Below, piece after piece: positions 1 to 64,000 of a stretch of DNA of 64,000 bases. Both the position numbers and the translations under genes were made by a program. Location: the NCBI RefSeq assembly GCF_008831285.2, contig NC_045142.1, positions 23,371,300 to 23,435,299 on the forward strand, written 5' to 3'. A model generated the notes under the pieces. The model did not search any database and was not told the DNA's origin. It saw only the letters and a list, made by a program, of their open reading frames with translations. Position 1 is the stretch's first letter. The number at the start of each line of letters is the position of its first letter. This stretch comes from Nymphaea colorata. Its lineage: Eukaryota; Streptophyta; Magnoliopsida; Nymphaeales; Nymphaeaceae.

Positions 1-360
1 GCTGTCATCTCCTCCTCAATTTCTTTTCTTTGTACAAACAAATGGAAGAAAAGCATGATCTCTAGGTTGATAATAATGATGATGATAGTGATGCTGTTGT
101 TTGGATCTTAAAGTTAGTAGTCTAATGCTAAATTCTCTGCTTCATTCGACCGTAAACTCTAAGTCCCAACCACCAACTTCACCGTTATGATCATCGTTGT
201 CATCATGGCAATCCTGATTTCCCTCCCTTTGTAGAAACAAAGGAGAGAAGAGGAGGAGGAGCTGGCAAGAAAATGAAGCATTTTTCTCTGTCGTTTAGCA
301 TTTGGCATTCTTGGTGTGGTCTATGGTCTGCTTTTCTCTCTTCTTCTCGTACTTGCTTCC
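1..360. repeat. Foldback-like dispersed repeat, copy 1 (cut by window edge)
   Basis: A non-coding segment with purine-rich and pyrimidine-rich halves; bases 1-60 resemble the reverse complement of about 215-260. Much of it is also related, partly inverted, to 4,490-4,800: both carry a (GAT)n stretch, a shared phrase about 'gtctaatgcta', and a block containing 'gcatttggc'. A (GAA)n run sits at 381-403 just beyond it. No protein family is recognised in either strand; the small open frames here are low-complexity. Confidence 0.45.
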
Positions 361-429
361 AACAGTGCAGAATAAGGCTGAAGAAGAAGAAGAAGAAGAA
401 GAAGATTGGTGGAGTTTGGGGAAAAAGTG

Positions 430-960
430 TGTTCACAAATAAAATAAATTAGAAGGAAAAACCAATTTAAAGTGGTTTGGTGTCTAAACGCTTGCATCCA
501 CGGAAGGCTGCACCCATCGACCTTATGTTTGACAATGTGCATCATCTCATTATATAAAGCAGTCATACTTCCAAAGTTGCCCTGTATTTTGATGAGTCGT
601 TAAATTGTGTTTTATTATCATTAAATGCAACATATTTTTCATTTACAACACCATGATCTTTTTCCGTTCCAATTTTATTTGATTTCCTTGCAGGGACAAG
701 CACCATGATCTTTTACCATAAAAATAAAAATCTTCTATTAATCTTTTCACCTTCATTTTAGCTTGGCCTTTAATATGTTCATTCTAAATTTGATGCCATA
801 TTTTATTGCTTTCAGTCCTCCTTCAAACTTGATGACTACTCAAGTCCCAGTTTGCTTTATAAGACGTTGTTTGAAACTCTATTTAGTCCTTCATTTGATA
901 AAGAAAGCAATTATCTCTATGCTCATTTAAAGACATCCTCGGCTTAATTCTTCTTCAACA
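430..960. repeat. LTR-like dispersed repeat, copy 1
   Basis: This segment resembles 7,195-7,690, 26,750-27,240, 27,283-27,480 and in part 8,150-8,290. Shared landmarks are 'gtggtt(t)agtgttta', 'catccatggaaggtc', 'attatatagcagtcatac', 'taaatgcaaaatattt' and 'agcttggcctttgatatgttcatt'. The copy at 27,283 abuts a sequence complementary to a tRNA-Met primer-binding site, so the family is probably derived from retrotransposon LTRs lying on the minus strand. No coding domain remains. Confidence 0.5.
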
Positions 961-2052
961 AGCAGCCCACTTTGACATAAGAAGCAATTTAATGCGGATG
1001 TGGTTAGTGTTGGAGTTGAAGCAGCAAAAGACGTCTGCAGCCTCATCTATCGTCTCAGCAAGTCACCGGCGGAGGCTCCAAGGTCGTCCACACATGAGTG
1101 CCATGATGCAGTAGCAGCTGCTGAAAAAGAAAAATAAGAGACGAAGGAGACGAAGCCAAAGCAGAGATCAACAGGTTTGCTTCTATGAGGCTCGATTAGG
1201 GTAATCCAATCGGATTAAACCCTAGATTGAGTAGTGCTGGGCCTAAATAACCAACCTTATAGGTTTTCCGCATGCCTACCTCACGGTTACAGCTAATGAG
1301 AGATTTTCGGAGAAACAGGTAACCTAAATGTCAAATCTCTTAATAAAATCTTTTATTTAAAAAATGTTTGCAAGTTAATTTCGCAACTACAAATGGACCC
1401 CCTCGCGGTTACAAGATGAAGGGATAGGGCTCATATTCACTATCCAACAATTAGGCCATGCTTAATCACCTGTGTGCAGACATGGTCACAACCATCAACC
1501 TTAGGGCTGATAGTGTGCACTATTTCATTACATTGTTCTCACTAGGCCGATTCTTTTGAAATTGAATCACTTCTTATGGATTCGTTGAAAATGATTCTGA
1601 TCTAGTTCATGATCCATCAGAAAGCGCACTTGTGGAATCCTCGTGGATAAAAATGTAGTCTATTTGATATCAAGTGGCATCATTTCTTCTGTCCAAACCA
1701 GAGAATATGTTAGATTTGATTCAAAATGAATCTTACTCTATCATCGATCATAGATTTCTATTTCAATCGTTTAGTCTTTTAGATATATAAAAAATAGGTG
1801 GCTAAAACACAATGAAATCCAATTGAAAGCATATTTTTATTTTATCATGCAAATTTGAGTGTGTTGTTCATGCCATTACAAAAGAAAAAAAAAAAGATTG
1901 CACTAAGTGTGGAGGAAGTGAACGCTAAGGTAGTTTTGTAACAACGTCAACTTTTGGGGGTGTTTCGGGCAACGTTCTGTAGGTACTCATTGTAACCTGG
2001 GTTGATCCTTGGGGAAATTTCAAATCGCTCGTTGTCATCCACCATTGCCAAG
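961..2052. other. Intergenic, nothing recognised
   Basis: AT-rich sequence without a convincing reading frame, RNA gene or repeat boundary. The stretch 1,040-1,110 is somewhat GC-richer but carries no recognisable domain. Confidence 0.5.
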
Positions 2053-2748
2053 TAGGGCTGCACAGGAGCTGAGTCAAGCCCGCCAAGTCGAGCCCGAGCT
2101 TGGCCAGCTCGAGCTCGACTCGGCTTTAAAAACTTAAGCTCAAGCTCGGCTGTAACTCGAGTCAAGCTCCTCATGGCAAGCTCGACTCGACCATAAATAT
2201 CGGGCTCGAACTTGACTTTTTTAACTCATTTAAATCGTTTAGGCGTTAACTTGTTTAGCGTTAACTCATGTAAGCATTAACTCGTTTAACTCGTGTAAGC
2301 AGGGGCGGAGGTACAAAATTTTAATGAGGAAGGCCAAATTAAAGTTTCTAAATTTTGACAAGGGCCGAAATATCTTTTTTCAACATTTTTATATAGGGCA
2401 AGTGAAATTTTCTAAAATTAACATGTAAATTTTAAAAAAATGAAGGGGCTGAGGCCCCTTCGGACCCCCTTGGCTCCGCCCCTGTGTGTAAGCATTAACA
2501 AGTGTAACTCATTTAATTCGTGTAACTTGTGAAAATTTGTTTTACAATAAAAGTTAAAACCAGTGATTTGGTGAACCGATTTTGGCAATATTATATATAG
2601 TACTGGTTTGTGAGTCGAGTTCTTGAAACTTGAATTCGACTCGTTTATTGTTTCAAATATCTTTGTAAGCTCGAATTCGACATGAGCCGAGTTTTTTTGA
2701 GCGAGTTCGAGTCGAGCCAGAGTTGGTCCGGCTCGTTGTGCAGCCATA
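2053..2748. mobile_element. Non-autonomous hAT-like element, family A copy 1
   Basis: Terminal inverted repeats are TAGGGCTGCACA at the left and TGTGCAGCCATA at the right (one mismatch). The element is flanked by a perfect 8-bp target duplication, TTGCCAAG (2,045-2,052 and 2,749-2,756). An 8-bp duplication with short TAGGG-type ends is characteristic of the hAT superfamily. The interior is made of repeated 'gagctcgactcg'-like motifs and a 'gtgatttggtgaaccgattttggcaatatta' block shared with 8,591-9,147, 10,658-10,914 and 23,334-23,728. No transposase frame is present. A second element is nested at 2,300-2,484. Confidence 0.85.
2300..2484. mobile_element. hAT-like MITE nested inside family A copy 1
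   Basis: A 185-bp element with perfect 11-bp terminal inverted repeats CAGGGGCGGAG / CTCCGCCCCTG. It is flanked by 8-bp duplications CGTGTAAG (2,292-2,299) and TGTGTAAG (2,485-2,492), which match at 7 of 8 positions. It interrupts the host element's repeated 'taagcattaactcgt' motif, so it inserted after the host. Related decayed pieces occur near 9,836-9,985 and 10,570-10,657. Confidence 0.8.
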
Positions 2749-3504
2749 TTGCCAAGAGGCTGAGCTATAAAATTCTAGTTAAGGGGCATTAGGAATAACT
2801 TTTTTTTAAGGAGCACCAATATTTAAATGGGAAAAGTTTTTCAGAAATATCAATATAATGAAGGTTTTTAAGCTCACATGAGCAATTACCAACACTTGCC
2901 TCCGTCCCTGCCACTGCTGGCAACCCAATATTTTTTGTATTTAATTAGAGAAGAGACACTGATCTTGAGCCAAATTTCCTTAAGCCACATACAGAACACG
3001 GAAAAAGACAGTTCTGACAATATATCAACGGCATTTTCATTTTTGAAACTTTTATTTGGTTTGTTAAACTTAAATGAAACTTAAAATTTAAAGTAACAAT
3101 AAAAAGTAAAAACAGCATTTGAATCAAAATAAGTGTCTTCAAGGGTGAAGAGACGTTGCAGCAATTGGAAGGGCTTATAGTTATACCCAGTATCCCCAGA
3201 GCCAGAAATTCCGAGTTAAGGAGCATTCTAACTCTAAATTTCCAATTCTAAGTGACATTTATATGTAAAAAACTAAAGATTAATGAAATTTCTATATGTA
3301 AATAAAGTAAATTTTGCAGCCTGGTGTGGGCAATTACAACGTAGCTCTGCCACTGCTTAGCACTTCAAATGGAGGAGGTTACATTGAATGTTGAGATGAA
3401 AATCCTGGTGCGCCTATTCCCCCTTAGATTCTTTGATAAAGTAATTGGAATTGTCTTTGATAGTTCCTGATAATGAAAGTCGCTGATTCAAGTCAGACAA
3501 ATCG
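2749..3504. other. Intergenic with decayed element ends
   Basis: AT-rich and non-coding. Phrases such as 'gcctccgtccctgccactgctgg' (about 2,898) and 'gtagctctgccactgct' (about 3,340) look like decayed ends of the CTCCGCCCCTG-type MITE family. No intact element could be bounded. Confidence 0.4.
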
Positions 3505-3687
3505 TCAGCACATAACGCAATTACTTTATATGCCCACAAATTCTCAATTAGTGTTTTTATGAAGTCCATCAAATTCTTAAATTCTTCAATCACCCTATCT
3601 CTTGATTGAACATTTTGAGAATTTGATGGACTTCATGAAAACACCAATTGAGAATTTGTGGGCATTGTAATTGTGTTATGTGATGCT

Positions 3688-3688
<1 letters not shown>
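3505..3688. repeat. Long hairpin (inverted repeat), arms about 73-75 bp
   Basis: The left arm 3,505-3,579 and right arm 3,615-3,687 are nearly perfect reverse complements around a loop of about 35 nt. Core matches include 'gccacaaattctcaatta' type sequence against 'aattgagaatttgtgggc', and 'tgatggacttcat' on the right arm. It ends directly against the (TA)n tract. It could be a MITE or a source of hairpin small RNA; no transposon ends were resolved. Confidence 0.75.

Positions 3689-3765
<77 letters not shown>
3689..3765. repeat. (TA)n microsatellite
   Basis: About 76 bp of uninterrupted TA dinucleotides lying exactly between two inverted repeats (3,505-3,688 and 3,767-4,004). Confidence 0.95.
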
Positions 3766-3766
<1 letters not shown>

Positions 3767-3767
<1 letters not shown>

Positions 3768-4004
3768 CAACTCAATAATGTAAAGTGGAGTAAGCCCAAA
3801 TTGGAGATCAAATGGAGCTCGACTACCATGAGTGTTGAAATTAGCCGAAGAAAAAGCAACGAGGATCAAAACAGGCCTCTTTTTTGAGACATGTTTCTAC
3901 CGCATGGTGCTCATTGCTTTTTCTTCAGCTAATTTCACCACTCATCTAGTGGAACTAAATTTTAACTCCAATCTGGGTTTATTCCACTTTACATTATTGA
4001 GTTC
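3767..4004. repeat. Inverted repeat, arms about 100 bp
   Basis: The left arm 3,767-3,866 and the right arm 3,908-4,004 are imperfect reverse complements. Outer matches are 'ctcaataatgtaaagtgga' against 'tccactttacattattgag', and inner matches are 'ttagccgaagaaaaagcaa' against 'ttgctttttcttcagctaa'. The loop is about 40 nt. The apparent open frames in both strands are the two faces of the palindrome, not evidence of coding. Confidence 0.75.
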
Positions 4005-4089
4005 ACAAAAAAGCCAGCTTCCCCCAATACCTTTCTTTGTCTTGCGGACATGTTTTCACTTCCATCGGTTCCTTCATTTTGAGATGGTG

Positions 4090-4146
4090 ATTATATATAT
4101 ATATATAAGATTGGACGGGCCACAACACTCATCTCTTTCCCTCACC

Positions 4147-4177
<31 letters not shown>

Positions 4178-4410
4178 TCTTCTCTTCCAAGGGAAGCAGC
4201 CCACTGACCCCCCTTTCCCCTACTCATCACAATGGGTAGATGAACGGAGGAGGCCCGGGGACTCCCCCTCGAGAGATACGAGAGAGGGAGAGAAGATGTG
4301 GGAGAGGGAGGGAAAGAAGGGAGAGAGTGTAAGTAATCTGGAGCATCCAATCTTAGATTGGACGGCTCAGATCTGATGTCTCTAGATGTCATTAGAATAG
4401 CAGAATCACC

Positions 4411-4460
<50 letters not shown>

Positions 4461-4486
4461 ATGTATGTGTGTATGTGTGTGTGTGG
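4090..4486. repeat. Simple-repeat cluster: (TA)n, (CT)n, (GA)n, (TA)n(TG)n
   Basis: Short tracts of TA at 4,093-4,108, CT at about 4,148-4,173, GA-rich sequence at 4,270-4,330, and a compound (TA)(TG) tract at 4,416-4,485. The sequence between them has no recognisable gene. Confidence 0.85.
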
Positions 4487-4489
4487 CAT

Positions 4490-4800
4490 AGGAAGCCCAA
4501 ACACGAGAAAGAGAGAGAGACAACTAGACCGCAAAGAGTGCACCAAGAGAGCCAAATGCTTATAAACCTGAGAGTCGAAACATTGTTTCTGTTTCCTCGC
4601 CATCTCCTTTTCCACATATTTCTTTTATATAAACAAATGAAAGAGGAAGGGAAGGAAGAGAAGCAAGCTCACAATGATGATAATGATGATGATGACAGTG
4701 ATAACGGTCTTTAGCCCTTGGAGTTGATGGTCTAATGCTATAGACTGCACTTAAGACCGTCAACTCTAAGGCCCAACGACGGTCATCACTGGTTTTATTC
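4490..4800. repeat. Foldback-like dispersed repeat, copy 2
   Basis: Related to 1-360, partly in inverse order. It carries (GAT)n at 4,672-4,700 and an internal short palindrome: 'cttggagttgatggtc' near 4,718 against 'gaccgtcaactctaag' near 4,755. No coding signal. Confidence 0.45.
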
Positions 4801-4959
4801 TTTTACCAACACATGTGCTTACCAATAACAAGTCTCTTTTGGGTGAGCAAGAGGAGTATTTCATCTTACCATTCAGAAAGAGAGTTGGAGTCTCCACCCA
4901 ACCCCTCGTTTGTGCAGCATAGACAGTAACGGCTTTGAGGATTCAACACAGGAATTGAC

Positions 4960-4964
<5 letters not shown>

Positions 4965-5030
<66 letters not shown>
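4965..5030. repeat. Compound (TA)n(GA)n microsatellite
   Basis: A TA run followed immediately by a GA run. The same TA-then-GA order recurs at 9,628-9,683 and 26,480-26,548. Confidence 0.95.
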
Positions 5031-5038
<8 letters not shown>

Positions 5039-5660
5039 CAGAAATGACTTTGCCTTTTTAGATACTCCTACCTCTCACACACAGAGCCCCATGCATATGC
5101 ATCAGATTGCATGTAAGAGAGGCTGGGTCATTTGGCAGGAGGATTTTGGTGCCAATATAATAGCCCCAAATTAAAAGAAGCCCTTAGCAAAGTTCCCACT
5201 TACCACCAATTCTTCTTCTCACAGGAAAGGTATTTTAGCTGAAAACAGATTCTGAAACTTTTTTTTCTGCTTATCGTACAAATTTTATTAAAGAAGCTAA
5301 GCACTTTTGCTAATATAGAGAAACTTTTAGTTGCAGTTCAATGGCACTTTTTATTCCTAAATTGTATCCCTAACCTTCTAAACAAAGTGTGACTTTGAGT
5401 GAGAACAGAAAGATTTTATTTTTGAAAATTTTAAAAGATACAACCACAGAAAAGATCTAGATGAAATATTAATAATGAGAACTATTTTTTTATCTTTCAG
5501 CATTCAACCTACCCTCTTTCATTCAATACAATTTTATATTCTAAAAATACTGTGTTCTTGTTTCACAAAATCATTTTTAGCTTCGGTGTTCCATTTTTAA
5601 AATTTAAAAACAATATATATGTCATAAAATATGCTATATAGCATGTGTTCCAAAAAACAC
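5031..5660. other. Intergenic, nothing recognised
   Basis: AT-rich sequence without frames, RNA genes or bounded repeats that I can support. Confidence 0.5.
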
Positions 5661-5724
5661 AAGTTTGGGATCCGATAGGTCAGATCGGATCCATTTTGCT
5701 TCCAAAAATCATATCCTGCCAAAA

Positions 5725-5826
5725 GATCTGATGGGAGCAGCTACATTTGTCAAAATTCATTCTATTGTGATGTCACACATCACGATTGAATGAATTTTGA
5801 CAAATGTAGTTCTTCCCATCAGACCT
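5725..5826. repeat. Near-perfect hairpin, arms about 48 bp
   Basis: The left arm begins 'gatctgatgggag' and the right arm ends 'cttcccatcagac'. The inner part pairs 'acatttgtcaaaattcatt' with 'aatgaattttgacaaatgt', leaving a loop of only a few bases. A looser outer similarity ('ggatccgataggtcagatc' against 'gatatggatctgatggatc') suggests a MITE spanning about 5,660-5,890, but its ends were not fixed. Confidence 0.75.
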
Positions 5827-6066
5827 TAGGCTTATGTGGGTATGATATGGATCTGATGGATCTTAGGTATGATACGATATCACATCCGACTTATATCTAA
5901 AATTAGGTATATAGCTAAAGCAAACCCACTAGAATCCAATTCCAATTCCGTTCATTCACCATGAGTCAAATTTTTGTGGGAAAGTTTCAGGCATTCAAAC
6001 ACCATTTCTCAATAGAAGATAATTAGTTAATTGCATATTGACCCATGAAAAAAAGGGCAAAACAAC

Positions 6067-6419
6067 CTAGAGATGTCAACCGATTAGATTTGGATCAGAT
6101 ATACTCTTAATCATATCCACTTTTTCGGATATTCACATATTCAGATTCAAATTCGGATTTGAATACAAATAAAGAAAAGTCATACCCGAAATCCACCCTT
6201 TATATTCATATCTGAATTCGAATGCGAAATTTGAACCAGGTTTTGCTAATTTTCAAAATGTAATAAAACTAGATACAGGATATTTGTCTTAAAATGAATC
6301 CGATTTGAATCCGTATTGGATGCCATTTATTAAATCTGAAATCGATCTGATTTCTTCATCAAATTTTTTTTTTTTTCATATCTGATTTTTCATTTAAATC
6401 GGATATATTGACATCCCTA
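6067..6419. mobile_element. hAT-like MITE, family B copy 1
   Basis: Ends are (C)TAGAGATGTCAA and TTGACATCCCTA, inverted repeats with one mismatch. The flanking 8-bp duplication AAAACAAC (6,059-6,066 and 6,420-6,427) is perfect. The interior consists of 'gattcaaattcggat'-type motifs. The one-base asymmetry at the left end is unexplained. Decayed relatives lie at 7,700-8,099, 10,285-10,480, 28,164-28,440, 32,800-33,137, 33,260-33,575 and 34,918-35,326. Confidence 0.75.
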
Positions 6420-7194
6420 AAAACAACTACTTTGACCCAAGGATGGTCGAATGGTTCACAAAATAAGCAATGGAATTATTTGGAGCAAAACCTCCAAAGG
6501 CGTTCTGAGCCAATGACACGTGAACTAGATTTCTCGTACCCCAAAAAAATGTGAGAGACTTTTCTGGATCTGCCATGTATAATGAAAAGCGGATTGGATT
6601 CTTGGACACTTTTGTGTTTGATAGCCTTGGATCTTACATCTGAGGCTACGTAGAAAGGTTTGTTTTGAGATATCTGCAATTTACACAGACTGAGGATTTC
6701 AATAGCATAGATTTTAAGATCCGATTGGGAGGAAAAGGTGGTCTGACCTTAAGTCCATGGATCTGAATATCTCGGATCACCACGAATCTAAGATCCATGG
6801 TGAAACCAACACAATTACTTAAGCGTGTTTGATTTCGAGTTAGAATCAAATCTGATAGTCAAAGCTGAAAAATCCTTGTACCGGATCCAACCCATTTGTG
6901 GCCCCTATTTCCCCCAACCACTTTCTGTCAATTGGATCTGGTACAATGGATGAGATGGCATTTGAAAGAATCTGAGGGATCTGGTTTATCAAAGTCCAAA
7001 CCTGTGGAAGGTACATTGGTATCAACAGCAAAGGAGGTGTGGGCACCGTGTGGGCAATTATTTGCACAAACCCACAAAAAATCATATTTTTGTATTGATG
7101 TTTGAGAGAAATGTTCTTAATTTTGATATTGGTACCTTTTAAAATTTTATAGCCAGTGCCCCTTGCTCCACCCCTAGATGGTAAGTTAGACGGA
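6420..7194. other. Intergenic repeats, not coding
   Basis: The part 6,595-6,812 resembles 45,530-45,640. Both begin 'tgtttgatagccttg' and end 'gaaaccaacac', which suggests a decayed MITE family. The part 7,128-7,180 ends like the CTCCGCCCCTG-type elements. No gene seen. Confidence 0.45.
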
Positions 7195-7690
7195 ACGATG
7201 AGGTGTGATTGGGGAAGAAGAAGAATGCCAGCGTTTGGGGGAGAAGAATATTGGAAAAAATTAATATGAACAAGAAGAAGAATAACTGAACGTGATTCAG
7301 TGTTTAATCACCTACATCCATGGAAGGTCACAACTATCTGCCTTGCCTTGGGGTTGATAAGTGTGCAGCTTGTCTTTATATAGAAGTCATGCATCTAATA
7401 TTTCCCTTATGTTAAGGAGCTGTTATAACTTATTTTTTATTAACATTAAATGCAAAATATTTTGTATTTATGGCACCATCATCTTCTACCATAAATATCT
7501 TATTCATCTTCTCTCTTTAATTTTAGCTTGGGTTTTGATGTGTTCATTCATACTTGATGCCATCCTTTATGGTTTTCTTCCTCTCTCAAACTGGATAACT
7601 ATTCGTTTCTACCATTGTTTCATGAAGATGTTTTTTTCAAAACTGGATCGAGTCCTTGGTTTGATAAAGAAATCAATGTCCTCCATAGAC
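7195..7690. repeat. LTR-like dispersed repeat, copy 2
   Basis: Shares the landmarks of copy 1 (430-960): 'cacctacatccatggaaggtc', 'taaatgcaaaatattt' and 'agcttgggttttgatgtgttcatt'. A 148-codon open frame runs through 7,361-7,804. Its sequence is hydrophobic and low in complexity and lies across repeat DNA, so I do not call it a gene. Confidence 0.5.
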
Positions 7691-7699
7691 ATCTTAGGT

Positions 7700-8099
7700 A
7701 TTGATGTCATTGGGTCATATTCAAATCTGATAATAATAGTATCATTAACTGTATTGGCTTTTTCAGATATTCACATAGTTGAATTTTATATTCTGAATGC
7801 GACCTGAATCGGTATTTGTTACATTTATATCTGAACTGGAATCTGAAATTTGAACCGAATCCGGCCGACTTTTAAAAAATGTAAGAGCATTGGATATATG
7901 ATATTTATTTAAAACCAAATCTGATCTGGATTCTAAATCTGATTAGATATTTATGTATACCTGAAACTGAATATGAATCAGAATAGAAGCCATTTCGAAT
8001 CTGGCCAAATTTTTTAATATGATATTAATTTTTTTTTTGTATCTGATTTTTTTAGAATGGTTCGGTAGGACGATCCAAATCAAATATATTGACATCCCT
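7700..8099. mobile_element. Decayed family B MITE
   Basis: The right end is intact (TTGACATCCCTA at 8,088-8,099). The left end 'ttgatgtcattgggtcatattc' is degraded. Interior 'gaatctgaa'-type motifs match copy 1. No target duplication was found. Confidence 0.55.
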
Positions 8100-8109
8100 A
8101 TTTGCTGGC

Positions 8110-8545
8110 CATCCTCAGCTCACATCTTATTTAACAAGCAACTTGTTCTCATAATATATCGAAAAAAAAAATGAACATGAAGGAGAAGCAATTTATCATG
8201 GTCTGTTGCTGTTCCAGTATATATTCACCTACATCCATGGAAGGTCCCATAGAAAGGGTATTCGATACGAATATACTGCAAACACATGTGAAAACCCCTG
8301 CAAGGTCGCGTTTGGATGGCACCTTAAAAAAAAAATCTTATTTTACCAAAACTTAGGTTTTTAATTAGTTTCTGAAATCTGGTTTACAGTTTTGAGTTTA
8401 AAAACACCATTTTAACAAAAGTGGGTTTCTCACAAGCTCAGTTTTGAGTGTCAACTAAATATGCCTAGAACGGCATAGTAAAATGGTATTTTGCTTCCAA
8501 AATTTCGTTTTAAAGGTCAAGGAAACACATCCTAAGAATTGAACT
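8110..8545. other. LTR-like fragment followed by unassigned AT-rich DNA
   Basis: The part 8,160-8,260 resembles 27,290-27,400 ('aaaatgaacatgaa.gagaagcaattta', then 'cacctacatccatggaaggtc'). The part 8,300-8,545 resembles short repeats starting 'gtttggatggca' also seen at 33,145, 51,262 and 55,700. Nothing coding. Confidence 0.4.
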
Positions 8546-8590
8546 TTTTTTTTTCTTTAATTTATAGTCCTTTAAGCTCGGGGGCTGATC

Positions 8591-9147
8591 TAGGGCTTCA
8601 AAACAATAAGCAGAACCAACTCGGGCTTAACTCGAAAAAACTCAGATCATGCTTGACTCGTTTATAAACGGGCCAAGTTCGACCTTACAAAGATACTCGA
8701 AACGGTAAACAAGTTGACTTCGAGTTTCAGGAACTCGACTCGCTTATACTCGACTCGACTTGTAAACCGATACTTTATATAATATTTTCAAAACCAGCTC
8801 ACCGGTTTTAACTTTTAGGGTAAAAACAAATTTTCATAAGTTACATGAGTTAACACTTGTACGAGTTAATGCTTATGCAAGTTAACGTTAAATTAGTTAA
8901 CACCTAAATGAGTTAAATGGGTTAAATGAGTCAAGTTCCAGTTCAAGCTCTCGCTTGTTATAAGGAGTTCGACTCGAGTTCAAGCTCGTGCTTGCTATAA
9001 GGAGCTCGACTCGACTTCAAGCTCGCGGTTGCTATAAGGATCTCGACTCGAGTTCAATCCGAGCTCAAGCTCGAGCTTTTTGAGCTGAGTCGAGTTCGAG
9101 CTCGATCTGGCCAAGCTCGTGCTTGCCTCGGCTCTTGTGCAACCCTA
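8591..9147. mobile_element. Non-autonomous hAT-like element, family A copy 2
   Basis: The right end TTGTGCAACCCTA and the 'gagctcgactcgagttcaagctc' interior place it in family A. The central 'caaaaccagctcaccggttttaac' block is the reverse complement of the conserved block of copy 1, so it lies inverted relative to copy 1. The left end is degraded ('tagggcttcaaaac' is the best candidate) and no target duplication was found. Confidence 0.6.
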
Positions 9148-9149
9148 CC

Positions 9150-9400
9150 ACCTGCCACCAATAAGCCTAAGCATCCGGTTGGGTACCCGATGGTTACCTG
9201 AAACCCCGCCCAACTGAGGCCCGGTCGGGCCAACAATATTTGGTAATACTATTTTTATTATTATTATTAATTAAATTTATATATTATTTTATACTAAAAA
9301 CATATTTTTTAATTTTAACCGGGTCGAGGCCGGGTTCAGGTTTCAAATGTGTAGCCGGCCGAGCCCAACTCCGGCCCAATGCCCAAGCCTGAACACCAAT
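9150..9400. repeat. GC-rich 'GGCCCGG' repeat
   Basis: Two GC-rich blocks (9,170-9,235 and 9,318-9,395) around an AT-rich core contain opposed motifs such as 'gaggcccggtcgggcc' and 'cgggtcgaggccgggttc'. A sequence of similar style lies at 46,400-46,625. It is probably a degraded inverted-repeat element; no ends were fixed. Confidence 0.4.
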
Positions 9401-9622
9401 GTGTCCTCTCACAAGGAATGTACTTTAGTTGAAAAATCAATTTGAGAACTATTTTTGTCTTATAATTCGAAATAAGCACCATGAACTGTTTTTTCATTGT
9501 AAATCATTGTTAATTACATTTTAATAGTAAACTTTTGTTTTAAAACATATGGCAACATTTGAGCATCTAGTGGTTTTACACTTTCATTTTACAGGTGACT
9601 TATATCAACCATAAAAATATTT

Positions 9623-9627
<5 letters not shown>

Positions 9628-9681
<54 letters not shown>

Positions 9682-9683
9682 TA
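9628..9683. repeat. Compound (TA)n(GA)n microsatellite
   Basis: A TA tract followed directly by a GA tract. Confidence 0.95.
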
Positions 9684-9835
9684 ACATCTATATTTGATTA
9701 ACATAATGCACTTAAAAAAGAAAAACAAAATATAAGGTTGGAATAGCAAATGAGTTGTAGATGCTTCTACTTTTGAGGGGTCGGGTGTGGTTGGTTCAGC
9801 CAAGAACTAGTATGCTACCAATCATAGGTTAAAGT

Positions 9836-10657
9836 CACTAAGAGCGGAGTCAAAAAATTTTTATGAGGGAGGCCAAATTATAGTTTCAAAATTTTGATGG
9901 GAACCAAAATGTCAATTTTCAATTATATAAGCTAAGTAATTTAAAACAAAAACTACATATAAAATTTTAAAAATTTTCTTTTGAGTGGGAATGAGGAAAC
10001 GGCATTAAAAGTTTTATTGCCTAGTGATGCGTAGCTTTCCCCAAGTAAAACTTAAATGAAAAAACAGAAAGTGAAAAAAAAAAGCTTTTATATGCTAGTT
10101 TGTTTTTATGGATCCAATGATATTTTTTAATAATAATCTTCAGCATCCCATTGAACATATGGTTTTGAAAAGTCTCGCCTCATTTGTTTCTAATCACATT
10201 TCTGAAAACTGGATTGAATTTTATGTCGTAAAAAATTTTGATATTTTTTAATGTTGTCTCACTCACTTAAGTGCAACTGGAAATGAATTAGTGATGGGAT
10301 GTCAGATATAATCGGGTATCTAATCGAACCATTTCAAAAAAAATTGGACGTGGAAAGACCTTTAATATCCGATTAGAAAATGGAATTGGATTCGGACTTA
10401 AGAAACACGGCATCCAATTGAATTCAGATCTAGATATTTATAAACATCAGGTTGGATTTGGATACGAATACAGATTAGATTTATTTTTATAATAAATATT
10501 TGTATTTAATGTTTTACAATTTTAACAGAAACCGTAATATAATTTTTTTGAAGTTTATATATAGACAAAATGAACTTTTTGTAAAATTGCATGTGAAAAT
10601 TTCCTTTTTTGAAAATTTGAAGTGGGGTCATGCCCTTGCCAAACCCTTGGCTCGGCC
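9836..10657. other. Decayed and interrupted MITE plus family B fragment
   Basis: The part 9,836-9,985 matches the left half of the 2,300-2,484 MITE family ('gagggaggccaaattatagtttc...'). The part 10,570-10,657 matches its right half (ending 'cccttggctcggccta'). The DNA between, including family B-like sequence at 10,285-10,480, appears to have separated them. Confidence 0.4.
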
Positions 10658-10914
10658 TAGGGCTGCACACAAGGCGAGTCGAGCCCAAGCTTGACCAGCT
10701 CAAGCTTGATTTGGCTCAAAAAGGTCTAGCTTGACTCGGCTACACAAAATAGAACTCAAACTCAACTCTTTAGCTCATTATGCCTTAACTTGTGTAAGCA
10801 TTAACTCATTGAACTCGTGTAAGTGTTTAACTCATGTGACTTGTGGAAATTTGTTTTTGCCCTAAAACTAAAAATCATTGATTTGGTGAACCAGTTTTGG
10901 CAATATTATTATGT
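10658..10914. mobile_element. Family A hAT-like element, copy 3 (right end missing)
   Basis: The left end TAGGGCTGCACACAAG and about 250 bp of family A interior are present, ending within the conserved 'ttggcaatattat' block. It is cut where the 881-bp tandem unit begins (10,915). Confidence 0.65.
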
Positions 10915-11521
10915 ATTCTCAAAATTTAACTCCCAATAGCTGCTTGTTAATTTGATTTGATACTTACTAATCAAACCTCAAACAAACAGATAAGTTGTGG
11001 TCTCTCTCTTGCCATCGCTCTCTTTGGATTTAAAGGTATGGTTTCTGAGCATATTTAATGGTTTTAGGGTTTTAGGGTTCTTCCTTTTTCCTTCTTTTAT
11101 TTTGCTCCTCCTGAGAGTCTACCTTGCAAGTTCTTGAAAAATCTTGTGACTCGGCCTTTGGGAGCATGTTTGAGATCAGAATCTATGGTTGGGAACGGAC
11201 ACAGATGGAAGATGAAATGGAAAAGGCTTTGAGATTCAAGATTCTCTCACATTTTTCCCTTTTTGGGGCTCCATATCCTTTAGGGATATTCAGGATCGTT
11301 GGTTCCAGAAAAAATGAGATCGTTGGTTCCAGAAAAAATGATTTGAAATATTGAGTGAAACACTTGAACATTAGCATTTTCTTAGACAAGTTCGCCCAAT
11401 ATCTCATATCATTTTTTCTCTAACCAACAATCTCGAATATACAAAAAGGACACAGAACCCCAGGGAGGGGAAAATGTGGGAGTCTCTTGAATTTCACAGC
11501 CTTATCCGTTCATCTTCTGTC
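10915..11521. repeat. Tandem repeat unit, copy 1, left part
   Basis: Begins 'tgtattctcaaaatttaactcc', as does copy 2 at 24,008, and runs through 'gccatcgctctctttggattta' into one hairpin-bearing subunit. It stops at 'catcttctgtc'. Its continuation, by comparison with 25,660-25,740, resumes at 23,731 ('tgcaaggttcctaacc'), so 11,522-23,730 is an insertion in this unit. The hairpin of this copy spans about 11,284-11,440 and contains an internal duplication of 'gatcgttggttccag'. Confidence 0.75.
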
Positions 11522-11537
11522 CAGGGATGCACACGAG
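11522..11537. mobile_element. Family A hAT-like element copy 4, detached left end
   Basis: CAGGGATGCACACGAG matches the family A left end (TAGGGCTGCACA...GAG) with two differences. The next base of family A resumes about 11.8 kb away at 23,334, so this short piece is interpreted as the left tip of an element split by organelle DNA. The match is short; the reading depends on the fit with 23,334-23,728 and on the repeat flanks. Confidence 0.5.
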
Positions 11538-14500
11538 GCCTCGCAGGAAGGCTTTGCTTGTCAGTGGGTTTTCCTCTTCGCCCAAAGCATCGGACCAACG
11601 ATCACCCATGACTTCTGTGTCCCACTAGTGCCACAAAGGGTTTTGGTGGTCTTATTAGTGCATACCACAGTGGGTCTTCGACTGGGGTGAAGTCGTAACA
11701 AGGTAAACGTAGGGGAACTTGTGGCTAGATGAAATCCTTTGCGACCGGACCGATAGGCGGGGGAGGCCAACGCCTTCCACTGTTGGTGGGATGTCTAGGC
11801 GTAGTAGCCTAGCTCTTTAGAAGCTGAGGCCGTACGTCACGAGATTAGATTAGCAAAGCCCAAAACTCGCAACTTTCAAAGGTGTGTCACGAGCAAAACC
11901 CACAAAGCATTCGCCACTTTGAATGCTGAAAGAAGGGATCAAGGTTTGACGGATTGATGGAAATGACCAGTTGCAATTATATGCCATTAACCATACAACT
12001 CCTTTCCTTTCAAGAATGTCCTTTCCATTAATTGGTCCGGGTCTACACTAATGGCATACAATTTTTTGTATAGTCAACACTAATGACATACAATTTTCGG
12101 TATAGATAATAGCATATAATTGCAATTGATCCTACCATAAATTGCTTTTTCTTTCTCCATCAAAAAGTTGAATGATTTGTCTGACCAGTGACCACATCAA
12201 TGACAATTTTTGGGCTACGCAAGTTGTAACTGCTGACGAAGAGATTGGAGCAGCATCTCCAGTTTTTTCTTCCGCAGATACCACCCTCCATACCCGAAGA
12301 TTGATTCCTTTCGTGCTCCTTCTGGTTTGGCTAAAAAAACTGACAGATGAGGCTATTCCAGCGAGTGGAGGAATATCTTGGAACTCCAATAGAAGGCGCT
12401 TGAGCAATGATTTTGGCAAGGTAGTGGGATTCAGCCAGAGAAAGAGTGACATTCGAAAGCGCATCACGAGAACTTCTGGATCAGAGAAGCATTCGGAACG
12501 GGCTCCGCATTCATTCTCCAATTCATTCGCAGAAATGATCCAATCAATTTGGGGCTTCGGGGAATCGAGATCCATAGTTACCTACTACCTACGACTTTCC
12601 AAATGGATAAGAACTCCGGAGAAGAAGAATGGCGAAGAAGAGATGGGGAAAGACATTAAATCTACTGACTCGAGTCTGTCAACCCAACTCCAAGCGAGGG
12701 TTGTAATTTTCTTCTCCTAATCATCAATTCTAGTGGAAAGAGGAAGGAAAGACACCCACTGCACCAAACAAGAGTCAAGCCCGAGTTTGAGAAAGGCAGG
12801 TCAGGGAAGCCACTTTCTATTTCTAGTTCGACAGTCCCAGCTCCCAGCATCGCGTATTCATTCCATTCTATGCCATTTTGCTTTTTCTTTTTCTTCAGAA
12901 GCACTAATGGCATCTCATTTTCGGTATTAATGTAATAGTCAACCCTAATGGCATACAATTTTTGGTATGTCACATTAATACCAAAAACGAGATGCCAACT
13001 CCGAAGGCGACTTCAGGCTGGCTGGCTAGTCTGCCAGCCCTATAAGCCTTGATTCATACTAGGTCTTTTCACTCCAATCTGGATTCCTGTCAAACGACCA
13101 TACTTGACCGAAAAAAGAAATGAAGGACCTCGGGCAGCAATGTTTTTTGGAATTCTGTCTCTCTGAACCGAAGACGCACTTCTCAGATCAGGCTAGGCCT
13201 CTCCAACGGAGCTGGCTGCCGGGACCCTTCAAGAAGATCCTTTCCTTTCCATTAGAGTTGTCAGGGTCAGCACTGTTTAGGATTTGCCTGACCTGAATCA
13301 GTGACCGTCGGTCTTTATATTCCATCCCACAGCCATCTTTTTTGCTATAATGACAAGGAAAGTCTCTTTGCTCGTTCCGACCATCACCATTCTCAGGAAA
13401 AGTTGGTCACATAGATCTTCTATTTCGCCAGAATTTGTTGATTGCGGAGTACGAATTTGCAATGGAAAAACTCCTGTCTCACTCATCTCACCTGAAGACC
13501 GCTCTCGCTCGGGCATGATATTTGCACAATGAGTACAGCTAGGCTGTTGCCCAGTTTGCTCTTCACTACAGTTGTTCGTGCATATGACAGGACCACTCGA
13601 ACCGCGAAAGTTATAGTTCGACTTAATCTCCAAGTCGGACTGGGAGCAGCTTCGTAGGGCCTGCAAAGCGTTTCTTCGCTAAAGCAAGAAAGTCCTTCAT
13701 TTGCTAACGAAATTGGTGGAAGGGCCTATCAAATCATCCCTCCCTTGCAGCTTGGATGACCGGCTTTCATCGGCTCAGGAGGATTCAAGATAGACCCTGA
13801 GAAGACGAAGTCTGTCCAAGAACGGCCAACCCCCAAGCAGCACCCATAACGGCAGATAAGGGCATGGAACCACCACCATTAGCGGTGGTGTTTTCCACGA
13901 AATCTATTTCAGTAGAGCGTGGCCGGATCTCCTCCCCAAATGGTGGAGCAGCAACTTCTAATAAAGTGCCTGATATTGAAACACTCACATGCTCTGATCA
14001 ACTTGTCAGAACGAACTCAAAAACACTTTCAAATTTTTCTAGATAAGTTGAACTATTGGAAGCAAATGGAAAAGGAACACCGAGTGGGATCAAAGAAACT
14101 AGCAGACTGATCCCATAGATTGCCAGTGCCATAATTTGCATGCTCATCGTCTGGGCATTGTTCAACAAAGGTCTGAAGGAATTCCGAGGGAAACTGCTAA
14201 TTCAATTGCGAAAACAACTGTTCGAGAAGGGACATAACCAACCATTGAAACTCTTGTTTCAAGTGTGTGCTTTCTGAAAGAAGGGAACTCGTCAAGGTCA
14301 TACGGAATCAAGGTTTGACGGATTGCATCCGTCGATGGAGCAGTCGATTCTGGCAACCGTGCATTGTACTTATGTTGGAAAGGTAGCTTTAGCTTCCGCC
14401 AAAGAGGAAGTGGATGATGATTGGAAGGTTTCCGGTGTAGCAGCCAACGACCTTTTTTTGCTTCTTGTATAGTCAGTACTAATGGCATACAATTGCCATT

Positions 14501-14946
14501 TCTCCTAAAATCCATCCATATTGGATTTGGATATCTTTTCCTTCACTTTGCTTGCTCTCAAATTCTATGAAGAGCAGATGGATCCTATCCTAAAAACATT
14601 CATTCCTTTCTATTAATAGAAAGATCTTCGTCAAATACCGTTGGGATCGATAGGAAGAAAGAAGATCCATGCAAGAAAGAAGACTCCTGTTGCTATTGAA
14701 GAAGAATCTGTTGCTAACAAAGAAGAGCAAGAATGGATTGCTTTCTTGTTTGACACCTTTGAACCTGAGTGAGCCACAAACGCTCTTGAGTCAATATCAG
14801 CTCAACCAGTTTCCGGTCTTGTTTGCATAGAACCAACTTCATTCCTTGCTCAAACAAAAACTACAGCTGCTAACGGAAACTAGTCGTTCCACTCGTGCTT
14901 CTCTTGGGATCCTTCTGTTGATAAGCTTCAAACCCCTTGCTAACTG
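11538..14946. other. Nuclear insert of organelle DNA, left part (NUMT)
   Basis: GC content rises visibly relative to both flanks. The segment starts within a few tens of bases of a recognisable mitochondrial rrn18 3' end (11,577-11,738). The remainder is not assignable by eye to a known mitochondrial gene. It contains several open frames, for example minus-strand frames at 12,132-12,575 (147 codons), 13,298-13,666 (122 codons) and 14,162-14,515 (117 codons). They are typical in length of orphan frames in plant mitochondrial spacer DNA; none shows a domain I recognise. Short repeats recur inside: 'actaatggcatacaatt' (about 12,048, 12,944, 14,478) and 'caaggtttgacggattg' (about 11,940 and 14,309). 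Continuity with 21,647 onward is inferred from the copia target duplication. Confidence 0.7.
11577..11738 (+). pseudogene. rrn18: Mitochondrial small-subunit rRNA (rrn18), 3'-end fragment
   Basis: The segment runs from 'aagcatcggaccaacgatca' through the conserved 'gaagtcgtaacaaggta' motif to 'ggggaacttgtggctagatg', close to the 3' terminus of plant mitochondrial 18S rRNA. The text after 'aaggta' (aacgtaggggaac) follows the mitochondrial rather than the nuclear 18S pattern ('tttccgtaggtgaacc'). Several substitutions relative to the usual plant mitochondrial sequence and the missing upstream 1.7 kb or so show it is a non-functional nuclear copy. Confidence 0.8.
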
Positions 14947-15331
14947 TGTTGGATATTGGATAGTGGCCAGTAAGCCCCATCCGGATATCTCATAACTGCC
15001 TGGCAGTTATGAGATCAACCCAAAATCAACTCACGAGATAAGAATCCATCTTTATCTCAATCAGTTTCCAAAATTTTCTCTCCCACGAACCGCAGCTGGG
15101 GTTCGGGGAAAACCTAAGGGGCTGGCTATATATATCCCAGTAATACTCAGTCTAACTAGTAGAAGAGAAATCCGTGAGGAGCCCCTTGGAAGGAAACCCC
15201 AAAATCTAACTTATTTCCCTTTCGTCTATGTTTCTTCCTTCTTGACTGTTAGACACTTCAAGTCTGGAGCAAACAGTGGCATGGTGAACAATAGGAGCTT
15301 CAGACGTCGTTTCACTGCCTTCATTCCAACA
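14947..15331 (+). repeat. 5' LTR of the copia element
   Basis: 385 bp, TGTTGG...CCAACA. It contains a TATA-like 'tatatatat' at 15,127-15,135 that could position transcription start. It also contains a perfect 14-bp palindrome, 'atctcataactgcc' / 'ggcagttatgagat', with a single-base spacer at 14,987-15,015. In the 3' LTR the same palindrome has one mismatch. Confidence 0.95.
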
Positions 15332-15332
15332 G

Positions 15333-15345
15333 TAGTATCAGAGCC
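15333..15345 (+). promoter_or_regulatory. Primer-binding site (initiator tRNA-Met type)
   Basis: TAGTATCAGAGCC lies two bases after the LTR. The usual plant copia site is TGGTATCAGAGC, so there is one substitution (G to A) in the terminal TGG. Confidence 0.85.
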
Positions 15346-16881
15346 AGAAGATCAACGTCCGAAAAAGGTAAGTCGTCCTCTGGCAATATAGTGCACAGAC
15401 AGTATATGACTAGAACATGCTATATTCAAAGCTATGTGGTATTCATGAAGCATGCTAGACTAAATAATGTGCTGTAGGCAAGGAATGATATTAGATGCAT
15501 GCTGAATTGATAGCTAATGTTTGAAGCATGTCGTAGTACCTTTGGAATAATCTCTATGCAATGTAATTCTATAAGGTGAAGGCGTCCTAATATACTCTGC
15601 CAAGAAATTTGTTTTTTCATGAAATTTTTTTTATGCGTACATATTTTCTATGGTTGTGGCTCTAGAGGACAGAGGGTTTCTGGTCTATGGCTCCGTAGAC
15701 TAGAACCCTCTGGTGACAGATGAGACAGTAAGCACTGTCGACCTCTCTGAACCTTGTTTCAACCTTAATTGACATTTTAAAATGGGATTGGACGGAAAAC
15801 CCTTTGTGCCAAATTAGGGCAGAAAATATACCTTGACTGGAGTTTTTTTTTCTTTTTTCTTCTTCTTCACTGGACCCTCTGTAGCAGCCGGAAAGCCCAC
15901 CCCTGCTTCCTGTCCGGCGAACCCAAAATCAGAAAACAGCCGACTTCGTCCCTGTTGTCTGTCTCTGTTTCTTTCTTCTCTCTGCATATCGTCGGTGATA
16001 GAAGGAGAAGCCTAGGCAAACACGAAATTGGGAGAGTCTCTGCAACTCTTCTTCCCGGTAAGCAGACGGTTGCCATCACTCGTGCAGCCAGAGTCTTCTT
16101 GTTCCTTTGTTGCACTTTTTTTTTTCTCTTCTTCTGCTTGAAAGTTCTCCCTGTTTTCTTTATCGCCGACCTAAAACCCAACTGGAGAAAAATAGTTTTT
16201 TCTCAGTTTGTCCACTTGCTGCTTGCCTCTTGCAGGAGGAGCTCCGGCCGCTCGCTGAGTGGTACGTGGTCGCTCCTCGCGGTTTTGGCAGAAGAGGCGT
16301 TGTCGGAGACGGCCTGTGGAAGTTTTCTGTGGAGAGGGGACAGCAACTCTAAAGCAGAGAAGAATCGAGAGAAGAGAGACAAGAGACGGCAGAAAAATGA
16401 GGAAAATCCATGCGAGAAGGGCTTTTATAGTCCAAATTAGAAAATTACAAAAACAATCCACAATTTTGGCGTTATTTTCAAAAAGGGTGTTACAATTTTG
16501 AGAAATTAAATCCGCAACATTTTTGCTAAAAAAAACTCTTCAAAAAGAGGCTCGCGAAAGCTGTTTTCATTAAAAACCGAAAATTTTATGAGAAATTGCC
16601 TCCGGGTATCTTTATAGTTATTATAAATTACGAAAAGAGGGTCTAGAGGAATTATTTTGCAATTTCAGTGGAAAACTATGTTTTATGGAAAATTACGAAT
16701 AGACACCCTCAAGCTTATTAAAGGTGTAGAAGGAGGGTTATGAAATAAACTCTGAAAAGAGATGTGCATGTTCTAAATGTTATTTAAAGTCCTTTTGTTT
16801 AAATATTATTTTAGAATATTATGAAATCTCTTGATGTGATATTCATTGTAATATGTTCTCCATGTCTTTATTGTTCCTTAC
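15346..16881 (+). other. Copia untranslated leader
   Basis: About 1.5 kb between primer site and gag. It holds pyrimidine-rich and purine-rich stretches (about 15,840-16,400) with overlapping small frames on both strands that do not resemble gag or pol. No gene is called. Confidence 0.6.
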
Positions 16882-17877
16882 TTGTCATGGAAAATTAATT
16901 TAGAAATAACATCAAGAGTGGGAGCCTCTGAATTAGCTAAGACTGAGAAACTGAATGGGACAAATTTTCATGCATGGAAGCGTAGAATAATGCTGGTCTT
17001 GACTTTGAAAAGACTCATTTATGTGATCAACCAGCCTTTTCCCTCTTTAGGAGACAAACCCACAGATGAAGAAAAAAAGACATATGAGTCATTTACTTTT
17101 GATGATCTAATGGTTAAAACTATCATGTTAGCCTTCATGGAAGATGATCAAATCAGAGTCTTTGAGGATTGTCCAACTGCCAAGGACATGTTTGATACTA
17201 TCACTTCTAAATACAACACCATGACTGCAATGCACATTCAGTTACTGCAAGAACAGTTCAATTTCTATAGGATGAAAGAGTCAGACAATGTAATGGACCA
17301 TGTTAATAAGATGTTGGTCATGGCTAAAGATTTAGCCGTGATAGGGAATGTCATATCTGACAATATGCAGATCAGCACAATCCTGAACAGCGTACCTCCT
17401 TCTTGGGATATGGCAGTTACTGCTTTGAGTGTTCAATTTGATACTCTTACTTTAAAAAAACTTCCTATACAGTTAGCTCTACAGCAACAACGTTTGACCA
17501 AGAGAAATAGAACAGAATTGATGACAGTCTAGGAAAAACCTGCTGGTAGTCATGTGTCTGTAAAACCAAAACAATTTAAAAATCGAAACGATGGCAAGTT
17601 CAAGGGAAATTATGCAGGTACTAAGAAATCTCAAGGAACTGTAGTGAAATGCTACAGATACGAAAAGTCTGGACATATAAAGAAGAATTGCAGGACAAAA
17701 TTCCCGAGTAAGAAAGACAACAATGGTCAGAACAACTACAACAGAAAGAAGCCTCAAGGGGACTCTGACAGAGAAGTCTTCTGTGTCGTGTCAGAACGTC
17801 TGTTTGCATATGGAGATCTAACTGGATGGTGGGTCGATTCGGGAGCTACTCGTCACATTGCAAAGACAAAAGAATGA
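16882..17877 (+). pseudogene. Copia gag and start of protease, broken
   Basis: The open frame enters at about 16,882 without an in-frame ATG near its beginning; the ATG at 16,887 is in another frame and stops at once, so the original start is unresolved. The N-terminal part carries the copia gag signature 'LNGTNFHAWKRRIML' and a UBN2-type capsid region to about 17,520. An in-frame TAG at 17,530 interrupts it. After the stop the same frame continues with a basic region and a zinc knuckle at about 17,652-17,693, in which the second cysteine of CX2CX4HX4C is replaced by tyrosine (C-Y-R-Y...GH...C). The aspartic protease motif DSGA follows at about 17,836-17,847, and a TGA ends the frame at 17,875. 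Confidence 0.9.
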
Positions 17878-20800
17878 GTGATCCACATGGAAAATCTGAG
17901 TCCGGGAACCCACAAGGTCTATATAGGAAACAACTCTTATTGTGATGTCATGGGAATTGGGGCATATCGTCTAAATGTTGGGGGTACAAGTGTTGTACTT
18001 AACGAGGTTTTTATGTCTCTTCCATGAGGAGGAATCTAGTGTTTGTTCCCGCACTGACTGGGAAAGGTTTTGAAGTATGTTTTATTCCAGAAAAAGTAAC
18101 AGTGGGAAAACATGGAAGATTCATGTTTGGTGGAAAATTTGTAAAAGAACATGGTATGTTTAAACTGAATGATATGAATGAAGCTTCCAGTTTTGCTTAT
18201 TTCGATTGTGCAATGAGTGTCAACGTAAACTTATGGCATGAAAGATTAAGCCATATAAGCATCAAAAAGATGCAGACTCTAGCACAACAAGGTCTAATAC
18301 CTGACATAAATACAAATGATTTTGCGAAATGCGAATCATGTGTATACGGAAAGATGACAAGAAAACCATTTCCGTCTGAAGTAGTTCGGGCCACTGAATT
18401 ATTGGAGATAATTCATACTGATATCTGTGGACCTTTCAGAATCCAAACTCATAGTGGCAAGTTATATTTCATAACGTTTATTGACGACTTCTCAAGATTT
18501 GGTTACATATACTTAATTAGACATAAATCGGAAGCACTTGAGAAATTCAAGGAATACAAATCTGAAGTCGAGAGACAACTTGGAAGAAATATCAAAATTG
18601 TAAGGTCTGATCGAGGAGGAGAATACACTTCTAGTGAATTCCTCGAATACTGCAAAGGCATTGGAATTAATAGGCAAAAGACAATGCCTAGGACACCACA
18701 ACAAAATGGTGTGGCTGAGAGGTGTAACAGAACCCTCTTGAACATGGTGAGATCCATGTTGGTAGGAGCACAATTACTAAAAGTCTTTTGGGGAGAAGCT
18801 GTGTTAACAGCCATGTATACAATAAACCGAGTGGCCTGCAAAGCAGTCCCAACCACTCCTTATGAAAGATGGACTGGCATAAAACCAGATCAGAGATATT
18901 TAAGGAGATGGGGATCTGTAGCACACGTAAAAATTCTAGATCCAAAACTGGACAAATTAGATAATAGATCAGTGAGATGTATATTTATTGGATGTCCCAA
19001 AGGATCCAAGGGCTACAGATTGTATCATTCATCTATGGGACTTATATAAAGCAGAGATGTAGAGTTCATAGAAGAACACAATAATAAAGATTTTGATCCA
19101 GTAGAATATCGAAATGATACACTAGATGATCTGATTTATTCAGATTATCAGTCTGGTAATGAACCGACTGGAGGTCAGTCTGGAAATGAACCGACTGAAA
19201 GTCAGTTTGACAATGAACCAACTGAGCATGAATCGTCTGAGAAATAGTCAGGAAATGAACCGTCTGATATGAATCAGTTAGGCAATGAACCAACTGATAT
19301 GAATACCTCATCATCTCAGACGTTATCAGGTCATAAAAGACCTAGAGCTCCTTCTTCATATTTAAATGATTATTATGTATATCTAGCAGAAGAGCTATGC
19401 TATTTAGCAGATATTGACGAAATGTTTGACAATCTGACATATGATGAAGTGGTTAGCTCACATGAATCGTCGGATTGGGTGAATGCTATGGATGAAGAAA
19501 TTGAATTCATAGAAAAGAATAAAGTCTAGGAATTAATAGATCTTCCTAATGACAGAAAACCCATTGGATGTAAATGGGTGCTAAAGAAGAAGTATAAAGC
19601 TGACGGATCAGTTGAAAAATTCAAAGCCAGACTAGTGGCGAAAGGTTTTTCCCAAAAAGAAGGAATTGATTACTCAGAGACCTATTCACCGGTTGCAAAG
19701 TTTGCATCAATCAGAATAATTTTGGCTATCGCGGCATTCTATGACTTGGATATTTGTCATATGGATGTGAAGACTGCTTTTCTGAATGGTGAGTTGAAAG
19801 AAACTATATATATGGATCAACCACAGGGATATGTCATCAAGGAAAAAGAAGACAAAGTCTACAAGTTGAATAAATCGTTGTATGGACTGAAACAGTCTCC
19901 TAGACAATGGTATTTTGCCTTTCACAAAGCAATTACAAAACTTGGGTTTGTTGCAAACCAACTAGACCACTATGTGTATGTTTGGAAAAGTGGGAGTCTT
20001 TTCTGTATTATATCATTATATGTTGATAACATATTGCTAACAGGAAATGATAACGATATGATACTCAAAACGAAGACTTGGCTGAACAAAAACTTCGAAA
20101 TGAAGGACTTCGGTGAAGCATCCTATATATTAGGAATAAAAATCACTCGAGATAGAAACTCAAGAATCTTGAGTTTAAGTCAGGAACGGTATATTGTTTA
20201 TAACTTGAAGAAATTTCGAATGTTAGACTGCAAACCAATTGGGACTCCTATAGCTAAATGAGCAAACTTAAGCAGGAGTGATTGTCCTGGTGAAGGACAA
20301 CAAAAATTAAATGTTCCATATGCACAAGCGGTTGGTAGTCTCATGTATTTAATGCTTTGTACCAGACCAGACATAAGTTTTCCTATCGGTCTGGTAAGTC
20401 GTTATCAAAGTAATACTGGATAGCCTCATTGGCAAGCAGTCAAAAGAATTTTTCGGTATATTAAAAGAACAAAAGGACTGAACTTGTCTTATCAAGCAGA
20501 TGAGCTAACTTTAGTTGGCTATTCTGATGCAGATTTTGCAGGCTGCAAAGATGATAATAAATCCACTTCAGGGTATGTTTTTCTCTTTAGAGGTGGGGCG
20601 ATAGCCTGGTCCTGTAAGAAACAGGGATGTATTGCTCAGCACACACAGGAAGCAGAGTATGTTGCTTGTAATGTTACAACTACCTTTGTTGTCTGGATAA
20701 ACCGGTTCTTGAAAGAATTGAAATTAAATCTTGATCATGAACCTGTTCAATTGTACTGTGATAATCAGGCAGCTATATCTCTTATGAAGAATGGAGCTGT

Positions 20801-20981
20801 TATCTCAAAAAGTAAACATATAATGGTGAAATACCATTATGTTCATGAAATGATCAAGAAAAATGAAATCTCGGTTGATTACTTGCCTACCAATGATATG
20901 GTGGCTGATCCCTTAACCAAGGGAATATCCAAAGACTTGTTTTCAAAACATGTAGCTCATATGGGGCTAAGATATATTTAA
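17878..20981 (+). pseudogene. Copia pol (protease end, integrase, RT, RNase H), broken
   Basis: Homology continues after the TGA at 17,875 to about 18,024, where the frame shifts. Integrase (18,024-19,046) shows the H-H-C-C zinc site ('LWHERLSH...CESC') and the D, D, E triad ('HTDICGPF', 'SDRGGEY', 'NGVAER'). Reverse transcriptase (about 19,530-20,258) shows 'KARLVAKGFSQ', 'MDVKTAFLNG' and 'SLYGLKQSPRQW'. Its catalytic box reads YVDN instead of YVDD (about 20,020-20,031). RNase H (about 20,500-20,940) keeps 'YSDADFAG', 'EAEYVA' and 'YCDNQAA'. In-frame stops lie at 19,047, 19,245, 19,527, 20,259 and 20,421. With a mutated active site and these breaks the copy cannot act on its own. Confidence 0.95.
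19150..19310 (+). repeat. Short in-frame tandem repeat in pol linker
   Basis: The linker between integrase and reverse transcriptase contains at least five imperfect copies of about 30-36 bp encoding a 'GNEPT' core, with acidic and serine-rich surroundings. One copy contains the TAG at 19,245. Repeat slippage in this non-catalytic linker is a reasonable origin. Confidence 0.75.
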
Positions 20982-21199
20982 AAGGTTGCGAAGGAAAAAC
21001 TATTGAATAGAAAACCTCGCTGTAAACCTTGAAAAAAGGTTTAGGTTGCGTTGGAAAAGCCAATTAAGGAAAACCACGTAACAGATTTGAAAGGATTGCG
21101 AAGGAAAAACCATTGAATGGAAAACCTCGCTGTAAACCTTGAAAAAGGTTAGGTTGCATTGGAAAAAGTCAACTATGAAAAACTACGTAACAAATTGAA
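20982..21199 (+). repeat. Two-copy tandem repeat of about 108 bp upstream of the 3' LTR
   Basis: Units begin 'aaggttgcgaaggaaaaac' at 20,982 and 'aaggattgcgaaggaaaaac' at 21,091. Both contain 'aaaacctcgctgtaaacctt' and end near 'ctacgtaac'. It is non-coding and belongs to the copia 3' untranslated part. Confidence 0.85.
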
Positions 21200-21246
21200 T
21201 AAAGAAAACCCACATAGAGTGGAAGCAAACTGGCGGTCTCATGACC

Positions 21247-21256
21247 AAGTGGGAGA
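21247..21256 (+). promoter_or_regulatory. Polypurine tract of the copia element
   Basis: AAGTGGGAGA lies immediately before the 3' LTR, the usual position of the plus-strand primer in copia elements. Confidence 0.8.
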
Positions 21257-21641
21257 TGTTGGATATTGGATAGTGGCCAGTGAGCCCTATCCGGATATCT
21301 CATAACTGCCTGGCAGTTACGAGATCAACCCAAAATCAACTCACGAGATAAGAATTCATCTTTATCTCAATCAGTTTCCAAAATTTTCTCTCCCACTAAC
21401 CGCAGCTGGGGTTTGGGAAAAACCTAAGGGGCTGGCTATATATATCCCAGTAATACTCAGTCTAACTAGTAGAAGAGAAATCCGTGAGGAGCCCCTTGGA
21501 AGGAAACCCCAAAATCTAACTTATTTCCCTTTCGTCTCTATTTCTTCCTTCTTGACTGTTAGACACTTCAAGTCTGGAGCAAACAGTGGCATGGTGAACA
21601 ATAGGAGCTTCAGACGTCGTTTCACTGCCTTCATTCCAACA
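21257..21641 (+). repeat. 3' LTR of the copia element
   Basis: 385 bp, identical in length to the 5' LTR with about nine substitutions, mostly transitions. It is followed by the second AACTG target copy. Confidence 0.95.
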
Positions 21642-21646
21642 AACTG

Positions 21647-23333
21647 CCTACCGATCAAGGAAGATTGCTCACAATGCGAAAAAGACTTGCCTCTGGAAAA
21701 TTGCAGGGATAACAAAAGGGAGGGCGCTTTCCTGCATTGCACTAAAGAAAGAGGACCTGGATAGGAGTCTCTCCTTGGAGGTTTCTTCCTCCATCACCCA
21801 CCGCTGCCCGGGCCGCATTAGAGGGGATTTCTGTTTCGCAAAGCAGCCAAAGACAAAGGCCATTATCCATACCAAAATTGTCATTGTATGTCATTATCCA
21901 TCAACAAAATGGAATGCCATTCTTCAAATCACTCTAGTGGTTGTTTCAGGACATCCTCAAATTTCACCCCTTCCGTCAGTAGGTTGAGCTAGGGCATTTA
22001 TAACACGACCCAAATCAGCCTCACTCACCGGTATTTGAGCAATTTGTCCTATTGCTTTTACAGAACTACCCTCTTGTATCATCAAACTGTCACCCATTAA
22101 TATTAATACAACGCCAACATTATTTGATTCAAAAAGCTAATAGCAAAATGAACTATCAAATCGATAGATGTCAAAGAAAGATCTTCAACGAACAGCAAAA
22201 TCCCACCATAATGATGAACTCCATTACTCATATGATAGCAACAGACCCTGAAGAACCAAGAGATGTGATTCCATACCTTCCCGACAGGCATTAGCTCAAC
22301 CAATAATCCAAGACCAGAAGTCTTCTTTGGGTGGCCTTTTGGCCTATGAGAGAGAAATGAAATTCCAAAGAAGGATTTGAGTCTAGAACCAAAATCTAGT
22401 GAAGAAGATGAGGGTTGAGACAATTCCAAATCCAAGGCTGTTGGCAGATCTCAAAATTCTGGGAGCTCCCATGCTTCAAACAATCAAATCCAAATGGAAA
22501 CTTGTCACTCTTCTTTCTTTCCTCATGGGCAGGAAGCACACCAGTAGTGTGCGTTGCATGATTCCACTGTATTTGCACTTGACTGGGTGGACAGTTGACC
22601 GGAAGAGAACTTCGGTTCACCCGTCCAACGGATGGGTGGCGTGCTTATCTTGTGTGACAACACCAAAAAGCTGAACAAGAAGGCTTTGCTGTGATGTGAC
22701 ATGGCCTTCAGCCATTCAAAGTTGCAAGTGCTTTTTGGGTACAAAGGGAAGATCTTTGTTTTTGCCATAGATAAAGAACGAACAAAAAGAAGGGTCTTGC
22801 ATGGTCCGAGAGTGTCTTTTCCTATCTCTCTCTAGAACGCAAGACCCATCCCGATTCTGGAGCCTCGGGGAGAAGACAATCGACTAGCTTTGCCTACTTT
22901 GTTTTTCTTCCTTTTAACCACAGCAGGGAAGTTCATCTGCAACCCGTCTAGGCAAGTGACGCCTTCATAACTTGACTTCACGGGGCGACGGTTGTGTTTT
23001 CTACCAGCCTTTCCCCTGTAGTCAAGCATAGTAGGTGAAACTTGACGGCCTAACGATGAAAAGATTGATCCAGAGACATACGCGATGCTATCCGAGGCTA
23101 CTATGTGGAAAGGTTGGTGAAAAGTCTCTCAGTTGGTTAGAGTGTTCCATATGGATCTTTCAACACTACTTTCCGTCCTTTTGGACTCACCTCTGGTATC
23201 TACGAAAGACAAAAGACCGCTGCCATACATGATATGGGATCTCATGTTTCATGTTCATGACAGGTTGAGGTCTACCACTCCTCCTTTACTGGTTGATTCT
23301 GGTTCGTCCAATAGGTTCCTTTATGTGAATTTG
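21647..23333. other. Nuclear insert of organelle DNA, right part
   Basis: Continues the GC-richer sequence that precedes the copia element. It contains a clear plastid atpA fragment on the minus strand (21,960-22,132); the rest has no gene I can name. Plastid pieces are common inside plant mitochondrial genomes. A single transfer of mitochondrial DNA already carrying atpA is therefore the simplest reading, but separate joining of mitochondrial and plastid pieces in the nucleus is also possible. The right boundary is where family A element sequence resumes. Confidence 0.65.
21960..22132 (-). pseudogene. atpA: Plastid ATP synthase alpha subunit (atpA) fragment
   Basis: The minus strand encodes a stretch matching plastid AtpA between its beta-barrel and nucleotide-binding domains, with '[11 protein letters not shown]' and '[19 protein letters not shown]' followed by 'DGRGEI'. 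A 6-bp duplication (attaat) adds two residues, and homology stops abruptly at GEI, where a stop codon follows. It lacks the Walker A region and both termini, so it is a non-functional transferred fragment. Confidence 0.85.
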
Positions 23334-23728
23334 AATCGAGCCCCTTATAGAAAGCTCAAGCTCAGCTCGGCTACACAAAATCGAGCTCGAACTCGAATCG
23401 TTTAACTCGTTTAGATGTTAACTTGTGTAAGCATTTAACTCATGTAAGCATCAACTTATGTAACTTGTGAAAATTTGTTTTTGCCCTAAAAGTCAAAACA
23501 AGTGATTCGGTGAACCAGTTTTGGTAATATTACATAGATTGTTGGTTTGCGAGTCGAGTCAAATATAAACAAATCGAATTCCTGAAACTCGTACTCGACT
23601 CGTCTACTATTTCGAGTACCTTTGGAAGCTCGAACTTGGCTCATTCATAAACGAGTCGAGCACAAGCAGAGCTCTTTCAAGAGAGTTTGAGTCGAGCTTG
23701 AGTTGGCTCGGCTCATTGTACAGCCCTA
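23334..23728. mobile_element. Family A hAT-like element copy 4, main part
   Basis: Family A sequence runs from 'aatcgagcccc' through 'gtgattcggtgaaccagttttgg' to the right terminus TGTACAGCCCTA. It lacks only about the first 16-20 bp of the family, and these are matched by 11,522-11,537. No 8-bp duplication is visible across the pair; the repeat flanks suggest a few bases were lost at the left junction. Confidence 0.65.
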
Positions 23729-23730
23729 TA

Positions 23731-24003
23731 TGCAAGGTTCCTAACCATAGATCACGAACCTGCTCTCAAGGGCCGATTACTGGATTTTCCAAGGACTCAG
23801 AAAGTAGACTCCCAAGAGGAGCAAAGGAAAAGGAAGAACAATCCCCCTTCGAAAAAAAACTTAAAACCAACAAAGATGCCCAGAATCCATGCTTTTAACC
23901 TAGAGAAAGTGGAGGTGTAGAATAGCTGGTTAATAGGAGGGGTAAGATATGGCATGTCATTTATTCGATTCCCATACGCATTCCTCTCCTTGTGGTGTTT
24001 AAA
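23731..24003. repeat. Tandem repeat unit, copy 1, right part
   Basis: Starts 'tgcaaggttcctaaccatag', homologous to 25,676-25,730 in copy 2, and so continues the unit interrupted at 11,521. It then runs as unique AT-rich sequence to the beginning of copy 2. Confidence 0.65.
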
Positions 24004-24007
24004 GTTG

Positions 24008-25740
24008 TGTATTCTCAAATTTTAACTCCTAATTGCTGCTTGTTAATTGCATTTGGTACTTACTAGTCAAGCCTCAAACAAACAGATAAGCTTTGGTCTC
24101 TCTCTTGCCATCGCTCTCTTTGGATTTAAAGGTATGGATTCTGTCCATACTTAATGGTTGAGAGGCTGATCTTCCTTTTCTTTCGTTTTTTTTTTTTTTT
24201 GCTCCTCCTGAGAGTCTACCTTGTAAGTTCTCAGAAAATCACAATCTATGGCCTGATATGCATGGAAAAGGCTTTGAGATTCAAGCTTCTCTCTCATTTT
24301 CCCCTCGTTGGGGCTGCATATCCTTCCTGGATTTGGGATCATTAGTTCAAGAAAAAATGATTTGAAATATTGAGTGGAACACTTGAACATAAGCATTTTT
24401 TTTTAGGCAATATCTCATGTTGATGTTCAAGTGGTTCACCCAATATCTCATGTCCTTTTTTCTGGAACCAACGATCATGAATATCTAGAAAGGTTTTAGG
24501 GTTTTGTTTGAAAAGGGGCTGTTCTTTCTTTTTTCTTTTATTTTGTCTACCTTGCAAGTTCTCAGAAAATCTAGTAACTCATCCTTTGAGAACATGTTTG
24601 AGATCACAATCCAGGGTCAGGAACGCGACACTGATGGAAGATGAAATGGAAAAGGCTTTGAGATTCAAGCTTCTCCCACATTTTCCCCTCTTTGGGGCTC
24701 CATATCCTTTATGGATATTCGGGATCATTGGTTCGAGAAAAAATGATTTGAAATATTGGGTGAAACACTTGAACATCAGCATTTTCAGGCAAGTTCACCC
24801 AATATCTCATATCATTTTTTCTCGAACCAACGATCCCAGATATCCAGAAAGGTTTTAGGGTTTTGCTTAAAAAGGGGTTGTTCTTCATTTTTCCTTCTTT
24901 TATTTTGCTCCTCCTGAGAGTTTACCTTGCAAGTTCTCGAAAAATCTAGTAACTTGGCCTTTGGAAGCATGTTTGAAATCACAATCTATGGTTGGGAACG
25001 CAACACAGATGGAAGCTGAAATGGAAAAGGCTTTGAGATTTAAGCTTCTCTCGCATTTTCCCCTTTTTGGGTCTCCATGTCCTTTTTGGAGATTTGGGAT
25101 CGTTCGTTTGAGAAAAAATGATTTGAGATATTGGGTGAAACACTTGAACATCAGCATTTTCAGGCAAGTTCACCCAATATCTCATATCATTTTTTCTCAA
25201 ACCAACGATCCCAAATATCCAGAAAGGTTTTAGGGTTTTGCTTAAAAAGGGGTTGTTCTTCATTTTTCCTTCTTTTATTTTGCTCCTCCTGAGAGTTTAC
25301 CTTGCAAGTTCTCGAAAAATCTAGTAACTTGGCCTTTGGAAGCATGTTTGAAATCACAATCTATGGGAACGCAACACAGATGGAAGCTGAAATGGAAAAG
25401 GCTTTGAGATTTAAGCTTCTCTCGCATTTTCCCCTTTTTGGGTCTCCATGTCCTTTTTGGAGATTCGGGATCGTTCATTTGAGAAAAAATGATTTGAGAT
25501 ATTGGGTGAAACACTTGAACATCAGCATTTTCTTAAGCAAGTTTACCCAATATCTCATATCATTTTTTCTCGAACCAACGATCCTGAATATCCCAGAAAG
25601 GACAGAAAGCCCTAGGGAGTGGGAAAATGTGAGAGACGCTCGAATGTCAAAGCCTTATCCATCCATCTTCTGTCCTTGCAAGGTTTCCAGCCATGGATCA
25701 TGAATCTGCTCCCAAAGGCCGGGTTACTGAAGCAAGTTCT
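24008..25740. repeat. Tandem repeat unit, copy 2, with four amplified hairpin subunits
   Basis: The start matches 10,915 onward. The subunit is then present four times, at about 24,174-24,517, 24,518-24,879, 24,880-25,254 and 25,255-25,625. Each contains 'ctaccttgcaagttctc', 'ggaaaaggctttgagatt' and a long hairpin. Hairpins lie at 24,713-24,845, 25,088-25,220 and 25,459-25,592, with a rearranged one at about 24,330-24,485. Stem arms are roughly 50-55 nt around a loop containing 'cacttgaacatcagcatttt'. The last two subunits are nearly identical, showing recent amplification. Open frames here follow the palindrome and repeat and show no domain. Confidence 0.8.
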
Positions 25741-25785
25741 CCAACAGTTGTGATCAATGCAGCATGAAGATGGTTTGTAGTGTTC

Positions 25786-26283
25786 AATGCATCAGAAAAG
25801 AATTGATGCACTGGAGTTTACCCCTTTCCCTTCATTCTCATAATTTCATTTTTCTTTGGTTCTGATTTCAAAATGGGGAACCTTGATGGGTTTGATCTTG
25901 TGAATCATGTGAACCCTCTACATGAAATATTGGGCACAACTATTGGAGCAAGTGACAGTGCCTATGCTAGACTGCTCCAATGCCAAGATCTAAATTTTTA
26001 ATGGCCTGTTGATGTTTCAAATCCATCTGGTTATATTGAACAGCCATCACAAATTTGGATCCTTTTCTTGAGGCAGGCAAGCTTAGGAGCAGTCACAAAC
26101 AATGCCAAAACAGATGCAGATGCTCCATCAGTGTGTTCAATTGCTTCAACATGGAGAGGATCAACAAAATCAAACCCATCGGGGTCCCTCCATTTTGAAA
26201 TCAGAACCAAAGAAAAAAAGAAATTATGAGAACGAAGGGAAAAAGGCAAACCCCAGTGTGTCAGCTCTTTTCTAATGCATCAG
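25786..26283. repeat. Large imperfect foldback, about 500 bp
   Basis: The left part 'gcatcagaaaag...tttggttctgatttcaaaatgg' (25,789-25,876) is the near reverse complement of 26,190-26,281. Similarity continues inward almost to the centre near 26,034. Best-preserved pairing is at 'ttctttggttctgatttc' against 'gaaatcagaaccaaagaa'. Matching open frames in opposite directions ('DGFDLVN' and 'DGFDFVD') show the arms derive from one sequence copied head to head. No family is recognised. Confidence 0.75.
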
Positions 26284-26476
26284 TCATGGTCATGGCCAAT
26301 GCGTTCAGAAGGTGTTGAGGGATGTGAGGATATCAGGAAAAGGCTGGCCACCATCAGCTTCTTGTTGGTTGTCAAGTTTCTGCCATGAAAGGCAACAGAA
26401 TAAAAAAATAGAATGAATTTCAGAAACCACAAAGCATCAGCCGTAGAGGTGATGCAAGATCTGAGAGTTAAAGAAA

Positions 26477-26529
<53 letters not shown>

Positions 26530-26749
26530 AGAGAGAGAGAGAGAGAGAGAACATAGATAAGGCATACCTGAAACAGGCCTTCCCCATAGAGAGCAAAACA
26601 AGAAAAAGCAAGATATATCTACAAAAACCATAACACATCAGCCATGAAGGCGATGCAAGATGTGAAATAGAAAGAAAAGAGAGACAGAGAAAGAATGTGA
26701 GGACTATGGTTTTTTAAAGTCCAAACCTGTGGAAGAAGAACTATGAAGG
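26284..26749. other. Intergenic with compound microsatellite
   Basis: Contains (TA)n(GA)n at 26,480-26,548. Two short repeated phrases flank it, 'cacaaagcatcagccgtagaggtgatgcaagat' type and its relative near 26,630. No gene. Confidence 0.6.
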
Positions 26750-27480
26750 TGGATTGGGGAAGAAGAAGAAGAAGAAGAAGAATGGTGGGATATGGGGAAA
26801 CAGTTCAAGAAATAAAAATGAAGAAGAAGAAGAGGAAGAAACAATTTAACGTGGTTTAGTGTTTAATCACTACATTCAGGGAAGGCCGCAGCTTTTGACG
26901 TTGGGGTTGACAGAGCACAGCATTTCATTATATAGCAGTCATACATTCAATATTTGATCCTTATGTTAAAAGCGATTGCAGCTTCTTTTTGTTACCATTA
27001 AATGCAAAAGATTTTTCATTTACAAGGCCATTTTCTTCCTGCCATAAAAATATTCTATTGAGATTTTTTCTTTGTTTGCAGCTTGACCTTTGATATGTTT
27101 ATTCCATGTATGTACTCGATTTCATACTTTATTTCAAGTTCATGCAATTTACTTTATAATTAAAGATGTTATTTGAAACTTAATTCAGTCGTTGCCTTTC
27201 TAAATAGAGCAACAATCTGCATATCGTATGCAGGTCATTCTCAACGCATATATTTTTCATTTAGCAACTTACTCTGATACCATGTTAACAAAAATAAAAA
27301 TGAACATGAAAATGAAGCAATTTAACATGGTTACACGGTCATGTTTAAATCAGCTATATTCATAGAAGTTAACAACAGACCTTAGGGTTGACAGAGCGTA
27401 GCATTCATTGCATGGTACTCATACATCCAACATTGCTCCTTGTGTTGAGGAGCTATTACAACTTCTTTTTTATTAATCTT
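26750..27480 (-). repeat. LTR-like remnant with inverse primer-binding site
   Basis: The part 26,750-27,240 matches the dispersed repeat at 430-960. At 27,272-27,282 'ctctgatacca' is the complement of the tRNA-Met primer site. It is followed at once by 'tgttaaca', a plausible LTR terminus on the minus strand, and then by a second landmark-bearing copy (27,290-27,480). An arrangement of LTR, primer site and LTR-like sequence with no coding domain suggests a decayed non-autonomous LTR element. The outer ends and target duplications were not found. Confidence 0.5.
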
Positions 27481-28163
27481 CAGGGTATGTCTATAATTTT
27501 TATGAATTTTAACACATTTTTGTAGTTATTCTACTGGTTTTTTAGGATTTTTTATAATGAATTTATCAAATAAAAAATTGGAACTAATATATAAAAGAAA
27601 TTAGCTGCAATATTTTTATATACTATTTTGCAATATTACTAATTAAATTGTATCCTTACCATTTTAAGCAAAGTGTGACTTTGATTTTACAACTGACATA
27701 TTTTATTTTCTTAATCTTAAAAATGCAAGCATGGAAAGAATCTTAGTGAAATCCTATAATAATAAGAGGGCTTTCAATAGTTTGACCTTATTCCCTTTGT
27801 CCCCAGCATTCGACCCGACCTCCTTCTCCTTCTCCTTCTCCTTCCAATATGCATACTTTCACAATGCATAGTGACATTATAAATAAGCTATTTATTTAAA
27901 AATAAATTTATGCTGATCTGATCTCATATTTTTTTATATATGAATCTGAATTCGACCTCTAATTCAAAACTTATATTCATTTAAAGACAGAGTTGGACCA
28001 CACACCAATCATATTTAGATGCGAGTAAAAATTTTAGGCAAATCAAATTTTAGACAGAGGTAGTATTTGCTTTATATTCGGATCCTCATTCTGCCATCTC
28101 TTGTACTACATTCTAAATTATTCTCCAAATTTGCATTATATATGATTGTATACTCTGAGGTTA
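27481..28163. other. Intergenic, nothing recognised
   Basis: AT-rich; a short (TCCTTC)n-like pyrimidine run lies at about 27,822-27,845. No gene or bounded element. Confidence 0.5.
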
Positions 28164-28440
28164 GGGATGTCAACGGGTCATATTCAGACTTGGATTCAAA
28201 TTCAGATGAAAAAAAGCTTATGCCATATCTGAATCCGACTGTAAAATCTACATCCAAATCCGAATTTTAAATTATTTTTGAATCTGATCTGAATCCGACT
28301 TTTAAGTTGTATCTAAATCTGATGTGAATCCAACTTTTAAGTTATATCTGAATCCGAATACAATTTAAATATGAACTTAAAGCCATATGCAAGTCTGATC
28401 CAACTCTAACTTTTAAAAACTATCCAATTCGAAATGTAAT
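28164..28440. mobile_element. Family B MITE fragment
   Basis: The left end TTAGGGATGTCAA is intact and followed by 'gaatccgactt'-type motifs. No right terminus is found. Confidence 0.55.
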
Positions 28441-29491
28441 TTAATTAATTAGATAAGTTTAAGAAATATGTTCGTAGATTCATAATTTGAATACTAGCCA
28501 AATATAATAAGATAAACCAAAGAACCTATTTTTTTTAACTTGTACCAATATTAAAGTAACAAGTAAATAATGAAGTAATGTATTCAAGTAACTATGAAGG
28601 TAATATGTACCAAAAATATACAGTAAACACCAAATGAACTAGAAAACCAATCTTAATCTCACACTAACCCAAACTTGACTAGTGATAATTGTCAAGCTTA
28701 TTAAGAGAGAGAGAGAGAGAGGGAGAGAGAGAGAGAGAACAAACAAAAAAAAAAGTATATTAGTTAAACTACATCATCAAATTTCATTCTCTATAGCATG
28801 CAAATTTCAATTTTCAAAATTATACTTGGCTATTATTCATTTGTGCAACAGAAGACTAGAGGAGTCATCCTTAACAACTTCAAAAAAAAAAGGAAAAAAC
28901 ATTTCACCTTATAGTACAAGCTTGCAAAAATTTTCTTTCATTGCCTCCATTCAACACAATGGATATGTTCTTCCTATTTTGACATATACTTCAACCATGT
29001 TGACACTATATTGAGGATAATGCTATCAAATTAACCTGTATTATGCAAATAAAAATTTTAATTAAATAAACTGAATAGCCTCAAGCAATCCGTTTATCAA
29101 CTAAATAAAATTTTTGTGAGGTTGCTTGTGCATACAAAAATAATATGTTTTATTAATTATTAAAATAATTTGTTAAACAAATAAATTATTCATATGATTT
29201 TCATTCTTTTTTCATATTGACTGTGCATATTGAACTATGATTTTTATATTTTAAATTTTAATTTAGTAGACAACTTTTTGTATGATGATCACTTATTGCT
29301 AATTATTACATCAGGTTACTCATACTAGTTCTCATTTACAAAATACATTGTCTAAGGAAATTTTCTCATTTCATTGGGTAAATTAAAATAATTTGCTTTA
29401 CATATGTTTAAAAAGTGTTCAATGATGTCAAACCTTCATTCGCTCCACATCATCACTAGCTCTTTGGGTTAGTCCTCTTAGTATATTAGTT
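28441..29491. other. Intergenic, AT-rich
   Basis: A (GA)n tract lies at about 28,703-28,738. Otherwise there is no frame, RNA gene or element I can support. Confidence 0.5.
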
Positions 29492-30103
29492 TGCTTAATT
29501 ACTTAAATAGAACAACTTATAAATTGATCCATTTACACATTCTATTGTTTTTCTTTGAAACAAACTGTTCCATTTTCGCATTTGATGCTCTTAATTTTTG
29601 AATTGATTTCATGGTTCAAATATTCAATCAATATTTTTTTTCCTATTAGTTAAAGGTTTTTGTTTTGAAATTGGTGAATTATGTGTCATATATCAAATAA
29701 GCAAAACTTTCAAACAAGTTGTATGGTTATACAAAATAATTTACTTGATTGATTAAATAAGTGATTGATAAATTGATAAACAAAACCCTTTTTAAAAGTT
29801 TTGCAATTTTTTCATATTAAACATATTTATTTGATATTAACTTTCATATTTATGAAAATGCCAATTCTGCTGAAATTTTTTAATTGAAGTTTTCTTTATT
29901 ATTTACAATTAAATAAATACATTATTTAAGATATCCTACTTAGTTGATGTCTTAACTATAATAGTTTGCTTGATTACATAAAATTATTCAATTAAACATA
30001 ATATTAGTTAATTAATTAATTAATTAAATTTATTTTGTATGATGTAGTTGTAAATATTTTAAGTCAAATGGTGCATATGGCCATTATTATTCATAACTCC
30101 ATG
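29492..30103. repeat. Direct repeat, left copy (possible LTR)
   Basis: 612 bp from 'tgcttaattac' to 'cataactccatg', clearly homologous with 32,095-32,698 (604 bp) in the same orientation but with many differences. Direct repeats about 2 kb apart would suit an old LTR pair. However, no 5-bp target duplication or convincing polypurine tract was found. A primer-site-like 'tagtattagagcc' occurs downstream at about 30,266. Confidence 0.6.
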
Positions 30104-32094
30104 GCCGTATCTAGCATGATCGAGTCCATCTCCTGCTCTAAGTGCTTGGTTGGCTTCAGGCCCTTTCGGCTCTTGTCTCTTCTCAGCTCTCCTTCTCTTC
30201 TTTCTTTTTAAGCAAAGCGAACCTGCGCTTTCAGTGTACAAATCTGGCCCCTATTTCTTTTTAGTATTAGAGCCTAGTACGCTCTTGGTGTTGTAAGTAT
30301 GTTTTCTTATTAATGAAAGTTTTTATATGTGTTTGAAGTTTTACTTTGTGCTTAGCTTAGAAGTTGAACGGAAAAGTCTCTTCCCTAGAAAAATGTATTT
30401 TTGCATACACCTATATAATCTGCTATTATGACTCTGTGTTTTGTACTGGAAGTTCTGGCCCTAGCCAGGATCGATGAGTAGGAACCATGAGTTATAAGAA
30501 AGAACTTGTTAGAACATGATCTGTTTTTTATGTTGTTTTCATGTTTCTAAGTTTTTGATTCCTTGGATGAGCCACCATATAAATCCTTAAGGACCAAAAG
30601 GCTATTATGGAAAAGAAGTACCCCCGAGGCAGGGGACCATTTAAAGAAAAAATTGGGTCAAATCTTGCTACCTTCTTTTCTATCCACCTTTACTTCCACT
30701 GCAGCTATTTTTTTTATATTGTCCATCCTATTTTCTGCTACGAGGATTCTTCTTTCAATAATACATCCTTTCGTCATGTCTTATTTTCCATAATAAATTA
30801 ATACTGTCTATCTTCCAAATAAAATTTTCAGGCTTCAACCATACAAATTTTGCATTGGAATCTAAGTTTTATACTTGGATAACCATTACATAATATGCGT
30901 GGATGATCAATACTTCCTTATCAGTATTTCCATTCATGTTCATATTTATATTCTAATTTAGCTATAGTTCTAGAGATGTAATCCATGCTTAATGCAAAAT
31001 TATTTGCTTAATCTCTTTTATTATTTTTACTATTTCAATATAGTTTTGATCTGATTTTTGTGGGTATTTAAAACTTTCTAAGGTTTGTTTTTGTAAAACT
31101 TCAATATTAAGTGTATATTCCTGCAGACTTCTGACTTTACTTAGGATAGTAACTTACTGGTCTTTTAAATATCTTTGGTTTTTTTATATTTCTTTAATGG
31201 TATGATTTCTAAATGTATCAAATATGGGCTGCCAAAAGGCCTGATTTTTTATATTATAAGATTTTAGGTTTTGTGCTAGGTAAATATGTAGGTCGGTTAT
31301 ACTATTCAGTTGTTGAGACATGCGACTAGTGTCTTCGTTATGAAGTAAATGTTTTCCATTTTGGAAGTAACAAGTATGGCTAAACTGGTTATCTTTTATG
31401 GTACTTTTAGATTTTTGGTATAGTTCTAAATTCAAATATTTGGTCTATTCATATGATGGTATGATGATATGAAAAATTGATATTTCTAATTAGTATAGTA
31501 AGTTTTAATATCTCTAACTAGTGGAGTTAAAATTTTTAACTAGTGTTTTAGTATTTTTTAAGTTTTTAACAAACATGGTTTTAGAAGATCAAAAGTTTCT
31601 TTAGCCTACTAGGTACTCATTATCTCGCAATTGTATGTATAATTCATACTCTGTTTACGAGTCTTTGTTTTAAGCTGAAAATTTTTGAACAGGGTACTAC
31701 GAACAGATAACACATCTCTTGTAAAAAAAAGAACAAACTAGAACATGGTAGGCTTATGGTATGATTCTTTTGATTTTGAAAACCTTTTAGATTTCCCTTT
31801 CATAGAACACCATGTGCGACATGCGACATCATGTCATCCCATTCATGTCCTCCTTTGAGTTCATTTGCACGTAACTATTTTTGTTTGTTGGCGTTTAACT
31901 TGTTCAGGAAGGAATCCAACTCATTTTCCAAGTTGTATTTGTTTTGAAGTCTGATGCCTATTTAAGCATTACCCTGAAGTCTATAACCTTCCATCCACAT
32001 CTACATCTACCGTCAAGTACTTACTTCTAAGTGCTTAGACCATCTCCCTTCTTCGCTCCTCTTCCATCCTTTCCCTCTCTTACTCTTCCTCTCA
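30104..32094. other. Sequence between the direct repeats
   Basis: No gag, pol or other coding domain is visible. Pyrimidine-rich stretches lie near both repeat borders (30,130-30,215 and 32,030-32,090), and both contain 'ctaagtgctt'. If the repeats are LTRs, this would be a non-autonomous element. Confidence 0.4.
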
Positions 32095-32698
32095 TGCTTA
32101 ATTACATAAATATAACAACTTATAAATTGATCCATTCGCACATTGTATTGCTAATCTTTCAAACAAATTGTTCCATTTGCACATTTTACGCTTCGAATTA
32201 TTGAATTGATTTCATTATTCAAATATTCAATCAATATTTTTTTCCTATTAGTTAAAGGTTTTTGTTTTGAAATTGGTGAATTATGTGTTACATAACAAAT
32301 AAGCAAGATTTTTAGACAAGTTGTATAGTTATATAAATAATTTACTTTATTGATTAATTAAGTAACTGATAAATTAATAAACAAAACCATTTTAGGTGTT
32401 TTGCAATTTTTCCGGTTTTGACATTAATTTTCATATTTCTGAAAATGCCAATTTTGTTGAAATTTTTTAATTGAAGTTTTTTTATTATTTACAATCAAAT
32501 AAATATGTTATTTTAGATATCTTGCTTAGTTCATTTTTTAACTATAATAGTTTGCTTGATTACATAAAATGTTCAATTAAACACAATTTTAATAAATTAA
32601 TTAATTAATTAAAAATATTTCACATGACGTAGTTGTAAATAGTTAAGTAAAATGGTGTATATGGCAACTATGTGGCCATTATTATTCATAACTCCATG
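32095..32698. repeat. Direct repeat, right copy (possible LTR)
   Basis: Same sequence family as 29,492-30,103, including the shared 'caatcaatatttttttcctattagttaaagg' region. Confidence 0.6.
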
Positions 32699-32779
32699 AA
32701 AGTTATTAGCAACTAGTCAGGCTTTTCTTCATATAGAATTTATTAAATCTTATAATATTATGGTGTTAAGTTGGTGGGT

Positions 32780-33575
32780 TTGGCTAGACCTTTTACAAGT
32801 TGAAGCCGACTTATGGATATCAACTCTCATGATTCGGATTCGGATATCATGTTACAGTTCAAATTCGGATATCAATTCATGGTTCGGATTCGGATGTCAT
32901 CTCATGATTTGGATTTAGATATCAAGTTACAGTTTGGATTCAGATATACTTGTTAAGGTGTTTATTATTTGATCAGATATTTAGTTAAAACCGAATCTGA
33001 ATCCGATCAGAAGTTATTTCTTAGATCCGAATCTGATCTGATTTCTTAATCGGATATTAAATTTCTTTCCATATCTGATTTTTTTAAAGCAATTTAGATG
33101 GATATCCGATCCGAATCCGATTTGTTAACATTCCTGAGGTAGGGTTTGGATGACACCTGGACCTTTATAAAAAGTCCTTATGTAAAAACAAGGATTTTTT
33201 AAAACTTGGTTTTCAATTTGTTTTTGGAATTTGGCTTCTATATGTGGGTTTGAAAAATGATGTCAATGGATCAGATTTTTATTGGATATACCTTTAACCG
33301 TATTCACTTTTTCGGATATTTACACTTTAATACTCGAATTCGGTTTTAAATATGAACAAAGAAAAATATATCTGAATCCGAAAACAAATTTCACAGTATG
33401 AAACCATTCTGAATCCGAATCTGATCGAATATTTATGCATATCTAAATCCTATTGGGTATCATTTCTTAAATATGAATCAGATCTAATTTCTTAATTAAT
33501 GTTTAATTTTTTTATGTTATTTTTTCTGAATGGTTCAATCGAATATCTGATCCACATTAGACATGTTCACATTCC
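32780..33575. mobile_element. Two decayed family B MITEs
   Basis: The part 32,800-33,137 ends 'ttgttaacattcct', a degraded family B right end. The part 33,260-33,575 begins 'gatgtcaatggatcagat' and ends near 'atgttcacattccta'. Both interiors are built of 'gaatccgatc'-type motifs. No target duplications were found. Confidence 0.45.
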
Positions 33576-34917
33576 TAGTTTTTGAAAACACTGTGTTAAC
33601 ATATTTGGCTCAGTATTGAACTCTTATTTTTCTTCAACTAATTAAAAGGCTTAAACCAACCAACATAATAATTAGATGTGCAATTCCATAAAACCATGCT
33701 CAAAAAATCTATTTTCCTCACCTTGGTGGCTTTGAAACTATATGTTATCTAATTAAATGGCCATTTATTCTTTATGGTGCAAAAATAGTTCATGGTGCTT
33801 TAACAATGGTTTATAATGCTTTTAGCAGTAAATTTTTTACCTTTAACTATATATTCAGCAACATCTGGAATCCAGGAGATTTGAATCCTCCCATCTTAAA
33901 TTAAATAGTGAAGGATTGCACATGTTATAAAAGCGCCTGATTTTGGATATTTGTCTGTCTCTCAACTATTTAATGCATTAATAAATTTTAACAAATTTTA
34001 AATTATTTACAAAAAATGGCTTTAAGGTAAAATATTGTACTATGATATCAAAATGATGATACTTATGTTTTGTAGCAAAAAAATGAAAAAAAAAAAATAG
34101 AAAACCTAGTAGCAGTATGATTAACCACATACTTGCATTTTGTAAATAATAACAGTCATAAACCATACAACACAGTGTCCATGTGACTTAAGAAACTATT
34201 ATGAATACCATTAATGTTATAACACAGTCTCCTTGTAGATATCAATATTAATTGTCATGATTGAAGAGATTGAATGTTCGCTATTTGAAGTGAATTCTCA
34301 TTACCAACATCCGTAAAAAGAACTTATGAGATGATGCATGCATCCACATGCTAAAGAGTCGAACACAATCAATGCAAATAATTAGTGGAAATATGCAAGT
34401 TTTAATACATAACTGCACGGATATAGCTAATAATAAACAGTTTATAATTGTAAACCACCATAACATTTTTTCCAAAAATATAAAATGGTGGTGGAGGTAA
34501 AATTTGAGCCTGTTTGACAGGTAAATAATAGAGAATATTTTAGCTTTTCACTGTAATAAAATTGTTTTGTCATCTATAAATTTTTTTAGAATCGAAACTA
34601 ATTAGATTTATTAAAATTGTTTGCCGAATTGACATGGCATCAGCGGTAGGTGAAAATCCGCTCGACAACCTCCTAACGTGGATCTTAAAAATTCATGCTA
34701 CATTATAGAAAACATGGATTTGAGGTCGGATAGGCGGGGGGCTTTGGGCTTTCTTCGCCGATCTCAGATACATAGTAGCATTTATTGTTTCATGAATTTG
34801 CCTCAATGTTTAGTGTTTCATGAATGTGTCATGATCATTAAAGTTTCATAAATTTATGAAACACTCGAATCGTGATTCATGTTACTAAATGCTCTCACTA
34901 CCTGAATCTATGTTTGT
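33576..34917. other. Intergenic, nothing coding
   Basis: AT-rich. The part 34,755-34,905 has repeated 'gtttcatgaat'-type motifs that partly pair with each other, probably a decayed MITE. No gene. Confidence 0.45.
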
Positions 34918-35326
34918 TTAGTATATATCCGATTTGAATTTGATATCCAACCGAACTGATCCGAAAAAAATTGGATATAAAAAAAATTAATATTCGATTA
35001 AGAAATTGGATCAGATTTGGATTGGATATGGATTTAGATTTAGATATGCATAAATATCCGATCAGATTGGTTCGGATTCATTTTTAAACAAGTATCATCT
35101 AATTCTATTAGATTGTGAAAATTGGCAAAATCCGGTTTAAAATTGGAATTTGGATATGAATATAAAAATCGGATTCGGATTATAAAATTGAATTTGGATT
35201 TATGTATGACTTATGTATGACTTTTCTTTATTTGTATTTGAATCCAAATTTTAATCTGAATATATGAATATTCGAAAAAGCAGATATGTTTAAGGATATA
35301 TCTGATCCGAATCTTAACATCCCTAT
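34918..35326. mobile_element. Decayed family B MITE, inverted
   Basis: The interior 'gatatccaaccgaactgatccg' and 'ggatttagatatgcat' motifs read as the reverse of the other copies. The right end 'cttaacatcccta' is partly preserved. The duplicated RPS12 segment begins just after it. Confidence 0.45.
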
Positions 35327-35643
35327 CCAAGAGTGCCACATATGAACTCTTAAATATTTTAGAATTCTATGGTTTTTGTACTTTCAATTAAGTTCACACT
35401 ATTTTTCATTTATTTTTTACGAAAAATGATTTTTTTTGGCTGAATCGGTTGTAAATTGGACAATTCACCAAATCAGCCGTCCCGCCGATTTGGTCCACAA
35501 ACCGTTTTTTGCAACTCGTATCGGCTTTTTAGTTTTAAGGGTTATGAATCCGAACGAACCAAGAACATTTAGTTTTCTGACCCGAATCCGATCCGTTTTA
35601 GCCTTAAGAGAAAAGGATCATTTTACTACGACAGCGGTTAGTC

Positions 35644-35651
35644 TAGGGTTT
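35644..35651 (-). promoter_or_regulatory. Telo-box upstream of RPS12 copy 1
   Basis: TAGGGTTT (minus strand AAACCCTA) lies 90 bp before the start codon. Telo-boxes are common in plant ribosomal-protein gene promoters. In the duplicate the matching site reads TAGGGCTT (40,808-40,815). Confidence 0.5.
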
Positions 35652-35740
35652 TTCTGTCTTCAGAGGATCAGCTGTCTTCCCTCACCAGTTCCCACGCTGT
35701 GACAGAGAGAGAGAACGAGAGATCTTGTCAGATCGTCACG

Positions 35741-38566
35741 ATGTCGATGTATGCTTTTGCATTTCTCTCTCGTTCAATTCCTTTTCTTCTTTATGTTTTT
35801 CTTTCCTTCATTTTATTGGTGTTCTTTTCTCTTCTGCTATGCTGATTTTGCTTTCTGATTGTCCTTCCCTTCAATTTATCTGGTACTTTCAACGTCCTGA
35901 TATGTGTTGGTGCTGGTTTTCCTTTCATTGTCGATCTTGTTGTGATGGTTTTTTTTGTTTATTCTGTGTTGTAGTGGTTTTGTTCTTCGAACAAATTAGA
36001 GCTACAATGTTTTCAACTTTTATGTCATTTGGTTTCGTGGGTCTAGTTGGTCCTTTGTGGAAAAAGTAGTCATCAAGCATTCTTCGACTCCTTGTCAGCT
36101 TTAGTTCCCTGGGCATTGAAGCGAAGCCGTGTTTCTTTGCGTTTCTCTTTTTACCGAATTAAAAGGAGTAAGAATAATTTTCCTCTGAGTGGGTTTGTGT
36201 TTGGGGCACCCGTGCGTTTAGGTAATCTGTTGAATATTGATACGAATTCCCTCTGAGTAGGTTTGTGTTTTCTATGTGTCTTGTACTCATTTTTCTGCTT
36301 CTATTTATATATCTGTGTGTGTCTGTGTGTGAATATAGATAATTTAAATTTATGAGAGAGTGCTGTACAACCTCTCGTTCTCTTCAAGAGAAAAAGCGAA
36401 GCCCGTAGTTTGCCCACCTTCGGGAAAAGGTAAGAGCATAAGGGAGAAAATAGAAACATGGGGTGAAGTAGCTAGGCTGCAATAATTAGTCAAATTGCTC
36501 GATCTTGAGTCATGATGGAAGCTCCACTCCAGCTTGAGTTGTAGAAGCTCCGGTCAAAGTCAAACTCCAGCTGGACTTGTTTACTGACCAAGTTGACATT
36601 GAATAAAGTGGTTAATGGACTAGTTACAACATACATGAGTTGTTCTCTAGTTAAGTGGGCTTGACTGGCTTAGTCTCATTGCAGCTCATTCTACAACTCA
36701 CTTTACCTTTACAACACCAAGAGTACCTTTACTAAGTAGGGCGTCTTTATGCACATTCTAAGTTATCTCTTCCTTTCAAAACTCTTGTCTCCTCTTTGAA
36801 GTAAATTTGTACAAGAAAGTCTTCTTCTAATGCTTGGTTCAGGTGGGCTTGAGCTTTCTTGAACTCAATCGAGTTTCCCTCTACAAAAAATTTTTCACAT
36901 GGATATGAACAAACTAGAATCTTGTTCAGCAGTGAATTGTTGAAGTGGGGTTTTGAGATGCACTAGAGATGAGTCCATGCAGGTGTGTGATGCATTTACT
37001 AAGTAGGGTTGTTTTTCTTGTGTATGTAATATGTGTACTTCTATTAATAATAATGATACTGTTTGTGAGTTGACGGCTCATTATGTTGATCTTAATTAGC
37101 AACTGTATGCTTTCCTACTCAGAGTTCATCATATTTGTTTCTTTACGGTGAACTTTGCAGGGAGGAAGGTCCTACAGTTGCTGCCGAGTCACCAGCACCA
37201 GCTCTAGGAGAGCCAATGGACATCATGACAGCTTTACAACTTGTTCTAAAGAAATCACTTGCTCATGATGGGCTTGCTCGTGGCCTTCATGAAGGGGCCA
37301 AAGCAGTTGAGAAGCACGCAGCACAGCTATGTGTGCTTGCTGAGGATTGCGACCAGCCAGATTATGTGAAGCTGGTTCGTGCGCTCTGTGCTGACCACAA
37401 TGTGAGCTTGATAACTGTTCCCAATGCCAAAACTCTTGGCGAGTGGGCTGGGGTAAGAGAACACATGAGCATTTTCTTGTAGAAACTAGAAAGTATATTA
37501 GAATATTGCATTTTTTTTCTCAGTTTATGGAGATTTGGAAATGAAAATCTTTTTTTGGTAGGACATTCTGATGATCTTTACAACTTGCATTCGGGCTTCT
37601 ATTACAATGCTTGGACAGTAATTCCAGAACTGGGGCTCATTCCATAAGAAAGAGTTTTTCTTTTAGACTCTCAAGCTTCTGGAAATGCCTGGGTTTTGTC
37701 CCCATGTCTCCATTGAAATGAACTACCAAAATCATCTTTAATTGTTTGTCTCAACTTCATTGTATTATCCCATGTTTGGCAGTAGAAAATTAATTTGCTT
37801 TTCAGCATTTCTGTTTCCTTGGTCACTGTGCCATCATTGTTTAGTGTCCTGAAATACCCTTTGCTTTTCTTGTGCAGCTTTGCAAAATTGATTCGGAGGG
37901 AAAAGCCAGGAAAGTTGTTGGTTGTTCCTGTGTAGTTGTCAAGGTATATAGAGGCATAAGATAGACCTCGTATCTGCTTGGTTGTGTTGGCAATATAACG
38001 GAAATTGAATGTCAGAAGCTGTTACTGACTGTTCTTCTAGTGGACTAATTCTTATTCTGATTCCCAACCAAATTATGCTTTTTTTTCTTTGTTAATCTGA
38101 AAATGGAGAATTGCTTTTCTCTTGTTCTAATCCTTGTGTCAGCAGAGCTTATGTTTTTTTCTGTTGAGAAATTTGGAATGTTCTATCTCCCTATTCTATG
38201 CATGCGCTGGCCTAGACAGCTTGGTGCCTGGCATAAGAATGCAAAGAGAGATTCTTGCACAAATTCTTCTCGTGGAATTGTGGGTGAAGATATAAATGGA
38301 TTTCTTTGCTCCAAATATGCCATTATTACTTCTGCCTTTAAAAGAATTAAGATCCTTAGACTTTGAAAGTCCCACTAGTATGGGGTTGGTGGTGCAAAAT
38401 GCGGGATGTATTGGCTTTTTGCATTTGGTTTTAGCGATAAATAATTCTGGCTCAAAATTATTTTTCCTTCAAAAGATGTTTTCTGATGATGTGTTGTGCA
38501 CTGCAGGACTATGGTGAGGAATCTGAGGGGCTTCACATTGTTCAGGAATACGTGAAATCTCATTGA
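35741..38566 (+). CDS. RPS12: 40S ribosomal protein S12 (eS12), copy 1
   Basis: A component of the cytosolic small ribosomal subunit. Four coding exons: 35,741-35,748, 37,161-37,452, 37,878-37,943 and 38,507-38,566. All introns obey GT-AG and the total is 426 nt for 141 residues, close to the usual plant length of about 144. Exon 1 supplies only the first eight bases; joining it to exon 2 gives M-S-M-E-E-G in frame, which decides the start. The S12e domain of the L7Ae/L30e fold spans about residues 22-135, with the conserved stretches '[17 protein letters not shown]', '[20 protein letters not shown]', '[14 protein letters not shown]' and '[15 protein letters not shown]'. Intron 1 is 1.4 kb. 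A telo-box lies upstream. The gene appears intact and is duplicated downstream. The annotated span runs from start codon to stop codon; UTR ends cannot be seen. Confidence 0.97.
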
Positions 38567-39085
38567 TTTCAGCGGCTTTTCTTTAAAGTATTTGCTGAGG
38601 ACTAGAACGGTCTTTAATTAGAAATCAATCTTGGTGTGTGTGTTGGCGGCTGTATTGGAGGAATGGATCAGTTTTTCTGGTCACTTGGTGGTCTCTTTCA
38701 CATTGAATAGGGTAGATATCTCAGCTCTCTTTTTCCCTTGTTCATCAGTATTCCTTTTTTGTCAGAACATTACATTTTTATACTGAATGACAACGTCTCT
38801 CCTTTTTGAACCTTCACAATATTGTTGAGTACTTCTCAGTTCCTGAATTTCAGGGTCTAGTTTCCTCTTTAGTAGCAATGAGTGCAAGCCAGTTCTTGTT
38901 TTTGCTTCCTTTTTCTGAGAAAATGCTTATGATCTCGAGAAACTCTGGGCACATTTTTTGGGATGTCATAAAGTTAACTCACCTGCTGGAGAAATGTACA
39001 AAGCCATTTCACTGTAGAGAGAGAGAGAGATAGAGATGTTGCAAGGAAAAGACGGGGAAAGCTGAATGCCGGTGCTTTTTGAAAG

Positions 39086-40469
39086 TTAAGAGAGCATGAA
39101 TTTTCCAGGTTATCAACACTCTAATTGCTATATGGTTTTTCTCCTAATATTCTGTTTTTTCCGCATATTGGTCTAATATGTGGTCAAGGGGGATACTTGA
39201 GATTGGTCTTGAGAAAGAGATTCCAACTTTTTCTTCAGAATCAAGGTTCACTTCCTCAGCTAGGATTTGCTCGGCTGTGAAAATGTCGTATGCTTGTTGA
39301 TTTTTTATTGCAGAACTGCTCCTGATTCTCAGGTGTAGGGTTCCTTCTCAGGGCTTGCAAATGTACCATTAGTTCTGGACAAAAAGACTACAGTTGGCGT
39401 CATTTTGCCTTAATCCAAGTCTAACTAGACGGCCCAGAGAGCGGCCGAGTACTACGTATTTTCCCGTCGAATGGAGGAGCGCATTCTACTGAGTTGTTGC
39501 ATTCCCATATACGAGATGTTTCTATATTTTCTTCCTTTAATTAATGTGTATGAAACTACAAGTTCTAGAGCTACGTACGAGTCGGAATGTAACCCAGTCC
39601 ATACTTTAGCAGTTAGGGACTTGGGGCCAGTTTTCTCTGTATCCTCAATTCCATGTAAAAAATTTGCTTTGGAACCGAGTTGGTGAGGGTGCCTTGTCAG
39701 TGTATCGGCGATTTGTTGATTTCCAAACGCCCTCATTGATAGATCGGCTTGAATCTATGTTTTATAAGTTTGCACTTCTATTTAAAAAAAAAAAAAAAAA
39801 ATTGGTTATTATTGTATTTAGTTTTTCTGATTGATGCGGTTCGCTCAGTTCAAATCCGCATCATTAAAATCGGCTCGAATCGGCCCGTTCAAATTGAATT
39901 GGTTGCAAATCGATTCGATTTTGTGGCCGGTTCAAGAGTACCGCGTGTAGGTCCTGAACTATTGTTTCAATTATAAGAATTTTTAGTTACATTAAAACAT
40001 TGTTTCATTTATTAGCTTGAGTTGTAAAACAAAAGGCACGGTTTATATATTTAAGAGATCCTGAGAACCTATCACTATGTGTTCGCCATGCCAAATGTTA
40101 AAAAGATTATTGACTTGGCTGGTCACTTACAGCTAAGATTTGGATCTAATCTGACCCGTTTGCTTTTTTTCCAGATAACCAAATATGATTTTTTTATTTA
40201 TATGTTTAGTTTATCCAAATCCGAGATATGTAGCCTCAAATCGAACTATTTGTCAGCTATTTGATAGAAAGAAAGTCTAGAGGGGCAAGCATCCAGTTTA
40301 ATTACAGTAATATATCCAACTAAATCTATATTTTTTATCCAAATCTTTATATGAACACTCGGATCTGATTAACATTAGCATAAATGTTATTGCTTCAAAA
40401 TTTGTCTTTAGAATTGGCCTAAATCAGCTGGAATCACCTGATTCGAATCGAATAGTGTCGTGAACCGAT
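39086..40469. other. Spacer between the two RPS12 copies
   Basis: No recognisable gene. The part 39,420-39,740 is somewhat GC-richer and has open frames on both strands (minus 39,452-39,736, 94 codons) without a domain I know. The part 39,829-40,060 and sequence near 40,420 carry 'aatcggctcgaatcgg'-type motifs like degraded transposon DNA. A poly-A run lies at 39,784-39,800. Confidence 0.45.
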
Positions 40470-43400
40470 TCAGGAGTGCCTCATGTCAACTTTTAACTAA
40501 TTCAGAATTCTTTGATTTTTTTTTTTGTGCTTTCAATTTTGTTTATACCATTTTCCATTTATTTGGAAATAGGAGTTTTTTTTTCAGGTTGAATCGGTTG
40601 TAAATTAGACAATTAACCAAATCAGCAGTCCCGCCGATTTGGTCCACAAACCGGTTTTTACAACTCGTATCGACTTATAGTTTTAAGTGTCTTGGATCCG
40701 AACGAACCAAGAACATCTAGATTTTTTACTCGAGTCCGATCCGTTTAGTGTCTCCAGGAAAAGGATCATCATAGTCCGCTGTCCGCCCCAACGGTTGTTG
40801 GGTGGACTAGGGCTTTTCTCTGTAGGATCAGGGTTTCACTCTTCCCTTCCCCGTTCCCACGTTGTGAGCGAGAGAGATCTTCTCAGATCGTCAGGATGTC
40901 GATGTATGCTTTTGCAATTCTCTCTCCTTCAATTCATTTTCTTCGTTATGTTTCTCTTTCTTTGATTCTATTGATGTTCTCTTCTCTCTTCTGCTATGCT
41001 GATGTTGCTTTCTGATTGTCCTTCCCTTCAATTTGTCTGGTACTTCCAACGTCCTGATCTGTGCCGGTGTTGGTTTTTCCTTTCATTGTCGAGCTTCTTG
41101 TTTTTTTTTTTTTTATTGTGTGTTGGAGTGGTTTGATTCTTCGAACAAATTAGAGCTCGAATTTTCAAACTTTTAGGTCATTGGTTTCGTGGGTCTAATT
41201 GGTCCAAAATTTTAGCTGTGAGTCCTTCATAAAAAGAGTAGTCATCAAGCATTTCTCGATTCATTGTTAGGTTTCGAACCCTGGCATTGAATCGAAGCCG
41301 TGTTTGTCTACGTTTCCATGTTTCCCAATTAAAAAGAATCAGAACGATTTTCCTTGTTTGGGCACCCGTGCGTTTAGCTAATCTGTTGAATAATGGAACT
41401 AATTCCCTCTATGAGTGGGTTTGTGTTTTCTACGTGTCTGGTACTCATATTTTCTGCTGCAATTCGGGGTTGTATTCATCACCGAAATTTTTTATTTCTG
41501 CTACTTTACATCGTTGCACCCTCTATTATATATATATATATATATATAGTGCTGTACAACCTCTCGTTCTCTTCAAGAGAGGGAGAAAGGGCCTTAGTTT
41601 GCCGACCTGCAGGAAAAAGTAAGAGCATGAGAAAATAGAAACATGGGATGAAGTAGCTTGGGTACAAATAGTCAAGTTGCTCGATCTTCGGTCATAAAAG
41701 CTCCATTCGAGCTTGAGTTGTAGAAGCTCAGCAGCTTGACTTGTTCACTGACCAAGTTTACTTTAAGCTAGTGGTTAGTTGGACTAGTTACAATTTACAT
41801 GAGCTGTGCTGTAGTTGGGTAGGCTTGACTGGCCTAGTCTCATTTTAGCTTATTCTACAACTTATTTTACCAGCACCACTAGTAGCTTTACTAAGTAAGG
41901 CACTTTTATGCACATTCTAAGTTAGCTCTTCCTTTCAAAACTCTTGTTTCCTCTTGAATTAAAATTTTTTCAATAAAGTTTTCTTCTTATACTTGGATCA
42001 GGTGGGCTCGAAATTTCTTGAACTCAATCGAGTTTTTCTCTACAATATTTTTTTTTTTATTTGAATGGATATGAACAAACTAGAATTTTATTCAGCAGCC
42101 AATTATTGAGGTGGGGTGTTGAGATGCACTAGCGATGAGTCCATGTGGGTGTGTGATGCATTTACTAAGTAGGGTTGTTTTGGTTGTGTATGCAATTTGC
42201 ATGCTTCTATTAATAATAATGGTTCTTTTTGTGAGTTGACGGCTCGTTGTGTTGACCTTGATTTGCAAGTGTATTCTTTCCTACTCCCGTGAAGTTTATA
42301 GCATTCATCATATTTGTTTTTCTACGGTGAACTTTGCAGGGAGGAAGGTCCTACAGTTGCTGCCGAGTCACCAGCACCGGCTTTAGGAGAGCCAATGGAC
42401 ATCATGACAGCTTTACAACTTGTTCTAAAGAAATCACTTGCTCATGATGGGCTTGCTCGTGGCCTCCATGAAGGAGCCAAAGCAGTTGAGAAGCATGCAG
42501 CACAACTCTGTGTGCTTGCTGAGGATTGCGACCAGCCAGATTATGTGAAGCTGGTTCGTGCGCTCTGTGCTGACCACAATGTGAGCTTGATAAGTGTTCC
42601 CAGTGCCAAAACTCTTGGCGAGTGGGCTGGGGTAAGAGAACAGTATTTTCTCTTGTAGAAAATATATTGGCAAATATTGCATTCCCTCAGTTTATAGAGT
42701 TTTGAAAATGAAAATCTTTTTTCGATAGGACATTCTGGTATTCTTTACAACTTGCATTTGGGCTTCTATCACAATGCTTGGACAGGAATTCCAGAACTGG
42801 GGCTCATTCCATAAGAAAGAGTTTCTTTTTTAGACTCTCAAGCTTCTGGAAAATGCCTGGTTTTTGTCCCCATGTCTCCATTGAAATGAACTACCAAAAT
42901 CATCTTTATGTTCGACTCTACTTAATTGTATTATCCCATGTTCAGCAGAAAATTAATTTGCTTTTCAGCATTTTTGGTCACTGTGCCATCACTATTTAGT
43001 GTCCTGAAATACACTTTGCTTTTCTTGTGCAGCTCTGCAAAATTGATTCGGAGGGAAAAGCCAGGAAAGTTGTTGGTTGTTCCTGTGTAGTTGTCAAGGT
43101 ATATAGAGGCATAGGATAGATCTTTCATCTGCTTGGTTTTTGGCAATAGAACAGAAATTGAATGTTCAAGGCTGTTACTGTCTGTTCTTCTAGTGCGCTA
43201 ATTCTTATTCTGATTCCCAACTAAATTATGCTTTTTTGTTATTTGTTAATCTCAAAATGGGGAATTGAATTTCTCATGTTCTAATCCTTGTGTCAGCAGA
43301 ACTTATGCTTTTTCTGTCGAGAAATTTGGAATGTTCTACTTCTAGCTCCCTATTCTTGGCCTGCACTGGACTAGACAGCTCGGTGCCTGGCATAAGGATG

Positions 43401-44285
43401 CCAAGAGATATTCTTGCACGATTGTTTCTAGTAGAACTGTAGAATTGTGGGCGAAGATATAGATGGATTTCTTTTTTCCAAATATGCTGTGATTACTTCT
43501 GGATTTAAAAGAATTATGATCCTTAGACTTTGAAAGTCCCACCATTTTGGGGTTGGTGGTGCAAGATGCAGGATGTATTGGCTTGTTGCATTTGTTTTTA
43601 GCGATAAATAATTCTGGCTCAAAATTATCTTGCTTTCAAATACGTTTTCTGATGACGTGTTGTGCATTGCAGGACTATGGTGAGGAATCTGAGGGGCTTC
43701 ATATTGTTCAGGAATACGTGAAATCTCATTGATTTCAGGGGCTTCTCTTTAAAGTATTTGCTGAGGACTAGAATGGTCTTTAGTTAGAAATCAGTCTTGG
43801 TGTGTGTGTCGGCTGCCGTATTTTGAGGAATGGATCAGCTTTTCTGGTCGATCGGTGGTCTTTTTCACATTAAATAGGGTAGATATCTCAGCTCTCTTTC
43901 CTCTCGTTCATCAGTAGTTTGCTTTTGTCAGAACATTCCAATTTTATACTGAATGATAACGTCTCTCTTTTGTGTACCTTCACAATATTGTTGAGTGCTT
44001 CTCAATTCCTGACTCTCAGTGTCTAGTTTCCTCTTTAGTAGCAAATGAGTGCAAGTCAGTTCTTGTTTATTCTTCCTTTTTCTGAGAAAATGCTTATGAT
44101 TTCGGGAAACTCTGGGCACATTTTCTGGGACGTCATCAAGTTACCTCGCCCGAGAGAAAAATGTACAAGCCCATCTTCCATTGTAAAGGAAGAGTGTGTG
44201 GTGTGTTTGTGTGTGAGAGGGAGGGAGAGGGGAGATGTGGGAAGGAAAAGACAGGGTAATCTGAATGCCGGTGCTTTTTGAACAA
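40470..44285 (+). repeat. Segmental duplication, copy 2 (RPS12 locus)
   Basis: Collinear with 35,330-39,085. Copy-specific changes include a (TA)n tract at 41,524-41,549 and small indels. The homology ends at 'gaatgccggtgctttttga', the same point as in copy 1. Confidence 0.9.
40896..43732 (+). CDS. RPS12: 40S ribosomal protein S12 (eS12), copy 2
   Basis: Four coding exons at 40,896-40,903, 42,340-42,631, 43,033-43,098 and 43,673-43,732, with the same exon sizes and intron phases as copy 1 and intact GT-AG sites. The product is 141 residues and differs from copy 1 only at Thr88 to Ser and Asn91 to Ser, just before the conserved 'AKTLGEWAG'. By my count there are 11 coding differences in 426 nt, nine of them synonymous. 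This suggests that both copies have been under protein-level constraint since duplication. The promoter lacks the telo-box of copy 1 (TAGGGCTT instead of TAGGGTTT), so expression may differ. Whether both are transcribed cannot be told from sequence. Confidence 0.96.
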
Positions 44286-44851
44286 TAAATTCAGCAAAAT
44301 TTGAAAGAAAATGTATTTTGCTACTAAATTTTTTGTTGGATAGATTTTTTTTTTTTTGTCCTAAAACACCATCAACCATTGCTTAATACCTTGAAAACCC
44401 ATTGCCAAAAAAACTATTGCTCGTCCACTTTTTCCGACCATTTTTTCGTACTTATATATATTGCATAGAGGAAGGAGCTCCTATGAGAATCAAAACTAAG
44501 TGGTACACTTCATATGCACCTTCTGCGTCACTAGCTATATTACACCGGAGAGTGGGAGGGAGAGAGAAAGAGAAATACTAGTATTAATGGCATCATATAC
44601 TTCTGCCTGAGAGGAATAGTCTGTGTGCATACCAGCAGCATCATAAAGGTGTTGTAACTTTATAATATGTTTTCTAGAATCTAGTTTATGCCTTTCGTCA
44701 CAATCTACCTTTGATGACCCAGCATGACATCAGACGGATAAATCAACTTTTTGCATTCTAAGTAAAAAAGCATGCGAGATATTTTCAGCCGTTTGCTTTT
44801 TGCTCATTAAAAAATGTGGCGGATTTCCACTTTAATTATCAGTTATCATAT

Positions 44852-44894
<43 letters not shown>

Positions 44895-46162
44895 ACTGTG
44901 GACGTCTCCATCAAGGTCTGGCCAGGCCACAGGAATTGTTCAGCCTCTGACATCTCAAGACATATATAAAAGACATGAAACTATGTGTTTCCTATGTATG
45001 AAGAAATGGACTGGACTGGTTTGGTTTGGTTTGACAGTATCTAACTTGACAACCTCAAAGGGTGCACGTTTATCATGTCTTCTTTCATTTTTCTTGTCAA
45101 CCACAATGTGTCCCCATTTACTGGCGGTTTCCGTTTGTTCCTGTTTGGAATCAGTAGGCACGGCAAAATTGTCTCTTTAATGAATTCATTACTTCATTGA
45201 TTTAGCTGAATCAATTGTAATGAACCCAGAAAAAAGTTGTATGGAAAGTTTCAATCCATCTTATTTCAGATGTGGTTTGATAGTTAAAAAATTAAAAAAG
45301 ATATACTACTCAAAAGCAATCACCGCATGAATATTAGTAACACCAAAGGCTTATGATAGTTTTAACGATGGTTTAAAATACTTTTAACAATAAAACTTTC
45401 ATTTAACCACTCAACAACATCGACATCCAGCAAATCCAGATACTCATATATTATATATAATACATTTATCTTTAAAAATGTTTAGAAAATAAATGAATGA
45501 ACTGTCTATAAACAAAAGTTATACTTAAGATTGTGTTTGATAGCCTTGAATCTTAGATTTGAGGCTGCACAAAACCATGAATTACAAGTTAAAAACCATG
45601 GATTTAAGGTAGGAGATCTGCAGTGAAACCAACACACCTTAAATGGTAGTCGTAAAAGGGTAGACATGTATCAAGCTTCCAGGGCATCAACTTTTAATAT
45701 TATAAAAGAAAGACATTGACATGCATGTTGAAGCATAGCAGCATTCAGAGAACAGCTTTTCCACAAAGTCCAAAAATTCGGCCCATGGCTTGCTTTTCAG
45801 ACTTTAGAAAAGGTGGTCTCAGAGGGTTGGTATCCTAGAGCGCATTGCGGCTGACGCATCAAAGTGATAGGTGACACGAGAGTTTTTTTTCTTTTTCACA
45901 TGTCAAATTGTACACATGTAACTAGAACCATCCAAAACTATAAGTTCAAAAAAAAAAAACTTAAAGTCTACTGTCTAAATTGGATTTTGTCTTGCCAATT
46001 GTTGATTAGAAAACATTTTATAAGATTCTGTCTAGATTTCTTTTTTTTTTAACTTTTTCTTTTCAATGTAATGGTTTTGGGAGTTCCAATTTCATCCCTG
46101 TGGTTAAACTCATCAAAATCTACTTCAACAAATTCAAAAAGTTGAAGGGCTTTTTACCGGAG
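44286..46162. other. Intergenic with (TA)n and a decayed MITE
   Basis: (TA)n at 44,857-44,889. The part 45,530-45,640 is related to 6,595-6,812. No frame or RNA gene is supported. Confidence 0.5.
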
Positions 46163-46184
46163 AGCTTATGTGAGACCAGGCAGG

Positions 46185-46243
<59 letters not shown>

Positions 46244-46263
46244 CTTATGTGAGACCAGGCAGG

Positions 46264-46339
<76 letters not shown>
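46163..46339. repeat. Tandem duplication carrying long (TA)n tracts
   Basis: A unit 'agcttatgtgagaccagg...ttca' followed by a long TA run is present twice (46,163-46,241 and 46,242-46,339). The TA runs are about 50 and 70 bp. Confidence 0.9.
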
Positions 46340-46342
<3 letters not shown>

Positions 46343-46399
46343 CACTTAACATTGTTTAATAAAAAGCCCTAACGCAGCTGTCTCCCTTTCAAATGAAAA

Positions 46400-46625
46400 G
46401 GGAAAAAAGAATTCGACCTAACGGGCTCCAACAGGCTTTGGTCTATAACCTGGACCAAGGACCCAGGCCTAACGTGCCGAGCGCAACGGGCAAAAGCCCG
46501 ACAATGACAATCCTATACCTGGACCCGGGACCGTTCCAAGCCAGGTCCCAGGCCCCGCCTGCAGCCTGGCCCGGCACCCAGGCCTATGAGAGATTCGGCA
46601 TTCTTTGGGCAGTTAGTCAAACCCA
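46400..46625. repeat. GC-rich 'GGCCC/GGACC' repeat
   Basis: Repeated 'cctggaccc', 'caggccc' and 'acccaggcc' motifs stand out against the AT-rich surroundings. Similar in style to 9,150-9,400. An 81-codon frame through it is a by-product of the composition. Confidence 0.4.
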
Positions 46626-46734
46626 GCTCACTGCTTAAAGGTAGATATATCAATGAAGATAATATCCAGTAGACAAATTGTACCTTAATGATTAAATGAG
46701 AAACCTTTAATTTGACCACTTTCTCTTTTATTAT

Positions 46735-47498
46735 TATATTGCATGTCCTCATTCCTTTAATTTGATGCTTCTTCTTTTTATTATTATATAGCATTGTCAT
46801 GGCTGCTGGTTGGAAGACTGTCATTTTCATTTTATTTTACTTTATAAAGTAAATGAAGACTGCAATTATAATAAAAAGGACGCCCCCAAAATATCTCACA
46901 CAAGTGTGAGAGGTTCCATTGATGAATCTTTGAAATACTTTCAAAAAAAAGTCCAATTTTTTTCTTGATTTTCGATATAATAAAAATAGCTTTCCATTTT
47001 TAGGTTCAGAAGCAAAACTTGATAAAATAGGTACTTAAAAGTAAAATTAGGAAAAAAAAAGGCATCGGCTTGTGTGAGCAATTAAGTAAATTGTTTATTT
47101 ATATACACATTTACATATAAATGTCTACTAACTATTTTTATCATTATTTTTATCATGCACATTTGGTAACTCTTAAAAATTTAAAATTTAAATTTTAATA
47201 TTTATCGATCAAAAATTTCTGGCTTTACCACTGATTATAAGGCTCTACCACTGATTATAAGTTTGATTATAAGTTTGCATGCACTGATTATAAGTTTGCA
47301 TGCGGCTAGCTAGTTCCTTTCTTTATGGCGAGATGCAAGAAAAATGACTCGTAAATAGCTGCATATATTTCAATTATTATGTCTACATATGTCTAGATTT
47401 TATTAGCTTAGTGTAACGTTTTTCTTCACTATTGGGACCTCCCTCTTTATTGAATGCACTACAACGTTGAAAAGTCAACATTGTCAAACTATGATCAG

Positions 47499-47565
<67 letters not shown>

Positions 47566-47993
47566 CACGTACACTATCTTTTTAAAATCATCGTTGTAAC
47601 TGGGGTTGTTCCATTTATTGTAATGGATGAAAAGAAAAATAATGAGAAAAATGATTAATATTTTTGTTATATAATATTTGTTCGCATCTTTATGTTCATG
47701 TTTTTTCTCTTTAATAAATGGATAACCTTAGTTGAATGGTTGAGTGATTATAAATAGTTAGAGTCATCATTTCCTTTTATATATATATATATATAATAAT
47801 AATAATTTCCAAAATGTAAGATGGCTAATATTGTCCGATGATTAAAAAAAAATTAAAATGAGCTTAAATTGCTATAAACTGGTCGTCAAAAGCTTTGCAA
47901 ATTCTCCTTATACCATAAACCAATGCTTATGCAACAACTCTTTTTCAGTAACAATTTTTTAAAATTTTCAACCAATTAACATCTACCTGGCAG

Positions 47994-48038
<45 letters not shown>

Positions 48039-48870
48039 CTTATTGAATTCTTCTACAGGGTGCATATGTGGGACATCGAATGGAAAGGATGACCAGGGAA
48101 TTTCAGCACATACATTATGAAGGTCTGACTAATTCAGTCAGTTTTTTTTAAATCGGACTTCATATGGGAAAACTAAGTGATTTAATTTTTATAGGTCTTT
48201 TTGTTTAAATGGATACGAAAATTATTTTTTATGAGGATTTAAAATAAACCGTTTCATAATATTTCAAAGCTACAAACAATTGAAGCGATATAAAATCTAA
48301 ATTTTTGCATTAAATGTCAGCATTTTCTTTTAGCCCATAAATTTAAGAAGAACTATGAGCTGGTGATGCACGTCAACGTCAAGGTTCCTATCAATCCAGT
48401 CAAGGAGATCAGATTTGGTCAGACATGACAAACAATTATTGACAGTAAAAGGTCTGGGTTCTTAATAAATATCACCCATGTGTTAAAATATTTTTAAAAT
48501 ATTTCAAAAAGATGATCCTCATAAAAGCCTTAGCTTCTCAGTTATTGACCTGCAGTTAATACTTAATAGTTACCGCACTAAAAAGGAACATTCTCTTACC
48601 TTTTAGCTTTTAATTGTGGACATATATGCCCATCGTTGCCAGGGTAGGTGCTTATGAGTTTGTCCATGCGAAACCGGGTCAATATGTTCTCACTAAAAAA
48701 TTGGTTCTATTTCACTAGATCAGATTGGATAATGTACTTAAAAAAATAATTCAAAATTATGTCCTATTTATAGACCGATCGTATCGACCGAAATGACATA
48801 TTACTATGGGTGTTTTTTTTACTTTGTGAGGCTGCTTGGCAAATAGAACATTCTCAGAGTGTTTCATGAA
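46735..48870. repeat. Second segmental duplication, copy A
   Basis: Blocks matching 52,441-53,760 in the same order: 'ggttggaagactgtcattttcat' (about 46,810), 'ctcacacaagtgtgagaggtt', then about 47,830-48,400 and 48,460-48,780 ('ggacatatatgcccatcgttgcc'). It ends with 'gtgtttcatgaattt'. It is longer than copy B because it holds extra AT-rich DNA and (TA)n tracts at 47,500-47,560 and 47,997-48,036. Not coding. Confidence 0.7.
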
Positions 48871-48905
48871 TTTATTGACACTTAGTTATAATGTTTCTTA
48901 AACAT

Positions 48906-48949
<44 letters not shown>

Positions 48950-49333
48950 CATGAACAAAAGATTACCTCATAAAAGTTACATGTTGTGAAAAACAAAACA
49001 AACAATATGTTTTACGTTAACATGTGAAAATTTCAAAAGTATTAATCTGTAAGATTTTTCTCCTGAAGTTTTATAGGGGTCAAGTTGAAGTTTTCAAAAA
49101 TATTGACAAGGTCTATGGATGACAATTGCTAAAAGACTTCACCTATCAATGGTTTGTGGTGGTTTTAGCTACAGAAATTTTTTAGCTATGTGACAACATC
49201 TAGCAGATAAATGATTTCAATTCTCCTAATATTAAATCTGTAACCTACGAAAATTGTTTTTTTTATAACATTACTGCAATAATCATCTAATAAAATTATC
49301 AATATTTGATGGAAGCCTATTGCTATCAGTAGG
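48871..49333. other. Intergenic with (TA)n
   Basis: (TA)n at 48,909-48,948; otherwise unassigned AT-rich sequence. Confidence 0.5.
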
Positions 49334-50785
49334 TAGGGCTGAACACGAATCGAGCTGAGCCGGACTGTTGTTTTGGTCAGCTCGAGCTCGGCTCGAACTC
49401 GAGTCGAGCTTTCCAATGGTAGCTCGAGCTTGACTTGATCAATTGTGTTCGAGCTCGAGATTGACTCGACCAACTCGTTTAACTCAATTAGTTACTTGTT
49501 TCAGATGCTTTTGCTGTGGAATGCGACATTGTTTCATGTATGAAATATGGAAGAAAAAGCAGAAGGTAGTTCTGCAAAGGAGAAGGAACAATCATAAGTT
49601 ACAAAAATCTAAAATAAGAAAAAGAATGATCTTCGCTCGAGCGAGAGTTCTGAGGAAGAACAATGTTTCTCCCTCGGTCTTTTTCACAGAGACATAACCA
49701 AGTGCCTCTTTGGGCGCCTTCTTCTCCAAAAAGAGCTAGAATCAGGCGCTTCTTTCTCTTTCTCCTTCTCCTTCTTCTTCTCCAACACAAAGCTAGAATC
49801 ATACACCTCTTTGTCCTACTTTTTCTTCTTTATTGGAAGAGAGATCTAATCATACGCTTTGTCTTCATCCTCCTTACCCTTTGAATCAGGAACTTCTTCG
49901 AAGCCCAAAATGCGATGACCACCCATCAGAACAACCCTATTTGTACTACCACACATGGTCTGACCACTGGACTCTGAAGGCAGCAAGAGGAGGGAAGAGA
50001 AGAATATGAAATGGAAGAAGCACACAACACCCATCTTAGGCTGCTGTTTCAATCTTCTCAAACTCGGATCTCAAAGAAAGAAGAACAAAAATGACTCGAA
50101 GACGAAAAGATAGGTTCCCTCAACTTCTACTTCTACCCCAATAAAGGATGCAATGTGAAATTAAGCTGAAGATGAGAACTCTGCTTCTGCCTTTCCCTGA
50201 AAAGATAGTCTAGCATAGTGAACGTTGGAGCGAGGGTCTGAGAGAGAACAGACCTTTGCTAGAGCGAGGGTTTGAGGGAGAACGGAGCTCACTCTAAGAG
50301 GTCAGAGAGAAAAAAGGCATTCACTCGTCCAAGGGTCTTGGTTCAAGCGAAACCCTTACTCGAGCAGAAATCATTGGGTTTTTGAGACCTTCTCTCGTTT
50401 GAGGGAGAGAGGGTTTCAGAAACCTTGTTTTCTTTGATTTAGAGAGAGAAAGAAGAAAAAAAAAAGAGAAGAGTACCATTATTGCAAGGTTGCCATCAGT
50501 AGTTCCACCGATCGCCCCAAGGAGGAAGAGATTGAAGAAAGAGAAAAAAAGACGAAAAATGAAATTGAATGAATGAGGAAAACAATAAATATTTGTTACT
50601 CGACCTAACGAGCCAAGTGGGTTAAGCAAGCTTCGTTAAACGAACTCGAAGTTGGCTCAATAAAATAAATGAGTTGAACGACGAACTCGAGCTCGGCTCG
50701 TTGAGTAGAAAGCTGGCTCAAACTCGAATTTGAGCCAAGCTTTAACCAGCCGAGTTCGAGTTACTAGACTCGTTGTTCACCCCTA
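49334..50785. mobile_element. hAT-like element with non-family interior (Pack-type candidate)
   Basis: The ends TAGGGCTGAACA and TGTTCACCCCTA are inverted repeats with one mismatch. They are flanked by 8-bp TCAGTAGG (49,326-49,333) and TAAGTAGG (50,786-50,793), which match at 7 of 8. The first 165 bp or so and last 185 bp have the 'gctcgagctcgaactcga' composition of family A. The 1.1 kb between (about 49,500-50,600) is unlike any other copy here. It contains a minus-strand frame with a signal-peptide-like start. No transposase was seen. Confidence 0.75.
49846..50034 (-). pseudogene. Possible captured gene fragment, secreted-peptide-like
   Basis: From an internal ATG the frame gives 62 codons; an upstream in-frame ATG at 50,061 adds nine. 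The N-terminus is a short hydrophobic run, 'MGVVCFFHFIFFSSLLLL', ending in a small-residue region (SESSGQ) like a secretory signal peptide. It is followed by about 38 polar residues ending in an acidic KGKEDEDKAYD tail. Its position inside a hAT-like element suggests a host fragment carried by the transposon. No family is recognised, and the frame could also be chance. Confidence 0.3.
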
Positions 50786-50940
50786 TAAGTAGGAGAAAAA
50801 GCTAACTTTATAAAAAAACTCAAAGGACCCTTTTGTAATTATAGGATATAGAATGGGTTTGCTTTAATAATTTTGATAGCTGTACAAAACAAAGGTTTTA
50901 AATTTCATTTTCAAGCATAAATTAAACTAAGAAACTCTTA

Positions 50941-51100
50941 ATGATTGTTTGACAATAAGAACACCATGTGAATGTTTCAAGTCTGCTCCAAAGCAGGGAT
51001 GGATTCATGAATATATCAAACAAGTGTTTCATGAATTTATCCTTTTTTTGGAGCATATTTATGAAACAGTCACATGGTGTTCCTAATGTCAAATGGCTCT
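50941..51100. mobile_element. Small MITE with long inverted ends
   Basis: The ends about 50,941-50,978 ('attgtttgacaataagaac', 'accatgtgaatgtttca') pair with 51,062-51,100 ('tgaaacagtcacatggtgt'). The interior 'gtttcatgaat' motifs are shared with 53,709-53,882. Target duplication not resolved. Confidence 0.55.
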
Positions 51101-51103
51101 TTA

Positions 51104-51262
51104 GGGGTTGTTTGATAGTTAGTAATTATTCTATGAATATATCGAAAAGTTAGGGCAAATTCAGAAACACTTATTAAAGTGTTTTATAAATCTGCCCAAT
51201 TTTGAGGGTACCTTCATGAAACAATTGCAAATTGTTTTATTTACCGAATAGACCCTTAAGGC
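51104..51262. mobile_element. Second small MITE of a related family
   Basis: Starts 'taggggttgtttgatag' and ends 'ttaccgaatagaccctta', imperfect inverted ends, with 'cattcagaaacac'-like and 'catgaaacaattg' interior motifs. Confidence 0.45.
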
Positions 51263-51811
51263 ACGTTTGGATGACATTGTAAAGTGGTGTTTTGGAAGCA
51301 AAATCTTGATTTACCTCTAAATTAGTGCCGATTCTAGACATGTTTGGGTGGCGATTAACTTAACTTAATTTTGACAATGAACTACTTTTAAGTTTTAAAA
51401 GGAGGTGAATAACTCCACCTCTCCTAGGTTCTTCCAAAAAACTAAGTTTCAAAAACTTATTGAAAAAATTAAATTTGAACCAAAAGTGATTTTTATACAA
51501 TCGCTTTTTTTTTTAAAGTATTATCCAAAAGCTGCCCTAGACATTGTAGTGTAAAAGGACAAATATCTAAAATTTGTAATCAAGCTGAAACAATAAGGTC
51601 CCCATCTGTGCATTTGTTATATTGTTTAGATAAGCCAAAAACAAAACATCTCTATGAATGTGCAACTATATGTCCGTTGTGATATAGTCTTCGATATATG
51701 TTGGGAGAAAGTAGACCCACGTCCCGGTGGGCCAACTATTAGAACCTACCAAAACGCTCTCCAATCACAATTTCTGATGCATGGTATAAGGAACTTGAAG
51801 CATTTCACCAC
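51263..51811. other. Intergenic, nothing coding
   Basis: Starts with a 'cacgtttggatgaca' repeat phrase seen elsewhere in the window and then unassigned AT-rich sequence. Confidence 0.45.
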
Positions 51812-52073
51812 GAGTCAACTGTCTTAACCCACAAGTCACTCTCCTTACCCATGTATTGGTGGCAAGGAAAAAAGAGTCAAGTGAACTTCCTTACCACACA
51901 AGTCACTATCTTTACCCATGCATTCATAGCAAGGAAAGTCAAGTGAACTGCCTTAACACACAAGTCACTCTCCTTACCCATGTATTAATAATAGCAAGGA
52001 AAAAAAATCAAGCTTTAACATTGAGCCACTCCTCTTACCCATGTATTGATAGCAAGGAAAAAGGAGTCAAAGT
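51812..52073. repeat. Four-copy tandem repeat, period about 62-67 bp
   Basis: 'agtcactctccttacccatg' and close variants recur at 51,834, 51,901, 51,963 and 52,025, each followed by 'agcaaggaaa' and 'gtcaa'. Not coding. Confidence 0.85.
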
Positions 52074-52440
52074 TTGAGTATTCAAGAAAATGGAACCACC
52101 AGGGTTATATTAACAGCTAGCTTGTGTGTTTGAGTGTCCATTTATATATCTTTTTTCTTATATATATAAACTTTTAACTAGGCCGTATATATATCCCCAA
52201 GACGGTTAGCACAATTGAATTGGGTAGAAGCTAGCGGACGACTAGTCATCGCCTCAAATTCTCGGGGTGCCAACTTTTTGTACCGCAAACGAGGGGCTAC
52301 CAACACGTAAGTTGAAGCATAGTGAGGGCGACATGTCGAAGCACCAAACCAGACCCTATATCTTAAGAGGATAAGAGGTTGGGTGGGGAATTCGACCTTT
52401 TCAAATGGTGAATCAAGTCTCGCTCACTAATTCTACCAAA

Positions 52441-53760
52441 ATATCGCATGTCATCATTCCTTTAATTGACTGCATCTTCTTTTGTTATTTATATAGCATG
52501 TCCTTGTTGTTGGTTGGAAGATTGTCATTTTCATTCTATTTTACTTTCTAAAGTAAAGGAAGACTGCAACAATAATAAGATGGACGACCCTAAATGCCTC
52601 ACACAAGTGGGAGGTTACACTGGTTAATCTTCTCAAATATTTCCAAAAAAACTCCAATTTTTTTTCAAAAAAGTCTTAATATTTCATTAAACAGTAACAA
52701 TTTTTTTTTCGAAAAAGTCTTAATATTTCATTAAACAGTAACAAAATTTTTTCGAAAAAGTCTTAATATTTCATTAAACAGGAACATTTTTTTTTCCAAA
52801 AAATCTTAATATTTCATTAAGACTTTTTATTTGTTACTAGTAGCAAACAACATCTAAAGGTTTAAATTGTAAAAGTATGAATCCTTTTTAATTGTAAACC
52901 ATCAGTATACCATAAACACATGCTTATGTGATAATTATTTTTAATGATAAATTTTTAATTTTCAGCCAATCGACGTGGAATATAGATGGAGATGATGGCA
53001 ACAGATTTCACTGAATATATATCATCAACGTCTTGACCAATTCAATCAAATTTTTGAAATCAGAACTTAAATTGTTTACCTTTTATAGGTCTTTCTTTTA
53101 AATGGACATGAAAATTAGATTTTATGAGGATTTACAATAAGTTGTTTTATATTATTTAAAAGCTAGAAAAAATTGAAAGGGATATAAAATCTAATTTTTT
53201 GCATTAAATTTCAGCATTTGCTCTTAGCCTATAAGATTTAAAAATTTAAGAAGAATCACTGAAAATGTTTCATGTCAACCTCAGACTCCCATCGAGAAGA
53301 TCAGATTAGGTGAGACATGACAAAGAATGAATGCTCACGTCCCTAACTTTTATTAAAGGTTTAGGTTCTTAATCAATGTCACACATGTATTAAAATAATT
53401 TCAAAATGTTCCTTCATTGGAATCCTAGCTGTGGACTATGAGAGCCTCTCGATTATGGCACTTAACTGCAGTTAATAGTTACCGCACTATAAAAAGAATA
53501 TTCTCTCACCTTTTGGCTTTCAACTGTGGACATATATGCCCATTGTTGCCAGCATAGGTGCTTATTGGTCTGCCCATGCGACACAGGGTCAATTTGGTCA
53601 TACTAAAAAATTAGTTCGATTTTAATAGATATAGTCCGATAATATATTAAAAATTGTTCGATTTTAATGACATATTATTAGGAGTATGATATGTTGTAAT
53701 CTAATAATATTAAAGGATCGTTTGATAAATAGAACATTTTGTGAGTGTTTCATGAATTTG
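52441..53760. repeat. Second segmental duplication, copy B
   Basis: The counterpart of 46,735-48,870 in the same orientation. Shared landmarks are 'ggttggaagattgtcattttcat', 'cctcacacaagtgggaggtt' and 'gtggacatatatgcccattgttgcc'. It contains a local tandem array (52,667-52,826) where copy A has other DNA. Confidence 0.7.
52667..52826. repeat. Four-copy tandem repeat, period about 44 bp
   Basis: 'gtcttaatatttcattaaac' recurs at 52,673, 52,717 and 52,760, with a fourth variant near 52,803. T-runs separate the copies. Confidence 0.9.
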
Positions 53761-53882
53761 TTTTTAAAAATTGAAGGCAGATTGATAAATAATTTTAAGT
53801 GTTTATGAATCGTATCTTATTTTTTAAACAAATTCATGAAACACTTACATAATAGTTCAACAACGGGCAAACAATCCCTCAA
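53709..53882. mobile_element. Small MITE
   Basis: The ends 'aaaggatcgtttgataa' and 'ggcaaacaatccctca' are imperfect inverted repeats. The interior 'gagtgtttcatgaattt' pairs with 'aaattcatgaaacactt'. The left half is also present at 48,832-48,878, so it was probably already in the duplicated segment. Confidence 0.55.
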
Positions 53883-54688
53883 AAACTTGAATCGATTATT
53901 TGAGATTAAATTAAGCTCCTTCATTTAAACTCAAATATTCGGTTTCCATAATGGATTTTTGATGAGATCTGAAATCTGAGTTTTTCAATGCAAGATGGAA
54001 CCAATTGTACATATCTTTTTAATATAATAACATGAAACAATAAAATAATAATATGTGACTTATTTAAGAAAAAGGTAAAAATATAAAGTTACACCACTAT
54101 ATAACATATTAATAAAAAATATTTAAACGTGCCAAATCGATGCAACAAGTGCATACACAAGACAATGTTGAAACGGAAAGCCTTGATTTTTTTTGTCTTG
54201 ATTGGTGGCTTTTGGTGTTTTTTGTTCGTCCAATAATGTTAAAAGAAAAAACAAGGGGCTTGATTTATGCATGCACACGAGACTATGTTTTTTATATATA
54301 ACCACCGACCTCACTATTGGCCCTTGTTTTACTTTTAACCACCTAAAAACAACTGAACTTTGTTGGGCATGTATTTATTTTCTTAATTAAAATATAAGTT
54401 CTAGTTGTGTTCCAATTCTGATAACTCTAATTTATTTTTTGTCTATTATTTCATTGAATTCTTAGTAATGAACATTCAATGAAGAATTAAGAACATACCT
54501 GATTACTTGAATTCAGTCTTAATAGACCTTGCATTCACCCGGGATACACATTTCTTGAAACTTAGACTTAACATGCAAATTAATTCTGAAATTAACAATT
54601 ACAAAAAACAAATAATCCCTAATTAAGTGAAAATAATATAAAATTGTTGTTCATTGTAAATGTTGCAAATTTAAGTGATTGAAAATCT
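53883..54688. other. Intergenic, nothing recognised
   Basis: AT-rich without supported genes or elements. Confidence 0.5.
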
Positions 54689-54800
54689 TGTAACACCCCA
54701 GAAGTTTAGTCTCATATCGAAGATTGTGAGGGATCTTCAAAAACCAGGGGCTCGAGCCCAAGAGTGGGTCGGGTTGTTATAGTGGTATCAGAGCCGGTTT
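54689..54800 (+). mobile_element. LTR remnant with tRNA-Met primer-binding site
   Basis: 'tgtaacaccccagaag' begins a GC-richer block ending 'gggttgttatag', followed by TGGTATCAGAGCC at 54,783-54,795, a perfect plant retrotransposon primer site. The rest of the element is not present nearby; no second LTR or coding domain was seen. Confidence 0.6.
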
Positions 54801-56520
54801 AACACTCGGACCTAGGGTTTCACACGCGCGGACGCGTGTGCCTTAATAAGAACAGATATAGTAAGTTGAAATTGAATATAAAATAAATTGGGGAGATTCA
54901 ATAAGAGCAGATCTGGTAAAGAACGACCGACCGTTTGAAATCCCTAACTTCTTCTTGAGCCCCTTATAACAAATTTTACAACATTTAAATGGGTCTTTTA
55001 AATTAATACAAATAAGTGACACACCAACGAAATATTCCGTCCATCAGAATCCCATTTCCCTCTACGCCATCACCTACCAAAAAGGCGGTGGCCGCCGTAC
55101 TGCAAAAATTCTCTTACTTTTATATTTTATATTTTTTCTCAAAATTAATTATAACAAATATAACATGATTGATTTAAATAAATAATATAATATTTTAAAA
55201 AATTACAATTTGGTGCCTATAACAATGTTGGGAGTTTTTTTAATAGAATGTTTGTTTTGCCCTCCCTCCACCTTCCGGTCAGCATGTGGGAGTCAAAAAT
55301 AACGAAAATGCGCTCATTAGTTAAATGAAAGATTCGTCTTCACAAAAGGTCAAAATTGGAATTCAAAAAATATCTACAACATAATTACAAAAATGACCCT
55401 ACCAAAGAATGTGGGGACATGCCTTACAATGTCAACGTCACAACATGGTCCCACATCCATGACTTAGTCAATTAAGTGGAAAAGGTAGTACGGTTAAATG
55501 AATTGTTGTAAATTTGAGTGTAGTTAATGTAAAGAGTTGTAATTAAATTTTATTTTTACTGATTAACACCTTAAAAAATTTGGGTTATGTGAAACCTGAT
55601 TTTATCAAAACCATTTTTTTTAGTGAGTTTTGAAAACCTGGTAGGTGTGTTTTGGGTACTACCACAAAAACTAGGTTTTGACTTTTTAGTACCTGGTTTT
55701 TGTTTGGATGACAAAAATTGAGCTTTTGAATATATTTTTTAAAAATGATTTCAGTTGAATGGCAGTTAATTTACAAAAAAAATCGTCAAACCTTTTGCAA
55801 CCAACTTTTTCCTTTTCTCAAATGCACTCTTTTGATAATGTAAAGTCATAGATGAAAGGTCTACAATATGGGTACATTTAAAGCAACTTACTAAATGAAT
55901 TAAATATATGTTAACAAGTACCACACTTCATCTCCTCATGCTCATGAGAATCGAATTGAAGACACGTACTTTATGTATGTCCAATTTAACCAGCTTTGCT
56001 GTGGAGGTGAGTTAATTTAAACGGTTTCTTTCTTCATAAGTTTAGTTTAGTTTAGTTTGCTTGTTAAAAACACAAAAAAAAAGTTATTAAAAAGGGACAT
56101 TTTGCCTCACCAAAGCATGCCATATGTTATGAACCTTAATAAATGACCATGTATTATAGGTCAAAATAGCCAAAGTACCTTCATTGGTTAAAAAAAAAAA
56201 GGTACAGCTTAAAAATCATTAAAATACCCTTCTAATAGAAGGTCACATAAAAACAAATCCGACTTTAAAGATTTTATGGAGAAGGCAGTTTCCATTAAAT
56301 AAATGTAAGTTAAGATATGAAAAAATGAACGAGCCTGTTTATTACACACAACTCAATACGAGGGTTTTTCATTTCACGCCCTTCCAGACAAGTTTATGAC
56401 AAATAACCTCCATCTAAACGTGAATTTGGAATAGATGGAACGTATATTTATAAATAAGCACTAATTTTTGGGCCTCAGACGAAGATTTCCCGCCGGCCCA
56501 CGGGCTTGCAAAGACTTGGA
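54801..56520. other. Intergenic upstream of the CAMTA gene
   Basis: AT-rich with a few short repeat phrases ('gtttggatgacaaaaatt' near 55,705). No gene. The last part presumably includes distal promoter DNA of the CAMTA gene. Confidence 0.45.
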
Positions 56521-56529
56521 GTCATTGAA

Positions 56530-56874
56530 GGGCAAAAACAGTCATTTTGTTTTCTCCGCAGGCTTTGAGCGTTTCAATTTCACTCCTTTGGAGAGCTGTT
56601 GATTTTCTTTGCTCTCCTCGGAACCCCCATCCTCTCTCTCTCTCTCTGAAGGTCTGATCTCGTCTGGCTATTCCACCTGCGGGTGGTGGTTCTGTTACGA
56701 TCTCGGTACAAGAATTGCTTCTGACGTTGTTTTCTAGGAACTTGACCTCTTTTATCTTCAGCAGACGCCATCTCTGGACCTCATCCTTCATGTTTTTTTT
56801 TTTCTTTTTCTTCGTTTGTTTGTTGTTAGTGATTACTTCCTTAGTTTGGATGCTCTTGGGGGGATTTGGAGGGG
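56530..56874 (+). promoter_or_regulatory. Probable CAMTA promoter and 5' UTR
   Basis: A region somewhat GC-richer than its flanks, with a (CT)n tract at about 56,633-56,648 and T-rich sequence before the start codon. (CT)n tracts are frequent in plant 5' UTRs. The minus-strand frames here are pyrimidine-tract shadows. The transcription start is not identifiable. Confidence 0.4.
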
Positions 56875-59800
56875 ATGGTGATGTTTAGAACCAATCCTTC
56901 GGAGGATGGCAGTCGTCAAGAGCGCCTCGCCGGGTGGGACATTCATGGGTTTCATACTATGGAAGGTGGTATTCTCTGCTCGATTCGATCGTGTTCTTTT
57001 TTCGACGGTTCGTTGGTGGTTTTGACATGTAGATGAGTGTCTTTGTCTTTTATGACACCAACTGTCTGCTTTGGAGTTTGTGGAACAGAGGATGGTTTAG
57101 TGTCTTTGCTGCCGCTGTTTAACAGGGCTTTATTTAGTAAGTTTTACTTGAATTCCACCTTAGTTGGATTCCATGAATGGCGGGGATCAAAATTCGGATT
57201 TGAAGTTTGGGGTTTAGGTGTTTGGTGTCATTTGAGTTGCTGGTTTTAGGTTTTTCCTGACTGCGTCTTTACTTGAATTATCTGTAAATTGGAGTCCGTG
57301 AGTTTGGGGTATTTGATTTTTGGAGCCATCATGATTCTCCTTAGTTTTGAGATGACACGCACTCCAAGAATTTAGCTAGTGGGCGGGAAATATACTTATG
57401 ACCAGAATTGCATGATCGAACGACCCAGAAGATAGATTAAGTGGAGAATAGCTCACACATTCCATGAGAGGTGCAATAATGGGTGTTCTGGGACATTTTA
57501 ATACTTTTCATTTAGTTCGCTTTCTTGAGCAGGAAGATCGGAGATCTTTGTTGTTACTCGTGCTCTTGCTTGTGAATGTCATCTGCGGATTGTGTGCATG
57601 TCGGAGGCAGCTCTTCTTCGTCTAGTGGATGATGTTCTTTTGTTTGTTTACGCTGTTCTCGTGCGGTATAGAATGTTGATAATTTGTAGGGCATAACTGA
57701 GTTGCTGGTTTTTCCTTTTAATTTGTTTGGCAGATTTGGATATTGAGAAGATAAAAGCGGAAACATCATCCCGGTGGCTTAGACCAAATGAAATTCATGC
57801 GATATTGTCGAACTATGCAAAGTTTACCGTCTCTGTCAAGCCTGTTGATTTGCCACCAAGTAACGCAAAAACTTAACTTCTTGGCAGATGCCTTCATGGT
57901 TGTGTATCTCTTATATGCCCTGTGTCGTTCTTTATGTATGTACTTGTTTTTGGGTTTCAAGTTCTGCTTCTTGTCGTATAATTTGTTGATAATTATTCTC
58001 TCTAAATAAAACGTACAGTTATTTGTTATTTTTGTGTATTGAAGTAATGGCAAAAGTTTCCCTTAACATTTAATTAGTTTTTATCCTTCTCTATACTGGT
58101 CGTAATGTCTGTCCATCTTTGAAGTTTGTAAGTAGTGAACCGTATGTCTTTGTTCAAGGGAATGAGTTCATCTAAGTTAAATATCGGAATAGTGATGTTT
58201 GGTATGATTGGTTGATTGACAGTGAACAAACAAGAAATTTTAGCATCATTGAGTCCTGTAGAATATGTTGCTATTCTGCAACTTTGATGAACTATGCTCT
58301 ACTCACTCAAAAGAAAAACATGCAGACCAATTTATTGGTGAAAGAAACAGGAAAGAAAAGTGTTTTTCCCAATCCACTGTGCAAAAATTTTAAGATAGAA
58401 ATTGGGAAACAGAAAAGGGGAAGAATGGAAGAAAAAACTTTTAATTTGAAAGGTTAACAATGATAATTGTAGTTTTGTCGCGATAAGGATATAGGGCAAT
58501 GACAATCATTTTTGTCCTTTTGCATGGGTTTGTCACAGTAGCATACTAGTGGTAGAGTATGTAAATGTGACACCTAAGTCATTTTAGTATTGCTTTATAT
58601 GGAGCCTTATGCAGACTTGTAGTTCTTTTGCAAATTCCTCATGCTTCTTTGGTAGATGTTCTTACTTTTACGTACATTAAAATTGAATGTCATTTTAAAC
58701 TCTTGGGTTTTGCCTTGCAACAAAGTATGATCTTCCTTAGTTTATCTACTGTATTTCACTTTTATTATTGTATTTCCTTATGTAACTTAGTGAACATTGG
58801 TTAACATTTGCAAGCATGAAGGTTTTGTGTTCGACATGTCACATTCAGAGAGAGAAATAGAGAGCCCCTTATTAAGAATTTTACGATACATAAATATGCC
58901 TTTCAAGTTAATTCAAATAGGTGATCCTTCAATGAAATGTTCTGACCACAGAAGCCCGCTCTTCACTAAGGGTAATACCTACTCAGCATTCATAGTTGAT
59001 TTAGTAATAAAAGAAAAATGAGGATCATATCCATGCAGGTAGTTTTCTAGAAGATAATAATATGGAGTTATGTACATGAAACAAGGGGAGCGAATTGCGT
59101 CTGAGTTGACATGGTATTTCCTTGTATCTGTGTTTGTAAGGCATGTTTACATGTACATGCAATTACCCATCTGTGCTGTATTAATTTTTTTTCTTATCTT
59201 GTTTGTGTGCGTTGATGATGTTCAGGTGGCACCCTGGTTTTGTTTGATCGTAAAATGCTTAGGAACTTTCGGAAGGATGGCCATGTTTGGAAGAAAAAAA
59301 ATGATGGCAAGACAGTCAAGGAAGCTCATGAACACCTTAAAGTGAGATTATCATTTGACAAAATCTTCCATTTCTGATTTTAACAACTACTTAGTGAAAG
59401 AGATATGTAGAAATTAAAATGTTTCTTAAACTTTTTTTGGGTTAATATTAGTTCATTATTAGTTTATTCTCTATGAGTCTAGTTTATTCCTATGCATTCA
59501 TTTTGAATCTTTGGTTTTCTCTTGAAATGCGTAAATGGTATCATGTTAATTGATTTTAGCCATCAATGAGAGCCTTTAAGCTAGATCTCTATGAATAAGA
59601 CTTTGGTGGGTGGGGCACAGCTCCTGATGGGCTAGGTTGTTCAGAACTAATGTTAAAAAAAATGAAAATATACTTATAAACTGATTTAAGTTGACGGTCT
59701 TAGTTTGCTCAGTTCATAAAATCCAATTTGAATTTTATATTTTTTTTCTCATATCTACATTTTTTTCAGTATTCCGTATTTTGCAGTTAGTTTTTTTGGG

Positions 59801-60738
59801 GAAATGCTTATAACACGAGGCAACTGAAGGGGGAGAGCCAAATCTGACAATATTTATTTTACTCGAACACAAATGTCCTTTGAATTTGGCCATCCAAGTT
59901 TGGGCCGTCTAGTGGCCATTCAGCCATTTGGTTTGATGTTCTCTGAAAATTTGACTGTACAGATAGGGTCAGAATGTCCAAAAAAGTATAAATAGAAATA
60001 TTTTGTAAAAATTGAATGTGCAGGTTGGATTGTAGTCCAAAAAAAATTAAGACATTTGACTTTTGAACCCTTATTAAATCCATTCCCTGCTTTGGTTTTC
60101 TGGTCCTTCGGAATATATAATTTTTGAAATCCTGATGATATATTTTATATGTGCATCATATTTGTGAATGACAGCCCTTTACCTGTCAAAATAGCTGGAC
60201 AACCAAATTTAGAAGATCTAACTCTCTCTCTCTCTCTCTCTCTCCATATATATATATATCAACTATACAATGCTGATGCAGATTTTCTTTAGACCCACAA
60301 CCATGAGCGCTCTATCTTCACAGTTCCTGTTTCTAAGCAAGCCAAGGCCGGACTCATGAACTTGATGAGTCAGTCTGTTGACTGGGCCAGCATAATCAAA
60401 AGCATGCTAGTGTTTTAGTTGAATAGCCAGTCTATGTTCTTCCGAATTTAATTAGGAAAGGTAGTTGGAGATATATGGTGTGGGACAGTTGCAACTTGTT
60501 CTTGACAGGGTTTTGAAACTTCAAGACCTTGGTTGGACTAACCAAAGCTGAAAAAAAAAACTTCCAAATCTGAAGTTAACTTCAAACAAGAACAATCGCA
60601 AAAGTTTGCATATTAGAAAACTGGAAGCCCTATTGTTTGTTTGTAATCTTTGATAGAAAGAAAAACTTTTATGACTTCCACCAGAGATATGGGGCTTGCA
60701 CCAATAGGGCCAACCAGCTCCCATTTGTAGCTTGTGAC

Positions 60739-60776
<38 letters not shown>

Positions 60777-62706
60777 AGTTAAACCATCTTGGGACTAGCT
60801 TTTTAGGTTTTTCTCCTTCCTATTATCAACCGATTTTAGGGTGGAGAGGATGGTTGTAGAGTGGGAAAAAAAAGAAAAAGAAAACACAAGAAGAGGGAGG
60901 TAGTGGAAAAAAGTTGGTGTGAGAGAAAAGGGAAGGGTGAAAAAGTCAGTCCCCAAAAGGGACTTCTTTAACCCATTCCTCTATATATACTTATATATAC
61001 ACATACACATGCACACCAATACATATGCTTATACACATTGTTGGGCGCTATGTGTGAGCATATGCTTATGTATCTACTATGCACTTACACATGCCTCCTG
61101 CCTGTGTAAGAGATGGCATGCGTAGAGAATTCAATTTGTCTGAATGCCGGAATATTTTGCCTCCATATGTGAAATATCTGCAATCTTAAAGATATATAAC
61201 AAAATAAAGCAAACGCCATGTTTTTCTCAGATATATGTATATTGTATATCATCCATCTCCAGAAAATGGGGTGGGGAGAGTTTGACCGAAGGGGTCCAAC
61301 ATTTTCACCCAGCAAACCTGGATACCCCAATCACCTTTTACGTCTCCTAAGAACCTTTTCGAAGATAGATGAAGCTGCACATGCATACTTCGGAAAAGAT
61401 GAAGGTGACTCTTGCAGAAGAACTCCTTTCTTGAGTTTGCAAACAGGGTATTATTCAATTTTTGCACAATGAAAATTAAGGTGCAGAGTTCTTCACTTTT
61501 TTCCCCCTCTTTTTGCATTTTGTGGATGTTTTTGATCTGATCTGAATTCAATTGGTTTATACCCTTGACTTGATTATGTTATGTCTTTTTTTTTTCACGT
61601 AAGCATGTGTCCATTTGATTCAAACACAAAAAGTAGAGTCTAACGTGTCTTTTCAAACACAAAATATTTGGCCCATGGTACATAAGTATACCCATCATGC
61701 TTAAGATGAACAATATTTTCTGCAAATATTATCCATTGTGAATCCTGCCAAGGCATTCAAACACTATCTTAATTTGTATGACCTTCTATGCTTGAAAGTT
61801 GAACCATACTTTACATGCAACTCATTTCTTTTATGCTTTTATTTCAAACAATAGGTTGGTGATCAGGAAAGGATACATGTCTATTATGCACATGGTCAAG
61901 AGAAGCCTAATTTTGTCCGCAGATGTTACTGGCTGCTTGATAAGTATGTACTTTGTCACCTGAGTTTACTGTTAGCTAGTCTTCCTTGTTTCATATGGTT
62001 CCTTCCTTGTTTCATATGTGTTTCATGCATCTCTGAGCTTTTGAAATGTAATTGTTGTCAATAGTTTTTCCTTTGTGACGTTTCTTTACTGCATACATTT
62101 TATATAAGCAAGAAATTTCCTTGTGAAATGTGATGAATGTCAAGTAAACTTCAAAAAATGCACACAAGCACTTAAGAAACTTCTAGACAATCTTCTAAAT
62201 TCTTAAACTAAAAGGTATGGATAAATTGTCTTTTGATGTAAATGTATTGATGAATTTAGTAGCATATGCTATGTTATTATTCTAGCAGTTCTGCCTTTCT
62301 ATGCTGAAAAGCATTTTAGACTTCCGTGGTTGTATCACTGGCATGTAAATTGACAAAAAGGAGTTTTGCCAGTATGTGCATCTGAGTTCTCCTTCATAAG
62401 AGTAGGACTGCAGGATTGATGTGTGTCTCCATGTGATGTAGCTATGGTACTTAATCACGAGCTTCTTGAAGTTACGTTAAACTTTTGCAGCTTTCTATAG
62501 TTTCTTAATAAAATATCTAGTTTTGAGATAATATTTTGTTTTCATGTTCATGTGAGTATCTTACCTAATATTTTCTTTTGATGGATCATGGGGATGTCAT
62601 ACTATTTTAGATTTTCATGTTAAAAGTATATGGTCTAACATGTTTTTTTTTGCACCACAGACATCTTGAGCGCATAGTCCTTGTTCATTACCGTGAAGTT
62701 CTAGAG
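56875..62706 (+). CDS. Calmodulin-binding transcription activator (CAMTA), 5' part with CG-1 domain
   Basis: CAMTAs are nuclear factors that bind CGCG/CGTG-type sites through an N-terminal CG-1 domain and respond to calcium via calmodulin. Five coding exons are seen: 56,875-56,965, 57,734-57,859, 59,226-59,341, 61,855-61,943 and 62,661-62,706, all with GT-AG introns and consistent phases, giving 156 residues before the next intron. The start ATG is preceded in frame by a stop and leads into 'GWDIHGFHTMEDLDIEKI', the N-terminal pattern of the CAMTA5/6-like subgroup. The CG-1 domain runs from about residue 36 to 153, with 'RWLRPNEIHAILSN', 'LFDRKMLRNFRKDGH', 'HEHLKVGDQERIHVYYAHG' and 'CYWLLDKHLERIVLVHYRE'. 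The TIG, ankyrin and IQ regions lie beyond the right edge. An alternative start two codons later (56,881) is possible. Confidence 0.93.
60221..60779. repeat. Microsatellites in CAMTA intron 3
   Basis: (CT)n then (TA)n at 60,221-60,260, and (CA)n then (TA)n at 60,739-60,777, inside the 2.5-kb third intron. Confidence 0.9.
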
Positions 62707-64000
62707 GTTAGTCAATTGAATTTGCCACTTTTGTAATACATTATTTGCAGTCTCATTTTTATCCTTTTTAGTAGCTACTTGCAATGATATCCATAATAAG
62801 TTATTTACTAACTAGAAATTTTGTTTTCACTGCTGGCTGCTTACTGTAAGTATCTTTGGATTGGCACTCTTTGAGTATGTAGAGATTTGAACATGTGCAT
62901 TTTCATCATCACCGAAATTCAGTGTTAGAGTAGATTAGATGCGATAAAACTTGTAATGTTGTCACTAGCTAATAGCCTAATATGTATCTCTTGAGCGACA
63001 ATTTTTTGAAACAAAGAGGCTTTAATATGCTTTCTTTTTTTATATTTGAGAAATTAAATAACAGCGAGGCATAATTAAGCTCTCACATGTAAATGAACTA
63101 AAAATACATGCAGGTTACATGCATATAAACTGGAGGAAAGGAACTCTCCGTAGATAATTGATGGACTAATAGAATCCTTCCTTCTTCAACCACTGCCCTG
63201 CAAACCTCCCTCCTGAATTCTGGATAAAACTTGGTTCATATCTAACCTGTACATGATCTTTTTCATTTTGATCTTTCACTGCTTTCTTGAGAACTGCTGC
63301 AAGTTGAAGATGGGAATGCACACATGCAGCTAGAACTTTTTGGATGACCTTCTCAAGTTCTCACTTGTTGAATAACTAATATGTTTTGCAGGTTTTCATA
63401 TTGGGATAGTCTTGTATGCTTCACCCTAGTGATACCCCTATATAATGTTGACACTTGTTATTCCATTTATGCTGCTCCATCATGATTTGACTTATGATGC
63501 GTCACTCCTTGGTAGGAGTCAACTGCTACTACAAAGCATAGGGAATATAAAGAAGTAAAATAATAGAGAAAAAAGTGCTCTTAACTAAATGCATATTTAA
63601 GTCTTTGGCTGAAAAATGCTTAATCATTAAGATCTTTCGCATAATAAACTAATTAAAAAAAAAACCTTAAATGAAAGTACATTCCCAATACAGCCAAAGT
63701 TCTCTTTCATAACGAACAATAAAGTTTTCCATAAAAGAGGGAAAATGTTGTAATGTTTTCAGAACAATTGTTGTAATGGCTCTTTCACAGGCTCCTCGCT
63801 TCCTCACTCATGTGACATAGATGAAACTTGAAAGTTGTATTTTGTCCCAAACTCGTGTCTTTGCTGTTCTGACAGTATCATGTTCATAAATTGTGGATCT
63901 AGGACAATTGTAACTTACTGCATAATATGCATTGTATTGAATTTTTGTTTGCTGGTTTAATGCAAAGCATTTTCCTAGTTTTGGCTGCATTTTAGGAAAT
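62707..64000 (+). other. CAMTA intron 5, running off the window
   Basis: After the GT donor at 62,707 no sequence encoding the expected continuation of a CAMTA protein is apparent to the window end. I read this as intron. A small exon could be missed because the region after CG-1 is poorly conserved. Confidence 0.5.

Follow-up and report, generated by a model that had tools for sequence, protein, structure and literature searches.

Nuclear insertions that mix mitochondrial and plastid fragments are known as numins, whose joins are blunt or show microhomology; the worked maize example in the available part of that report comprises four fragments over 3,573 bp (PMC6215612). Filler DNA at plant double-strand breaks, in the available portions of two reports, measures about 1–131 bp and is mostly copied from nearby, with nuclear insertions of up to 534 bp (PMC2686159, PMC3289645). 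A maize NUMT with retrotransposons inside, where mtDNA was duplicated at the insertion, has been described as continuous mtDNA once the retrotransposons are removed (PMC4632043, as excerpted).

Here we analysed a 64,000-nucleotide stretch (the window) of a Nymphaea colorata (water-lily) chromosome, where a tandem repeat holds a family A hAT-like element, which in turn holds organelle DNA and, within that, a copia element. Without the copia element the organelle DNA amounts to 5,089 bp and splits the small DNA transposon close to its left end. As in numins, mitochondrial and plastid fragments adjoin and the inner joins bear end-joining marks, blunt or with microhomology; the differences from the maize example are at least 34 fragments in 5.1 kb and a transposon end at the edge (PMC6215612, in part). 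Like plant break filler, the insertion consists of short stretches joined with short microhomology, several of which can also occur in filler, but it holds 5.1 kb of organelle DNA against the 534 bp or less in the excerpted reports (PMC2686159, PMC3289645). The maize NUMT likewise has an LTR element within organelle DNA and a target duplication of mtDNA, whereas its mtDNA, as far as the excerpt describes it, is continuous and that of the water lily is a patchwork (PMC4632043). Mixed organelle insertions are already known; the fineness of cutting is unusual. We favour, with a probability of roughly two in three, a reading in which one nuclear double-strand break at the left end of the transposon was repaired with dozens of organelle scraps.

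Nested architecture of the locus

The nested layers are as follows.

10,909–11,521, plus: interrupted tandem-repeat unit, left part; repeats to 24,004–25,680, rejoins with 23,729
11,522–11,537, plus: family A hAT-like element, first 16 bp (TAGGG end); 2/16 mismatches to consensus
14,947–21,641, plus: Ty1/copia retrotransposon; LTRs 14,947–15,331 and 21,257–21,641
23,327–23,728, plus: family A element, remainder to CCCTA end, by family alignment
23,729–24,003, plus: interrupted tandem-repeat unit, right part; TATGCAAG at the place expected for the target duplication

A sequence-only reading of the window had proposed these layers, and both the layers and their order are supported. When 11,521 was joined to 23,729 by script, the product aligned with the uninterrupted unit at 25,531–25,760, gap-free at the join and for about 45 bp around it; the unit stops at 11,521, as had been read, and resumes at 23,729 rather than 23,731.

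Family A, which we assign to the hAT superfamily by assumption, shares 8-bp duplications and short inverted ends with hAT-type non-autonomous elements; its inverted terminal repeats, the prevailing ends in the alignment, are TAGGGCTGCACA on the left and TGTGCAGCCCTA on the right. Thirteen of 14 copies are 438–557 bp long and one is 696 bp. The right end lies at 23,728, an end point matched exactly by 19 of the 39 other places scored. Alignment of copies genome-wide (12 from the genome, 3 from the window) gave the left-end consensus TAGGGCTGCACACGAG, which begins with the sequence at 11,522–11,537 apart from the two mismatches, as the sequence-only reading had anticipated; the chance of such a 16-bp fit at one fixed place is 2.6e-7. 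Across the mitogenome's first 200 kb no comparable fit was present. A mitochondrial origin of these 16 bases was rejected, because the mitochondrial sequence upstream of the first organelle piece does not match them.

The element resumes at 23,327 instead of 23,334 and lacks more than the first bases that had been thought missing. Nine of the 14 copies align well at both the left end and the motif at 23,327 (L065, L072 and L074 match the motif poorly, and L071, L072 and L075 have a poor left end), and in these nine the motif sits at positions 56–130 (median 81), so roughly 40–110 bp beyond the first 16 appear to be missing. In contrast to hAT-type non-autonomous elements, the interrupted copy has lost its left duplication as well as part of its left end. 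An 8-bp duplication (at least 6/8 matching) is kept in eight of 14 copies and was not found at the interrupted copy (CTTCTGTC versus TATGCAAG); since six of 14 copies also show no clear duplication, its absence is weak evidence by itself.

The copia LTRs, 385 bp each, differ by 9 mismatches, and the target duplication is AACTG (5 bp). Copia-order gag, integrase and RT domains were found in three of five reading frames tested and none in the other two. The element sits within one mitochondrial piece, whose match goes on past the duplication; copia was the last arrival at the locus, in agreement with the earlier reading.

The organelle DNA is a patchwork

The organelle DNA had been read as a single stretch with two recognisable genes, mitochondrial rrn18 and plastid atpA. 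Searches against the N. colorata mitogenome (C782, 617,195 bp) and plastid genome (C783, 159,842 bp) bore out its organelle nature for at least 3,694 of 5,089 bp. A contiguous stretch was rejected, as the matches scatter over many C782 sites; the patchwork, absent from that reading, is the main point of this report. Its features are listed below, organelle pieces by their source.

11,537–11,576, minus: C782:370993-371032 (93% over 40 bp)
11,577–11,794: rRNA-like and other stretches, relatives nuclear only (C2, C3)
11,795–11,882, minus: piece with nuclear relative C4:7732306-7732393
11,865–11,963, plus: best source C782:545239-545337 (multi-copy mitochondrial repeat, placement not unique)
11,964–12,133: diverged mitochondrial repeat family
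12,214–12,251, minus: C782:168611-168648
12,251–12,358, minus: C782:176428-176534
12,464–12,559, minus: C782:334923-335020
12,562–12,614, plus: C782:433917-433969
12,614–12,769, plus: C782:135255-135414 (collinear nuclear control L016)
12,764–12,831, plus: C782:419868-419935
12,834–12,871, minus: C782:154551-154588
12,871–12,969, plus: C782:50963-51061
12,998–13,027, minus: C782:181508-181537
13,034–13,118, plus: C782:382782-382872
13,145–13,228, plus: C782:466486-466569 (collinear control L060)
13,239–13,309, plus: piece with nuclear relative C12:11970061
13,309–13,358, plus: C782:137871-137919
13,384–13,477, minus: C782:467051-467144 (collinear control L060)
13,514–13,640, plus: C782:591886-592013
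13,693–13,768, plus: piece common to nuclear loci (13,711–13,768, dispersed high-copy nuclear family)
13,767–13,841, plus: C782:477461-477535
13,834–13,890, plus: C782:127770-127826
13,920–14,040, minus: C782:179544-179665
14,032–14,112, minus: C782:501111-501191
14,112–14,189, plus: C782:343353-343435
14,190–14,262, plus: C782:346760-346832
14,259–14,325, plus: piece with nuclear relatives C14:11088065, C11, C4
14,353–14,473, minus: C782:499497-499617 (collinear control L059)
14,510–14,673, minus: C782:334595-334758
14,669–14,774, minus: C782:342619-342724 (nuclear relative on C13 extends to 14,818)
14,830–14,946, plus: C782:612339-612457 (split by copia; match resumes at 21,647)
21,674–21,862, minus: C782:335035-335217
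21,861–21,955: mitochondrial repeat-like stretch, nuclear relative C8:11600312
21,956–22,134, plus: plastid piece, C783:13007-13179 (atpA by reading)
22,130–22,240, plus: C782:408647-408758
22,333–22,463, minus: C782:597186-597316
22,464–22,671, minus: C782:333868-334075
22,664–22,868, minus: C782:268161-268365
22,868–23,072, minus: C782:151169-151374
23,068–23,326, minus: C782:151652-151910

The 34 placed pieces (33 mitochondrial, one plastid; median 99 bp) come from scattered sources on both strands (15 plus, 18 minus). Together they cover 3,694 of the 5,089 bp, and nuclear and repeat-family relatives raise the supported length to 4,540 bp; 1,395 bp are without a placed source and 549 bp without any support. 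In four of the source searches 40 of 69–184 candidates were scored, so further sources may be hidden and 34 is a lower bound. The list leaves out 13 of 43 tiles (short, repeat-family or nuclear-only) and includes four other placements. Because the pieces at 12,214–12,251, 12,834–12,871, 12,998–13,027 and 13,309–13,358 were found only through the first 200 kb of C782, the list is biased towards that third.

The atpA label holds for the plastid piece, which adjoins the mitochondrial piece at 22,130–22,240; the rrn18 label was not confirmed. By eye, a motif of an rRNA end can be made out near 11,690, and assignment to an rRNA family was rejected, as Rfam returned no rRNA match, just three weak miRNA-model matches under their gathering scores. 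For 11,577–11,794 no mitogenome match was found among 6 candidates, all scored; the sole rRNA-type match was C5:18638945 (80%), which looks plastid-type.

Divergence, sources and joins

The 34 pieces differ from their sources at 288 of 3,731 positions (7.7%), homogeneously (chi2 26.1, df 33, p 0.80) in a test of limited power owing to the short pieces; in the organelle-to-nucleus direction, C-to-T or G-to-A changes make up 156 of the 288 differences. The sources of the 33 listed mitochondrial pieces do not overlap, and one dropped 28-bp repeat-like tile (12,970–12,997) would reuse its neighbour's source bases 51,000–51,027. Sources are clustered, with nine pairs within 1.5 kb against 2.6 expected (p 0.0026), among them four pieces from C782:333868-335217; none of the four pieces found via the first 200 kb belongs to the nine pairs.

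At 14 joins read by hand, 0–8 exact bases are shared; two more tight joins, each with a gap of 2 bp, were set aside. Three or more are shared at five joins (p 0.0006), the mean is modestly raised (p 0.037), and eight joins share 0 or 1 base. Strong microhomology from BLAST overlaps (7/16 joins at least 5, p 0.004) was rejected, since mismatched extension inflates such overlaps; their mean was not above control (p 0.25), and exact bases were therefore counted instead.

Of 64 other nuclear matches, 31.7 would be expected to extend across a piece edge; only 2 do so, both running into unassigned sequence, and none of the 64 joins two pieces. This set excludes matches of one repeat-rich search and of the search covering 11,537–11,794, plastid-tile matches (24 on unplaced contigs and 6 on chromosomes, all within 21,956–22,134), and 19 of 33 nuclear rows of one search, which are further copies of the 13,711–13,768 family.

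These pieces with one divergence, no recurring source base and joins unseen at the other nuclear matches fit one event outside the mitochondrion. Transposon pieces lie at both edges of the patchwork, the terminal 16 bp on the left and a clean edge on the right.

Possible origin of the insertion

We propose that a non-autonomous hAT-like element within a tandem-repeat unit was hit by a double-strand break at its left end, and that repair would have deleted roughly 40–110 bp of the element together with the left target duplication while rejoining the element's terminal 16 bp to the flank. The gap would have been filled in one event by at least 34, probably about 40, short organelle fragments, almost all mitochondrial and one plastid, linked through nuclear end joining that used little or only short microhomology; copia inserted last. 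The break was presumably single and the fragments probably ligated, not copied.

The evidence supports the suggestion of the sequence-only reading that organelle DNA was captured at a break close to the end of the transposon; that excision or failed transposition caused the break is plausible, at somewhat under even odds, and fits the lost left duplication and the end-joining marks. A random break close to one end of an old transposon, with no transposase and the left duplication lost separately, is equally possible: six of 14 family A copies have no clear duplication anyway, and complex organelle insertions are known at ordinary breaks (PMC6215612, PMC2820518, in the parts available). Against chance placement, the part of the repeat unit lost at the interruption is exactly the left duplication copy, and the very tip of the transposon is retained at the flank.

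The pieces might instead have been copied by serial template switching (MMBIR/FoSTeS or SDSA), as the shared bases at joins, 8 bp in one case, and the use of neighbouring sources would allow. We consider this unlikely, given the 33 listed mitochondrial sources without overlap (the one dropped 28-bp tile excepted), the eight of 14 joins with 0 or 1 shared base and the two gapped joins.

Plant mitogenomes recombine, and the patchwork could have been assembled by recombination in an ancestral mitochondrion and then transferred to the nucleus in a single unbroken stretch. The N. colorata mitogenome is nearly half repeats, according to the available part of a report whose title states low recombination (PMC6092842), and some pieces have nuclear relatives, but the present mitogenome yielded no scored source for them. 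An origin in the mitochondrion is nevertheless improbable in view of the nuclear matches, which so rarely cross piece edges and never join two pieces. Moreover, one older and one younger nuclear insertion are collinear with the present mitogenome across the same sources. The collinear controls for these mitochondrial regions span 849 bp and 487 bp (both on C7) and 2.8 kb (on C10). For 32 of 43 tiles, a second placement was lacking in the mitochondrial DNA compared (about one third of C782 and short stretches).

Slightly less probable still is an excised element, broken near its end and sealed with the captured chain into a break in the repeat unit, with no transposition; the unit is restored with neither duplication nor loss, as this would predict, but both exact transposon ends would have to be ligated at the flanks. 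Many independent insertions at a hotspot, or later shuffling of an older insertion, are very improbable: loose clustering and shuffling have been described for plants (PMC7037861, in part), but the divergence is homogeneous, within the limited power of short pieces, and the joins are tight with no other DNA in between.

Significance and other loci

Under the favoured reading of one repaired break, the locus offers dozens of joins at base resolution within a single scar, and it can test ligation versus copying of organelle fragments, their derivation from a small number of shattered molecules, and any attraction of such repair to transposon ends. NUMT surveys that require longer matches could under-count organelle pieces of 30–100 bp. 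We tentatively speculate, as a rather unlikely generalisation, that organelle DNA in N. colorata may be cut to about nucleosome size or smaller and ligated by the dozen per break, failed-excision transposon ends being one break class, so that transposon activity would directly drive fine-grained transfer to the nucleus. Judged against one third of the mitogenome, four other nuclear loci (L007, L015, L012 and L088) likewise showed only short organelle matches, and such fine cutting may thus not be peculiar to the insertion described here. One of them, L007 (C4:7732306), comprises five short, scattered mitochondrial pieces, a mosaic which hints that fine-grained multi-piece insertion recurs.

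Insertion site and family A element

The best-supported account of the organelle patchwork within 11,522-23,728 is a single break at the left end of a family A transposon (a non-autonomous hAT-like family), which would have been repaired by end-joining capture of organelle fragments. The boundary features are as follows.

11,522-11,537: left tip of the focal family A copy, with 2 mismatches to the family A end in 16 positions
14,947-15,331 and 21,257-21,641: LTRs of a copia element, differing at 9 of 385 places
23,327: restart of the focal family A copy, immediately after the final organelle piece
23,728: right end of the focal family A copy

The host tandem-repeat unit (internal TRF period 375) is broken after 11,521. 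When its two sides were rejoined without 11,522-23,728, the alignment with the uninterrupted unit near 25,531-25,760 was gapless at the site and within about 45 bp of it. The 375-bp tandem repeats at 24548-25601 contain inverted arms of 59 bp at 90-93% identity, and a similar inverted pair lies in the unit at 11,216-11,510; the latter probably explains a weak miRNA-model match at 11,322-11,428.

A genome search with 23,320-23,740 gave 957 candidates; among the 40 that were scored, 19 of the 39 non-self places stop exactly at the position corresponding to 23,728. Alignment of 12 fetched copies and three copies from the window gave the prevailing family A ends as TAGGGCTGCACACGAG... on the left and ...TGTGCAGCCCTA on the right. 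The flanking 8 bp match at 6 or more positions in 8 of 14 copies, including two copies with all 8 matching; an 8-bp duplication is the mark of the hAT superfamily. In 9 of 14 copies the left end aligned well, as did the motif at which the focal copy restarts; in these nine the motif lies at positions 56-130 (median 81), indicating that approximately 40-110 bp of the focal element is missing. The duplication type expected at the focal site is CTTGCAAG, the flanks being CTTCTGTC and TATGCAAG and the empty repeat unit reading CTTCTGTCCTTGCAAGG. On this reading, the focal copy would have kept the right duplication copy with two changes and lost the left one, with the rest of the unit intact.

Other family A copies were seen in the window. 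One at 2,053-2,748 has a perfect TTGCCAAG duplication and contains, at 2302-2482, an extra insert with ends GGGGCGGAG...CTCCGCCCC (by eye). Another, at 10658-10908, has a TAGGG end, lacks its right half and ends abruptly at the repeat start (10,908/10,909), and one more left end, differing at no more than 2 positions, lies at 49334.

Composition of the organelle patchwork

The window corresponds to G000:C5:23371300-23435299. The assembly (407.8 Mb, 783 contigs) includes the mitogenome contig C782 of 617,195 bp, the size given for the Nymphaea colorata mitogenome in PMC6092842, and C783, the plastid match here, of 159,842 bp. Besides C783, 19 unplaced contigs (e.g. C39, C97 and C741) carry the plastid stretch at equal score, and many of these probably represent plastid DNA remaining in the assembly. 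Sources were sought by whole-assembly searches with five stretches of the insert and a sixth for its left end, and by local BLAST against roughly one third of C782, supplemented by short segments from elsewhere in that contig. These searches placed the insert as short pieces from scattered organelle sites. The curated list holds 34 pieces, 33 mitochondrial and one plastid, spanning 3,694 of 5,089 bp. It may lack some mitochondrial sources, since the searches passed over common words and, for four stretches, scoring was confined to the top 40 among 69-184 candidates. Support rises to 4,540 of 5,089 bp when stretches with nuclear-only or repeat-family relatives are included. The pieces are 30-259 bp long (median 99), and the mitochondrial ones lie 15 in plus and 18 in minus orientation; that at 11,865-11,963 is a multi-copy mitochondrial repeat whose placement is not unique. 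Local BLAST of window positions 30,001-50,000 against the first 200 kb of the mitogenome gave no match.

Window positions 13,711-13,768 match a high-copy family dispersed in the nuclear genome over 53-58 bp at 95-98% identity. Five copies are listed here; L077 additionally contains 25 bp of a mitochondrial-type repeat.

L077, L078, L079, L080 and L082: on C8, C15, C13, C4 and C6

Evidence for a single event

A single divergence of 7.7% (288 of 3,731 sites) fits all 34 pieces (chi2 26.1, df 33, p 0.80), a test whose power is limited by the short pieces. C-to-T or G-to-A substitutions, read from organelle to nucleus, make up 156 of the 288 changes; such decay is expected in methylated nuclear DNA. 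The 33 listed mitochondrial pieces have no source base in common; one 28-bp repeat-like tile, left off the list, would overlap the source of another piece. Sources are also clustered: nine pairs lie within 1.5 kb, compared with 2.6 expected (p 0.0026), none of which involves four small pieces that were picked up solely by the closer search of the first third of C782. These four may raise the counts at 5 kb (17 pairs, 8.5 expected, p 0.0092) and 10 kb (29 pairs, 17.2 expected, p 0.0084). Four pieces, at 12,464, 14,510, 21,674 and 22,464, all derive from C782:333868-335217 (1.35 kb) in one shared orientation. The common divergence fits one event, and the clustering fits an origin from a small set of molecules, fragmented and then rejoined in a new order.

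Joins and mechanism

Read base by base, 14 joins have 3, 3, 8, 1, 3, 3, 2, 1, 1, 1, 1, 1, 0 and 0 bases common to both sources, and two more tight joins have 2-bp gaps. Sharing of at least 3 bases occurs at 5 of the 14, compared with 5.4% of random mitochondrial joins (mean 0.73 shared bases; p 0.0006); the mean number shared is a weaker test (p 0.037). The mean of the BLAST overlaps at joins was no different from that of simulated blunt joins (p 0.25). On these counts, the joins look like ordinary end joining aided somewhat by short microhomology.

In plants, a break can be repaired with short filler taken from DNA close by (PMC2686159, PMC3289645), and end joining captures organelle fragments at breaks, plant cases often being rearranged or mixed chains (PMC6215612, PMC7037861, PMC2820518). 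Mixed organelle insertions and multi-piece ones are already known. In PMC6215612 the worked example consists of four fragments within 3,573 bp, whereas the focal insert has at least 34 in 5.1 kb and is far finer. Literature searched by title and the beginning of the abstract, a set largely free of subscription papers, yielded no organelle capture at a transposon terminus and no equally fine patchwork.

For the origin of the break, a transposase cut at the left end of the element is a tentative proposal, to which we give somewhat less than even odds. It would account for the element tip at the flank, the exact loss of the left duplication and the missing adjoining stretch. A random break, with the duplication lost separately, explains the locus about as well. 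The absence of the left duplication can also be described as an 8-bp deletion spanning the flank-transposon boundary.

Comparison with other nuclear insertions

If the order of the pieces were an old mitochondrial one, the joins should recur in other nuclear insertions. Among 64 other nuclear hits, 38 end no more than 3 bp from the edge of a piece, and just two cross an edge, compared with 31.7 under random placement (minimum 21 in 2,000 trials); both of these extend into unassigned sequence and neither into the adjoining piece. An insertion on C7 is collinear with the present mitogenome for 849 bp (96.3%) over the sources of two focal pieces, and approximately 3 kb from it a 487-bp insertion (91.6%) is collinear over the source of one. 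On C10, about 2.8 kb is collinear at 82.8% over the source of one piece; this greater divergence indicates that the collinearity of other insertions is not merely a matter of youth. These comparisons fit an origin of the patchwork outside the mitochondrion.

In a comparison covering about a third of the mitogenome and short stretches besides, several other nuclear loci have short organelle matches only (L012, 188 bp; L015, 89 and 44 bp; L088, 104/301 bp; L083, 168 and 72 bp), which counts against a special status of the focal locus. The locus L007 (G000:C4:7732306-7732393 with 1.5 kb flanks) has five mitochondrial matches of 43-147 bp from scattered C782 sites in both orientations, has one piece in common with the focal insert, and is possibly a second patchwork.

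Later insertion of the copia element

The copia element is flanked by an AACTG target duplication. Its domains (gag, gag-pre-integrase, integrase and RVT_2) are arranged as is typical of copia elements; of five reading frames tested, two gave no domain match. The match to C782:612339-612457 carries on beyond the AACTG duplication, and this continuity indicates that the element split a single organelle piece. Comparison of half of the 2.3% LTR divergence with the 7.7% of the organelle pieces suggests that copia inserted well after the patchwork formed.
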